A stretch of DNA of 48,212 nt, from positions 1 through 48,212 of the forward strand of contig JABWBO010000028.1 of NCBI GenBank assembly GCA_013360465.1, written 5' to 3'. A program made the translations under genes and the position numbers. Under the pieces are notes generated by a model. The model searched no databases and had not been told where the DNA came from. It saw nothing but the letters and a program-made list of their open reading frames with translations. This DNA comes from Anaerolineae bacterium. GTDB taxonomy: Bacteria; Chloroflexota; Anaerolineae; Aggregatilineales; Phototrophicaceae. How positions within the stretch are numbered: the first letter of the stretch is position 1; the number at the start of each line of letters is the position of its first letter. Shown piece after piece: positions 1-48,212 of this stretch.

Positions 1-2
1 TG

Positions 3-98
3 CAGGCATCGAGCGCGCCCTATCGGGAGAACGTCCTGACGCTCGACGGCGCGGCGATCACCCCAACCCTGACCCCGCTGAGCGTGAAGATCAGATAG
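3..98 (+). CDS. C-terminal end of an unidentified protein (partial)
   Basis: An open frame enters from the left window edge and ends at TAG (96-98), giving 31 residues that end in LTPLSVKIR. The alternation of small hydrophobic and polar residues fits the last beta-strands of a C-terminal beta-sandwich, as in many glycoside hydrolases, but that is only an impression. The frame is supported by GC-rich third positions and by the strong palindromic hairpin just after the stop. The family cannot be named from this piece. Confidence 0.5.
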   Translation, partial: QASSAPYRENVLTLDGAAITPTLTPLSVKIR

Positions 99-109
99 CA
101 GATTTGGCT

Positions 110-133
110 TTCCCGCTCCGCGCGGAGCGGGAA
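110..133. terminator. Bidirectional hairpin terminator
   Basis: A perfect 24-base palindrome (arms TTCCCGCTCC and GGAGCGGGAA around GCGC) lies between two convergent genes, the partial gene ending at 98 and the minus-strand gene ending at 150. TT precedes and AA follows the stem, so either strand has only a short T-tract. Position and symmetry suggest a shared terminator. Confidence 0.6.
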
Positions 134-149
134 TCACGGCGTCGCCTAG

Positions 150-512
150 CTACCGACCGCTGCGACGCTGGCGGTCGCGTTCCGCTTTTTGCTGCGCCAG
201 CATGCGCTCTTTCTCCCGCGCCAGATCAGCCTCGCGGGCGGTCAGGGTCGGCTTGGGCGTGACGAGGGCGGCGATCAGCGCGAAGAGGACCAGCGCCAGC
301 AGGGCGATCACCACCGTGACGATGATGCGCATGACTGTCGGATCAAGCTCACTCCCGGTGAAACCGGGGATCAGCCCTTCGAACCATTTCAGGGCGTCGG
401 GGGCGATCAGCCAGCCGACGACGCCGAAGACGACGGCGACGATCAAGCCGAAGACGGGCAGCAGCGCCCGCAGTCCGCCGCCCTGACCCTGAGGTTTGCG
501 CGATTGTGACAT
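150..512 (-). CDS. Small two-helix membrane protein of unknown function
   Basis: A 120-residue protein with a short basic N-terminus, one hydrophobic segment at about residues 15-37, a second at about 61-86 and a charged Lys/Arg/Glu-rich tail (about 92-120) likely to be helical or coiled-coil and cytosolic. It has no motif I recognise. It starts 39 bases downstream of the stop of the FtsX-type permease on the same strand, so the two are probably co-transcribed and it may be an accessory of that transporter; this is inference from position only. Confidence 0.6.
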   Translation of the reverse strand: MSQSRKPQGQGGGLRALLPVFGLIVAVVFGVVGWLIAPDALKWFEGLIPGFTGSELDPTVMRIIVTVVIALLALVLFALIAALVTPKPTLTAREADLAREKERMLAQQKAERDRQRRSGR

Positions 513-551
513 GATGTAGTCTCCTATGATTCGTCCCGCAGTCCGACCAGT

Positions 552-3203
552 TTACTCGTAGCGCAGCACATCGACCACCCGCTCGCGCACCGCTACCTGG
601 GCGCTGAGCAGCGTGGCGATCACGGCGATCACCACCGCCGCCGTCACCAGCAGGATCGCCGTCGGCACGGCTTCGCGCGGGATGGGGATGGCGTCGCCCA
701 CGCCCATCAGCGTCATCAGCGCCACGCCCAGGGCGCTCACCCCGATGCCGATCAGCCCGCCCAGCAGACCGACGATGGTGTTTTCCAGCAGCATCACCCC
801 CAGCACCCGCCGCGTCCCCGCGCCGACTGCTTTCAGGATGCCGATCTGGCGGCGGCGTTCCAGGGTCGCCAGCGAGACGGTGTTCGCCATCGCCACCGCC
901 GCCGCCAGCAGCGACAGCAAGCCGACGATGGTCGGGATGGCGCTGAACTGGGCGATCAGCCGGCTGAGCAGTCCGTCGATGAACGACAGATCGAGCGTGA
1001 GTACGAACGGCAGTTCCGAAAATGCCAGCAGCGCCTCATTGAGACGTTCCGGCTCGATCTGGTAGATGAACAGGTCGGGCAGCCCCGAGCTGGGCGCGAC
1101 TCCCGGCGGGATGTAGACCTGCCCGAAGCCAAACCCCGACGATTCGACGACGCCGACGACCTCGAAGGTCTGACTCTGCCCGCCAGTGCCGCCCGACCCG
1201 TAGCGAATCTCGACCTGCGCCCCGACCGGGACCGTGCTGAGCGTGTCCATGCCGGCGACGGGGCTGGCGGCGATCACCATCACCGGCTGACCGCGATCCG
1301 CCTGGGTCAGGTCGCGTCCGGCGATCAGCCGTCCGCTGCTCAGGTCGGGTTTGGTACTCTCCCGCGATTGCAGGACGACCCGGCGCATGGCGCTGCGGGC
1401 GCGGGCGGGCACTTCATCGGAGAACGGGAAGCTCACTTCGTAGGGTTCGCCGTTCACCGTCTCGATGGTCGCGCTGAAGCTGGAATACTTGGTGCTGTAC
1501 TCCACGCCTTCTATCGAGGCGACGCGGGCGTCCAGCATGCCTTCCGCCAGCGCCGGGGCGAGCAGGCTGATGCCGGGGATGACCAGCACGTTGCCGCCGA
1601 AGTTCTGAGTCAGCTGGAAGTTGAGGATTTCGCGCGTGCCCACGCCGACGAAGGTGATGCTGCTGAGGGCGAACATGCCGGCGGCGAGCGCCAGCAGGGT
1701 GGTCGCCGTGCGCACCCGGCGGGCGCGCATGTTGCGCAGCGCCAGCTGCAAGTCGACCACGCCGAACGACGGGAACCTGCCGACCAGCCAGACCACCAGC
1801 CACATGATGCCGGTCAGGATGCCCAGGATCACCAGGGTGATCGCCACGCCGATGATGCCGATGGGGATCGAGCCGAGGATCTGCCCGGCAGCGCCGCCGA
1901 TGACGAAGACGATCAGCAGCAGGGCGACCAGGCTTTGCAGCACGCCGACCACCGGCACATGGGTCTCGTCGGGGCGCAGGATGATCGCCGGACGGATGCG
2001 GTTGGCGGTCAGGACCGGCAGGATGCCGAAGACCAGCGTGACGACGATGCCCAGCGCCGCGCCGAGCAGGATCGCCTCCGGGTAGACGCGCCAGACGAGC
2101 CGCTGCTGCAAGAAGAGTTCGCCGTATTGATTGACGAAGACGCTGAGCAGCACCCCGGCGACCGCGCCGACCGCGCTGCCGATCAGCCCCAGGAGCAGCG
2201 ACTCGGTCATGAAGACGGCGATGATCTGCCGCCCGGTCAGCCCGAAGGTCTTGAGCGCGGCGATCTCGTTGGTGCGCCGCGCCACCACCGCCAGCATGGT
2301 GTTGATGATGCCCACCCCGCCGATCAGCAGCGCGCCCAAGCCCATGATGACGATGAAGCGCCCCAGCGTGTCGGAGACCGTCTTGTAGGTTTCCAGCAGT
2401 TCGGGCAGGGTGGTCGTGAAGCCCGCCACCCCGACGCGCCGCAGCTGCGCTTCCGCGTCTTCAGGGGCGATGGTCGCTGGCAGCCCGAAGGTGATCACGT
2501 TGGGGTCGGTCGGCATTTGCACCGTCTCCGCCTGGGCGCGGTGCATGTAAACAAAGCCGAAGAACGAGGCGATCGGGTTGGTGATCGAGGCTTCCAGTTC
2601 CGCCGGGACGATGCCGGTGACGGTGAAGATTTCCGTCGTGTTGCTGACGCGCACCGTATCGCCGACCTGCAAGCCCTGCCCTTCGGCGAGGTTGCTGCTG
2701 ATCACGATCTCGCGCCCGCCGGGCAGCAGATCGCGCAGCGAGACGCCCGCCGGATCGGAGGCGAAGACCTCGCCCGCCGGCGAGAAAGTCGTCGGGTCCA
2801 CCAGGATGGTATTGATGAACTGTGGACGCCCAACCGTCGTCTCTTCGACCGCCGTCACCTGAAGGTTGCCGGTGCGGTAGTAGAAAGTCACCTGCGCGCC
2901 GTTGTCGTCCGCCCAGGTCTGCGCCGCTTCGACGACGCGGGGGAAAAAGACATCATCTTCGGTATCCGAACCGCCGGGGAAGATCGTGCCGCCCGAACCG
3001 TCGGTGGCGATGGTGATGTCGCCGTGCAGCGAATAGCGCGCGTTGTCGATCAAGGTGTCGCCAATCGCCAGCCCCAAGCCGCGCAGCGAGACGACGGTGG
3101 CGACCCCGGCGGCGATGCAGAAGATGGCGAAGATCGTCCAGCGGGCGCTGCGGCGCATGTTGCGGACCGCGTAGCCCAGGTAAAAGTTCCAGCGTGCGAA
3201 CAT
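552..3203 (-). CDS. FtsX/MacB-type ABC transporter permease, 883 aa
   Basis: Large integral-membrane permease of the lipoprotein-release/macrolide-export (LolC, MacB, FtsX) type. An N-terminal transmembrane helix (about 20-45) is followed by a MacB-like extracytoplasmic domain (about 50-250), a block of three helices (about 275-405) containing the family signature region RRTNEIAALKTFG, and then a second half-repeat with its own external domain and a final helix block containing RRRQIGILKAVGAGTRR. This duplicated arrangement and length match two-repeat ABC permeases. The cognate ATPase is not next to it in this window: upstream lies only a repeat-bearing intergenic region and a plus-strand gene. 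Substrate unknown. The ATG has a weak AGGA about 9 bases upstream. Confidence 0.9.
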   Translation of the reverse strand: MFARWNFYLGYAVRNMRRSARWTIFAIFCIAAGVATVVSLRGLGLAIGDTLIDNARYSLHGDITIATDGSGGTIFPGGSDTEDDVFFPRVVEAAQTWADDNGAQVTFYYRTGNLQVTAVEETTVGRPQFINTILVDPTTFSPAGEVFASDPAGVSLRDLLPGGREIVISSNLAEGQGLQVGDTVRVSNTTEIFTVTGIVPAELEASITNPIASFFGFVYMHRAQAETVQMPTDPNVITFGLPATIAPEDAEAQLRRVGVAGFTTTLPELLETYKTVSDTLGRFIVIMGLGALLIGGVGIINTMLAVVARRTNEIAALKTFGLTGRQIIAVFMTESLLLGLIGSAVGAVAGVLLSVFVNQYGELFLQQRLVWRVYPEAILLGAALGIVVTLVFGILPVLTANRIRPAIILRPDETHVPVVGVLQSLVALLLIVFVIGGAAGQILGSIPIGIIGVAITLVILGILTGIMWLVVWLVGRFPSFGVVDLQLALRNMRARRVRTATTLLALAAGMFALSSITFVGVGTREILNFQLTQNFGGNVLVIPGISLLAPALAEGMLDARVASIEGVEYSTKYSSFSATIETVNGEPYEVSFPFSDEVPARARSAMRRVVLQSRESTKPDLSSGRLIAGRDLTQADRGQPVMVIAASPVAGMDTLSTVPVGAQVEIRYGSGGTGGQSQTFEVVGVVESSGFGFGQVYIPPGVAPSSGLPDLFIYQIEPERLNEALLAFSELPFVLTLDLSFIDGLLSRLIAQFSAIPTIVGLLSLLAAAVAMANTVSLATLERRRQIGILKAVGAGTRRVLGVMLLENTIVGLLGGLIGIGVSALGVALMTLMGVGDAIPIPREAVPTAILLVTAAVVIAVIATLLSAQVAVRERVVDVLRYE

Positions 3204-3393
3204 GACATCATCCTGAATGTGATGATTCTCTGCGGGATTATACGCACAGAACCCCCGCCGCGTCGCAGGAGGTTTTCGTCAGGACGAGTTTTCTGACAGT
3301 CACCGCTGCTGTGTCAGCGAAAGTTTTACTGGTTCTACCGGATTCGGTGGTCTTGCACTTTGTTATGGAGACCTCACCCCAACCTCACCCCCT

Positions 3394-3442
3394 GCCCCTC
3401 GCCATGTGAAGGGGCGGTTGAGCGCAGCGAAACGAGGTGAGG
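3394..3442. repeat. Dispersed hairpin repeat, copy A
   Basis: Positions 3411-3441 are the reverse complement of 6570-6600 with one mismatch in 31 bases. A stem (GCCCCT at 3394-3399 with AGGGGC at 3410-3415) and flanking CCTCACC and GGTGAGG segments give it the look of a REP-like element. It lies in the 384-base gap between the divergent permease and secreted-protein genes; apart from this repeat and the promoter at 3503 I see nothing else in that gap. Confidence 0.65.
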
Positions 3443-3502
3443 CTTGAGGGAGCAACCACCAAAAACATTAGAACGAGAAGTTTTACATCTGGCGCAGCAT
3501 CT

Positions 3503-3531
3503 TTTACAGATCGGGCAAATACGTCTAACAT
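3503..3531 (+). promoter_or_regulatory. Candidate sigma-70-type promoter
   Basis: TTTACA (3503-3508), a 17-base spacer and TAACAT (3526-3531) stand 57 bases before the ATG at 3588. The predicted transcription start near 3538 lies inside the longer open frame that begins at 3444, which supports using the ATG at 3588. Confidence 0.45.
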
Positions 3532-3587
3532 TCGCCGCTTATGGTGATGATGTCAGACCGAAAGCGAGATTACAGGAGACCTCTCCC

Positions 3588-4070
3588 ATGAAGAAATCGA
3601 TGTTCACCCTCATCGCCGTCGTCGCCCTGCTCGTCATGGCGTTTCCGATCATGAGCGCCTCCGCCCAGGAGTCGCAGAGTTCCCGCACGCTGTCGTTCAC
3701 CGAGGCGCAGGTCAATGCCACCTTCTGGGTAACCAACCCGCGCAACCGCCACATCAGCAGCGTCTACGTCAACTTGCAGCCGAACCAGGTGACGATCACC
3801 GCCACCTACACGCAGCGGATCAGCCGCACCGGCGCGACCGAACGGCATCAGCTTTCTGTGACGATGGTCCCGGCGCTGGTCAACGGGCGGGTGCAGTGGA
3901 ATGTCGCCGCCGCCAGCGCCGACGGGCAGCCCGCCTCGGCGGAACTGCTGGCGCAGATCAATGCGCATTTGGCGGCGTCATGGCGGCGCTGGGTCAGCAG
4001 CACGCGCCCGACGGGTCGGCTGACCGGCGTGACGATCACCGAAGAGACCATCACTTTCACCTATAACTGA
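3588..4070 (+). CDS. Small secreted protein, 160 aa
   Basis: The N-terminus is a clear Sec signal peptide: MKKS, a hydrophobic core of about 15 residues and a likely cleavage after ASA near residue 25. The mature part is about 135 residues, rich in Thr, Ser, Val and Arg with alternating strands and no cysteines, suggesting a beta-rich extracytoplasmic protein. An AGGAGA ribosome-binding site sits about 10 bases before this ATG; the frame is open back to 3444, but the signal peptide, the SD and the promoter at 3503 decide the start. Function not recognised. It is monocistronic, with a strong hairpin following the stop. Confidence 0.7.
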   Translation: MKKSMFTLIAVVALLVMAFPIMSASAQESQSSRTLSFTEAQVNATFWVTNPRNRHISSVYVNLQPNQVTITATYTQRISRTGATERHQLSVTMVPALVNGRVQWNVAAASADGQPASAELLAQINAHLAASWRRWVSSTRPTGRLTGVTITEETITFTYN

Positions 4071-4090
4071 GCGCCTCTCCTCCACCTCTT

Positions 4091-4120
4091 GCCGCCTCAG
4101 CCCCCCACGGCTGGGGCGGC
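4091..4120 (+). terminator. Hairpin terminator of the secreted-protein gene
   Basis: Arms 4091-4102 and 4109-4120 pair over 12 positions with one wobble (GCCGCCTCAGCC with GGCTGGGGCGGC), loop of six. It is followed by a short T run (GCTTT). It begins 20 bases after the stop at 4070. Confidence 0.6.
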
Positions 4121-4276
4121 GCTTTGCGTCTGCACCGGGCGCCCCCTGACCAAAGGCTTCGTCTTTGACGAGTTGGCGCGCCGCCTGTTATGATCATTTT
4201 CAAGATCATTTTCATACGGATGCGGCATGCGCCGTCCGTCGAATGACCGTGATAACCTGCTTCGGGAATCCTGCCG

Positions 4277-4981
4277 ATGTCCAACTGGTGCAGCATCTTC
4301 TGCGCGACCGAAGATCGCGATTCCGTCATGGCTGCCGTGCGCGCCTGGCTCGCCGCTAACGGCTGCGTCCTCTATGATCCATTCAGCGTTATCCCCGGCG
4401 CATCCTACCCGGTCGCCGTCAAGCTGTTTGTGTCCCCGACGGCGCAGGGCGCGGGCAGCGCCTGGGTGCGGCTGATCCTCGCCGAGCCGGTTGCTGGGCT
4501 GGCGGAGGCGCTGCAAGGCGTCGCCCCGGCAGTCCTGTTCGATCTCGCCGGTGGATCCGCCGCAGGTGGGGCGACCTTGGCGGGGGTCGATCTTGCTGCG
4601 CTTTCCGGCGACGCGCAGGCGATGGCGAGCCGCGTCGATATGAAGCAGGCAGGGGCGATGGCAAACCGGCTGATCGGCAGCCTGGGCAAACGGCTCGGGG
4701 CGAGCGACGCCGATGCGGCGGCTGCCCGCGCCCTGCTGGCGGCGGCGCAGATCGACTGGTCGGGCGCGGCGGGGTCGCGGCTGATCGCCGAAGCGTTCCG
4801 CCTGGGGCTGCCCGCTTCGTGGCAAACGCCCGACTTCACGACGCTGCGCGATGCCTACGCCGTTCATAAGCGGCTGGAACGATCCCCGAATGCCCGCCTG
4901 TATCCCGGCGATGCCGAAGCCCGCGATGCTGTGCCGGACGCGCTGACCTATACCCCGATCTTCGGAGGCAAACGCGCATGA
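4277..4981 (+). CDS. Uncharacterised soluble protein, 234 aa
   Basis: A soluble alpha/beta-looking protein with no signal peptide or membrane segment. The N-terminal third (MSNWCSIFCATEDRDSV) has two early cysteines and a strand-helix pattern; the middle is alanine-rich and helical. No motif recognised. Its last four bases overlap the start of the methyltransferase gene (ATGA at 4978-4981), which in turn overlaps the next membrane-protein gene, so the three are translationally coupled. Conserved gene order with the methyltransferase could give a clue to its function. It could be a regulatory or substrate-presenting partner; that is speculation. Confidence 0.7.
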   Translation: MSNWCSIFCATEDRDSVMAAVRAWLAANGCVLYDPFSVIPGASYPVAVKLFVSPTAQGAGSAWVRLILAEPVAGLAEALQGVAPAVLFDLAGGSAAGGATLAGVDLAALSGDAQAMASRVDMKQAGAMANRLIGSLGKRLGASDADAAAARALLAAAQIDWSGAAGSRLIAEAFRLGLPASWQTPDFTTLRDAYAVHKRLERSPNARLYPGDAEARDAVPDALTYTPIFGGKRA

Positions 4982-5553
4982 GTACTTCAGATCGCGACCG
5001 CTGGGACCATATCTACAAAGGGCGCACCGGGGAACCTGATCCGCCGCCTGATCCGCTCCTGCTGCACTATGCGCCGCCTGTGTTCGAGCGCGGCGAACCG
5101 CCCACCGCCCTCGATCTGGCGTGCGGCGTCGGTCAGAACGGACTGTGGCTGGCGGAGCAGGGCTACGTCGTCGATCTGGTGGACATCAGCCGTACGGCTT
5201 TGATGCGGGCGAAAGACGAAGCGGCGCGGCGCGGTCTGCGCACCGTCAACTTATTGCAGATCGACCTGGAAGAGCCGGCGCTGGAGCGCGACCACTATGA
5301 TCTGGTCTGCGTCTTCCGCTACCTTCAGCGCGACCTCATGTCGGCGATTCGCGCCGCCGTCAAGCCGGGGGGACGCATCATCTATCAGACCTATAACACC
5401 CGCCGCCTGGACGCTCAGCCGGACGCCAATCGCGCCTATCTGCTCAGCCTGGGCGAGCTGGTCGGCTATTTCGGCGACTGGCGCGTGCTGCGCAGCGCCG
5501 AACCGGAAGCGCTCAGCCAGCTCGTCGCCGTCAAACCGGAGCGGCGGGCATGA
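4978..5553 (+). CDS. Class I SAM-dependent methyltransferase, 191 aa
   Basis: A short Rossmann-fold methyltransferase of the TehB/UbiE-like type. Motif I is at about residues 43-51 (LDLACGVGQN), followed by the acidic residue that would bind the SAM ribose in VDLVDIS; a DLVCVFRYL segment matches motif IV, and KPGGRIIYQTYN matches the strand after motif V. The N-terminus (DRWDHIYKG) resembles TehB/thiopurine S-methyltransferase-like proteins that often act on small thiol, metalloid or aromatic substrates. Substrate cannot be told. It overlaps both neighbours by four bases. Confidence 0.85.
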   Translation: MSTSDRDRWDHIYKGRTGEPDPPPDPLLLHYAPPVFERGEPPTALDLACGVGQNGLWLAEQGYVVDLVDISRTALMRAKDEAARRGLRTVNLLQIDLEEPALERDHYDLVCVFRYLQRDLMSAIRAAVKPGGRIIYQTYNTRRLDAQPDANRAYLLSLGELVGYFGDWRVLRSAEPEALSQLVAVKPERRA

Positions 5554-6527
5554 ACTCCGCCGCCTGGCTGCTGCGCGGACTGCTGGCAGCGCTGCTGGGC
5601 ATGACTTCGGAAATCGTCCTATGGACGGCGCCGGATGCCCGCCCGCTGTTCGACTGGTTGGTGGTGAGCGCTGCCTATTTGGCGCTGAGCGCCTTCCTGC
5701 TCGACCTCGCCGCCCGCTGCCGCCTGCGTGATCTTTACGGGCTGATGGCGCTGACGGGCGTCTACGGGCTGATCAACGCCGCGCTGCTCAACCCGGCGAC
5801 CGCCTTCGTCGATTTCCCGCGCACCTTCTTCACGCGGGCGATGGGCGGGCACACGCTGATGGGGCTGCTGGCGCTGGCGCTGTGGCTGCGCCTGACCGAC
5901 GGCAGACCATTCAGCCGCGCCGGGCGCGCCGTCACGGCTGCACTGGCGGTGTGCCTTGGCGGGATGTGGGGCTACTGGGCGCATTACGCGCCGCCCGTCT
6001 TCGCCGCCGGCGCAGACACGCCGCTGATCGCCGTCGTAGGCTGGTTCGCTCTTTTTGTCGTGCTGGCGCTGGCGCTGACGGCGGCGCTGCGGCGGAGCGC
6101 GCTGAGCCTGCCCGCTGAGTCCTTCCGCCTGTCGCGCGCCGGCGGGGCGTTCGTCGTGATCGCCTTGCTGCCGGTGCTGGTCGCCCGGCTGACGTCGGGC
6201 GCGCTCGACGGCGTGCAGAGCGCCACCGTCGTGCTGTTCGCCCTGTTCTGCACCGGCATCATCTGGTTTCAGAAGCGCCGCAAAGGCGCGACCCTGCTCG
6301 ACTCCCGTACGACCGCCGTGCCCCTCGGCGCGCTCGGCGTCCTGTTCGCGCTGATGCTGATCGTCGGCGCGGTCGGCTACCATCTGCCGCGCGGCGGCGG
6401 CGAGACCGACCCGCTGGCGGTGATCGGCTCGCTGCTGACCGCTTACGGTTTGGTCTGGCTGCCGCTGGTGACGTTTGTGCTGGGGGCGCGCGAGTTCAAC
6501 AAGCAGGCGCGCGCCATGCGGCTATAA
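5550..6527 (+). CDS. Polytopic membrane protein, 325 aa
   Basis: About nine to ten hydrophobic segments across the whole length, short loops and no signal peptide. It has no recognised motif and ends with a basic tail (FNKQARAMRL). The ATG at 5550 overlaps the methyltransferase stop, making it third in the coupled trio. It could be a small-molecule transporter or an integral enzyme; nothing visible decides between them. Confidence 0.7.
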   Translation: MNSAAWLLRGLLAALLGMTSEIVLWTAPDARPLFDWLVVSAAYLALSAFLLDLAARCRLRDLYGLMALTGVYGLINAALLNPATAFVDFPRTFFTRAMGGHTLMGLLALALWLRLTDGRPFSRAGRAVTAALAVCLGGMWGYWAHYAPPVFAAGADTPLIAVVGWFALFVVLALALTAALRRSALSLPAESFRLSRAGGAFVVIALLPVLVARLTSGALDGVQSATVVLFALFCTGIIWFQKRRKGATLLDSRTTAVPLGALGVLFALMLIVGAVGYHLPRGGGETDPLAVIGSLLTAYGLVWLPLVTFVLGAREFNKQARAMRL

Positions 6528-6569
6528 TGATAGGTGTGTTGTGTTAGAGACTGTTTGCAAACTGCTCAC

Positions 6570-6662
6570 CTCACCCCGTTTCGCTGCGCTCAACCGCCCC
6601 TCTCCAATTGGAGAGGGGCAGGAAACCGTCAGGTTTCCGGTAGTGATGGGCTGCGTCCCATC
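6570..6662. repeat. Dispersed hairpin repeat, copy B, in the coaBC leader
   Basis: Bases 6570-6600 match copy A (3411-3441) on the opposite strand at 30 of 31 positions. It continues into a perfect 22-base palindrome (6597-6618, CCCCTCTCCAA then TTGGAGAGGGG), a 7-bp stem (6621-6638) and a 6-bp stem (6645-6662). The third hairpin ends 15 bases before the coaBC ATG, so the element would form much of the leader if transcription starts upstream. Confidence 0.7.
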
Positions 6663-6677
6663 CGAAAAGACCTGCTC

Positions 6678-7931
6678 ATGGACCCGATCATCCTCCTTCA
6701 AGGCAAACGTCTGCTGCTGGGCGTCACCGGCAGCATCGCCTGTTATAAAGCTGTCGATCTCGCCAGCAAGCTGACCCAGGCGGGCGCACAGGTCGATGTG
6801 ATCATGACCGAAGCGGCGCAGAAATTCGTGACCCCGCTCACCTTTCAGTCCGTCACCGGGCGCGCTGTCTACACCGATATGTGGACGCCGGCGGCGGGGA
6901 GCGATCTGCCGACGCACATCGCCCATATCGGACTCGGCGAAGGGGCGGACCTGTTCGCCATCATCCCGGCTACCGCCGACACACTGGCGCGGCTGGCGGG
7001 CGGTTTCGCCCGCGATCTGCTGGCGGTGACGGCGCTGGCGGCGCGCTGCCCGCTGCTAATCGCCCCGGCGATGGACGGCGGCATGTATGCCAACCCGGCG
7101 GTGCAGGCGAACCTGGAGACCCTGCGGGCGCGCGGCGCGTTCGTCGTCGAGCCGGACGTAGGGCGTTTCGCTTCCGGGCTGGTCGGCAAGGGACGTCTGC
7201 CGGAGACGCCGGACCTGATCGGCGCGATCCGGCTGGTGCTGGGGCAGAACGGCGCGCTGGCGGGGCGGCGGGTGGTGATCACGGCGGGCGGCACGCGCGA
7301 GGCGGTCGATCCTGTCCGCTATATCAGCAACCGTTCCAGCGGCAAGCAGGGCTATGCGCTGGCGCAGGCGGCGCTGGACGCCGGGGCGCAGGTGACGCTG
7401 ATCAGCGCCGCGCGCCATCTGCCGGAACCGCTCGGCGCGCTGGTCGTGCCGGTCGATACCGCCGTGCAGATGCGCGATGCGGTCCTCGCCCACGCCGTCG
7501 AAGCCGACGCCGACGTGCTGATCATGGCGGCGGCGGTCGCCGATTACCGCCCGAAGCACGCCGCCGAACAGAAGATCAAGAAGCTGGGCGGCGAAGAGCT
7601 GACGCTCGACCTGGTGCAGAACCCGGACATCCTGATGGAGGTGAAGGCGCGCCGCGCCCGCACCCACCGCCCGCGCCTGGCGGTCGGCTTCGCCGCCGAA
7701 AGCGAGCATACCATCGAGCATGGGCGGGAGAAGCTGATCCGCAAGGGGCTGGAGATGCTGATCGCCAACGACATCAGCGCCGCCGACGCCGGGTTCGAGG
7801 TGGATACCAACCGGGTCATCCTGCTGACCGCCGACGCTACCGAGCCGCTGGCGCTGATGCGCAAGACAGAGGTCGCTGAGGCGATCATCGCCCGCGTGGC
7901 GCTGCTGCTGGGAAACGGCAAGACGCCCTGA
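6678..7931 (+). CDS. coaBC: Bifunctional phosphopantothenoylcysteine decarboxylase / phosphopantothenate-cysteine ligase
   Basis: Second and third steps of coenzyme A synthesis from pantothenate: CTP-dependent ligation of cysteine to 4'-phosphopantothenate, then FMN-dependent decarboxylation. The N-terminal CoaC flavoprotein domain (about 8-185) has GVTGSIACYKA at about 15-25, His83 in the HIAHIGLG segment and PAMDGGMY near 130-137; the family usually has Asn where Asp133 stands here. The C-terminal CoaB half has ITAGGTREAVDPVRYISNRS, the NRSSGKQG turn, MAAAVADYRPK and a KIKK segment, all typical. Length (417 aa) is normal. The ATG at 6678 was chosen because conserved sequence begins about ten residues later. 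One base overlaps the exonuclease start. Confidence 0.93.
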   Translation: MDPIILLQGKRLLLGVTGSIACYKAVDLASKLTQAGAQVDVIMTEAAQKFVTPLTFQSVTGRAVYTDMWTPAAGSDLPTHIAHIGLGEGADLFAIIPATADTLARLAGGFARDLLAVTALAARCPLLIAPAMDGGMYANPAVQANLETLRARGAFVVEPDVGRFASGLVGKGRLPETPDLIGAIRLVLGQNGALAGRRVVITAGGTREAVDPVRYISNRSSGKQGYALAQAALDAGAQVTLISAARHLPEPLGALVVPVDTAVQMRDAVLAHAVEADADVLIMAAAVADYRPKHAAEQKIKKLGGEELTLDLVQNPDILMEVKARRARTHRPRLAVGFAAESEHTIEHGREKLIRKGLEMLIANDISAADAGFEVDTNRVILLTADATEPLALMRKTEVAEAIIARVALLLGNGKTP

Positions 7932-8512
7932 TGATGCGCTACCTCATCGTCGATCTCGAAGCGACCTGCTGGCAGGACAGCAAAGACAATACCCGGATGG
8001 AGATCATCGAGATCGGCGCGGTCATGCTGCCGGCGTCGCCCGACCAGCCCGTGCTGGAATATCAGCGCTTCGTCCGCCCGATCATGAACCCGGTCCTCAG
8101 CGATTTCTGCACCGAACTCACCTCGATCACCCAGGAGCAGGTCGATACGGCGGAGGATTTCTCGGTCGTCTTCCCGGAGTTCCTGGCGTGGATCGGCGGC
8201 GCACCGTTCACCTTCTGCTCGTGGGGCGACTATGACTACCACCAGATCAGGCGCGACTGCGCCCGCTGGAATCTGGAAGCCCCGCAGGTGTTCAACGCGC
8301 GCATCAACGTCAAGAAGGTCTTTCGCAAGCGCCACCACAAGCATGTGGGCATGGCGGAGGCGCTGACGGTACTCGGTCTGCCGCTGGAAGGCATGCACCA
8401 CCGGGGGATCGACGATGCCCGCAACATCGCTCAAATCCTGCTGACGCTGATGCAGGACGAGAAGGTGAAGCTGCTCCTCGCACCTGATTCTGCGCCTAAG
8501 CGGGCAAGGTGA
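7931..8512 (+). CDS. DEDDh 3'-5' exonuclease (KapD/ERI-1-like)
   Basis: RNase T / DNA polymerase III epsilon-type exonuclease, 193 aa. Exo I is YLIVDLEATCW (metal ligands Asp and Glu), Exo II lies in FCSWGDYDYHQI with its Asp, and Exo III is HHRGIDDARNIAQIL with the catalytic His and Asp, so all four acids and the His are present. The TCW after the DLE and the WGDYD stretch resemble the KapD/ERI-1 branch, which trims 3' ends of RNA or DNA. Start ATG 7931 overlaps the coaBC stop by one base; a second ATG follows at 7934. Ends 41 bases from a convergent gene. Confidence 0.88.
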   Translation: MMRYLIVDLEATCWQDSKDNTRMEIIEIGAVMLPASPDQPVLEYQRFVRPIMNPVLSDFCTELTSITQEQVDTAEDFSVVFPEFLAWIGGAPFTFCSWGDYDYHQIRRDCARWNLEAPQVFNARINVKKVFRKRHHKHVGMAEALTVLGLPLEGMHHRGIDDARNIAQILLTLMQDEKVKLLLAPDSAPKRAR

Positions 8513-8553
8513 AGCGGAAAAGCTGCTTGCTGCCCCGATAAGTTCGGAGAGTT

Positions 8554-9342
8554 TCATTCCAGCAGCGGCATCAGGACTGCTCCCATCTGCTCGCAGAGCG
8601 CTTCGATCATCGCCGCCGGATCATCAGCCTGCGCCAGCGCGTCGATGCCGGTGACGATCCCCGTCCAGCCTTCGCGGTTCCAGACCAGCGGCGCGGGCAG
8701 CGCCGGCGGGATGAAGCCATCCGGATACGGATAGGCATAGGCGTACAGGTAAGGGCGTGCATACTGCCCCTCGGTAAAAGGTGCGAAGCCGAAGTTGAGA
8801 TGCGCTTTCGCCTCGTTCATCGCGGCGTTTGCCGGGCTGAAGACCAGCGTCGAAATGTCGAGATGATGCGCCCAGACCACCACCGGCGACAGATGTCCTT
8901 CCAGCCGCGCGCGGAAGCGGGCGATTCCGGTGAATGCCGCGTACTGCGCCTCGGCATATGCCCGCGCCACAGCGCGATCCGCCCGGTCGAGCCGTTCTAT
9001 GCCGCTCACCGTTTCGGCTTTGCGTACTTCGGCAAGCGTCAGACGATCCTGCAGGGTGCGCAGCAGCGACGCCTGGGTGTGCGCCGTCAGGTCGATGGCT
9101 TCTCCGGCTGCGGCATCCTCTACCATCACCGTCAGCCCCGCGAAATTCAGCACCACGTGCATTCCGCCCGGCAGACGCTGCGTCCGCAAACCCGCCGGCG
9201 TCGGCTCCAAGCCCAGATGCAGGGCGTTGCGGCGGGCGGGCAGCACCGTCGCCTGAACCCGTGCGATCACCTGTGCCGCCTGGTGCAGGGTGTGAATCGT
9301 CGGTGTCCACGTCGTCAAATCCTGAAACGTCGCCAGAGGCAT
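8554..9342 (-). CDS. DUF5996-like protein, 262 aa
   Basis: The pattern fits the DUF5996 family: an N-terminal TIHTLHQAAQVIARVQ segment, a central helix region, SPVVVWAHHLDISTLVF (the family has a similar Trp-His/Gly-x-Asp-hydrophobic strand), and a C-terminal NEAKAHLNFGFAPFTEG followed by an aromatic-rich YLYAYAYPYPDGF. Function of that family is unknown. The ATG at 9342 is preferred over the upstream in-frame start at 9369 because AAAGGAG sits five to six bases before it. No signal peptide or membrane segment. Divergent from the GH57-like gene. Confidence 0.7.
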   Translation of the reverse strand: MPLATFQDLTTWTPTIHTLHQAAQVIARVQATVLPARRNALHLGLEPTPAGLRTQRLPGGMHVVLNFAGLTVMVEDAAAGEAIDLTAHTQASLLRTLQDRLTLAEVRKAETVSGIERLDRADRAVARAYAEAQYAAFTGIARFRARLEGHLSPVVVWAHHLDISTLVFSPANAAMNEAKAHLNFGFAPFTEGQYARPYLYAYAYPYPDGFIPPALPAPLVWNREGWTGIVTGIDALAQADDPAAMIEALCEQMGAVLMPLLE

Positions 9343-9429
9343 GTCCGCTCCTTTTTCGCTGCTGCGCATCGGCGCATCGCTGTCGATCAGCGATTAGACG
9401 CCCGGAATCGTCTTTTGCTACACTGCCGT

Positions 9430-9459
9430 TTGCGACAATGCGCTGCGCGGCGCTAAAAT
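9430..9459 (+). promoter_or_regulatory. Candidate promoter of the glycogen locus
   Basis: TTGCGA (9430-9435), an 18-base spacer and TAAAAT (9454-9459). The predicted start lies about 30 bases before the GTG at 9495. A 12-base palindrome (TCCTGATCAGGA, 9473-9484) overlaps the SD, so a weak hairpin could mask it. Confidence 0.4.
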
Positions 9460-9494
9460 CCTCATCAAGAGTTCCTGATCAGGAGTTGGTATTC

Positions 9495-11123
9495 GTGGCA
9501 GCAACCGGCGCGTTCACGCTCGTGCTTCATGGGCATATCCCGTATGTTCGGATGCGCTACTTTCGCGGCGAAGCATGGCTGCACGAGGCGCTGCTGTTCA
9601 GCTATCTGCCGCTCCTGGAGATGCTCTACACGCTGCGCGACGAAGCGGCTCCGGCGCGTCTGACCCTCTCGTTCTCGCCTGTCCTGCTGGAACAGCTCGC
9701 CCACCCCGACATCGCCGCTCATTTCGACGCCTACGTCGCCGACCGCACGGCGGCGGCGGATGCCGACATCGCCTACTACGAAGGGGAAGCCTACAACGAG
9801 CATCTGCGCTACCTGGCGGTTTACCAGCGCAGCCTGTTCGAAGCAGCGCGCGCCTTCTACCATGACCGCCTGCGCGGTGATTTCATCGGCGGGCTGCGTC
9901 TGCTGCAAGAGAGCGGCATGATCGAGATCGCCGCCAGCGCCGCTACCCATGCCTATCTGCCGCTGATCAGCCGGCGCAGCAGTCTGCACGCCCAGATTCA
10001 CGCCGGCTTGCAGTCGTACGAGCGGCTGTTCGGCAGGCGACCGACCAGCTTCATGCTGCCGGATCACGGCTACCGCCTCGGTCTTGAAGACGAGCTGGCG
10101 CGGCACGGCGTGCAGGTCTTCTTCGTCGAAGGACACGCCGTGCGCGGCGGCGACCCGACCGGCGCAGCGACCGGCGAAGTCCTGGGCGGCTTGGGCGCGG
10201 TCAAGCGGCAGTACGCCGTCGGCGACCGCTTCTTCGCCGACCTGCGCGACAGCCTTTCGACGCGCTACGCCTACACCATCGGGAGCAGCAGCGCCGCCGT
10301 CCTGGGGCGCAGCCACAGCGCCAGCTATCAGGTGTGGGGAGAGACGCTCGGTTATCCGGGCGATTTCGATTATCGCGATTTTCATCGCAAAGCCGGAACC
10401 AGCCGCCTGCACTACTGGCGCGTGACCGGCAAGAACGTCGGCGACGCGCAAAAAGATTACTACCACCCCGACTGGGCGAGCTACAAGATCGAGCAGCACG
10501 CCGAACATTTCGCCCATATGATCGGCGATCTGCTGCGCGGGCACTACCAGCGCCACAGCGACGGCGGTATCGTCATGGTCAGCTATCCGATGGAGCTGTT
10601 CGGCTGGCGCTGGCACGAGGGCGTCTCGTGGCTGGATCAGGCGCTGCGCCAGATCGGCTACAACCACGACATTCAGATGACCACCGCCGCCGAGGCGATC
10701 CGGCTCTTCCCCCCGACCCAAGCCATCGATCTGCTGGAAAGTTCATGGGGCGCGGGCGGGCGGCACTTCAACTGGAACAATATCGACACCGCCTGGATGT
10801 GGGAGGAGATCGCCCGCTGCGAGGCGCGCATGGAAGCGCTCGCCGCGCGTTACACGCAGCCGACCGAGGCGGAAGCGCTGACGCTGGCGCAGGCGGCGCG
10901 CGAAGCGCTGCTGCTGCAAAGCGGCGACTGGCAGCTGTTGATCTCCACCGGCGAGGCGCGCATGTTCGCCATGCAGCGTTTCGCTCAGCATATCGAAGCG
11001 TTCGACTATCTGGCGGATTCGCTCGACGCCGGCGAGGTCGATGCCCACGCAGCGCAGGAATTCTTCGAGCGCGATCACATCTTTGCCGACATGGATTACA
11101 CCTGGTTCCGTCCTCGGTCGTAG
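9495..11123 (+). CDS. GH57 branching-enzyme-like protein with substituted catalytic residues
   Basis: 542 aa from a GTG nine bases after AGGAG. The layout is that of GH57 1,4-alpha-glucan branching enzymes: motif 1 LHGHIPYVR at about 10-18, the barrel, and a C-terminal helical (DUF1957-type) region with YTWF near the end. Known GH57 branching enzymes carry a Glu nucleophile in a WLPEC/AEC-like motif 3 and an Asp acid/base in a YDAELFGHWW-like motif 4. Here the corresponding places read MLPDHGY (Asp190) and SYPMELFGWRW (Pro365), so both expected catalytic acids seem replaced. GH57-like proteins without catalytic residues are known from family surveys. The gene is 69 bases upstream of glgA, so a role in glycogen structure or binding is plausible; activity is doubtful. 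Confidence 0.8.
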   Translation: MAATGAFTLVLHGHIPYVRMRYFRGEAWLHEALLFSYLPLLEMLYTLRDEAAPARLTLSFSPVLLEQLAHPDIAAHFDAYVADRTAAADADIAYYEGEAYNEHLRYLAVYQRSLFEAARAFYHDRLRGDFIGGLRLLQESGMIEIAASAATHAYLPLISRRSSLHAQIHAGLQSYERLFGRRPTSFMLPDHGYRLGLEDELARHGVQVFFVEGHAVRGGDPTGAATGEVLGGLGAVKRQYAVGDRFFADLRDSLSTRYAYTIGSSSAAVLGRSHSASYQVWGETLGYPGDFDYRDFHRKAGTSRLHYWRVTGKNVGDAQKDYYHPDWASYKIEQHAEHFAHMIGDLLRGHYQRHSDGGIVMVSYPMELFGWRWHEGVSWLDQALRQIGYNHDIQMTTAAEAIRLFPPTQAIDLLESSWGAGGRHFNWNNIDTAWMWEEIARCEARMEALAARYTQPTEAEALTLAQAAREALLLQSGDWQLLISTGEARMFAMQRFAQHIEAFDYLADSLDAGEVDAHAAQEFFERDHIFADMDYTWFRPRS

Positions 11124-11192
11124 AGGTTAGCGCGCCGTGCCCTGCCGGCAAGCTCTGGGGGCGCAATTCAGCGATTCAACAAGGAGAATGAC

Positions 11193-12656
11193 GTGAACGT
11201 CTTGTTCATCAGCACCGAAGCCGATCCATTCGCAAAAGTGGGGGGACTGGCAGATGTCGTCGGTTCGCTGCCCAAGGCGCTGCGCTCGCTCGGCGTCGAC
11301 GCCCGCGTCCTCATGCCCTTCTACGGGTTTATCGACCCGAACCGCTTTGGCATTGACTATCTGTTCAGCTTCGAACACACCAACCGACGCGGCACAACCC
11401 ACGTAGACATTTTCACCACCGAGCGCGACGGCGTGCCTTTCTACTTCATGCGCGCCCTGCCGTTCTTCGGGAGCGAAAGCGCCGTCTATTCCGACTGGGA
11501 CGGCGACATGCCGCGCTTCATCTTCTTCTGTCTGGCGGCGCTCGATGCCGTCGTGCATCTGCGCGGGCGCACCGGCTTCTTCCCCGACGTGCTGCACGTC
11601 AACGACTGGCACACCGGGGCGATCCCCTTCCTGGTGGATAACCGCCGCCTGTACGATCCCGAATGGCGCAGCGTCGGCATCGTCCTGTCGATCCACAACA
11701 TGCAGTATCAGGGCGAGTACTGCGGCGGCTGGATGTTCGAGTACGGCGTGCCCGGTCGGCGTCACCCGGAACTGGATCGCCTGGGCTTCACCGACAACAT
11801 GCTCGGCATGTCCATCGCCTTCAGCGATATCGTCAGCACCGTCAGCCCGCGCTACGCCACCGAGATTCAGTATGCCTACATGGGATTCGGACTCGACCCG
11901 CTGATCCGCTCCCGCGCGCCTGATCTGCACGGCATCCTCAACGGCATGGACATCGACATGTGGAACCCGGCGACCGACAAGCTGCTGGTCTCCAACTTCT
12001 CCGCCGACGATTTCCGCGAGAAGCGCCCGCCGAACAAGGCGCAGCTTCAGGCGGAAGTTGGGCTGCCCGTCCGCGATGATGTGCTGCTGGTCGGCATGGT
12101 CACACGGCTGGTCGAGCAAAAAGGGCTGGACCTGGCTTTCCCGGCGCTGCGCACGATCCTGAATGACACCGATATTCAATTCGTCGGGCTGGGATCGGGT
12201 GAGAAGCACTACAACGACGAACTTGCCGACATCGGCATCCGCCACCCCGACAAAGCGCGGACCTATGTGGGCTTCAACGCCGCCACAGCGCAGCGCATCT
12301 ACGGCGGCTGTGATGTCTTCCTGATGCCCAGTCATTTTGAGCCGTGCGGCGTCGGACAGATGATCGCCATGCGCTACGGCGCGCTGCCGCTGGTGCGCGA
12401 GACCGGCGGTCTGGCGGATACTGTCGCCAATTACGACGACGGCGACGCCGAAAGCGGGACGGGCTTCGTCTTTCAGTGGCAGGAATGGCAGGCGGTGCTG
12501 GGGACGCTGCGCTGGGCGAATGAGACCTTCCACACCCGCAAGGCAGCCTGGGCGCGTATGCAGGAGCGGGCGATGCGCCGCGATTTTTCCTGGGATACCA
12601 GCGCCCGTGAGTACATCCGTCAGTATGAAGAGGCGCGCCGCCGGCATTCTGGATAG
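11193..12656 (+). CDS. glgA: Glycogen synthase (GT5)
   Basis: Transfers glucose from ADP-glucose to the non-reducing end of alpha-1,4-glucan. The N-terminal [16 protein letters not shown] (residues about 14-29) is the GT5 ADP-glucose-binding signature, and the C-terminal half has [46 protein letters not shown], the family nucleotide-sugar site with its conserved Glu. Length 487 aa is normal. GTG start with AGGAG six bases upstream. Follows the GH57-like gene and precedes glgC, so substrate supply and polymerisation are adjacent. Confidence 0.95.
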
Positions 12657-12666
12657 GTCCGCCGCT

Positions 12667-12696
12667 TTGTTCGCTTTCGCAGAACTGCGCTACACT
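12667..12696 (+). promoter_or_regulatory. Candidate promoter of glgC
   Basis: TTGTTC (12667-12672), 18 bases, TACACT (12691-12696). It lies in the 78-base gap after glgA, 39 bases before the ATG, with AGAGGAG near 12721. It suggests that glgC and the GT2 gene can be transcribed separately from glgA. Confidence 0.4.
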
Positions 12697-12734
12697 CTGT
12701 CGTGAAAAAGATGACCTCATAGAGGAGCATATTT

Positions 12735-13997
12735 ATGGCAAAGGTTAAGGCGGTTATTCTGGCAGGCGGTGAAGGGACGCGCCTGTTCACACTGACGCAG
12801 AAGCGCGCGAAGCCTGCCGTTCCGTTTGCAGGCAAATATCGCATCATCGATTTCACGCTGAGCAACTGCGTCAATTCCAACATCTTCGACGTACTCATCC
12901 TGACGCAGTACCGCCCCCACAGCCTGAACGATCACATCGAGCGCGGTCGCCCCTGGGACCTCGACCGTTCGTTCACCGGCGGCGTGCAGATTTTGCAGCC
13001 GTATCGCGGGCGCAACGATACCGACTGGTACGTTGGCACGGCGGACGCGGTGGCGCAGAACCTGAACTTCGTCCGGCGGGGACGCCCGGAATACGTCCTC
13101 ATCCTCAGCGGCGATCACATCTACGAGATGGATTACGACGTGCTGGTCGATTATCACGAAAAGAAGGGCGCGGATGTGACCGTCTGCACGATCAACGTGC
13201 CGCTCGATGAAGCCAGCCGCTACGGCATCGTCGATGTCGAAGAAGACCTGCGCATCCGTATGTTCGTGGAAAAGCCGAAGAACCCGCCCGGCACGCTGGC
13301 GAATATGGGCGTGTATCTGTTCAGCTATCCCGTGCTGGAACGCCTGCTTGAAGAAGATCGCACGATGCCGAACACGTCGCACGATTTCGGCAAGGACATC
13401 CTGCCGCGCATGGTGCGCGAAGGCATGAAGATGTTCGCCTTTCCCTACGGCGGCTACTGGATCGATGTCGGGACGGTCGAGGCATACTGGGAAGCGCATA
13501 TGGATCTGCTCGCCAGCCCGCCGTCGATCAACCTCAACGACCGCACCTGGATCATCCATACCAAGTCGGAGGAGCGCCCGCCCGTGATGGTACACAAGGG
13601 TGCGACCGTCATCGACAGTCTGCTCACGGATGGCACGGTGGTCATGCCCGGCGCGGTGGTCGAACGGTCGGTGCTGTCGCCCGGCGTCTTCGTCGGACCG
13701 AATGCCGTCGTTCGCGAGTCGGTGGTGCTGACCGACGCCTACATCGAAGCCGAAGCCGTCGTCGAGCGCTGCATCCTGGACAAGATCAGCGTGATCGGAC
13801 ACCGGGCGCACGTCGGCTCGTCGGCTCCGCTCGGCGAGCTGAAGATCACCTGCGTCGGCAAGAATTCGCATGTACCCGCCGGCTATACCGTCGGCAACGG
13901 CAGCATCATGGGCACTGATCTGCGCCCGGAGGATTTCGCCGCCTTCCCGGACAAGATCGTTCCCAGCGGCACGCGCATCGGCTACAAGGGCAAATAG
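12735..13997 (+). CDS. glgC: Glucose-1-phosphate adenylyltransferase
   Basis: Makes ADP-glucose from glucose-1-phosphate and ATP, the committed step of bacterial glycogen synthesis. The N-terminal nucleotidyltransferase domain starts with [22 protein letters not shown], then [24 protein letters not shown] and [10 protein letters not shown]; a left-handed beta-helix domain follows from about residue 290, seen as hexapeptide-like repeats ([20 protein letters not shown]). GlgC enzymes are usually allosterically controlled by glycolytic intermediates. 420 aa is typical. ATG preceded by AGAGGAG. Gene order glgA-glgC supports the call. Confidence 0.95.
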
Positions 13998-14007
13998 CCC
14001 CCGCCTC

Positions 14008-15051
14008 ATGCCGCAGGTCACCGTCATCGCAACCGTATTGAACGAAGGCGAGTCCATTCGCGTGCTGATGGACTCGCTTGCTGCTCAGACCCGGCGACCT
14101 GACCGGGTGGTGATCGTCGACGGCGGCAGCCGCGACAATACCCTCGAGGTCCTGAGCGCCTACGCCCACCGCCTGCCGCTCGTCCTGCTTCAGCGCCCCG
14201 GCGCGAACATCAGCGCCGGACGCAACGCCGCCATCACCGCCGCCGGCGCGGATGCGCCGGCACAGGATCAGGACGGCGATCCGATCATCGCCGCCACCGA
14301 CGCCGGCGTGGTGCTGGAGCCGGACTGGCTGGAAAAGCTGGTTCAGCCGCTCAGCGCTGACCCCGCCTGCGCGGTCAGCGCCGGTTTCTTCCTCGCCGAT
14401 CCGCACAGCGTTTTCGAGGCGGCGCTGGGCGCGACCACGCTGCCGGAGATCGACGAGATCGACCCGGCATCCTTCCTGCCCAGCAGCCGCAGCGTCGCCT
14501 TTCGCTGGTCGGCGTGGGACCGCGTCGGCGGCTACCCGGAATGGCTGGATTACTGCGAGGACCTGATCTTCGATCTGCGCCTGAAGGCGCTGGCGGAGGA
14601 ACCCGGCGCGCGCCCGTTCGCCTTCGCATCCGGCGCGGTCGCCCACTTTCGCCCGCGCTCTTCGCTGCGCGCCTATTACAGGCAGTACTACCGCTACGCG
14701 CGCGGTGACGGCAAAGCCGATCTGTGGCGTAAGCGCCATGCCGTCCGCTATGCCACCTATCTGATCGGGCTGCCGCTGCTGCTGATTCTGGGAGCGGCGG
14801 TCCATGCCGGGTTCTGGGGGCTGCTGGCGCTGGGCGGGGCGGCGTATCTGCGCGCGCCTTACCGGCGTCTCCCGGCGGTGTTGCGCCGCGCCCGGACCGC
14901 CGGGCGCTTCCCCGTGACCCCTGCCGTCTGGCTGCGCGCCGCAGCGCTGATTCCGCTGCTGCGCGTGACCGGCGACATCGCCAAGATGATCGGCTATCCG
15001 GTTGGCTGGCGCTGGCGGATTCGCTGCCAGCCGCCGGAATGGCGTAGGTGA
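14008..15051 (+). CDS. Family 2 glycosyltransferase with C-terminal membrane helices
   Basis: 347 aa. The N-terminal GT-A domain begins with VTVIATVLNEGESIRVLMDSL, then RVVIVDGGSRDNT, the acceptor-side GANISAGRNAAI, and an ATDAGVVLEPDW segment that would be the DxD-like metal site; DYCEDLIFDLRLK supplies the expected ED pair. A basic linker leads to one or two hydrophobic segments (about 255-290) that probably anchor it at the membrane. It begins 10 bases after the glgC stop and is likely co-transcribed; the long open frame that starts inside glgC (13,870) is not used. The donor and acceptor are unknown; a role in glycogen is not implied by the sequence. Confidence 0.85.
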   Translation: MPQVTVIATVLNEGESIRVLMDSLAAQTRRPDRVVIVDGGSRDNTLEVLSAYAHRLPLVLLQRPGANISAGRNAAITAAGADAPAQDQDGDPIIAATDAGVVLEPDWLEKLVQPLSADPACAVSAGFFLADPHSVFEAALGATTLPEIDEIDPASFLPSSRSVAFRWSAWDRVGGYPEWLDYCEDLIFDLRLKALAEEPGARPFAFASGAVAHFRPRSSLRAYYRQYYRYARGDGKADLWRKRHAVRYATYLIGLPLLLILGAAVHAGFWGLLALGGAAYLRAPYRRLPAVLRRARTAGRFPVTPAVWLRAAALIPLLRVTGDIAKMIGYPVGWRWRIRCQPPEWRR

Positions 15052-15063
15052 AGGATTGACGAA

Positions 15064-15096
15064 GCCTCACCCCGCGCGAAGCACGTGGGGTGAGGC
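15064..15096. terminator. Bidirectional terminator between convergent genes
   Basis: Perfect 10-bp inverted repeat (GCCTCACCCC at 15064-15073, GGGGTGAGGC at 15087-15096) with a 13-base loop that can itself add pairs. It fills the 49-base gap between the GT2 gene and the bglX-like gene. No long T-tract on either side. Confidence 0.6.
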
Positions 15097-15100
15097 GGGG

Positions 15101-17440
15101 TCAGACGACCTCTGTTGGCGTCTCGTAGACCCGACGGACAGCGCCGCCGCCCGCGATCTCGAACGCCGCGCGTGCGCGGATGTCTGCCGACGACGTGCCG
15201 ATCATGATCTCGACCGTGCCCGCTTCGACCACGTGGTCGAGCGCCAGATTGAAGAAGCCGAGCTGTTCGACCGGCAGGCTGAAGGCGACGGTCTGCTTCT
15301 GCCCCGGCTCAAGCTGCACCCGCTTGAAACCCTTGAGGATCTGCAGCGGGCGAGTGACCCCGGAAACCTGCTGATGCGTGTAGAGCTGAACCACCTCACT
15401 GCCCGCCCACGCCCCGACGTTGGTCACGTCGATGGTGATACGTACGGACTCGCCGGCGCTCACCTGCATCCGGTCCAGCCGCAGATTGTCGAGCGTGAAA
15501 CGGGTGTAGCTCAGACCGTAGCCGAAGGGGTAGAGCGGCTGATTGCTGGTCTCGACGTATTCGCCCTTCCAGTGCGAACGCCCTCCTGACGGGGGATGGC
15601 TGTAGAAGACCGGGACCTGCCCGACTGTGCGCGGGAAGGAGATCGGCAGTTTGCCGCCGGGGTTGGCGTCACCCCACAGGGCATCAACAATGGCGCGCCC
15701 GCCTTCTTCGCCGGGTAGCCAGCATTCCAGGATTGCCGGGATCGCCTCCGCCATCCAGTTCAGTGTCACCGGACGTCCGTTGATCAGCACCAGCACGACC
15801 GGCGTGCCCGTCTCGTAGACCGCGCGCACCAGCTGTTCCTGCACCCCCGGCAGATCGAGTACCGCGCGGTCGCGAGCTTCGCCGCTGGTGCATTCGTCGG
15901 TCAGCCCGGCTTTGTCACCCATCACCAGGATGGCGACCTCCGCCTGACGCGCCGCCTCGACGGCTTCGGCGAAGCCTTCCGTCGAAGGTCCGCGCACGCC
16001 GCAGCCCTGCGCATAGTGGATGACAGCGTCCTGCCGGGCTTCGCGCAGGGCTTCCAGCACGCTCTGCGCGGTGATGAAGTCCTTCGCCTCGCTGATGTCG
16101 CCGACCGGCGGCATGTGGAAGGTGTTTCTGCTGCGCATCATCTCCATCAGCGTTTCGATGTGCGCCGGGTAGGCGTAGTCGCCGAACAGGTTGCGCAGGC
16201 TGTCGGCGTTCGGTCCGATCACCGCGATAGATTTGAGGTCTTTGCGCAGCGGCAGCAGATCGCCCTCGTTGCGCAGCAGCACCAGCGAATCGCGGGCGAT
16301 CTGGCGCGCCAGGTCGCGTTCGGCAGGCAGGTCGAACTGCACCGTATCGACATCGACGAACGGAGTCTCGAACAATCCCAGGGTGAATTTCTGGCGCAGC
16401 AGGCGCAGCACCGCCCGGTCCACCAGCTCCATCGGCACGCGCCCGGCTTCGACCGCCGCCTTGAGCGGCGCGCCGAAGGAATCCGTCCCCGGCAGTTCGA
16501 CATCCAGACCGGCTTCCAGCGCCAGCCGCGCCGCTTCGGACTTGTCGCGCGCGATGTGGTGGTATTCGTAAAGCTGAGTCACCGCGAAATAGTCGGAGAC
16601 GACCGTCCCGTCGAAGCCCCATTCTTCGCGCAGGATATCGGTCAGCAGCAGCTCGGAGCTGCCGCACGGCACGCCGTCGATCTCATGATAGCCGTTCATG
16701 ATCGACGCCAGACCGGCGCTGCGCACCGCTGCTTCGAAGGGGTAGAGGTGAACCTCACGCAGTTCGCGCGGCATGAGGTGCGGCGGCGCCCAGTTCATGC
16801 CGCCTTCCGACATGCCGTAGCCGACGAAATGTTTGCCGGTAGCGACGACGCCGTCGCGCAGCGACTCGCCCTGGATGCCGCGCACATAGGCGCAGCCCAT
16901 CTGCGCGATCAAATACGGGTCTTCGCCGAAGGTCTCTTCAACACGCCCCCAGCGGGCGTCGCGGGCGATGTCCAGCACTGGCGCGAGCGCGTGATGCCCA
17001 CCGACCGAACGCATCTGCCGGCGGATCACGTCCGCCATAGACTCGACCAGCGCCGGTTCCCAGGTACTCGCCACGCCAATCGCCTGCGGGAAGACCGTCG
17101 CCCCGGACGCCATGTAACCGGAGCAGCACTCCTCGTGGATGACGGCGGGGATGCCCAGGCGAGTCTTCTCTTTCAGAAAGCGCTGGATGGCGTTGTTCAG
17201 TTCAGCGCTCTGCCGGGGCGTGACGTTGGTTGAGCCGCCCACACGGGTGACATGCCCGATGCCCTGGGCAAGCCGCGAACCGGCTTTTTCGCGGGAAAAC
17301 GCCACCCCATTGACCAGTTCATATGCCCAGCAGCTGCCGATCTGCGCCAGCTTTTCGTCGAGCGTCATGCGCCCCAACAGATCGGCGGCGCGTTCATCGG
17401 ACGAACGCGAAGAATCGAGGTAAAGCGGTTTGTCGGTCAT
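15101..17440 (-). CDS. bglX: Glycoside hydrolase family 3 beta-glucosidase
   Basis: 779 aa from ATG 17440. The N-terminal barrel has the KHFVGYG motif (substrate-binding Lys-His at about 203-204) and VVSDYFAV with the likely nucleophile Asp283. A second alpha/beta domain with VILVMGDKAGLTDE and LVLINGRPV follows, then a C-terminal fibronectin-III-like domain (GSEVVQLYTHQ to the end). This three-domain order is that of BglX-like beta-glucosidases and beta-xylosidases. No signal peptide, so probably cytosolic action on imported oligosaccharides. An in-frame TTG at 17458 exists but lies within an operator-like sequence; the ATG has ATAGGG upstream. The two LacI-type sites suggest sugar-inducible control. 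Exact substrate is uncertain. Confidence 0.9.
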   Translation of the reverse strand: MTDKPLYLDSSRSSDERAADLLGRMTLDEKLAQIGSCWAYELVNGVAFSREKAGSRLAQGIGHVTRVGGSTNVTPRQSAELNNAIQRFLKEKTRLGIPAVIHEECCSGYMASGATVFPQAIGVASTWEPALVESMADVIRRQMRSVGGHHALAPVLDIARDARWGRVEETFGEDPYLIAQMGCAYVRGIQGESLRDGVVATGKHFVGYGMSEGGMNWAPPHLMPRELREVHLYPFEAAVRSAGLASIMNGYHEIDGVPCGSSELLLTDILREEWGFDGTVVSDYFAVTQLYEYHHIARDKSEAARLALEAGLDVELPGTDSFGAPLKAAVEAGRVPMELVDRAVLRLLRQKFTLGLFETPFVDVDTVQFDLPAERDLARQIARDSLVLLRNEGDLLPLRKDLKSIAVIGPNADSLRNLFGDYAYPAHIETLMEMMRSRNTFHMPPVGDISEAKDFITAQSVLEALREARQDAVIHYAQGCGVRGPSTEGFAEAVEAARQAEVAILVMGDKAGLTDECTSGEARDRAVLDLPGVQEQLVRAVYETGTPVVLVLINGRPVTLNWMAEAIPAILECWLPGEEGGRAIVDALWGDANPGGKLPISFPRTVGQVPVFYSHPPSGGRSHWKGEYVETSNQPLYPFGYGLSYTRFTLDNLRLDRMQVSAGESVRITIDVTNVGAWAGSEVVQLYTHQQVSGVTRPLQILKGFKRVQLEPGQKQTVAFSLPVEQLGFFNLALDHVVEAGTVEIMIGTSSADIRARAAFEIAGGGAVRRVYETPTEVV

Positions 17441-17453
17441 TGGCAACCCTATC

Positions 17454-17467
17454 TGCAAGCGTTTGAG
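17454..17467. promoter_or_regulatory. LacI-family operator-like site, proximal copy
   Basis: TGCAAGCGTTTG (17454-17465) repeats exactly the 12 bases at 17562-17573. It sits just upstream of the bglX ATG, within the leader predicted from the -10 at 17543-17548, where a bound repressor would block transcription or form a loop with the distal copy 108 bases away. Confidence 0.5.
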
Positions 17468-17542
17468 GACAGCCGCCCAGGTCGGCGCAGGAACGCAGAC
17501 GAATGAGCGAAGATAAGAACCACAGATGTTTCAATAGACGAA

Positions 17543-17548
17543 ATTATA
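17543..17548 (-). promoter_or_regulatory. Candidate -10 element of bglX
   Basis: TATAAT on the minus strand, about 100 bases before the bglX ATG. No good -35 hexamer lies 17 bases upstream, but the distal operator (17561-17576) covers where it would be, as expected for a repressible promoter. Confidence 0.4.
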
Positions 17549-17560
17549 GTGAACTGCAAA

Positions 17561-17576
17561 TTGCAAGCGTTTGCAA
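17561..17576. promoter_or_regulatory. LacI-family operator-like site, distal copy
   Basis: TTGCAAGCGTTTGCAA is an inverted repeat with central CG and only one mismatched symmetric pair on each side. LacI/CcpA-type regulators bind palindromes of this kind with a central CG. No regulator gene is present in the window. Confidence 0.6.
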
Positions 17577-17708
17577 GAAACTATAACAATAATTCGCGCG
17601 CAAGTCAACAGAGTGATGCGCACCAGGACAGATCGCAGAGCATTGATGACTAAGTATTTGAGGACTTCAGCCTATAATCAATACAGGAAACTGCGGCTGG
17701 GCTGAAAA

Positions 17709-19064
17709 ATGATGGGCACAAAAACACCTCTGCATTTCGCGCTGATGTCCTTATTTATCCTGCTGCTGGCAAACTGTTCTTCCCCGACAGATCAGCCGCC
17801 TACGCCTTCCAATGGCGGAATACGAACCGGTGAGGGCAGCAGCCCGGTCGGCAGCCGCGTGAACATTGTAATCGAGTCCGTCGAAATCCATCAACTGCCG
17901 TTCGACATCATCGACGGCGATGCGGCGCAAATGCAGCTGATCGTGTTCTGGAGCGATGGCTGGCTGCTGGACCGGCATACGAGCTACTTCGGCAACAATG
18001 CGGTCACGATTCACGCCGGAGACGTGATCAGCGACCTGGGCGCTGGCTACGTTGGCTTCTTACCGGATCAGGTTGAGGATGAGGTTTATGTCTGGATCAT
18101 CGCGGTCGATAGTGATGATCGTGAGATGTTAGTTGATGTGGGCGCGGGACTGCTGCTCGACGAGTTCGGACAGCAGGTAGAACACTGGGTGGAGCGCCGA
18201 ATCGTGCAAACGACGGCGCGCACGAACATTGTCTCGTTAGTCGTCAGCACCATGCTTGATGTGCTTTATTCGGTTGTAGAACAGCCGGACCTCATCGGTC
18301 AGCAGGCGTTTCTCTTGCTGCGTGATGAGGGATGGAACAGCGGAAGCTACCAGCTTTCGACCGATGATGGAGGGATGACCGTCCACTATCGTGTCGAAGC
18401 TGTGCCTGCTCAAAGCGTTGCTGTTGTGGCAACGAGTCCACCTACCACTCCACCCACGCTTCGGGCAACCACGCGACCGACGACTACCCGTTTGCCGCAG
18501 CCAACGACAAACGGCAGTCGATGGCTGAATGGGACAATCGACACGGCAAGGCTGAATCTGCGTCACCTTCCGAGCGTTGATTCCTATGTGGTTTACCGCG
18601 TTTCGCAATATGATCGGGTTCGCGTTATCGGTCGAAATGCCTCCTCAGATTGGGCATTGATCGACGCCGGCATTGTGGGATGGGTGAACGCAGATTATGT
18701 TGTCATCGAGGGTGATTTATCCCGTCTCCCGTTAATAACCAGCCCGTCTCAATATCCTGAGTCAGTACTCCCCATCAGTTTTGTCTGCCCTGGCGCGAAT
18801 GGTCCGAATTTCAAGATCGGAGACCGGTTTGTTGTCCCCTATGGAGATGGACCGAGCGGGGTATTCAACGAACCTGGACGCGAACCGGTCGTCGGGCGAG
18901 TTCCAGAAGGGGTTGGCGGGCGCATCATGGGCGCGCAGGTCTGCGCTGATGCTCCAGATAATCGCTATCTGATCTGGTATTACGTCGAAACGGACAACGG
19001 GCTAAAAGGTTATATGAACGAGAGTTACGCAGAAACGCCGATCAAGGCTATTGTGCCAGACTGA
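17709..19064 (+). CDS. Lipoprotein with an SH3-like domain, 451 aa
   Basis: N-terminal lipoprotein signal: hydrophobic core and lipobox LLAN-C near residue 23, then a Ser/Pro/Thr-rich linker. The first half (about 45-230) is a mixed region with no known motif. A threonine/proline-rich linker (about 240-275) precedes a bacterial SH3-like domain at about 280-340 (ARLNLRHLPSVDS, VYRVSQYDRVRVIGR, SDWALIDAGIVGWVNADYV), which in other envelope proteins binds cell wall peptides. A second, diverged module (CPGANGPNFKIGDRF to GYMNESYA) follows. Lower GC and more variable codon use than its neighbours. A TATAAT at 17673-17678 is upstream. Likely exported and surface anchored; function unknown. Confidence 0.75.
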   Translation: MMGTKTPLHFALMSLFILLLANCSSPTDQPPTPSNGGIRTGEGSSPVGSRVNIVIESVEIHQLPFDIIDGDAAQMQLIVFWSDGWLLDRHTSYFGNNAVTIHAGDVISDLGAGYVGFLPDQVEDEVYVWIIAVDSDDREMLVDVGAGLLLDEFGQQVEHWVERRIVQTTARTNIVSLVVSTMLDVLYSVVEQPDLIGQQAFLLLRDEGWNSGSYQLSTDDGGMTVHYRVEAVPAQSVAVVATSPPTTPPTLRATTRPTTTRLPQPTTNGSRWLNGTIDTARLNLRHLPSVDSYVVYRVSQYDRVRVIGRNASSDWALIDAGIVGWVNADYVVIEGDLSRLPLITSPSQYPESVLPISFVCPGANGPNFKIGDRFVVPYGDGPSGVFNEPGREPVVGRVPEGVGGRIMGAQVCADAPDNRYLIWYYVETDNGLKGYMNESYAETPIKAIVPD

Positions 19065-19140
19065 GCGGATCGTTTCTGGAAAAACCTGTGGGACATAGAG
19101 GCTCGTGCCCCACAGGCAAAGGTCCCGTCTCTCGTCGTAT

Positions 19141-21786
19141 TTACCCCGCCGGCGCGGGCTGCGGCTCGACCTCGGTTGGTGTCGGCGCGGGCGGCGGCGC
19201 AGCAGCGGGCGGGATGTTCACCGAAGCCGGACGACGGCGGCGCAGCAGCGCCCACGCCTGGGCGAGGAGCGTCGGTAGGTACGCCCCGATGCCCATCAGC
19301 AGCGCCATGACGAAGGCATAGTTATTGATATGGTCGCCCTGCCGCGTGTAGATCAGCGGTGGGGCGAACTGCTCCCAGGTCACGTAAATCGGCAGGTAGA
19401 TCGCGGCGGCGGCGAACAGCATGGCGATCACCGCCGGCACGTTGAACGCCGAGCGCAGCACGAAAGCCGCCGCGAAGCCCAGCGCCCCCGCCTGCACGCT
19501 GCTGACCGAGAACAGCCCCAGCACCGACAGGTTCGTAGAGGCGTCCGGTTCGAAGTACAGGAAGAACCAGGTGAAGACGTTCCACACCAGCAGCCCGGTC
19601 AGGTAGCCCAGCCCGGCGCTGACGATCAGCCTTGCCCACCAGTGCCAGAAGCCGCGCAGGCGTTCGACCAGCGCGCCCGCCAGCAGCACCACCAGCCCGA
19701 TCACCAGACCGACCGTCGCGCCGGTCGAGAGCGACTTGCCCCAGCGTTCGGCGAAGAAGATCGCGGCGCTGGAAATCTGCGAATAGGCGTACCACCAGAA
19801 CGCTGCCGCTCCGAAGAAGAACCCGGAGGCGTAGCGCAGGAACAGACTGAGCGGGTTTTCCGTCAGACGCCGCCAGGTATTGTCCAGCCAGGCGAACAGC
19901 CGCGCGCCCCGGCTGACCGAGGCGGGAAGCTGCGGCGCTTCATCGCGGATGTACGCCAGGGCGCGCAGCGCACCGCGTTCGCCCTGGCGCTGGCGATCGG
20001 CGATCTGCTTGATGGCGACTTCCGAACGGATGCGCCCGATGGCGCGGGCGGCGCGTTCGCGGGTGGCGTGACTGTCGGCTTCCAGCGCCAGAGTCGCCAG
20101 CACTTCGTCAATTTCCGAACCGAAGATCTCGGCGCGCCAGTCTGAAGGAGCCGTCAGTCGCAGACTGCTGCGCGCCGTCGTCAGCAGGTTGGCGAAGCGC
20201 GGACCCGCAGCCTTGACATCCTGCTGAGCGCGGGCGAAACGGGCGCGTTTTTCCAGGACCTGGATGGCGGCGATCTGCGCCGCCTCGTTGGTGTCGCTCT
20301 GCAGCGTCTGCGCGACCAGGCGGGCGATCTGCGGCGGATCGGCATCCGGCAGGTCTTCCAGGCGGCTCAGCGCCCGCACGCGCGCCGGCGCGCTTTCGCT
20401 GCGAATGGCGTGCAGGCAGACTTTGCGGCGTCCATCGTTATCGACCCGCGCCCACCAGGCGGCGATGTCCTGGTCATATTCCAACGCCCCGCGCAGCATC
20501 ATCTCCATACCCGATTGGTCGATGCTCAGGGCGTTCTTTTCGGCGTTCAGATAGTAGTCGTTGATCAGCATGAAATGGGTGATGCCGAGCAGGAAGCGCC
20601 CCTGCCCGTGCATCCATGCCCGGTGGGCGCGGTTGTAAATATCGACCGCCTCGCGCAGCGCCATCGCCTCCGGGCTGAGGTCGTAGATGGCGCTGAAGTC
20701 GTCCAGCCCGCCCAGGTCGAGCTGAGTGGTGCGCTCGCCAGGGATGATGCGGTCTTTCGGACCGGTGATCAGCCCATCGCCGGGACCGGAGATGAGCGCG
20801 TCCAGGTCGGTGTTGAGGTTCAGTTCCGGCTTGGTGCGGGTGATCAGGTTGTCCAGCGAGTCCGAAAGCAGGTCGCTGTCGAGCCGCGCCGTCGCTGTGT
20901 CCATCTCGTCGGGGCGCGCCGGACGCCGCTCCGCCGGGCGAACCAGGATGCCAGAGACGGGCGCGGGGGTCTTTTCCAGCGCCCCTTCCAGCGATGACAC
21001 GATGTCGCCGAGCGTCGCCGGGCGCTTGCCCGGATCGATATTTGTGCCGCCGCGCAGCACGGTGGTGAACTGCCCTGGCAGCTCGCGGCGCATCTTGTCG
21101 ATGGCGGGCAGCGATTCGTTGAGCTGAATCTGCTTGAGCGCCAGGGGCACGGTGGCATCGAACGGCAGCTGACCGGTCAGCATGTGGAAGACCATGACGG
21201 AGAAGCTGAAGATGTCCGCCCGATGGTCCAGCACCTCGCTGGTGAGCTGTTCCGGAGCCATATAGAGGAGCGTCCCAGAACCGGGGTTGGCGGCGCGTCC
21301 CTCTGGACCCAGCACGGCAGCCAGCCCGAAGTCGGCGAGATAGGGCTGACGGTAGCTGTCGAGCAGGATGTTCGACGGTTTGAGGTCGAGGTGGATCACC
21401 TGGTTGGAGTGGGCATAGTCCAGGGCGTGAGCGACCAACCGCGCCAGCCGCAGCGTCTCCTCGACCGACATCGGTCCCTCTTCCAACAGGTCTTCCAGAG
21501 ACCCGCCAGAGACGTAGCGCATGACGATGTAGAGCTGTCCCTCGTATTCGCCGAATTCGTAGATCGGCAGGATGTGCGGGTGTTCCAGACTGGCGATGGT
21601 TCGTGCCTCGCGTTCGAACAGGCGGACGGGGTTCACGTCCTGCGATAGATCGCGCGCCACCGTCTTGATGGCGACGGTGCGGTTCAGGCGTTTATCGCGC
21701 GCCGACCAGACATCTGCCATGCCGCCGCGCCCGATGTGTTCGATGACGCGGTACTGACTGAATTCAGTCCCGACTTCCATTCCCAT
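19141..21786 (-). CDS. Membrane Ser/Thr protein kinase with HEAT-like region
   Basis: 881 aa. N-terminal Hanks-type kinase domain (about 10-270): glycine loop IGRGGMADVWSA at 18-29, Lys41 in VAIK, Glu60 of helix C, catalytic loop H132-L-D134-L-K136-P-S-N139 and D152-F-G. The Arg before the catalytic Asp is replaced by Leu, making it a non-RD kinase that may not need activation-loop phosphorylation. APEQL marks the end of the activation segment. A linker (about 270-385) leads to a helical segment with HEAT-like repeats (about 385-620) and then about six transmembrane segments (650-850) with a proline-rich tail. The kinase is cytosolic and probably senses membrane or partner states. The start may be either ATG, 21786 or 21780. 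Confidence 0.88.
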   Translation of the reverse strand: MGMEVGTEFSQYRVIEHIGRGGMADVWSARDKRLNRTVAIKTVARDLSQDVNPVRLFEREARTIASLEHPHILPIYEFGEYEGQLYIVMRYVSGGSLEDLLEEGPMSVEETLRLARLVAHALDYAHSNQVIHLDLKPSNILLDSYRQPYLADFGLAAVLGPEGRAANPGSGTLLYMAPEQLTSEVLDHRADIFSFSVMVFHMLTGQLPFDATVPLALKQIQLNESLPAIDKMRRELPGQFTTVLRGGTNIDPGKRPATLGDIVSSLEGALEKTPAPVSGILVRPAERRPARPDEMDTATARLDSDLLSDSLDNLITRTKPELNLNTDLDALISGPGDGLITGPKDRIIPGERTTQLDLGGLDDFSAIYDLSPEAMALREAVDIYNRAHRAWMHGQGRFLLGITHFMLINDYYLNAEKNALSIDQSGMEMMLRGALEYDQDIAAWWARVDNDGRRKVCLHAIRSESAPARVRALSRLEDLPDADPPQIARLVAQTLQSDTNEAAQIAAIQVLEKRARFARAQQDVKAAGPRFANLLTTARSSLRLTAPSDWRAEIFGSEIDEVLATLALEADSHATRERAARAIGRIRSEVAIKQIADRQRQGERGALRALAYIRDEAPQLPASVSRGARLFAWLDNTWRRLTENPLSLFLRYASGFFFGAAAFWWYAYSQISSAAIFFAERWGKSLSTGATVGLVIGLVVLLAGALVERLRGFWHWWARLIVSAGLGYLTGLLVWNVFTWFFLYFEPDASTNLSVLGLFSVSSVQAGALGFAAAFVLRSAFNVPAVIAMLFAAAAIYLPIYVTWEQFAPPLIYTRQGDHINNYAFVMALLMGIGAYLPTLLAQAWALLRRRRPASVNIPPAAAPPPAPTPTEVEPQPAPAG

Positions 21787-21858
21787 GATGTGCGCTCTTC
21801 AGCAATACCAGTATGCCGAACAGTATAACGGAAAAAAGAGCGGCGCGGAAACGCGACA

Positions 21859-22755
21859 TCACCCGGCGTCGAAACGGTACAGCCCGCAGTCGATCACCGG
21901 CTCGTAGCCGATCTGCTGGTAAATCTTGTTGGAGGTCGGGTTGCGCAGATCGGTATACAGGAAACAGAATTTCCGCCCGCTTTCCAGCAGAAGCCGACTG
22001 ACCTCCGCCGTAGCGGCGCTGGCGTAGCCGTGTCCGCGCTTTTCGGGCGGCGTGTAGACGGGACCGATGCGCATACCGTTGGGGGTCGGTCCACTGTGAC
22101 CAACCAGCGACACCGCGCCGCCGTTGGCGGGGTCATCCCACAGATAGAAACCCCGGATGACGAAAGCCATGCCGGCATGGTTTTCGCCGATGCCGGCATC
22201 GGCGAAAACGCCTAATCGTTCGCGCGACGTTTCCTGCGCCCCGAACGCCTCGACCTCGAACGCCACGATCCAGTCGATGACCAGTTCCCGGTCGGCGGGT
22301 GTGGCGCGGCGCAGCGCACCGGGAACGCCGACCGGTAAGCGCACCTGCGATACCTGGTAGATTCGTTCTGGCATTTCCAGATGATGCCCTGCGCCGGTCC
22401 GCGCCGCCCAGCGTTCGGCGAACCGCCGGGCGAGTTTGGCTTCGCCCACCACTTTGGGCAGCGAGTCGTAGGCGTTCAGCACATCCTCGACTACGGCGTC
22501 GAGGACCGCCGGCTGATCGCACAAGGACAGAATCAGCCCGCGCGGCGGGGTGCGCATCACCGTCAGCACGATCTGTCCCGCGTCATCCTCGACGACCGCC
22601 AGATAGGGCGGCTCCTGACCGTACTGTGTGCGGGTCTGGATCAGGCTGTTGGTGATGCCGATGCTCAGGCAGTGCGCCGCTTCATGGCGCATCCAGAAGG
22701 ACTCGGCGCGGGCGTAATACTGGGCGGCGTCCGCATAGCGGGTGAGTTTCAGCAT
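21859..22755 (-). CDS. GNAT family N-acetyltransferase, 298 aa
   Basis: The C-terminal half (about 150-298) is a GNAT fold: RRATPADRELVIDWI at the start, IGPVYTPPEKRGHGYASA with the acetyl-CoA pyrophosphate-binding R-G-x-G/Y turn, and YTDLRNPTSNKIYQQIGYEP near the end. The N-terminal half is a degenerate GNAT-like or lid domain (FWMRHEAAHCLSIGI). Two-domain GNATs of this length are common in Chloroflexota and Firmicutes, with varied amine substrates. ATG with GGAG nine bases upstream. A perfect 30-base palindrome lies inside the coding sequence at 22180-22209. Substrate unknown. Confidence 0.82.
   Translation of the reverse strand: MLKLTRYADAAQYYARAESFWMRHEAAHCLSIGITNSLIQTRTQYGQEPPYLAVVEDDAGQIVLTVMRTPPRGLILSLCDQPAVLDAVVEDVLNAYDSLPKVVGEAKLARRFAERWAARTGAGHHLEMPERIYQVSQVRLPVGVPGALRRATPADRELVIDWIVAFEVEAFGAQETSRERLGVFADAGIGENHAGMAFVIRGFYLWDDPANGGAVSLVGHSGPTPNGMRIGPVYTPPEKRGHGYASAATAEVSRLLLESGRKFCFLYTDLRNPTSNKIYQQIGYEPVIDCGLYRFDAG
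22180..22209. repeat. Perfect 30-base palindrome inside the GNAT gene
   Basis: GTTTTCGCCGATGCC followed by its exact complement GGCATCGGCGAAAAC, with no loop. It encodes VFADAGIGEN on the minus strand. A shorter palindrome CATGCCGGCATG lies just upstream at 22168-22179. In mRNA it would form a strong hairpin. Confidence 0.9.
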
Positions 22756-22913
22756 GAGGATCTGCTCCTAATGACAAATGTCATCGAAATGGCATGTACT
22801 TCATCACCCCGTCGCCGCTGGTCCTTGACCCATATTTTTCCCGGAACGACAATGCCGGCGTCAACCTGCGCCGCATCTCATGCCAGATGGTAAATAAAGG
22901 AAACGGACCGCCC

Positions 22914-23984
22914 ATGACAACTGTTTCTGCCCGGACGGGCACGCCCATACCCGGATTCGTGATTGGTTTCGCCGTCATCATCGCGCTGACCCTGCTGACG
23001 CTGGAGATCGACCGCCTGGCAGCGGGGTTCTTTCGCGCTCAGGGAGTGGCGCAGAACCCCTTCGAGTATCCGCTGACCGCCGCCCTGGTCGGTCTGATCG
23101 CCAATGCGGTGCTGAAGCTGACCGGCTTCTATCAGCACATTCGCCCCGCCGTGCGCACTGAATTTTACCTCAAGATCGGCGTGATCCTGCTGGGCGCGCG
23201 CATCAGCATCGGCGATCTGCTGGCGACGGGCGCGGGCGGGCTGCTGCAAGCGCTGATCATGGTGACGAGCGTCTTCTTCTTCACCTGGTGGCTGGGCGGC
23301 AGGCTGAAGCTGCCGCATACCCTGCGCGCCGTCATGTCCTCCGCCGTGTCGATCTGCGGCGTGTCGGCGGCGATTGCGGCGGCGGGGTCGGTGCAGGCGA
23401 AGAAGGAAGAGATCGCCTATGTGACGGCGCTGGTCATCGTGACGGCGCTGCCGCTGATGGCGCTCATGCCGTTCCTCGCCGGGGCGCTGGGGCTGGCGCC
23501 GGATGTCGCCGGGGCGTGGTTCGGCGGCAATATCGACACGACGGCGGCGGTCATCGGCGCCGGCACGATCTACGGCGAAGAGGCGCAGCAGGTGGCGGCG
23601 GTGGTGAAATCGTCGCAGAACGTGCTGATGGGCTTCGTCGCCTTCGCGCTGGCGGTCTATTTCGTCAGCGTCGTTCGTAAGGGCGAGGGCGAGCGTCCCT
23701 CGCTGTCGCTGATCTGGCAGCGCTTCCCGAAGTTCGTCCTCGGCTTCATGCTGATGTCGCTGCTGGCGTCGCTCGGCATATTCGCGCCGGCGCTGAAGAG
23801 CAGCATCGCCAGCCTCTATCAATTCATCTTCGCCCTGGCGTTCGTCTGCATCGGGCTGGAATTCAACCCCGGCGCGCTGCGTCAGGCGGGGCTGAAGCCG
23901 GTGCTGGTCTACCTGGCGGCGACGCTCTTCAACACCGTGCTGGCGCTCATCGTCGCCTCGGTCATCTTCGGGGTGCTGTTTTGA
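22914..23984 (+). CDS. UPF0324 (YeiH) family membrane transporter
   Basis: About ten hydrophobic segments over 356 aa, with the family marks LKIGVILLGARIS at about 85-97, SSAVSICGVSAAIAAAG near 142-158, EEIAYVTALVIV and WFGGNIDTTAAVIGAG near 200-215. The YeiH/UPF0324 family is annotated as putative sulfate exporters, with weak experimental basis. The chosen ATG (22914) has AAAGGA about 12 bases upstream and leaves a typical short hydrophilic N-terminus; in-frame ATGs at 22887 and 22794 are possible. Divergent from the GNAT gene. Confidence 0.85.
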   Translation: MTTVSARTGTPIPGFVIGFAVIIALTLLTLEIDRLAAGFFRAQGVAQNPFEYPLTAALVGLIANAVLKLTGFYQHIRPAVRTEFYLKIGVILLGARISIGDLLATGAGGLLQALIMVTSVFFFTWWLGGRLKLPHTLRAVMSSAVSICGVSAAIAAAGSVQAKKEEIAYVTALVIVTALPLMALMPFLAGALGLAPDVAGAWFGGNIDTTAAVIGAGTIYGEEAQQVAAVVKSSQNVLMGFVAFALAVYFVSVVRKGEGERPSLSLIWQRFPKFVLGFMLMSLLASLGIFAPALKSSIASLYQFIFALAFVCIGLEFNPGALRQAGLKPVLVYLAATLFNTVLALIVASVIFGVLF

Positions 23985-24018
23985 GGACTAAATAGGGTCT
24001 CGCCTCTTTTCGACGGGT

Positions 24019-24080
24019 GGGCGAGCCGCCGGCTCGCCCCTACGGCACGTTGGTTGTAGGGGAGACCCGCCGGGTCTCCC
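24019..24080. repeat. Twin hairpins with identical GCC loops
   Basis: Hairpin 1 (24019-24039) has arms GGGCGAGCC and GGCTCGCCC; hairpin 2 (24060-24080) has GGGAGACCC and GGGTCTCCC; both have the loop GCC. Between them CCCCTAC and GTAGGGG can pair. The block lies in the 133-base gap between two convergent genes and can act as a terminator on both strands; its form is that of dispersed intergenic hairpins seen in Chloroflexota. Confidence 0.65.
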
Positions 24081-24117
24081 GGTCTCCCGCTCGTGGATAC
24101 GATTCGAGGTCCCGTTC

Positions 24118-27100
24118 TTAATCCCCGCGCACCCGCGCTTTGAAGTAACCATGCACGAAGCGGTAGAACTCCAGGGTATTTTCCGGGCGCTGCCGGTTCA
24201 TGTCCAGGCGTTTGGCGACGCCGCTGTCCTGAAGCGTGCGGACATCCGCCTTCTCGGTGATCATCAGCGCCAGTTCGGGGATGCGCTGGAGATCGATTGC
24301 CAGGTCCTTGACCAATGTCCGCCGCTCGTAGAGGGCGATCACCGCCCACAGGCTTTCCAGTTCACCGCGAATCGCCGCCGGCGTCAGGGCGATCTTCTCG
24401 TCTTCCCCGAAAGCGCGCAGGGCGGTCTTGAGCAGGCGGTTGATCTGCTGGACTTCGCGCATCAGGGCGGGCGCGGCGCGGTCGCCGAGCGGGTGATTGG
24501 TCAGCAGTCGGTCGGTGCGCACGCTCAACCGCCGCCCACGCCCGAAATAGCCCGCCATCACCCGGAAAATGTCGAAGATCGTCTCGACGTTTCCCGCTCC
24601 GTCAAGCTGCGTCTGAATCTGCTCATCGGTGTCTTTGGCGTGGAAGCGGCGGTGACGGTCGCTCAGCACCACCAGCGCCCGACCGACATCGAGGATGGCA
24701 TTGGCGATGGCGCGGCGTTCGGCGTCGGTCAGATTGCCATTCAGGCTGTCTAGATCACTCATCAGGCTGGGCACGCTCGGCAGGTTGCCTCGGTCGGTGT
24801 AGGTCAGCCCGGTGTCGTAGAGGAATTTTGCGGTGGTGTGCAGCGAATAGGCGTAGTCCGCCAGCTCTTCTCCGCCGATCAGCCGGCGCATGATGTGAGT
24901 TGCCTCCAGCGCCGCGCTGACCTCCGCGCCCAGGTCCAGTTTCAGTTGGGCGATCACTTTGGGGGCGAAGCTGTCGCCGCTCAGGCGGATGTAGCGCCGC
25001 AGCATATCCAGCCCGGTCGCCTTGATCTCCGCCGACCAGTCCAGGGAGCGGTAAATGCGCACCAGGGCGTCGATGGCAGAGTCGCCGCGCCGGATCGCCG
25101 CTGCCGGGATCAGGCTGGTGACGCGGGCGATGTAGTTCTCGTCGCGCCGGCGCACATGATAATCGAGCAGTTCGATGATCAGCTCGAACTGAATGGCTTC
25201 CAGGATCAGCCGGTTGCTGAAGACCAGACGGGTCAGCTCCGTCGCCGCTTCGTCCAAGCCCGGCGGCCAGTTATGCTGTTCCAGCGCGCCGTAATATGCC
25301 ATTGCCAGGGGCAGCGGCTTCAGCCCCTGCGTGCTGAGCGCGCTCAGCGCCGGAGCGACAGCGGCGACTTCGATCCTGGTATCGTGGAACAACGCGCGCA
25401 GCATGTTGGCGAACTGCATCTGCTTATCCGGCGGGTAGATCAGCCGTCCCTGGCGCATCACGCCGGCAGCTAATTCATCGTAGCGCCCGCGCAGGAGCAG
25501 GATGCGCAGCAGATGATGCGCCGCCGCCGGACCGAGGCGCTGGACGGTGGCGTCGTCGCTCAGGCTGCGCACGATCCACAGGTAAGTGGTCTCCTGACTG
25601 CCCAGATCGACGGGGGCGGCGCGCGCCAGCAGCGCCAGTGCCGCCGCATCGATCAGGTCGCGCCGCTCTGCCAGCAGCGCCGCTTCGATCAGCCGGGTGA
25701 TCATCAGCGGACGCCATTCCTCGCCGAACTCGGTGGCGATCTGCGCCATCAGCCCGACCGGGGGGATCGTCCGGTCGTCGTTATTGAGATAGGCGGCGAG
25801 CCGTTTGAGTCCTTCCGGGAGTTTCTCGATCAGCGGCTTCAGGGTGACGAAGCGTCGCCAGCGGTCGCCGGGCAGGGCGCTGGCTCCCAGGGCGAAGACA
25901 TTCGCCGCCAGCGATTCGTTCAGGCTGGCGAGCGGCAGCGCGACCTCGATCAACTGCGGGATGATGCCCGATACTTCGATGTTCCACTGGTTCTTGCGCA
26001 CATGGCGCAGGAAGGCGTTGAGCGCTTCGATCTGCCGCCGCTGCGCCAGCTGCTCGGCATAGGCGATGGTCGCCTTCTGGGTCATCTCCACCCAATACAT
26101 GCCGCTGAAGCCGAACGGGTTGGAAAGCCAGCGCGCCAGCACACGGTAGACGCGGTCGGCTTTGCCCACCCCCAGGGCGTCGTCCATCTGCTGCAAGATG
26201 ACCCGTTCCAGCGCCGGCTTGCCGCGCACCACCAGCGACAGCAGATCGGTCTGCTCGATCTCCTCCAGCACCAGGGCGAACGCCAGCAGGTGACGCACAT
26301 AGGCGGCGCTGGTCGCCTCGTCCAGCGTGGGGTCTTCGGCGAGGATGCGCGCCACCTCCGCCGCTTCAATCGGCTGATTGTTGGTCACGGCGGCGTCCAC
26401 CACCATGCGGCGGGCGGCGTAAGTCAGCGCTTCCGCCAGCGCTTCGCCGCGCTTCAGCCGCCAGCCGGCGACCGGCGTGAGGGTGAGCGTTTGATCGACG
26501 ACCATCTGCAGGTCGAGCCGCAGCAGGCTTTTGATGTACTTGCTGTATTCGTCCGGCGTGCGTTTGCCATCCACCTGCCCCTTTTCCCAGTCGTAGATCA
26601 GCGCGTTCTGGGGCAGCGGCTCATCGGTGTAGAAGCGAACCTGCGCATCGACGCGCGTCGACGGCAGGGTGTGGGTGGCGAAGGTCACTCCGAAACGCGC
26701 CGGCGGCGGCAGCAGCGCCAGCAAGCCTTCGATGAAACCCGCGCGGGTTCCCAGATCGTTGGGCGCGCCGCGCACCACAATCTGTACCCCTTGAATGAGA
26801 GCGCTCAGCAGCGCCTCGACCACGTCCATGCGGTCGCGGGCGGCGCCCAGCAGCGCCAGCAGCGCCCGCTGTTGATCGTCGCCGCTGGGCGGGGTGGGCG
26901 AGAAGGTCAGGGGTGGCACGGTGTTGCCGACATGTTCATAGGTCGGCATCTGCCCCTCAACCAGCCTGGACAGTGCCGTCAGATTGCCGCCCAGCCCGCG
27001 CAGTCCTTCGGGCGACATCAGGATGACGTGGCGCATCGACTGACCCTTGCTGCCGATCTGCGCCTGCGCCAGCAGGAAGGGCAGCGACTTGCCGCGCACC

Positions 27101-27306
27101 AGCGCCCACGATCCGTTAGGCACGCCGGGCATGGGGGGGATGCGGCTGGCGTTCAGCGCCTCTTCGACCTGTTCGCTGCTGACGCCTGGCGAAGACGCGA
27201 GGAGCTGAAGTTCGCCCTGAGGGCGTCCCTGATAGAACAACTGACCATAGTAGAAGTGTTCCAGCAGAACACCAAGTTGAGCGGTTCCGGATGTTTGAGT
27301 GAGCAT
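24118..27306 (-). CDS. Large helical protein of unknown function, 1062 aa (GAP1-like N-terminus?)
   Basis: The first 300 residues look like a distinct module: LLEHFYYGQLFYQGRPQGEL with LLASSPGVSSEQVEEAL, then RHVILMSPEGLRGLG, and about residues 180-210 LIQGVQIVVRGAPND with LLALLPPPARFGVTFATHT. This order recalls the N-terminal and middle domains of GTPase-associated protein 1 (GAP1) in bacterial GTPase-linked systems, but I cannot confirm it. The remaining 750 residues are helical, probably tandem alpha-solenoid repeats. No signal peptide, membrane segment or catalytic motif. No GTPase gene is adjacent. The ATG at 27306 has a poor SD; a minus-strand TATGAT lies at 27346-27351. One of the rare GGCC sites is here (25265). 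Confidence 0.6.
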   Translation of the reverse strand: MLTQTSGTAQLGVLLEHFYYGQLFYQGRPQGELQLLASSPGVSSEQVEEALNASRIPPMPGVPNGSWALVRGKSLPFLLAQAQIGSKGQSMRHVILMSPEGLRGLGGNLTALSRLVEGQMPTYEHVGNTVPPLTFSPTPPSGDDQQRALLALLGAARDRMDVVEALLSALIQGVQIVVRGAPNDLGTRAGFIEGLLALLPPPARFGVTFATHTLPSTRVDAQVRFYTDEPLPQNALIYDWEKGQVDGKRTPDEYSKYIKSLLRLDLQMVVDQTLTLTPVAGWRLKRGEALAEALTYAARRMVVDAAVTNNQPIEAAEVARILAEDPTLDEATSAAYVRHLLAFALVLEEIEQTDLLSLVVRGKPALERVILQQMDDALGVGKADRVYRVLARWLSNPFGFSGMYWVEMTQKATIAYAEQLAQRRQIEALNAFLRHVRKNQWNIEVSGIIPQLIEVALPLASLNESLAANVFALGASALPGDRWRRFVTLKPLIEKLPEGLKRLAAYLNNDDRTIPPVGLMAQIATEFGEEWRPLMITRLIEAALLAERRDLIDAAALALLARAAPVDLGSQETTYLWIVRSLSDDATVQRLGPAAAHHLLRILLLRGRYDELAAGVMRQGRLIYPPDKQMQFANMLRALFHDTRIEVAAVAPALSALSTQGLKPLPLAMAYYGALEQHNWPPGLDEAATELTRLVFSNRLILEAIQFELIIELLDYHVRRRDENYIARVTSLIPAAAIRRGDSAIDALVRIYRSLDWSAEIKATGLDMLRRYIRLSGDSFAPKVIAQLKLDLGAEVSAALEATHIMRRLIGGEELADYAYSLHTTAKFLYDTGLTYTDRGNLPSVPSLMSDLDSLNGNLTDAERRAIANAILDVGRALVVLSDRHRRFHAKDTDEQIQTQLDGAGNVETIFDIFRVMAGYFGRGRRLSVRTDRLLTNHPLGDRAAPALMREVQQINRLLKTALRAFGEDEKIALTPAAIRGELESLWAVIALYERRTLVKDLAIDLQRIPELALMITEKADVRTLQDSGVAKRLDMNRQRPENTLEFYRFVHGYFKARVRGD

Positions 27307-27380
27307 GGCGTCATGCGCCTGTTGGACAGTTCAAGCGCCTATAATCATAGCCGATTTGCCGCGCGTTGCCGACAGGGCGC

Positions 27381-27396
27381 TATAATGCGCTATACT
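27381..27396 (+). promoter_or_regulatory. Tandem -10-like elements upstream of argF
   Basis: TATAAT (27381-27386) and TATACT (27391-27396) are separated by GCGC, with TTGCCG hexamers at non-ideal spacings upstream. They lie about 60-75 bases before the argF ATG in the divergent intergenic region. The -35 assignment is uncertain. Confidence 0.35.
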
Positions 27397-27454
27397 TAGT
27401 GTCATAGGGTTCATTTGACGATCTCGGTTCACTCACACTAGGCAGCATCCAATC

Positions 27455-28372
27455 ATGCAGCACTTCATCGATCTCGACGACTGGTCAGACGACTCAATAC
27501 GCGATCTGCTGACCCTGGCGAGCCGGCTCAAGGCGGAACAGAAGCAGGGTGGCACCGCGCCGCTGCTGCAAGGCAAACACCTCGCGCTGATCTTTGAAAA
27601 ACCTTCTCTGCGCACCCGCGTTTCTTTTGAAGTCGGCATGTCCCAACTGGGCGGGACCGCCCTGCGCATCGGACCTGACGAGATCGGCATGGGTGCGCGC
27701 GAAAGCATCCCCGACATCGCCCGCGCCATGTCGCGCTACGTGGACGGTATCATGGCGCGCGTCTTCGGTCATGAAAAAGTGGTCGAGCTGGCGCAGTGGG
27801 CGACTGTGCCGGTGATCAACGGCTTGAGCGCGACCCATCATCCCTGTCAGGCGCTGGCGGACGCCATGACCATCATGGAACACTGCGGCGCTGTGCAGGG
27901 CCGGCGGGTGGTGTTCGTGGGCGACGCCAACAACGTGGCGCGTTCGCTGGGGCAGGCGGTCATCAAGCTGGGGGCGCACTTCGTCGTCGCCTCGCCGCCC
28001 GGCTACGGCTTCGACGAAGAGGTGCTGACCTGCCTGGACGGCGACGCCAAAGCTTCGGGCGGTTCGCTGGAAGTGCTTTATGATCCCTTTGAGGCTGTGC
28101 GCGGCGCAGATGTCATCTACACCGATACCTGGGTCAGCATGGGACAGGAAGCTGAGGCGGCACAGCGCATAAAGGCGTTTGACGGCTATCAGGTGAACGC
28201 CGATCTGCTGGCGAAGGCGGGCGGCACGCCGAAAGTCATGCACTGCCTACCGGCGCATCGCGGGCAGGAGATCACCGACGAGGCTGCCGACGGCGCGAAC
28301 TCGGTGATCTTTGACCAGGCGGAGAACCGCCTGCACGCGCAGAAAGCGATCCTGGTCCGGCTGCTCGGTTGA
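27455..28372 (+). CDS. argF: Ornithine carbamoyltransferase
   Basis: Converts ornithine and carbamoyl phosphate to citrulline in arginine synthesis, as a cytosolic trimer. The carbamoyl phosphate loop is SLRTRVSFE at about 50-58, HPCQALAD at about 130-137 holds the conserved His and Gln, the Orn-binding region includes DTWVSMGQE, and HCLPAHRG near 262-269 carries the reactive Cys of the ornithine enzymes. 305 aa is normal. No other arg genes are in the window. Start ATG 27455 fits the family N-terminus (HFIDLDDWS). Confidence 0.95.
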   Translation: MQHFIDLDDWSDDSIRDLLTLASRLKAEQKQGGTAPLLQGKHLALIFEKPSLRTRVSFEVGMSQLGGTALRIGPDEIGMGARESIPDIARAMSRYVDGIMARVFGHEKVVELAQWATVPVINGLSATHHPCQALADAMTIMEHCGAVQGRRVVFVGDANNVARSLGQAVIKLGAHFVVASPPGYGFDEEVLTCLDGDAKASGGSLEVLYDPFEAVRGADVIYTDTWVSMGQEAEAAQRIKAFDGYQVNADLLAKAGGTPKVMHCLPAHRGQEITDEAADGANSVIFDQAENRLHAQKAILVRLLG

Positions 28373-28466
28373 GCGGCTGACGACCTGTCACCAGCAGGCG
28401 GATAATGAGCGCACGACGAGATTAAGTTCATCCACATTCGGCGGGGTCTTGGCTGAGGGCGGAAAT

Positions 28467-30686
28467 ATGCCGGGTAATCGAGAAGCGTACGAACAGGCGA
28501 TGAACGCAGGGCATAATGCCGCCTGGGATCAGGAGTGGCATCTGGCGGTCGCCGCCTACGGTCGGGCGATCCGCGAATTCCCCGACGATCCCGAAGCGCA
28601 CATTCATCTGGGCTTGGGCTTGTACGAGATCGGGCGGCTGGAAGACGCGCTCAAGGTCTACTCGCGGGCGTATCAGCTGTCGCAGAAGAAGGACCCCATC
28701 CCGCTGGAAAAGAGCGCCGATGTGCTGGAAAAGATGGGGCGGCTGCGCGAAGCGGCGCAGCAGTACGCCAACGTCGCCGAACTCTACCTGCTTCAGCGCG
28801 ACCTCGACAAGGCGATCCACAACTGGGAACGCGCCACACACCTGACTCCCGGTTTGATCCCTATTCACATCAAGCTGGCGCAGGCGTACGAGCGCATCGG
28901 CGACACCAAGAAGGCGATCTTCGAATACCTGACGCTCGCCTATAACTTCAAGCGCCTCAACGACATCGACAAAGCCACCAAGGTGGCGCAGCGCGCGCTG
29001 CGTCTGGACAAGGAAAACGCCCAGATCATCAACACGCTGCGCCTGCTAGAGACGGGCGGCGACATCCTGCCGCCGGTGGGCGAAAGCAAACGCGGCGACG
29101 CCGCCGACGAGGACGACCCGCGCCGGCGCATGGAGGAAGCCGAGGACGATCCCCAGGGTCCTCTGGGCGAAGCCGTGAACTATGCCCTGGGCGCGCTGGC
29201 GGTCTTCATCATGGAGAACAGCGACGGCATGAAGATCGCCGCCGATGCCTTGCAGGCGATGGAAGCGCAGCGGCAGCACATGAACGATACGGCGATTGCC
29301 GCCTACCAGCGCGCCGATTCGCGTCTGCGTCAGCCGTCGATCAAGATGAACCTGGGGGCGATGCTGCTGACGCAGAACCGTCCCGCCGACGCCATCAAGG
29401 CGTTCAGCGATGCCGTCGTCCACCCTCAGACATCCTCCGGGGCATACCACGCCCTGGGCAAAGCCTATCTGGCGCTCAAGAAGCCCAAGCAGGGGGTGCG
29501 TTCGCTGATCCAGTGCATCCAGGCGGTTGATCCTACCCCGACGCCGATGACCGAAGTACCGGAACCGACCATCTTCGAGCATCTGATCGACGCGCTGGAC
29601 GGCACGACGGAAGAGAATCTGACGGCGATTGGGCTGCGGCTGGCAGCCACCATCGAGGGCGTCAAATGGCGCGAGAAGCTGGTGGACCTGCGCCGCCAGC
29701 TTGAGGAGACTCACCGCGAACAGGGGATGAAAGGCGTCATCGACTTCCTGATCGCCACCGACAGCGACCAGCTGGCGCGCTCCATCGCCCTGATCGACCG
29801 CTACATGCGCTCCGGCATGCTGACCCTGGCAATCGACGAGGCGCACCGGGCGGTCGAAATCTCGCCGTTCTACCTGCCGGTGCATGTGCGCATGGCAGAG
29901 ATCATGATGCGCGAGGGGCGGGTGCGCAACGCTATCGCCAAATACAACGCCGTCGCCCGTTCGTATATGGCGCGCGGAGAGGATGAACGCGCCGCCGAAA
30001 TCCTGCACAACGTCCTGGAGATCGCCCCGCTCGATGTTCAGGTGCGCGAAAGCCTGATCGAGCTGATGGAAGAAGAGGAACGCTGGGACGAGGCGCTGGA
30101 CCAGTACATCGACCTGGCGGACGTACACCATCAACTGGGCAACTATGATCTGTCGCGCGACACCTACGCGCTTGGCGAGCGCATCGCTTCGCGGGTCAGC
30201 GCCAGCCCGGAGAAGATGGTGCGCATCAAGCACCGCATCGCCGACATCGATCAGATGCGCCTGGATATGCGCAAGGCGGTCAAGGCGTATGAAGAGATCA
30301 TCCAGCTCGCCCCTGAAGACGAGCGGGCGCATCGTATGCTGGTCGATCTCACCTATCGGCAGGGCAATCAGGTCGAGGCGCTGCGTCGGCTGGATAAGCT
30401 GCTGGGCATCTACGCCCGCAGCCGGCAGGTGACCAAGATCACCCAACTCCTCGAAGAACTGGTGACGCTTTATCCGACCGATCCGGGGCTGAGGTCGCGG
30501 CTGTCGGCGATCTACCGCCAGCTGGGGCGCAAGATGGACGCCATCGTCCAGCTTGACGCGCTGGGCGAGCTTCAACTTCAGGCGGGGGCGCACAAGCAGG
30601 CTGCTGAGACGATCCGCCAGATCATCGCGCTGTCTCCGGACAACATCGACGATTACCGGCATCTTCTGACGCAGTTGGGCGGGTGA
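28467..30686 (+). CDS. Tetratricopeptide repeat protein, 739 aa
   Basis: Almost entirely TPR repeats: an N-terminal run (about 15-190) with units such as PDDPEAHIHLGLGLYEIGRLEDAL, a variable acidic linker (about 205-240) and two more runs up to the C-terminus (AVARSYMARGEDERAAEILHNVL, DNIDDYRHLLTQ). No signal peptide or membrane segment, so a cytosolic scaffold is likely. The ATG at 28467 was chosen over the open frame back to 28311 because GAGGG lies upstream and TPR-type sequence starts soon after. It precedes cdaA by 105 bases on the same strand, which may point to a functional link with c-di-AMP signalling, but this is inference. Confidence 0.88.
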   Translation: MPGNREAYEQAMNAGHNAAWDQEWHLAVAAYGRAIREFPDDPEAHIHLGLGLYEIGRLEDALKVYSRAYQLSQKKDPIPLEKSADVLEKMGRLREAAQQYANVAELYLLQRDLDKAIHNWERATHLTPGLIPIHIKLAQAYERIGDTKKAIFEYLTLAYNFKRLNDIDKATKVAQRALRLDKENAQIINTLRLLETGGDILPPVGESKRGDAADEDDPRRRMEEAEDDPQGPLGEAVNYALGALAVFIMENSDGMKIAADALQAMEAQRQHMNDTAIAAYQRADSRLRQPSIKMNLGAMLLTQNRPADAIKAFSDAVVHPQTSSGAYHALGKAYLALKKPKQGVRSLIQCIQAVDPTPTPMTEVPEPTIFEHLIDALDGTTEENLTAIGLRLAATIEGVKWREKLVDLRRQLEETHREQGMKGVIDFLIATDSDQLARSIALIDRYMRSGMLTLAIDEAHRAVEISPFYLPVHVRMAEIMMREGRVRNAIAKYNAVARSYMARGEDERAAEILHNVLEIAPLDVQVRESLIELMEEEERWDEALDQYIDLADVHHQLGNYDLSRDTYALGERIASRVSASPEKMVRIKHRIADIDQMRLDMRKAVKAYEEIIQLAPEDERAHRMLVDLTYRQGNQVEALRRLDKLLGIYARSRQVTKITQLLEELVTLYPTDPGLRSRLSAIYRQLGRKMDAIVQLDALGELQLQAGAHKQAAETIRQIIALSPDNIDDYRHLLTQLGG

Positions 30687-30734
30687 GCGGCGCACCGCGT
30701 CACTCCCTTCGCCAAGCGAGCCTGAATGGGCAGG

Positions 30735-30750
30735 GCATGAGGCCTCATGC
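30735..30750. repeat. 16-base perfect palindrome upstream of cdaA
   Basis: GCATGAGGCCTCATGC, centred 50 bases before the cdaA GTG. It contains one of the very few GGCC sites of this genome part. It may be an operator half-site pair or the stem of a weak terminator. Confidence 0.4.
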
Positions 30751-30791
30751 TCCAAGAGATCATCTGTAGGCGGCAGTAGGATAGGCAAAAC

Positions 30792-31688
30792 GTGGACCTC
30801 GTTTGGGCGCTCAGCAATCTAACTCCCAGCGCGATCATCGATATTTTGCTGGTCGCGGTGGTGTTCTTTGGGCTGAGCTTCCTGATCCGGGCGACTCAAT
30901 CGGCGGCGCTGCTGCGCGGCTTGCTGCTGGCGATTATCCTGGCGGTCGCCGCCGCCAACCTGCTGGGGCTTCCGGCGCTGCGCTGGCTCGTCCAGAACGG
31001 CTTGGGAGCGCTGCTGGTCGCCATCCCGGTGATCTTCCAGCCGGAACTGCGCCGTACCTTCGAGCGCCTGGGACGGGCGGACAGCTTCCTGCGCGACCGC
31101 CAGCAGTACGACACCATCTGGACGCGGGTGATCGACGATGTTTGCCAGGCGGCGGAACGCCTTTCCGAGCGGCGGCATGGCGCGCTGATCGTGCTGGCGC
31201 GCAGTGTCAGCCTGGAGGAGTACGTTCGCACCGGCGTGCCGCTGGATGCTGAGGTCAGCCCGCAGCTGCTGCTGACCGTCTTCTGGCCCAAGACGGAGCT
31301 GCATGACGGCGCGGCGATCATCGGCGAAGACGGCAGGCTGGCGGCGGCGGCGGCGGTGCTGCCGCTGTCGTCGGCGCGGCAGTTGGGCACGCCGAAGCTG
31401 GGCACGCGGCATCGCGCCGCCATCGGCATCAGCGAGGTGAGCGACGCTGTCGTCGTGATCGTCTCGGAAGAGACGGGCAGAATCGCCATCGCCAACGCCG
31501 GGCGGCTGATCCCCAAACTGGACTCCAAGCGGCTGCGGACGATCCTGCTGTCGTTCTATGGACGGGAACATGAGCGGCGCGAAAGCGTCTTCCAGCGGCT
31601 GTGGCATGGGCTGCGTCAGCGGCGCGCCTTTGCGCCCGTCCGCCCGCCGACGCCGCCGCCGCCCGCTGAAGGGATGGAGCTGCACTGA
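30792..31688 (+). CDS. cdaA: Diadenylate cyclase, CdaA type
   Basis: Makes cyclic di-AMP from two ATP. Three N-terminal transmembrane segments (about 10-30, 38-56 and 65-80) precede a DAC domain with LHDGAAII at about 170-177 and RHRAAIGISE at about 204-213, the two signature motifs (DGA and RHR). The 298-aa length fits CdaA. GTG start (30792) fits the family N-terminus. The stop overlaps the ATG of the cdaR gene by one base. Regulates osmolyte and cell-wall homeostasis in the organisms where it is studied. Confidence 0.93.
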   Translation: MDLVWALSNLTPSAIIDILLVAVVFFGLSFLIRATQSAALLRGLLLAIILAVAAANLLGLPALRWLVQNGLGALLVAIPVIFQPELRRTFERLGRADSFLRDRQQYDTIWTRVIDDVCQAAERLSERRHGALIVLARSVSLEEYVRTGVPLDAEVSPQLLLTVFWPKTELHDGAAIIGEDGRLAAAAAVLPLSSARQLGTPKLGTRHRAAIGISEVSDAVVVIVSEETGRIAIANAGRLIPKLDSKRLRTILLSFYGREHERRESVFQRLWHGLRQRRAFAPVRPPTPPPPAEGMELH

Positions 31689-32971
31689 TGCGGCGCGAAG
31701 ACGGGATGCAGCGGACGCTGCTCAACAATGCGCTGTGGTTCGCCGGCTCGCTGGGGCTGGCATTTCTGGTCTGGTTGGTCGCCGTCGTCCAGTCCGACCC
31801 GGTGGAACAGCGCTCCCTGAGTGAGCGCGTGCCGGTCAACGTGACGCCCAATCCCGCGCTGATCATCACCAACCAGAGCGAAGTACTGACCTCGGCGGTG
31901 GTGACCGTGCGCGGACCGCAGTCGGTGATCACGGCGATGACGGCGGACGACATCATCCTGAGCATCGACCTCACGAACCACGTCGCCGGGACATACAGCA
32001 TCCCCATCGAGGCGCTGATCGCCCCGGAAAAACGGGCGTCGGTGGTGCGTATCACCCCGCGCACGCTGAACATCCGCCTGGAAACGCGCCTGACCGAGCT
32101 GAAGCCGGTCCGCGTCGAAATGACCAGCCTGCCCGCTGCCGTTTATGCCGTCGGTGAGCCGCAGATCGATCTCCTTCAGGTCGAAGTGAGCGGACCGGAA
32201 AGCCGGGTCAGCCGGGTCACCGAAGTGGTGGCACGGGTGGCGCTGGAGGATGCGCGGGCGGCATTCGCGGATGATGTGACGCTGGTCGCCGTGGACGCCG
32301 ACGAGCAGGTGATCAGCGGTGTGACTCTCAGCCAGGCGGCGGCGCGTGTTACCGTCGAGGTGCAGCAGCGCGCCGATGTCGCCGAGGTGCGCGTGCTGCC
32401 CAACATCGTCGGCGAGCTGCCCCCCGGCTATGTGCTGACCCCCGATTTCAGCTACACGCCGCAGACCGTGATCGTGCGCGGTCCGCAGGATGTGTTGAGC
32501 GATCTGCCGGGGACTTTCTTCACCGAGCCGATCGACCTTTCCGAGCGGACGGGGAGTTTCGAGGTGATCGCGCTGGTCTCGCTGCCCGATCCTCGCCTGC
32601 TGGTCCTGACCGGCGGCAGCGTGACGGTGCGCGTCGGCGTGGCGGCGCAGCAGGTGACCCGCCAGTTCGAGCGCGTGCCGATCACCCTGATCGGCGTGGA
32701 CCCGGCGCTGCTGTACGCGCTTGCGCCGACGGAAGTCACCGTGCTGGTGACGGGACCCGCGCCGCTGCTGGACGATCTCGATCCGCACGATTTGAGCGCG
32801 CTGGTCGATGTCGGCGGGATGCGGGCGGGGGAAAGCGCGCACATTACGCCGGTGGCGTCCGTCGGTCAGGACAATGCCGCGGTCAGCGCCTCGGTGCTGC
32901 CGGCGGAGATCGACGTGATCGCCCGTGCCGCCGAAGCCACGCCGGAAGCGACGGAAACGGTCGGGGCGTAG
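31688..32971 (+). CDS. cdaR: YbbR-domain protein, CdaA regulator
   Basis: 427 aa with one N-terminal transmembrane helix (about 15-36) and four YbbR-like beta domains: SERVPVNVTP, then RVEMTSLPAAVYAVGEPQID, VRVLPNIVGELPPGYVL, and RVPITLIGVDP, each with the typical GP repeat unit (VRGPQSVI, VSGPESRV, VRGPQDVL, VTGPAPLL). CdaR proteins bind CdaA and modulate its activity from outside the membrane. The usual third gene, glmM, is absent; the operon ends at a hairpin and a convergent gene. Confidence 0.9.
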   Translation: MRREDGMQRTLLNNALWFAGSLGLAFLVWLVAVVQSDPVEQRSLSERVPVNVTPNPALIITNQSEVLTSAVVTVRGPQSVITAMTADDIILSIDLTNHVAGTYSIPIEALIAPEKRASVVRITPRTLNIRLETRLTELKPVRVEMTSLPAAVYAVGEPQIDLLQVEVSGPESRVSRVTEVVARVALEDARAAFADDVTLVAVDADEQVISGVTLSQAAARVTVEVQQRADVAEVRVLPNIVGELPPGYVLTPDFSYTPQTVIVRGPQDVLSDLPGTFFTEPIDLSERTGSFEVIALVSLPDPRLLVLTGGSVTVRVGVAAQQVTRQFERVPITLIGVDPALLYALAPTEVTVLVTGPAPLLDDLDPHDLSALVDVGGMRAGESAHITPVASVGQDNAAVSASVLPAEIDVIARAAEATPEATETVGA

Positions 32972-33006
32972 GTCCTGTTTTCAACCTTCTGATGACTTGG
33001 AAAAGG

Positions 33007-33036
33007 CGAGGGATGCAGCGTCTGCTGCACCCCTCG
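33007..33036. terminator. Bidirectional hairpin terminator after cdaR
   Basis: Arms of 13 bases (33007-33019 and 33024-33036) pair at 12 positions around the loop GTCT. On the minus strand TTTT follows the stem. It sits between the convergent cdaR and thrombospondin-type genes. Confidence 0.7.
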
Positions 33037-33075
33037 TTCGTCATTCATCCCTGCGACGAGGCTATGAGAAGCGCG

Positions 33076-34359
33076 TTACTGTACTGCGGGCAGCAGGATG
33101 ACGAAGATATTCACCGGGACAGCGCTGCCATCCCCCATCGCTTCCATCGCCGGAAGCAGCAGCACCGCGTGGCACGGGTTGGGCGGGTAATCAGGATCGG
33201 GCGGATCGACAGCCAGGTCCTCCAGCAGGGCGTCGAAGTGGAAATCTTGCAGCATCTCTCCCCTTGTCAGGACTTTGACATTGCCCATACTCGCCGCCGC
33301 TTTGAGCATCTTCTGCACCGCGGGAAGCAGCAGACCGATCAGCATTTTTTCATCTTCGGGGTTAGTCGGGTCGAAACCGTCGTCTCCGGGCAGAGGGCAG
33401 GACTCGCCCGCCGCCGGATCGCCTACGGCAGGCAGCAGCAGCACCCCGGCGAGGCAGAATCCCCCGCCGATTTCCAGACAGGCGTCATCTTCGCCCCGCA
33501 TCAGACGCGCGAAATTAAGCGAGAACTGATCGACGGGGATCACGGAACCGTCACCGGTCAGGAAGCGAATCCTCAGATCGCCGAAGTCGTAAAACTGCGG
33601 GCGAGAGCGTGAACCCGTCGGCGTCGGCGTGATGTCGTCGGTCGGCTCGTCAAACAGATGCTCCCAACCGGCGATGACGTACCCGTCTCTGATCGGTTCG
33701 TCTTCCGGCATCATCTGCGGCACGGTGTCAAAGTCGAAGATGACCTCAACCTTCGGATCGGGAGCATCGACATGGATGACCTGCGGCAGGTTGACGCACT
33801 GCCCATTGTTGATCAGCAGATCGCCGAATACCCATCCGTATTTCCCCGGCAGCGCCTCGCCGAAAATCCAAACATCGTTGTTCTCGTCGTAGTCGCGAAG
33901 CAGCGCTTCAAACTGATCTCCCGGCTGCATATGCCCAAGGATCGCCGAGTTGATCGTCGGCTCCTGGCGCACATTGACATTCTCGCTGGCTGTAAGCGGG
34001 ACGCCGAACATACACACGTCGGTTGAATCCCATATCATGACCATCGGAGTGGGCGCTATAAGCGTCAGGTTCGGGACGATCCCGACAGGGCAGCCATTGG
34101 TGAATCCGGTTCCTGCCTGATCGGGGCAGCCATCGACGAAATCCAGCACACCGTCGCCATCGCGGTCAGGCGGCGCACCATCCCGCAGCGGGCAGCCGCC
34201 GTTTTCACGCGGACCCGGCTCTTGCGGACAGCGATCGACCGTATCCGGCAAGCCGTCCCCGTCGGTATCTTGTGCCTGAGCCATGCCGGTAAGTCCAAAG
34301 CTAGTAGAGATGAGCGCTGCCAGCAAAAAAACAATCATGAACCAGCGGTGCTGTCGCAT
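33076..34359 (-). CDS. Secreted protein with thrombospondin type 3 and SH3-like domains
   Basis: 427 aa from ATG 34359, which has AGGAGAG upstream. Signal peptide (about 1-30, ending AQA). Two calcium-binding type 3 thrombospondin repeats follow at about 31-85 ([30 protein letters not shown]). An SH3-like domain spans about 112-190 ([29 protein letters not shown]). The rest has no known domain but carries the motif LLLPAV or a near variant four times (307, 343, 400, 421), the last at the very C-terminus. The 255-base stretch upstream of the start has a palindrome GGCGTACGCC near 34,463 and holds no other gene. Probably extracytoplasmic and calcium dependent; role unknown. Confidence 0.8.
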
Positions 34360-34614
34360 TAATTTCTCTCCTGAGGCTGCAATAGGCATCTGATCAGTCG
34401 GGACAAACGCAGCAGATCTCTTCGCGGGTGCGTTTCGCGAGCTGTCACAGGTGTATCACGGCGTACGCCTATATCTCCTCCTCTCGTCAGGTTATGAACT
34501 TAATGCGCTTGTCCTATCTTATCAGTTCTTGATTATCGCACGTTTTTGGGTTGATGTGACGGAACAGGAGTCTTCCGTCCTCCAGCCGGGGGATGGCGCA
34601 GACGCGCTGAACAA

Positions 34615-35823
34615 TTAGCGAAGCGCCAGCCCGACCCCCGCGCCGATCAGGATCAGCAGGGTAGCGTTGACCCGCCAGCGCAGCAGCGCCGCCATCGAAC
34701 CGACCGCCAGCGCGACGGCTACCCCGGACGAAAGATCGAACGTCCCGCCCGCCGCGCTTCCGTCGAGCGCACCGAGCGGACGCAGGGCTTCCATAGCCAG
34801 GTTCACCACCGTCACCAGGATCGCCGCGATCACCCCGACGTTGATCCCGCTCAGGAAGGCGCTCAGAAAGGGACTGCGCCGCATCCGGGGGATCAGCGGG
34901 GCGGTCAGGATGACGAGGACGAACGAGGGCAGGAAGATGCCAATCGTCGCGGCGACAGCGCCCGGCACGCCGTCGACCAGATAGCCGACGACCGCCGCCG
35001 TTGTCGAGACCGGTCCGGGCGTGAACTGCCCGATGGCGATGGCGTCGAGCAGTTGGGTGCTGGTCAGCCAGCCAAAGGTGTTCACCAGATCGCCCTGGAT
35101 ATAGGCGAAGAGTACGTAGCCCGTGCCGAACAGCACGCTGCCGATCTTCAGGAAATACCAGAACAGATCGAGCGCGCCCGCCCGGACCGCTTCGCCCGCC
35201 GCCGCCGCTGCCTGGACGATCAGCGGTACGGGGACGATGGCGAACAGTGCCAGGATGTTCGGGTTCAGCCGCGCCGCGATCAGCGCGTAGATCACCCCGG
35301 TCGCCAGCATGACGATCACTTCGGGGATATCCAGCGCGACGATGCTGATCAGCGCTGCCGCAAACATCAGCAGATGCAGGCGCGTCTTGAGGGCGGTCGG
35401 CGCGAGCCGGTAGCCGGCGACCAGGATGATCGCCACGATCACCGGTTTGATGCCCCACAGCGCCGCTTCCACCGCCGGCAGCGCCCCGGTCGCCACGTAG
35501 ATCACGGCGAGCGCCAGCGTCAGCAGGAACGCCGGGAAGATGAAGCAGAATCCGCTCAGGATTGCGCCGGGGATGCCGCGCAGGACGTAGCCGACGTGGA
35601 TCATCACCTCGGTCGAATTGGGACCGGGGATCAGGTTGACGGCGGCGATCAGGTCGAGATAATGCTCGCGGCTGAGCCATCCCCGTCGGGTGACGATCTC
35701 GTCTTCGCCCATCGCCACGTGGGCGACGGGTCCGCCGAAGGCGACCAGACTCATGCGCAGGAAGAGGCGCGCCAGCGCGGTGTATGAGACTCGCCGAGGG
35801 GGGACAGGCGGCGTGGCAGTCAT
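34615..35823 (-). CDS. chrA: Chromate ion transporter (CHR family)
   Basis: 402 aa with about ten membrane segments and a duplicated CHR domain: the first half has FGGPVAHVAMGEDE, RRGWLSREHYLDLIAAVNLIPGPNSTEVMIHVGY, the second a diverged copy (GTGYVLFAYIQGDLVNTFGWLTSTQLLDAIAIGQFTPGPVSTTAAVVGYLV). Known members export chromate by antiport with protons or sulfate; others in metagenomes are only annotated so. The ATG overlaps the stop of the histidine kinase by four bases (35820-35823), so the two genes are translationally coupled. Its substrate could therefore be something the kinase senses. Confidence 0.88.
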   Translation of the reverse strand: MTATPPVPPRRVSYTALARLFLRMSLVAFGGPVAHVAMGEDEIVTRRGWLSREHYLDLIAAVNLIPGPNSTEVMIHVGYVLRGIPGAILSGFCFIFPAFLLTLALAVIYVATGALPAVEAALWGIKPVIVAIILVAGYRLAPTALKTRLHLLMFAAALISIVALDIPEVIVMLATGVIYALIAARLNPNILALFAIVPVPLIVQAAAAAGEAVRAGALDLFWYFLKIGSVLFGTGYVLFAYIQGDLVNTFGWLTSTQLLDAIAIGQFTPGPVSTTAAVVGYLVDGVPGAVAATIGIFLPSFVLVILTAPLIPRMRRSPFLSAFLSGINVGVIAAILVTVVNLAMEALRPLGALDGSAAGGTFDLSSGVAVALAVGSMAALLRWRVNATLLILIGAGVGLALR

Positions 35824-37511
35824 CGGGATTGCTCCGGCGTGCTGTCGGATCGCGCGGTGAAATGCAGGGGCAGGGTGATCCGAAACTCACTGCCCCGGTT
35901 CAGGCTGCTGCTGACGGCGATGTCTCCGCCGTGCGCCCTGGCGATCTTGCGGGCGATGGTCAGCCCCAGCCCGAAGCCGCCGTCACCGCCGCGCGCCGGG
36001 TCGCCCCGGTAGAAGTCGTCGAAGATGTGCGGCAGGATGTCTTCGGCGATTCCGGGACCATTGTCGCTGACGCTGATCATCACGCTGTCTTTGGCGCACG
36101 AAGCAGCGACGCTGATGACGCTGCCCTCCGGTGTGTAGCTCAAGCCGTTCATGATGAGGTGGCGCATCATTCGCTTGATCTGCGTGGGATCAGCCAGGAT
36201 ACTGATCGGATCGACACAGGGCATGAGCGTGAGCGTCTGATGTTTGCGCAGCGCCTCGTTCTGGGCGTCGCTGACCGACTGGCTCAGCAGGTCATGCAGG
36301 TCGGTCAGGCGGAAGCGAAAATCACCCGCTTCGGCTTTGTCGAGTCGGGACATGCTGATCAGGTCCTCCAGCAGGCGCTGCACGTGCGCCGCCTGCGCTT
36401 GCAGGACCTGGGTGTGGGTGCGCTGGCGTTCCGGGTTATCCGCTAGTTTGCCGATCAGGTAGATGCTGGTATTGATGACCGACAGCGGCGTGCGCAGATC
36501 GTGCGAGATGTCGCTGATGAAGCGCTGCAGGATGCGGACTTTTTCGCGTTCGACCATCAGCTCGATCTGCCGCTGCTGCTCCAGCTTGTGCGCTGTCAGA
36601 TCGCGCAGGGTGACGATCCTCACCCGTTCCCCGTTGTAGAAGTGGCTTCGTCCGTTGAGTTCGACCGTCAGAACTTCCCCGCTCTTGTGCAGAATCCCGG
36701 CTTCAAAGGGCCCTTCGATCTCGTCATGGTAGCGCCGGAGTACTTCGTCTGCGCTTTCTGGGGCGACCAGATCGAGAATTTCTGTGCCGATCACTTCATC
36801 GGCGGAATAGCCGAACATCTGCTCGACCGCCGGGTTGACCAGCAGGATCGTCCCGCTTTTGTGGATGACGATGCCTTCCTGGGCTGCTTCCAGGAGGATA
36901 GTGGTGCGCTGGCGCTCCTGCTCCAGGGTGCGCCCCTGCTCTTCGATCACCCGATCGGCGTGGTCGCGCAGGGTCGCGGCGTAGGTGAGCATCAGCAGGA
37001 CCAGCGGATCGAGGTAGAGCAGAGTCCCCAAGCCCTGGGGATTCCAGGGAGAGATCAGGATCGCCGCGCTGCCGGCGATCAGGCTCAGAATTGCCACCCG
37101 GATCATCGCCGCGCGGCGAAAGAGGAGATAGGCGCTGGTGGCGCAGGTCAGATTCCAGGCGGCGAGGACCTGCGGCGGAATGGGGTTCATCACCCACAGG
37201 ATAGGGGGTAGGATGGCGATGGTGATCCCCAGCGTATTCCTGACCGCGGCAGCGTAGCCCGCGCGCACCAGCAGCGGCGCCGCCGCGCACAGGGTCGCCG
37301 TGATGAAGACGATCGGATCATGCACCGAGACGAAGCGATCCAGCACTACCCCGCCGAACAGGGCGGTGGCAGCGAAGACCAGCAGCCCGTTCAACAGCAG
37401 GATTTGCGAGCGGGCGTGCCGGTCTGTGACCGATGCCGGTGCGTCCAGCAGGCGGAGCGTCTTCTGGATGACGGATTGAATTAGTGGGGATGCCAGCCAA
37501 CGCCTGACCAT
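35820..37511 (-). CDS. PAS sensor histidine kinase
   Basis: 563 aa from ATG 37511; a TTG start at 37535 is possible but a minus-strand TATAAT at 37544-37549 would leave almost no leader for it. N-terminal part has about five to six membrane segments (about 30-180), then a PAS domain (ILLEAAQEGIVIHKSGTILLVNPAVEQMFGYSADEV), then HisKA with ISHDLRTPLSVI (phospho-acceptor His) and HATPase with MRHLIMNGLSYTPE, VSDNGPGIAE and GFGLGLTIARK. Cytosolic kinase, inner membrane sensor. No response regulator gene lies nearby, so it is an orphan here. Coupled to chrA. Confidence 0.9.
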   Translation of the reverse strand: MVRRWLASPLIQSVIQKTLRLLDAPASVTDRHARSQILLLNGLLVFAATALFGGVVLDRFVSVHDPIVFITATLCAAAPLLVRAGYAAAVRNTLGITIAILPPILWVMNPIPPQVLAAWNLTCATSAYLLFRRAAMIRVAILSLIAGSAAILISPWNPQGLGTLLYLDPLVLLMLTYAATLRDHADRVIEEQGRTLEQERQRTTILLEAAQEGIVIHKSGTILLVNPAVEQMFGYSADEVIGTEILDLVAPESADEVLRRYHDEIEGPFEAGILHKSGEVLTVELNGRSHFYNGERVRIVTLRDLTAHKLEQQRQIELMVEREKVRILQRFISDISHDLRTPLSVINTSIYLIGKLADNPERQRTHTQVLQAQAAHVQRLLEDLISMSRLDKAEAGDFRFRLTDLHDLLSQSVSDAQNEALRKHQTLTLMPCVDPISILADPTQIKRMMRHLIMNGLSYTPEGSVISVAASCAKDSVMISVSDNGPGIAEDILPHIFDDFYRGDPARGGDGGFGLGLTIARKIARAHGGDIAVSSSLNRGSEFRITLPLHFTARSDSTPEQSR

Positions 37512-37543
37512 CAAGGAAGTTCCAGGGTATGACAACAGCGCTC

Positions 37544-37549
37544 ATTATA
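37544..37549 (-). promoter_or_regulatory. Candidate -10 of the histidine kinase / chrA operon
   Basis: TATAAT on the minus strand about 33 bases before the ATG at 37511; the -35 region is poor. Together with the plus-strand TATACT at 37638-37643 (about 43 bases before the aldolase ATG) it forms a divergent promoter region. Confidence 0.4.
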
Positions 37550-37637
37550 GCCTTGTGCTGAAACCTGAGAAAACGAGGAGGAATTGCGGTGAAAAAAACC
37601 TGATAGATCACAGGTGGAAACGCCGCCGCCTTTTCTC

Positions 37638-37643
37638 TATACT
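37638..37643 (+). promoter_or_regulatory. Candidate -10 of the aldolase gene
   Basis: TATACT, with predicted start near 37650 and the ATG at 37686. No good -35 at 17 bases upstream. Confidence 0.35.
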
Positions 37644-37685
37644 CGTGTGCGTTTCATGAAGGCGAGTGTACAAAGAGGTGTACTC

Positions 37686-38795
37686 ATGGTATTTGCCGCC
37701 ATCAAGCAGCAGACATCGACCTACAACACGATTGACAAAATCGCCGAGGCGCTTGGCAGCCAGGCGGACTATCTCCTCAAGCATACCAGCCAGACCATCG
37801 ATAAAGCCGACCTGCATCTGCCAGGACCGGACTTCATCGACCGCGTCTGGTTCAGCAGCGACCGCACCCCGCGCGTCCTGCGCAGCTTGCAAGCCATGTT
37901 CGATCACGGACGCCTGGGCGGAACCGGCTATCTGAGCATCCTGCCGGTGGACCAGGGCATCGAACATGCGGCTGGGGCTTCCTTCGCGCCCAACCCGATC
38001 TACTTCGACCCGGAGAACATCGTCAGGCTGGCGATTGAGGGCGGCTGCAACGCCGTCGCTTCGACGTTCGGCGTGCTGGGGTCGGTGGCGCGCAAGTATG
38101 CCCACCGCATCCCTTTCATGGTGAAGATCAACCACAATGAGCTGCTGACCTATCCCAACCAGTTCGACCAGGTGATGTTCGGCAAGGTCAAGCAGGCGGC
38201 GGATATGGGCGCGGTCGCGGTCGGCGCGACGGTCTATTTCGGATCGCCGGAAAGCACCAAACAGCTGGTGCAGGTGGCGGAAGCCTTCTACCAGGCGCAT
38301 GAACTGGGGCTGGCGACCGTGCTGTGGTGCTACATGCGCAACCCCGGCTTCAAAGTCAACGGCAAGAACTACGAGACCGCCGCCGACCTGACCGGGCAGG
38401 CGAATCATCTGGGCGTCACCATCGAGGCAGATATCGTCAAGCAGAAGCTGCCGACGATCAACGGCGGCTACAAGGCGCTCAATACCGGTTCTTCCGGCTA
38501 TGGCAAGCTGGACGAGCGCATCTACAGCCAGCTCAGCAGCGATCATCCTATTGACATGACCCGCTACCAGATCGCCAACGGCTACATGGGGCGGGCGGGC
38601 TTGATCAGCAGCGGCGGCGCGAGCGGCGACAATGACTTCGCCGAAGCCTTGCAGACGGCGGTGATCAACAAGCGCGCCGGCGGCATGGGCTTGATCAGCG
38701 GGCGCAAGGCGTTCCAGCGCCCGATGAAAGAAGGCGCGGCGCTCCTCAACGCCATTCAGGATGTCTACCTCTGCGAAGAGGTGACGGTGGCGTAG
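37686..38795 (+). CDS. fbaB: Class I fructose-bisphosphate aldolase (DhnA type)
   Basis: Cleaves fructose-1,6-bisphosphate to DHAP and glyceraldehyde-3-phosphate by a Schiff-base mechanism. Recognisable sites include [22 protein letters not shown], the [12 protein letters not shown] strand where a lysine sits, [13 protein letters not shown], and the C-terminal [17 protein letters not shown] and [12 protein letters not shown]. This is the DhnA/FbaB archaeal-type class I aldolase common in bacteria for gluconeogenesis. ATG 37686 has GAGGTG eight bases upstream; the open frame back to 37614 is not needed. The 3' end overlaps the convergent tag gene by 31 bases. Confidence 0.92.
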
Positions 38796-39352
38796 CGAAA
38801 ACAATCGACCGTGTGGTCGTTGATCATCCCGGTCGCCTGCATCATGGCATAGCAGATCGTCGGTCCGACGAACGTGAAGCCGCGTGACTTGAGCGCCTTG
38901 CTCATCGCGCGGCTTTCCGCTGTCTCTGCCGGAAGATCGGAAAGCACCGCCCAGGCATTCTGAAGCGTGGTCCCCTCGACGAACGACCAGAGAAAATCGG
39001 AAAAGCTGCCCAGGTCCTCCTGAACCCGCAGGACGCAGCGGGCGTTGTTGATAGCAGAGGCGATCTTCGCCCGGTTGCGCACGATGCCGGCGTCTGCCAG
39101 CAGGGCGGCGGCTTTGGCGTCGTCGTAGCGCGCCACGACTGCCGGGTCGAAGCCGTCAAAGGCTTTCCGGTAGTTCTCGCGCTTACGCAGGATGGTCAGC
39201 CAGCTCAACCCCGCCTGCGCGCCTTCCAGGCACAGCCGCTCGAACAGGCGGCGGTCGTCGCTGCGGATCGGCACGCCCCATTCCTCGTCGTGATAGCGCA
39301 CGTAGAGCGGCTCGCCCAGGTTGACCCAGGCGCAGCGCGTCGGTTCAGTCAT
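38765..39352 (-). CDS. tag: 3-methyladenine DNA glycosylase I
   Basis: Removes 3-methyladenine from alkylated DNA. 195 aa. Family marks: [22 protein letters not shown] with the zinc-binding Cys and His, [22 protein letters not shown], and the C-terminal [30 protein letters not shown] with the remaining zinc ligands (His, Cys). Its stop lies inside the aldolase 3' end on the opposite strand (31-base overlap). Confidence 0.93.
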
Positions 39353-39426
39353 GGCTTGTCCCTATCCGGTTCGTGCAAGCTGTCGTTTCATCGTTACGAT
39401 TCTAGCGCAGGGCGGCGCGCCGGCGC

Positions 39427-40995
39427 TCACACGATGACCGGCAGAGTCAGCGCCGAAGGATGCGCGGCGTCGTGATAGACGGTCTGCACGATCGGCGTCA
39501 GCGTCGTATCGCGGATCGGGTCCGCGCCGCCGGTGTGGCGCGTCCAGAGCGGATGCCCGCTCCCGGCGATCACCAATCGGATGCGGTCGCCCTTTTCAAA
39601 GCGGTACGCCGTCGCGCCCAGGTCGATCTCGACGCGCAGACTGCCGTCTGACTGCCCTTCCCCGCACGCCGCCGCTGCCCGAATCAACCCGTCGCACAGG
39701 TTGACCGACGTGCCCTGCTTGTTCACGACGCACAGCCGCGCGAAGAAATCCGCCGTCTCGCAGGGGGCGCTGTGGACGTAGAGCGCCAGCCGCACCGGAC
39801 CGACGATCTCCAACGGCGCAGCCATGCCCGGCGAAGTGTGGACCAGCACATCGGGGCGGCGTTCCATCTCTGCGTTCGAGGCGGCTCCGGCACGAAGCGA
39901 GAACTGCGCGCCGCCGGCGATGGGCGGCGGCGATGCCGGATCGAAGGTGAACGTCTCCGGGGCGGCGGAGCCGGGGACCACGTCCAGCCTGCCGCCGCCA
40001 TCCAGATACCAGCAGCGCGCCTGATGCGGCGGCGGGAAGGCGTCATATTCCCGCCAGCGCCGGCTGCCCAGCATGAACAGACGGACGGGTTTGCGGGGTT
40101 TTTCTGCCGATGGGCGCGCCCCGGCGTTGAGGGTCTCATCGAACCAGCGCACCGCCATACCCAGGGTGTTCAGCATCAAGAAGGCATAGCTGAAATGCAC
40201 CCAGTTGCCGATCACCATCTGCGGCGCGCCGCCGGCGGCGCGGAGCGCGGCGTAATCCTTGAGCAGGGCGCGCAGGAAGAAATCGTACCAGCCGCCGACC
40301 AGCAGGACCGGCGCGGTCACTTTTTCTATCGCTGGGGTGGGGAAGTAGCGGCGCAGATTCTCGCCGTCCCGGTGCTCGTTCAGCCAGGTCTGATAGTAGC
40401 GCACCGTCCCCGGCGGCAGCGCGTCGTCGGCTTCGATCAGCGGCAAATGCTGGAAGGCGCGCCGGGCGCTGCGTTCTACGCCTGTCACCAGCGCCGCGCT
40501 GGAGAGCAGGGGTCGGCGCTTGTAACGTTCCTGCAGGTTGAGGATGGCGATCCAGCGCGCGCCCAGGTCGAGGTTGAAGACGCCATCGTGGAACGCCACG
40601 TCGTAGACGTCGGAGGCGGTGATCATCGGCATGAGGGCGCGCACTGCCGGGTGATCTGCCGCCGCCCACTGGACGATCCCCAGGTAGCTCGACCCCCACA
40701 TGCCGATGGGACCGCACCAGTCGCGTTCGCTCAGCCAGGTGAGGGTGTCCCAGCCGTCTTCACGTTCGAAGCGGAAGGGTTCGAAGGCGCTGCCCGAATC
40801 GAAGCGTCCGCGCACGTCCTGGACGACCACGCCATAGCCCTGTTCGGCGAAGCGGCGGGCGCAGAAATCGGTCATCAAGCCGAACGCGCCGGCGGCGGCG
40901 TTGCGCCCGTACGGCGTGCGGATCAGGATGGTGGGGTGCGGCGGCGGAGTCTGCGGGATGTAGCGGTCGGCGATCAGCTTTGCGCCGTCGCGCAT
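39427..40995 (-). CDS. CocE/NonD family hydrolase (start likely further upstream)
   Basis: S15-family alpha/beta hydrolase with MRDGAKLIADRYIP, RTPYGRN, VVVQDVRGRFDSGSAFEPF, GMWGSSYLG (likely nucleophile Ser103 counted from 40995) and a C-terminal jelly-roll domain (TFDPASPPP, PLEIVGPVRLALYVHS, GHPLWTRHTGG). Coordinates give the first ATG, 522 aa. The same frame is open upstream for 49 more codons encoding a Lys/Arg-flanked hydrophobic helix (ISILILIAVIVGWLI) and reaches a strong AAGGAGG (41149-41155), six bases before an ACG at 41142, with a promoter (TTGCTG, 16 bases, TATGAT) behind it. So the real protein is probably 571 aa, membrane anchored and translated from ACG. Enzymes of this class hydrolyse esters or amides, including beta-lactam esters and acyl peptides. 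Confidence 0.85.
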   Translation of the reverse strand: MRDGAKLIADRYIPQTPPPHPTILIRTPYGRNAAAGAFGLMTDFCARRFAEQGYGVVVQDVRGRFDSGSAFEPFRFEREDGWDTLTWLSERDWCGPIGMWGSSYLGIVQWAAADHPAVRALMPMITASDVYDVAFHDGVFNLDLGARWIAILNLQERYKRRPLLSSAALVTGVERSARRAFQHLPLIEADDALPPGTVRYYQTWLNEHRDGENLRRYFPTPAIEKVTAPVLLVGGWYDFFLRALLKDYAALRAAGGAPQMVIGNWVHFSYAFLMLNTLGMAVRWFDETLNAGARPSAEKPRKPVRLFMLGSRRWREYDAFPPPHQARCWYLDGGGRLDVVPGSAAPETFTFDPASPPPIAGGAQFSLRAGAASNAEMERRPDVLVHTSPGMAAPLEIVGPVRLALYVHSAPCETADFFARLCVVNKQGTSVNLCDGLIRAAAACGEGQSDGSLRVEIDLGATAYRFEKGDRIRLVIAGSGHPLWTRHTGGADPIRDTTLTPIVQTVYHDAAHPSALTLPVIV

Positions 40996-41148
40996 GGGGA
41001 TGACGACGCCGCGCAGGACATCGACGCCGCAGCGCGGGGCGGGCAGCCCGACCAGGCGCGCGAAGATGCGCCGGCGGATGAGCCAACCGACGATGACGGC
41101 GATCAGGATCAGGATTGAGATGAGGCGCTGAAAGGTCTTCGTGATCCA

Positions 41149-41193
41149 CCTCCTTACTGCACCTGATCATAGCGTAACGCGATTCGTCAGCAA
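41149..41193 (-). promoter_or_regulatory. Promoter and Shine-Dalgarno of the CocE-like gene
   Basis: On the minus strand: TTGCTG (41193-41188), 16-base spacer, TATGAT (41171-41166), predicted start near 41159, then AAGGAGG (41155-41149). The SD lies six bases before the ACG at 41142, so the true gene start should be there. Confidence 0.6.
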
Positions 41194-41289
41194 GGGATAG
41201 TGGCGATGCTGGATGCCCCGTGCAAATGCTGGCGATGGTGACATTTGGCACTGGCATTAAGAGGTCTTCATCCCTACGATATTGGTAAC

Positions 41290-41417
41290 GGATAATGCAG
41301 AGGGCGTGGCTGAGCAGACGCTCCGTCACGGTGTTGTTATCCAACGCCCACAACCCCATATCACGCGCTGCTGTTCGCGGGCGCTGCCGATAACAACCGG
41401 CGGTGCCCGCGTTTTTT
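41290..41417 (+). ncRNA. Candidate structured RNA ending in an intrinsic terminator
   Basis: No gene is visible in 41160-41445 on the plus strand, yet it ends with a strong terminator: arms 41377-41389 and 41398-41410 pair over 13 positions with two G-U pairs, followed by six T (41412-41417). The 8-base loop (41390-41397, ATAACAAC) is fully complementary to 41333-41340 (GTTGTTAT), and GGGCGT (41302-41307) pairs with ACGCCC (41344-41349). Such a loop-upstream pairing is what an antiterminator or a pseudoknot would need. It could be a small RNA or a leader regulating the 36-codon gene just after. It matches no RNA family I know. No clear promoter was seen. Confidence 0.35.
41377..41417 (+). terminator. 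Intrinsic terminator with six-T tract
   Basis: 13-bp GC-rich stem with two G-U pairs and an 8-base loop followed by G and TTTTTT. It is on the plus strand, so it cannot serve the minus-strand CocE-like gene that starts at about 41142. Confidence 0.7.
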
Positions 41418-41445
41418 GCCCCAGGTGCGCTCAGGAGGATCAACC

Positions 41446-41556
41446 ATGATCGGCTGGTGTGACACGTGCCGGATCGCCGAAGAGTGGGTGATCTGGGATC
41501 ACGTCAGTTTGCAGCAGCAGGCGGCAGAGGCGCTGGAAGAAGCATCGCCCGCCTGA
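41446..41556 (+). CDS. 36-residue peptide with a CxxC motif
   Basis: ATG at 41446 with CAGGAGG about seven bases upstream, ending TGA at 41554-41556. The peptide starts MIGWCDTCRIAEEWVIWDH and ends in an acidic alanine-rich tail; Cys5 and Cys8 form a CxxC that could bind metal or be redox active. Codons have GC-rich third positions like its neighbours. It lies 29 bases after the terminator described above. It is too short to place in a family; the good SD argues for translation. Confidence 0.45.
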   Translation: MIGWCDTCRIAEEWVIWDHVSLQQQAAEALEEASPA

Positions 41557-41613
41557 TGGATTGGATATGAAGTGGGGCTATCGGACCGGATCGCCCCACC
41601 AGGAAGCAAACCT

Positions 41614-41801
41614 AGTGAATCACAGATTGCACTCCATTTGGCAGTTCGCCGGGGGCTAAAGCACCCCGGCTAAGCATACAGACTACCCCACTGAAGGGGA
41701 TAAAGGAGCGCCTTTAGTGCGCTGGTCTTCACTTAGCCGATGGGCTTTAGCCCTCGGCGGCGCTCGCGAATCAAGCATGATGGGTCAGAATCGTGATTCA
41801 C
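41614..41801. mobile_element. MITE-like imperfect palindromic element, 188 bp
   Basis: Terminal inverted repeats AGTGAATCAC (41614-41623) and GTGATTCACT (41792-41801) are perfect over 10 bases. Inside are further paired arms: 41647-41662 with 41744-41759 (15 of 16), CGGCTAAG (41667-41674) with CTTAGCCG (41732-41739), and small stems CCCC/GGGG near 41690 and TAAAGG/CCTTTA near 41705. The whole is one nested palindrome with no open frame. The GGGGCTAAAG/CTTTAGCCC core is of a type dispersed in Chloroflexota and related genomes. It ends within a truncated HNH gene. No flanking target-site duplication is obvious. Confidence 0.6.
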
Positions 41802-41877
41802 TGAAACCGCAGTACTCGCAGCAGCCGCCAGCACGTTCCAGCGTGGAGTCGCGCAGCTTCGCCGGCACATAGCTCAT
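41785..41877 (-). pseudogene. 5' stump of an HNH endonuclease gene
   Basis: Thirty codons from ATG 41877 give MSYVPAKLRDSTLERAGG followed by CCEYCGF, which is how many HNH nucleases begin (zinc-knuckle CxxC after an ERAGG helix). The frame then runs into the inverted repeat of the palindromic element (from 41801) and stops within it (41785-41787). The rest of the HNH domain (the His-Asn-His part) is not found beyond the element. So the gene was probably cut by insertion or deletion. The longer frame back to 42045 overlaps the reductase gene and is not supported. Confidence 0.6.
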
Positions 41878-41938
41878 GTTTTGCCCGCCAGCAGGAGCTG
41901 CGCTTTTGTCTTCGCCAGTGATCACCCCGGACTTCGCT

Positions 41939-43165
41939 TCACGCCGTCGCCATCGATGCGCGCAGCCGTCCCGTCTCCACATACTGCGCCAGGAACGTCC
42001 GCACCAGCGCGCCATCGACCGTGGCGCAGCGCAGCCCCGATCCATCCAGCGCGCTCTGCGTCAGCTTCGTGCCCAGCGCGTAATAGGCGGTTTCGCTCAC
42101 GCCCAGCATGCGCCCGGCAAACTGGATGTGGAAGAAGGGCAGCAGCGGGTGCAGCGGGTTGGTCATCGGGTCTTCGTGTTCCTCGATGGCGTCTACCCAT
42201 TCGTTGAACGGCAGCTTGCGCACGGGATAGCCCGCCTCGATCACCGTGTCCATGATGTTGCTCCAGGTGATCGGGTCCGGGTTGAGGATGTGGAAGACTT
42301 TGCCGACCGATTCCGGCTGGCGCGACAGATGCACGATGGAACGCGCCGCGTAATCGACCGGGGTCATGTCCATCGCGTTCTTGATATCTGGTCCATAGCC
42401 CGCCTGAATGCAGCCGATCAGGATGCGGGCGACGAAATCGTCTTCGTTGGAGCGCCCATTGCGGCTGTCCCCGACGATCAAGCCGATACGGTGGATAGTG
42501 ACCGGAATGCCCCGGTCGGCGGCATGGCGCACCACCCGCTCGGAGACGTATTTGGTCTGGAAGTAGCCGACATCCGGGCACTTTTCGGCATCCAGCGCGT
42601 CCGTCTCCAGACCGCCCTGGGGGATCGCACCGGGGACGGATTTGAAGCCAAGCAGGATGCCCAGCGACGACACGAAGTGGAACGGTTTGGCGCGCCCGGT
42701 CGTCGCCAGCCGCAGCGCCTCGACCGTGCCGCCCACGTTCGCCGTGCGCAGGAATTCGTAAGGGGCGATGTAGCTCAGCTTGCTGCCGACGTGATAGATC
42801 ACCTCGACCCTGCGCGCCAGCGCCGCGAAATCGTCGGACGACAAGCCCAGCAGGGGGTGCTTGAGATCGCCGATGACCGGCGTGATGCGCTCGGCATAAG
42901 CCTCTTTCCACAGCCAGTAGTGCGCCAGGTTCTTGCGAATACGCGCCATGCCGTGAGCGACGTCATCCGCCCGCACCAGGGCGTACAGATGCGCCGGGGT
43001 GGTGTCCAGCAGTTCTGCCATCACATAGGCTGCGACGAAGCCGGTCGCCCCGGTGATGAAGATGCGCGCCGGGTCGGCGGCAAAGTCAACCGGTTCGGAC
43101 AGTGGTTGAATTTCTTCTGGGAGGATGGCGTCCTCATCTAGAAAACTGGCGGTCATGCCTGTCAT
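41939..43165 (-). CDS. Thioester reductase-like NAD(P)-dependent enzyme
   Basis: 408 aa, extended short-chain dehydrogenase of the NAD-binding-4 (thioester/fatty acyl reductase) family. Rossmann motif TGATGFVAAYV at about 38-48, HVGSKLSYIAPYEFLRTANVGGT in the middle, HFVSSLG, and the YFQTK active-site Tyr-x-x-x-Lys. These enzymes reduce acyl-CoA or acyl-carrier-protein thioesters to aldehydes or alcohols. It is divergent from the patatin and wax-ester synthase genes, where a fatty-acyl reductase would supply the fatty alcohol. ATG 43165 has GGAGCG eight bases upstream; the ATG at 43156 is the alternative. Confidence 0.82.
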   Translation of the reverse strand: MTGMTASFLDEDAILPEEIQPLSEPVDFAADPARIFITGATGFVAAYVMAELLDTTPAHLYALVRADDVAHGMARIRKNLAHYWLWKEAYAERITPVIGDLKHPLLGLSSDDFAALARRVEVIYHVGSKLSYIAPYEFLRTANVGGTVEALRLATTGRAKPFHFVSSLGILLGFKSVPGAIPQGGLETDALDAEKCPDVGYFQTKYVSERVVRHAADRGIPVTIHRIGLIVGDSRNGRSNEDDFVARILIGCIQAGYGPDIKNAMDMTPVDYAARSIVHLSRQPESVGKVFHILNPDPITWSNIMDTVIEAGYPVRKLPFNEWVDAIEEHEDPMTNPLHPLLPFFHIQFAGRMLGVSETAYYALGTKLTQSALDGSGLRCATVDGALVRTFLAQYVETGRLRASMATA

Positions 43166-43337
43166 TACGCTCGCTCCATAATCATCTTGGCGGTTCTCTT
43201 CTTTTCATTATGAAGAGGAAGGAAAATCACCGTTGATGCTGATGATCGCTGTTTGATATGACATTGATCCGTAATTGCGCCGTGATACCGAGACTAGAAT
43301 AAAGACATGAAGTTATTCGCCCAAAGAGGCTTTGTTG

Positions 43338-44390
43338 ATGCGCCGCGAACTTCCGTTGTTGCAGAAAAAACCGGGCGTCTCCCTCGTTTTGAGCGGCGGC
43401 GCGACGAAAGCCTTCTATTTCCACATCGGCGTCCTGAAGGTCCTGGACCTGGAGAACATCTCTTCAATCGTCGGGACCAGCGCCGGGGCGGTCGCCGGGA
43501 CTCTGGTTGCCAGCGGCGTTGAAGCGGATGCGCTGGTCGCCTCGCTGTATCAGAAATCGGTGTACGTCCCGCGCATCGATACGGTCGTGAAGCGGTTGAC
43601 GGCGGCGATGGTCTTTCAGCCGGCGTTCGGACACATGGCGAGCCAGGGCGCGCATACGCTCTTCGCCGGGCTGCGCATGATGCTGACGCTGCCCACCGTG
43701 CATCGCGGCGATGTCGTCTCGGAAATCCTCGACCGGCTGATCCTCAGCCAGCGCCACGCGCCGAGCTTCTTCAACGCCTCGGAACTGGAAAACCTGATGC
43801 GGGCGCTGCTGCCTTCCGACGATTTCCACGACACACCCATCGATCTCTACGTGACCGCTACCAGCCTTGACGAACACAAGCGCGCCGTCTTCAACGCCCA
43901 CGTCGATTATGACGACGGCGTCAACGCCTTCATGACCGATGTGCCGCTGCACCGTGCCGTGCTGGCGTCGAGCGCCGTGCCGGGCATGTTCGAGCCGGTC
44001 AAGATCAAGGACCGTTACTATATCGATGGAGAGGTGCGCCAAACGCTGTCGATGGACATCGGCTTGGCACTGGCGGATACGGTGATCTGCTCGCACACCT
44101 ATCACCCGCTGTACATGTCCAACGGCGAGACCGTGCGCGATGAAGGCTGGTACAACATCGTCAAGCAGTCGGTGCATATCGCCCTCTACGAACGCATCCT
44201 GGGCTGGCGCGATGTGTATGAGCAGCAGTTTCCCGAAAAGCGCATGATCTGGATCGAACCCGACCCGGAGGACCGCGAATTCTTCCTCGCGCCCGAATTC
44301 TCGTTCCGTCCAGAGCTTCAGCGTCGTCTGGTCGAAAGCGGCGAAAGGGCAGCGCATCGCGCCCTGGATAAGGCGTTTGCAAGGACTTGA
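43338..44390 (+). CDS. Patatin-like phospholipase
   Basis: 350 aa from ATG 43338 (GAGG ten bases upstream; an in-frame TTG precedes it). The N-terminal LVLSGGATKAFYFHIGVL is the oxyanion glycine motif, VGTSAGAVAG contains the nucleophile Ser48, and RYYIDGEVRQT carries the Asp of the Ser-Asp dyad (DG). A lipid acyl hydrolase for phospholipids or storage esters. It stands 96 bases before the wax ester synthase/DGAT gene on the same strand and is probably co-transcribed. No signal peptide, so cytosolic or at lipid droplets. Confidence 0.9.
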   Translation: MRRELPLLQKKPGVSLVLSGGATKAFYFHIGVLKVLDLENISSIVGTSAGAVAGTLVASGVEADALVASLYQKSVYVPRIDTVVKRLTAAMVFQPAFGHMASQGAHTLFAGLRMMLTLPTVHRGDVVSEILDRLILSQRHAPSFFNASELENLMRALLPSDDFHDTPIDLYVTATSLDEHKRAVFNAHVDYDDGVNAFMTDVPLHRAVLASSAVPGMFEPVKIKDRYYIDGEVRQTLSMDIGLALADTVICSHTYHPLYMSNGETVRDEGWYNIVKQSVHIALYERILGWRDVYEQQFPEKRMIWIEPDPEDREFFLAPEFSFRPELQRRLVESGERAAHRALDKAFART

Positions 44391-44486
44391 TCTGTCTGGC
44401 GTGTCTCGACTGTCCCACCCGCCGCTGCTGGGGCTTCGCCGGTGTTCACTGAATAATGACAACTGCTTAGGGGGCAATGCACCATC

Positions 44487-47162
44487 ATGCGCGCGTATTC
44501 TGACATCCTGGGTTCGGTCGATTCAGCGTTTTACTACGTGGAGCGTTCCGAGACGCCCATGAATATCGGGGCGCTGACGATTTTCGACGGCAGCCTTGAT
44601 CTCGATGAGTTCATCCGCTTCATTGAATCGCGCATTCCGCTCTGTCCGCGCTACGCGGAGCGCATTGTCCAGGCTCCCCTGAACCTCGGCGCGCCGACCT
44701 GGATACGCGACCCGAATTTTTACGTCAGCGACCACATCCGCCGCGTAGAGCTGGAGTCGCCAGAGGACCTGGGGGCGCTGCGCCGCCTGGCGGGGCGGTT
44801 AGCCGCCGAACCGCTGGATCGGGGACGTCCGTTGTGGGAAATCATCCTCATTGATGGGCTGCCCGGTCAGACGGCGATGCTCTTCAAGGTCCATCACTGC
44901 ATGGTCGATGGTCTGGCGGCGGTCGATCTCTTCAATTTCCTGCTCGATGTCGCCCCGCGTCAGGTCCCGCAGGATCGCCGCTTCATCAACAGCGCCCCCG
45001 CGCTGCCCAACCCGTTCTCACTGCTTTCGGACTCGCTCACGCGCGATCTCACCCACCAGGTCAGGCTGCTGCGCAAGGTCGGTACGGAAGCGGTCAAAGT
45101 GTTCGGCAGCCTGACGCGCGATCAGGAACGGCTCAACATGCTGGTCGCCGCCGCTCATCTGATCAGCAACAACGTCAAGCCGATTCAGAAGCTGCCGATC
45201 AACGGCAAAAATACCGGCGAACAGCGGCTGGTGTGGGCGGAATTCGCCCTTGACGACATCCACGCCATCCGCGCCAAGCGCAAGGCATCGGTCAACGAAG
45301 TCATGCTGACCATCATGGCGCGCGCCGTCGAACACTATGTCAACGATCACGGCGGGACGCGCCAAGCCTTCCTGCGCGCGCTCGTCCCGGTGAATGTGCG
45401 CACGGCAGAGGAAAAAGGGGATTACGGCAACCGCATCTCCGTCCTGCCCATCGATCTGCCGTTCAACGTGCCGGACCCGCTGGAACACCTCGCCGCCGTC
45501 ATGAAATACAGCAAGGTGATGAAGGATTCCGGGCTTGCCTATTCGATGGATCTGATGCTGACCCTGCCCTCGCTGCTGCCGGCGGTCATGCACAAGCCGA
45601 TCTGGGGACTGGCTCCTGTCGCCTTCTCGCTGCTGGCGCACACCTGGTGTACCAATGTCGCCGCTCCGCCGATTCCGGTCTATCTGCTCGGTCACGAACT
45701 CAAGCAGGTCTACGGTTTCTTCCCGCTCAACCCCTCGATGGGGCTGGCGAGCGTGATCGTCAGCTACAACGGTCACATCACGCTGACCATGGTGGCGGAT
45801 GAAGGCATCCTGGTGGACGCCGATGTCCTCGGCGTCTATGCGCAGTCGGTCTTCGGCGAACTCTGCCGCGCCGCCCATGACGACGGCCTGGTGGTCTTCG
45901 CCCGCATGGATTCCAACCGCGCCCACGACGACCTCCACCAGGCTCATCCCGACTGGTTCGCCCGCGACGCCAGCGGCCGTCCCCACAAGGCCGGCGAGCT
46001 TTTCGTCACCTGCATCAACGGCCCCTATTACGAGCAGCACATTCCGGCCATCCTGCGCGAGATCGCCGGACGCTACCGCCCCGAGGGCTTCACGGACAAC
46101 AGCTGGAGCGGCCTCGGCCGCGGCACGATCTGCCATTGCGACAACTGCCGCCGGAAGTTTCGCGAACGCTCCGGCCGGGAACTGCCGGCCCGCAAGAACT
46201 GGGACGATCCGGCTTACCGCGAGTGGATTCGCTGGAACTACGACCGCCGGCTGGAGATCTGGGATCTCAACAACCGCATCACGCGGGAGGCGGGCGGGCC
46301 GGACTGCGTCTGGTCGGGGATGATCAGCGGCTCGGTCGGCGCCGCCTCGGCGAGTTTTCGCGACCTGAAGGAGATCTGCCGCCGGGCCGACATCATCATG
46401 CTCGATCACCAGTCGCGCCGGGACGAGAGCGGCTTTCAGCACAACGGCGAGGCCGCCAAACGGCTGCACGGTCTCCTCGGATGGGAGAAGCTGATCCCGG
46501 AGAGCATGGCCCTGTACCAGGCGGGCCGCCCGGCCTTCCGCCTCGCCAGCAAGCCGGCTCCCGAGGCACGCCTGTGGATGCTCGACGGCATCGCGGGCGG
46601 CCTGCAGCCGTGGTGGCACCACGTCGGCGCCTACCACGAGGATCGCCGCATGTACCGGACGGCCGAGCCGATCTATCGCTGGCACGAACAGCACGCCGCC
46701 TATCTCACGGACCGGCAGCCGATCGCTTCGATTGGCGTCGTCTGGTCGCAACCCAATCAGGATTTCTTTGGACGCGATGAGGCCGACACGCTGGTCGAAT
46801 CCCCCTGGCGCGGCATCACGCAGGCGCTGATCCGCGGGCGCATCCCGTATCTGCCGGTGCACGCCGACGACCTCGATCGCGCGGCACCGGGGCTGGCCGC
46901 GCTGATCCTGCCGCGCTCGGGCCTGGGCCACAAGCACGGCATCGTGCTCGGCAACCTGGTCGGGCTGATCGATTCCGATTACCAGGGGCAGATCTTCGTC
47001 TCCACCTGGAACCGCGGCCACGAGCACTTCACGATCCAGCCGCTCGAGCGCATCGCTCAGCTGGTGGTGGTGCCGGTGCTGCAGGTGGCCTTCAACGTGG
47101 TCGATTCCTTCGATGAAAGCGAGCGCGGTGCGGCCGGCTTCGGCAGCACGGGCAAGCACTGA
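44487..47162 (+). CDS. WS/DGAT acyltransferase fused in frame to foreign sequence (likely chimeric)
   Basis: One 891-codon frame that is three unrelated proteins. Residues 1 to about 462: bifunctional wax ester synthase/acyl-CoA:diacylglycerol acyltransferase, with [11 protein letters not shown], the catalytic HHCMVDG at 136-142 and TNVAAPP near 390; almost full length (usual about 470). Residues about 464-806: middle and C-terminal part of a hypothetical glycosyl hydrolase (GHL6 type; [37 protein letters not shown]), missing its start and end. Residues about 809-891: the last 83 residues of a dUTPase, with [29 protein letters not shown] and [13 protein letters not shown] (motifs 2-5). The joints are listed separately. 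The WS/DGAT part belongs with the patatin gene; the rest belongs to other genomes. ATG 44487 with AGGGGG 12 bases upstream. Confidence 0.85.
45860..45890. other. Joint 1: WS/DGAT to GHL6-like segment
   Basis: The WS/DGAT pattern ends at FGELCRAA (near 45,873) and the GHL6 pattern begins at [17 protein letters not shown]. The first GGCC after about nine kilobases appears at 45885-45888, and the site is frequent from there on, so base composition changes within about 15 bases of the protein change. Confidence 0.85.
46896..46920. other. Joint 2: GHL6-like segment to dUTPase
   Basis: The last GHL6-type residues are GLAALILP (the usual continuation is a loop of the same domain), and dUTPase motif 2 begins at PRSGLG (codon 809, 46911). 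Both protein families have a hydrophobic strand ending in Leu-Pro here, so the break cannot be placed better than a few codons. Confidence 0.8.
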
Positions 47163-47590
47163 TGCGTCACCCGGGCATTCCCACCGGCGTGCATGTGCTG
47201 CTCGAAAGCGGCGGCCAGGTGCTGCTGATGCGGCGGGCCGGCACCGGCTTTTTCGATGGGCTCTACAGCCTGCCCGGCGGGCACGTGGAGGAGGGCGAAT
47301 CCCTGCGCGCCACTGCGGTGCGCGAGATGCGCGAGGAGCTCGGCATCGAGCTGGCCGAAGATGCCCTGGCGGTGCTCGGGGTGGTGCATCGGCGCTCCGA
47401 CACCAACCGCATCGATTTCTTCCTGCGGGCGCAGGCCTGGCTGGGCGAGCCGCGGATCGCCGAGCCGAACAAGTGCGACGACCTCCGCTGGTTTGCCCTG
47501 GGCGCCCTGCCGGAGGCCATCGTGCCTTATGTGCGCGATGCCCTCGCGGCCGGCGCCGGGCCGTGGATCGCCGAGTCCGGCTGGGGCTGA
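47162..47590 (+). CDS. NUDIX hydrolase, 142 aa
   Basis: The Nudix box is complete: GHVEEGESLRATAVREMREE followed by LGI, matching GX5EX7REUXEEXGU. Small cytosolic pyrophosphohydrolase of nucleoside diphosphate derivatives. Start ATG overlaps the dUTPase stop by one base (TGATG at 47160-47164), so in its own genome this gene is coupled to dut, and both clean nucleotide pools. A classical terminator follows. High GGCC use, unlike the main contig part. Confidence 0.92.
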   Translation: MRHPGIPTGVHVLLESGGQVLLMRRAGTGFFDGLYSLPGGHVEEGESLRATAVREMREELGIELAEDALAVLGVVHRRSDTNRIDFFLRAQAWLGEPRIAEPNKCDDLRWFALGALPEAIVPYVRDALAAGAGPWIAESGWG

Positions 47591-47607
47591 GCTACCGGAT
47601 AAATGAC

Positions 47608-47632
47608 AACCCGGCTTGCGAGCCGGGTTTTT
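47608..47632 (+). terminator. Intrinsic terminator after the NUDIX gene
   Basis: Stem AACCCGGCT / AGCCGGGTT (47608-47616 and 47621-47629), loop TGCG, ending in TTTTT (47628-47632). It also serves as a weaker terminator for the convergent hydrolase gene. Confidence 0.9.
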
Positions 47633-47663
47633 GTTGCCTGCGTCGGGCCTGTCGGCGAGCGGC

Positions 47664-48212
47664 TTACTCCGGTACGGCGAGCACGCCGTTGCCGAAGCTG
47701 ATGCTGTCGGCGCCGGCCGGCGTGGCCGCGATCGGTGGCAGGTTGGCGGCGCTGATGTCCGGTGCCGAGCCAGCCGTGCCGCCCCGCGGCGTGGTGCGCA
47801 CCACTTGCGAGGCGGGCAGCGCGGTGCCGTTCTTGAGGTGGGCGTACATCAGGTCCATCCCCTGGTTGAAATACACGTGCAGCGGCACGAGGCGGGTGTC
47901 GTAGCCCGGCAGCGCGGCGTTGTCGATGAAGGCGTCGAAATGCTGGGCGTTGGTGACCTCGTAATAACGCAGCCGGCTGGCGGCGCCGTCGGCCTGGCGG
48001 CTCATCGCGTAGTAGGCGCGGGAGGCGTGGTTGACCGGGATCAGGGTGTCCGAGCGGCCCGACACGATGATCGTCGGCTTGCCACCAAGCCGGCCTTCCA
48101 TCTGGACCTCGCGGATGCCCTGGCGGACCCGCTCCGACTGGGCGAGCAGGGTACCGGTGAGCGCCGCGCCGCTGACCGGGTCGGTGCCGGTGACGAGGGC
48201 CCGGGCGCACAG
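47664..48212 (-). CDS. 3-hydroxybutyrate oligomer hydrolase, C-terminal part
   Basis: The minus frame is open through the right window edge (LCARALVTGTD at its upstream end), so the N-terminus is missing; the ATG at 48101 is internal. 182 residues remain. The sequence GKPTIIVSGRSDTLIPVNHASRAYY, EVTNAQHFDAFID, HVYFNQGMDLMYAHL and LPASQVVRTTPRGG match the C-terminal part of D-(-)-3-hydroxybutyrate oligomer hydrolases (EC 3.1.1.22), which degrade polyhydroxybutyrate oligomers; the catalytic His is in AQHFDAF. The family is characteristic of Betaproteobacteria such as Burkholderia and Rhodocyclaceae, which fits the foreign origin of this end. Confidence 0.88.
   Translation of the reverse strand: MCARALVTGTDPVSGAALTGTLLAQSERVRQGIREVQMEGRLGGKPTIIVSGRSDTLIPVNHASRAYYAMSRQADGAASRLRYYEVTNAQHFDAFIDNAALPGYDTRLVPLHVYFNQGMDLMYAHLKNGTALPASQVVRTTPRGGTAGSAPDISAANLPPIAATPAGADSISFGNGVLAVPE

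Follow-up and report, generated by a model that had tools for sequence, protein, structure and literature searches.

De Bruijn graphs can join disparate sequences that share k-mers, which makes chimeric contigs possible, and some assemblers begin with a small k (PMC7299287). A literature search on false gene fusions in MAGs returned no relevant report. Among lipid-synthesis enzymes, WS/DGAT proteins with a C-terminal SCP2 domain (PF02036) have been published for Bacteroidota (PMC10351704). The locus described here touches on both. The window is the whole stretch of DNA that was analysed, which is the entire contig C221 (48212 bases) of G000, a genome of 256 contigs. Near its end, one open frame joins parts of three enzymes. 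There is very little doubt that this fusion is an artefactual chimera, made in assembly or in the library, as an earlier note on this DNA had proposed. The native continuation lies on another contig, and the nearest relatives of the added pieces are foreign.

The open frame and its domains

The frame extends from 44487 to 47162 on the plus strand and encodes 891 aa, from ATG to TGA, with no internal stops. Pfam identified WS_DGAT_cat at residues 8-272 (168.1 bits) and WS_DGAT_C at residues 314-458 (73.4 bits), both over the cut-off. The GHL6 match covers residues 455-535 and profile positions 45-128 of 132, so its beginning is absent. The dUTPase match covers residues 800-889 and begins only at position 43 of the 129-position profile, which it then follows to the end (43-129); the first third is absent. 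NCBIfam found WS/DGAT at 8-462 and dut at 801-891, in agreement with the Pfam division. A single three-part frame is therefore present, as had been described.

The WS/DGAT portion comprises residues 1-463. Its native part (44487-45849) contains both domains, and at 45102-45875 the DNA is 94% identical to the gene of G006, a sister genome of the same genus. The middle of a GHL6-type hydrolase occupies 45876-46886, and the C-terminal 82 residues of a dUTPase, with the stop, occupy 46914-47162. The latter keeps the PRSGLGH stretch. The earlier note held that each part lacks the ends of its family. This stands for the GHL6 part, which lacks both ends, and for the dUTPase part, which lacks the N-terminal part, so not every domain of the frame is complete. 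It does not stand for the WS/DGAT domains, which are complete; what is missing there is a linker and an SCP2-like domain. Two more genes follow on the contig. A NUDIX hydrolase (47162-47590, plus strand; Pfam NUDIX 2.7e-22) is an open reading frame whose start overlaps the dUTPase stop, and the C-terminal part of a 3HB-oligomer hydrolase (47664-48212, minus strand; Pfam 3HBOH 1.1e-76, profile 521-688 of 688) is cut by the contig end. The G+C content is 62.1% in the WS/DGAT piece, 68.1% in GHL6, 65.9% in dUTPase, 71.6% in NUDIX, and 70.9% in 3HBOH; a shift in base composition at the first joint had been reported.

The native gene and its continuation

The left flank of the window is native in the stretches compared, with 26000-32956 being 95% identical to G006:C106 and 34643-39356 being 91% identical to G006:C134. 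The native upstream neighbour of the WS/DGAT gene encodes a patatin-like lipase (43332-44390, plus strand; Pfam Patatin 3e-25). In DNA matches, a patatin-like gene also adjoins the WS/DGAT gene in G001, G004, G012, G013, and G014.

Window 45102-45875 corresponds to G006:C1:1-774 at 94% DNA and 98% protein identity, and the sequences part after 45875. Past this point the WS/DGAT gene of G006 has 283 further codons, which encode a linker rich in Pro and Ala and then an SCP2-like domain at the C-terminus. When the DNA of this G006 region was used to search G000, C221:45701-45875 matched (96%), and the remainder was found at C30:28970-30365 on the minus strand (86%). C30 (30368 bases) terminates within the WS/DGAT linker. 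When reversed, it is colinear with G006:C1 910-2265 (86%) and 6029-13405 (94.8%), with G006:C1 1-774 falling on C221. The two are colinear, not identical. G006:C1 2265-6029 (~3.8 kb), right behind a small Lys-rich gene, has no counterpart in C30, so one of the species has either gained or lost this DNA. By G006 coordinates, the gap between the native end of C221 and the end of C30 is ~130 bases, and its G+C content in G006 is 78.5%. There was no second place in G000 that matched the 891-aa protein at E <= 0.001.

Because the missing 3' end of the WS/DGAT gene sits at the very end of C30, the native continuation of C221 is, judged by sequence, C30, found in the same genome. Since C221 truly continues there, its last ~2.3 kb are almost certainly foreign. 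That joint 1 is false is nearly certain.

The relatives agree with this. When the whole 891-aa protein was used as the query, a WS/DGAT match was found in 14 of 60 relatives, and none extends beyond query residue 465. Matches to the GHL6 and dUTPase parts in the 60 are separate from WS/DGAT and weak (29-40% identity). A search for the intact WS/DGAT in related genomes had been suggested, and all 13 relatives whose gene could be followed as far as its stop end in another C-terminus, without GHL6; the fourteenth (L015) is cut by a contig end and lies outside this count. The C-terminal domain was judged by eye in L009, L012, and L013, and the other 10 relatives and C30 were placed in an alignment. 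The fusion itself was found in none of the 60 relatives and in none of 61 GHL6 loci.

Several other features of the region were observed. Window 41939-44390 contains a candidate thioester-reductase-type fatty acyl reductase and the patatin-like lipase, beside the WS/DGAT gene. Together, these three would suit a locus for the storage of neutral lipids. Downstream of the WS/DGAT gene is a gene for a small Lys-rich protein of ~121 aa (L005:1734-2099, with a counterpart in L106, on C30). It has no Pfam match over the cut-off, and our impression is that it resembles a phasin or lipid-droplet coat protein. Behind it, L005:2220-2274 matches 14 more places in G000 at 82-97% and is probably a dispersed short repeat. 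Window ~41614-41807 and 35884-36548 have matches (roughly 68-97%) on numerous contigs in related genomes, and are probably dispersed short repeats of the genus. The bin of G000 has an estimated contamination of 4.27%, and a search for SSU rRNA in G000 gave no match (the search detects 9 of 14 controls, so this absence is weak).

The C-terminus of the intact gene

The SCP2-like domain, of a lipid-transfer type, follows the linker at L106:1611-2018 (C30), at L005:1216-1623, and in 12 other relatives. A profile built from 11 WS/DGAT C-termini matched the PDB chains 2cx7 ('Sterol carrier protein 2') and 1wfr at 1.3e-39. Its remaining six matches, all to short segments in designed proteins, were no better than 8.7e-4. 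Pfam PF02036 (SCP2) matched 9 of the 11 C-termini weakly at E up to 1, with a best value of 3.8e-05. The C30 copy alone had no Pfam match to SCP2, and none of the 11 had an NCBIfam match to SCP2. The intact gene of the window's genus thus encodes a WS/DGAT with a C-terminal SCP2-like domain.

The joints

Joint 1 lies inside 45850-45875, and joint 2 inside about 46887-46913, close to the positions given before. Similar short strings at the joints had also been noted, and these can be recognized as words that fit either gene.

At joint 1 (plus strand), the word encodes FGELCRAA, the last native WS/DGAT residues; G006 has FGELCRAAG. The GHL6 family typically has RDLFGEL..AAHEDG at this place. LCRAA occurs in 20 of the 56 loci compared (out of 61; L079, L085, L092, L093, and L094, with a match that is partial or not from residue 1, were omitted), and FGELCRAAH occurs in many. 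The GHL6 relative L068 and the window share 25 identical bases (45850-45874). The closest GHL6 relative, L035, and the window share 20 (45858-45877). This comparison of base runs covered four of five loci.

At joint 2 (plus strand), the word encodes about PGLAALILP, which fits both GHL6 and dUTPase, the latter as read in P. aeruginosa. GHL6 genes have, for example, LSALILPN here, and the readings include AGLSALILPNVGAMS (L035) and NLAALILPNLGLMT (L043). On the GHL6 side, the longest exact run in a single relative is 14 bases among 37 of the 61 loci, which were mapped without gaps (L053 and L062 look shifted). On the dUTPase side, the longest runs in four dUTPases are 8-12 bases, and three of the four lie beyond the joint, at 46920-46931. 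The exact shared word at joint 2 is inferred from this comparison. No source genome was found for the foreign pieces, so both words were estimated from relatives; the nearest of these are 85% (GHL6) and about 73-75% (dUTPase) identical in amino acids. A counterpart contig for joint 2, like C30 for joint 1, was not found. Joint 2 is nonetheless very likely false: the pieces are truncated, none of the 61 loci has this combination, and the two proteins have a short peptide in common.

The preservation of frame at both joints had been considered surprising, with a chance of one in nine. A control does not uphold this. Long reading frames of G000 (178) were compared with 203 from the 61 GHL6 loci, which fits the sources of joint 1, and 8 homologous pairs of 36134 were dropped. 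The frames were picked mechanically (longest non-overlapping, at least 200 aa) and some may not be genes; one of 20 sampled contigs (L136) had a G+C of 0.0, and reads as N. Of the exact sense words of 14 bases, 776 of 1202 had the same phase in both frames; for words of 16 bases this held in 75 of 107 cases, and for 18 bases in 8 of 10, where chance would give one in three. With antisense words included, the counts were 776 of 2242, 75 of 192, and 8 of 16. A chimera with two words keeps frame at both joints in roughly 40-65% of cases if the words are sense, and in about 12-25% counting antisense. In-frame joints are thus expected, since most words shared by unrelated coding sequences have the same phase in both. 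The frame is preserved here because each shared word is translated into one and the same short peptide in the two proteins.

The foreign pieces

In the genome collection, 61 loci are related to the GHL6 piece. The closest relative comes from a Verrucomicrobia MAG (85% aa), and the remaining relatives are mostly other Verrucomicrobia, Bacteroidota, and Acidobacteriota. The piece corresponds to about residues 113-449 of a full-length relative of 749 aa (L035:2665-4911). Gene extents were determined for 55 of the 61 loci. In the 53 with a closed stop, a median of 646 residues (range 137-710) lies between the point where the piece starts and the stop, and the piece in the window has about 337. All 61 loci were searched for neighbours, and no sequence like WS/DGAT, dUTPase, NUDIX, or 3HBOH was found up to 3 kb on each side. 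Within G000, two other matches to the GHL6 profile are weaker and below the family cut-off. The genome thus has distant cousins of the gene of this piece and no second copy of it.

For the source of the tail, the search covered records of plasmids and phages. The dUTPase piece has 78% DNA identity to the dut gene of P. aeruginosa, and other Pseudomonadota match too (plasmid records). Its relatives were found in 1588 phage records, the best being 75% identical among the matches listed. The only other match to the dUTPase profile in G000, on C155, has 23.6 bits, just above the cut-off of 22, and is likely to be a dCTP deaminase-like protein. Four plasmid relatives of the 3HBOH piece, from Paraburkholderia, Microvirga (two), and Pseudomonas, are 41-51% identical. 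Plasmid relatives of the NUDIX piece are at most about 43% identical among the matches listed, and Streptomyces accounts for 81 of 163 records. This piece does not point to Pseudomonadota and is of no help in placing the source of the tail. The order dut-NUDIX-3HBOH was seen in none of five plasmid or phage records; it was judged in three of them, the other two being unannotated over the stretch. A comparison of the taxonomy of the parts had been proposed, and it does separate them. WS/DGAT belongs to the window's own genus, GHL6 is nearest to Verrucomicrobia, and dUTPase and 3HBOH point to Pseudomonadota (plasmid records).

Origin of the chimera

Joining at small k in the assembly graph is the best-supported mechanism, and an assembler with a small k, rather than a library chimera, probably made the joins. 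The smallest k is commonly 21-27. C221 is native to about base 45875, stopping inside the WS/DGAT gene. The real 3' part, with the linker, the SCP2-like domain, and the small Lys-rich gene, opens C30 when it is read in reverse, past the ~130-base gap. The G+C content of the gap stretch, 78.5% in the sister genome, may have cost coverage. The gap would then not be crossed, and the assembly would walk through a word of ~24-26 bases into the GHL6-type gene of another bacterium, nearest to Verrucomicrobia. About 1 kb on, a second word, possibly up to about 27 bases, would lead into the dut-NUDIX-3HBOH region of a third source.

The same artefact could have come about by template switching in library amplification at short shared words, with the chimeric molecules then assembled cleanly. 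The GC-rich matching stretches at both joints would suit this, and the final contig would look identical. However, two switches within about 1 kb would be needed, and the 1.3 kb of foreign DNA that follows would have to reach the coverage of a contig; small-k joining would be simpler. Template switching is possible and rather unlikely.

It is very improbable that a strain of this organism truly acquired the foreign DNA within its WS/DGAT gene, by insertion or recombination, with C30 belonging to another strain. In favour of this, C221 forms one contig with an intact frame, and the bin may contain a mixture of strains. Against it, the foreign pieces are incomplete and differ in their nearest relatives, C30 stops within the gap, and G000 has no second match to the protein.

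It has equally little probability that joint 1 alone is false, with GHL6 and dUTPase truly fused in the bacterium from which that piece came. No contig end that pairs with joint 2 was found, as would be the case for such a fusion. The dUTPase nevertheless lacks the first 42 profile positions, no dUTPase is near any of the 61 GHL6 loci, and the GHL6 piece has about 337 residues, against a median of 646 up to the stop in its relatives.

That the foreign 2.3 kb came into a strain of this organism through two real and recent recombination events at short shared words, yielding an in-frame chimeric gene, is barely credible. A working natural three-domain enzyme, for which the uninterrupted frame would speak, is practically excluded, as the earlier note had foreseen, by the missing ends of the GHL6 and dUTPase parts, the absence of the fusion in every relative searched, and the native C-terminus on C30.

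The window is a clean example of a binned contig in which a multi-domain gene appears that is false. A frame that stays open over the joints is no argument for a natural fusion, because most words that coding sequences share are in phase. C221 should be trimmed of its last 2.3 kb and linked to C30. When MAGs are mined for new domain fusions, such joints should be checked against a sister genome.

Comparison with known systems

The WS/DGAT-SCP2 architecture is of a known kind, since it is in print for Bacteroidota. The order in the window's genus is the same as in the proteins described there, WS/DGAT and then the SCP2-like domain. Lengths differ: five plus-strand relatives have 667-748 aa between the beginning of the match and the stop, and the proteins given in that report (PMC10351704) have ~613 aa. 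Compared with the hypothetical glycosyl hydrolases of GHL6 (PF14871), the fragment in the window is 85% identical to a full-length member and is without both ends. Compared with dUTP diphosphatase (PF00692), the piece has the C-terminal two thirds of the profile and is without the N-terminal part.

As in the chimeric contigs described in PMC7299287, more than one genome is present in one contig, and the genomes are joined where k-mers coincide. The account of chimeric contigs in that paper treats mainly related species and sequencing errors, whereas the genomes here look unrelated. Unlike the cases described there, both joints of C221 keep the frame, and a gene caller sees one long gene.
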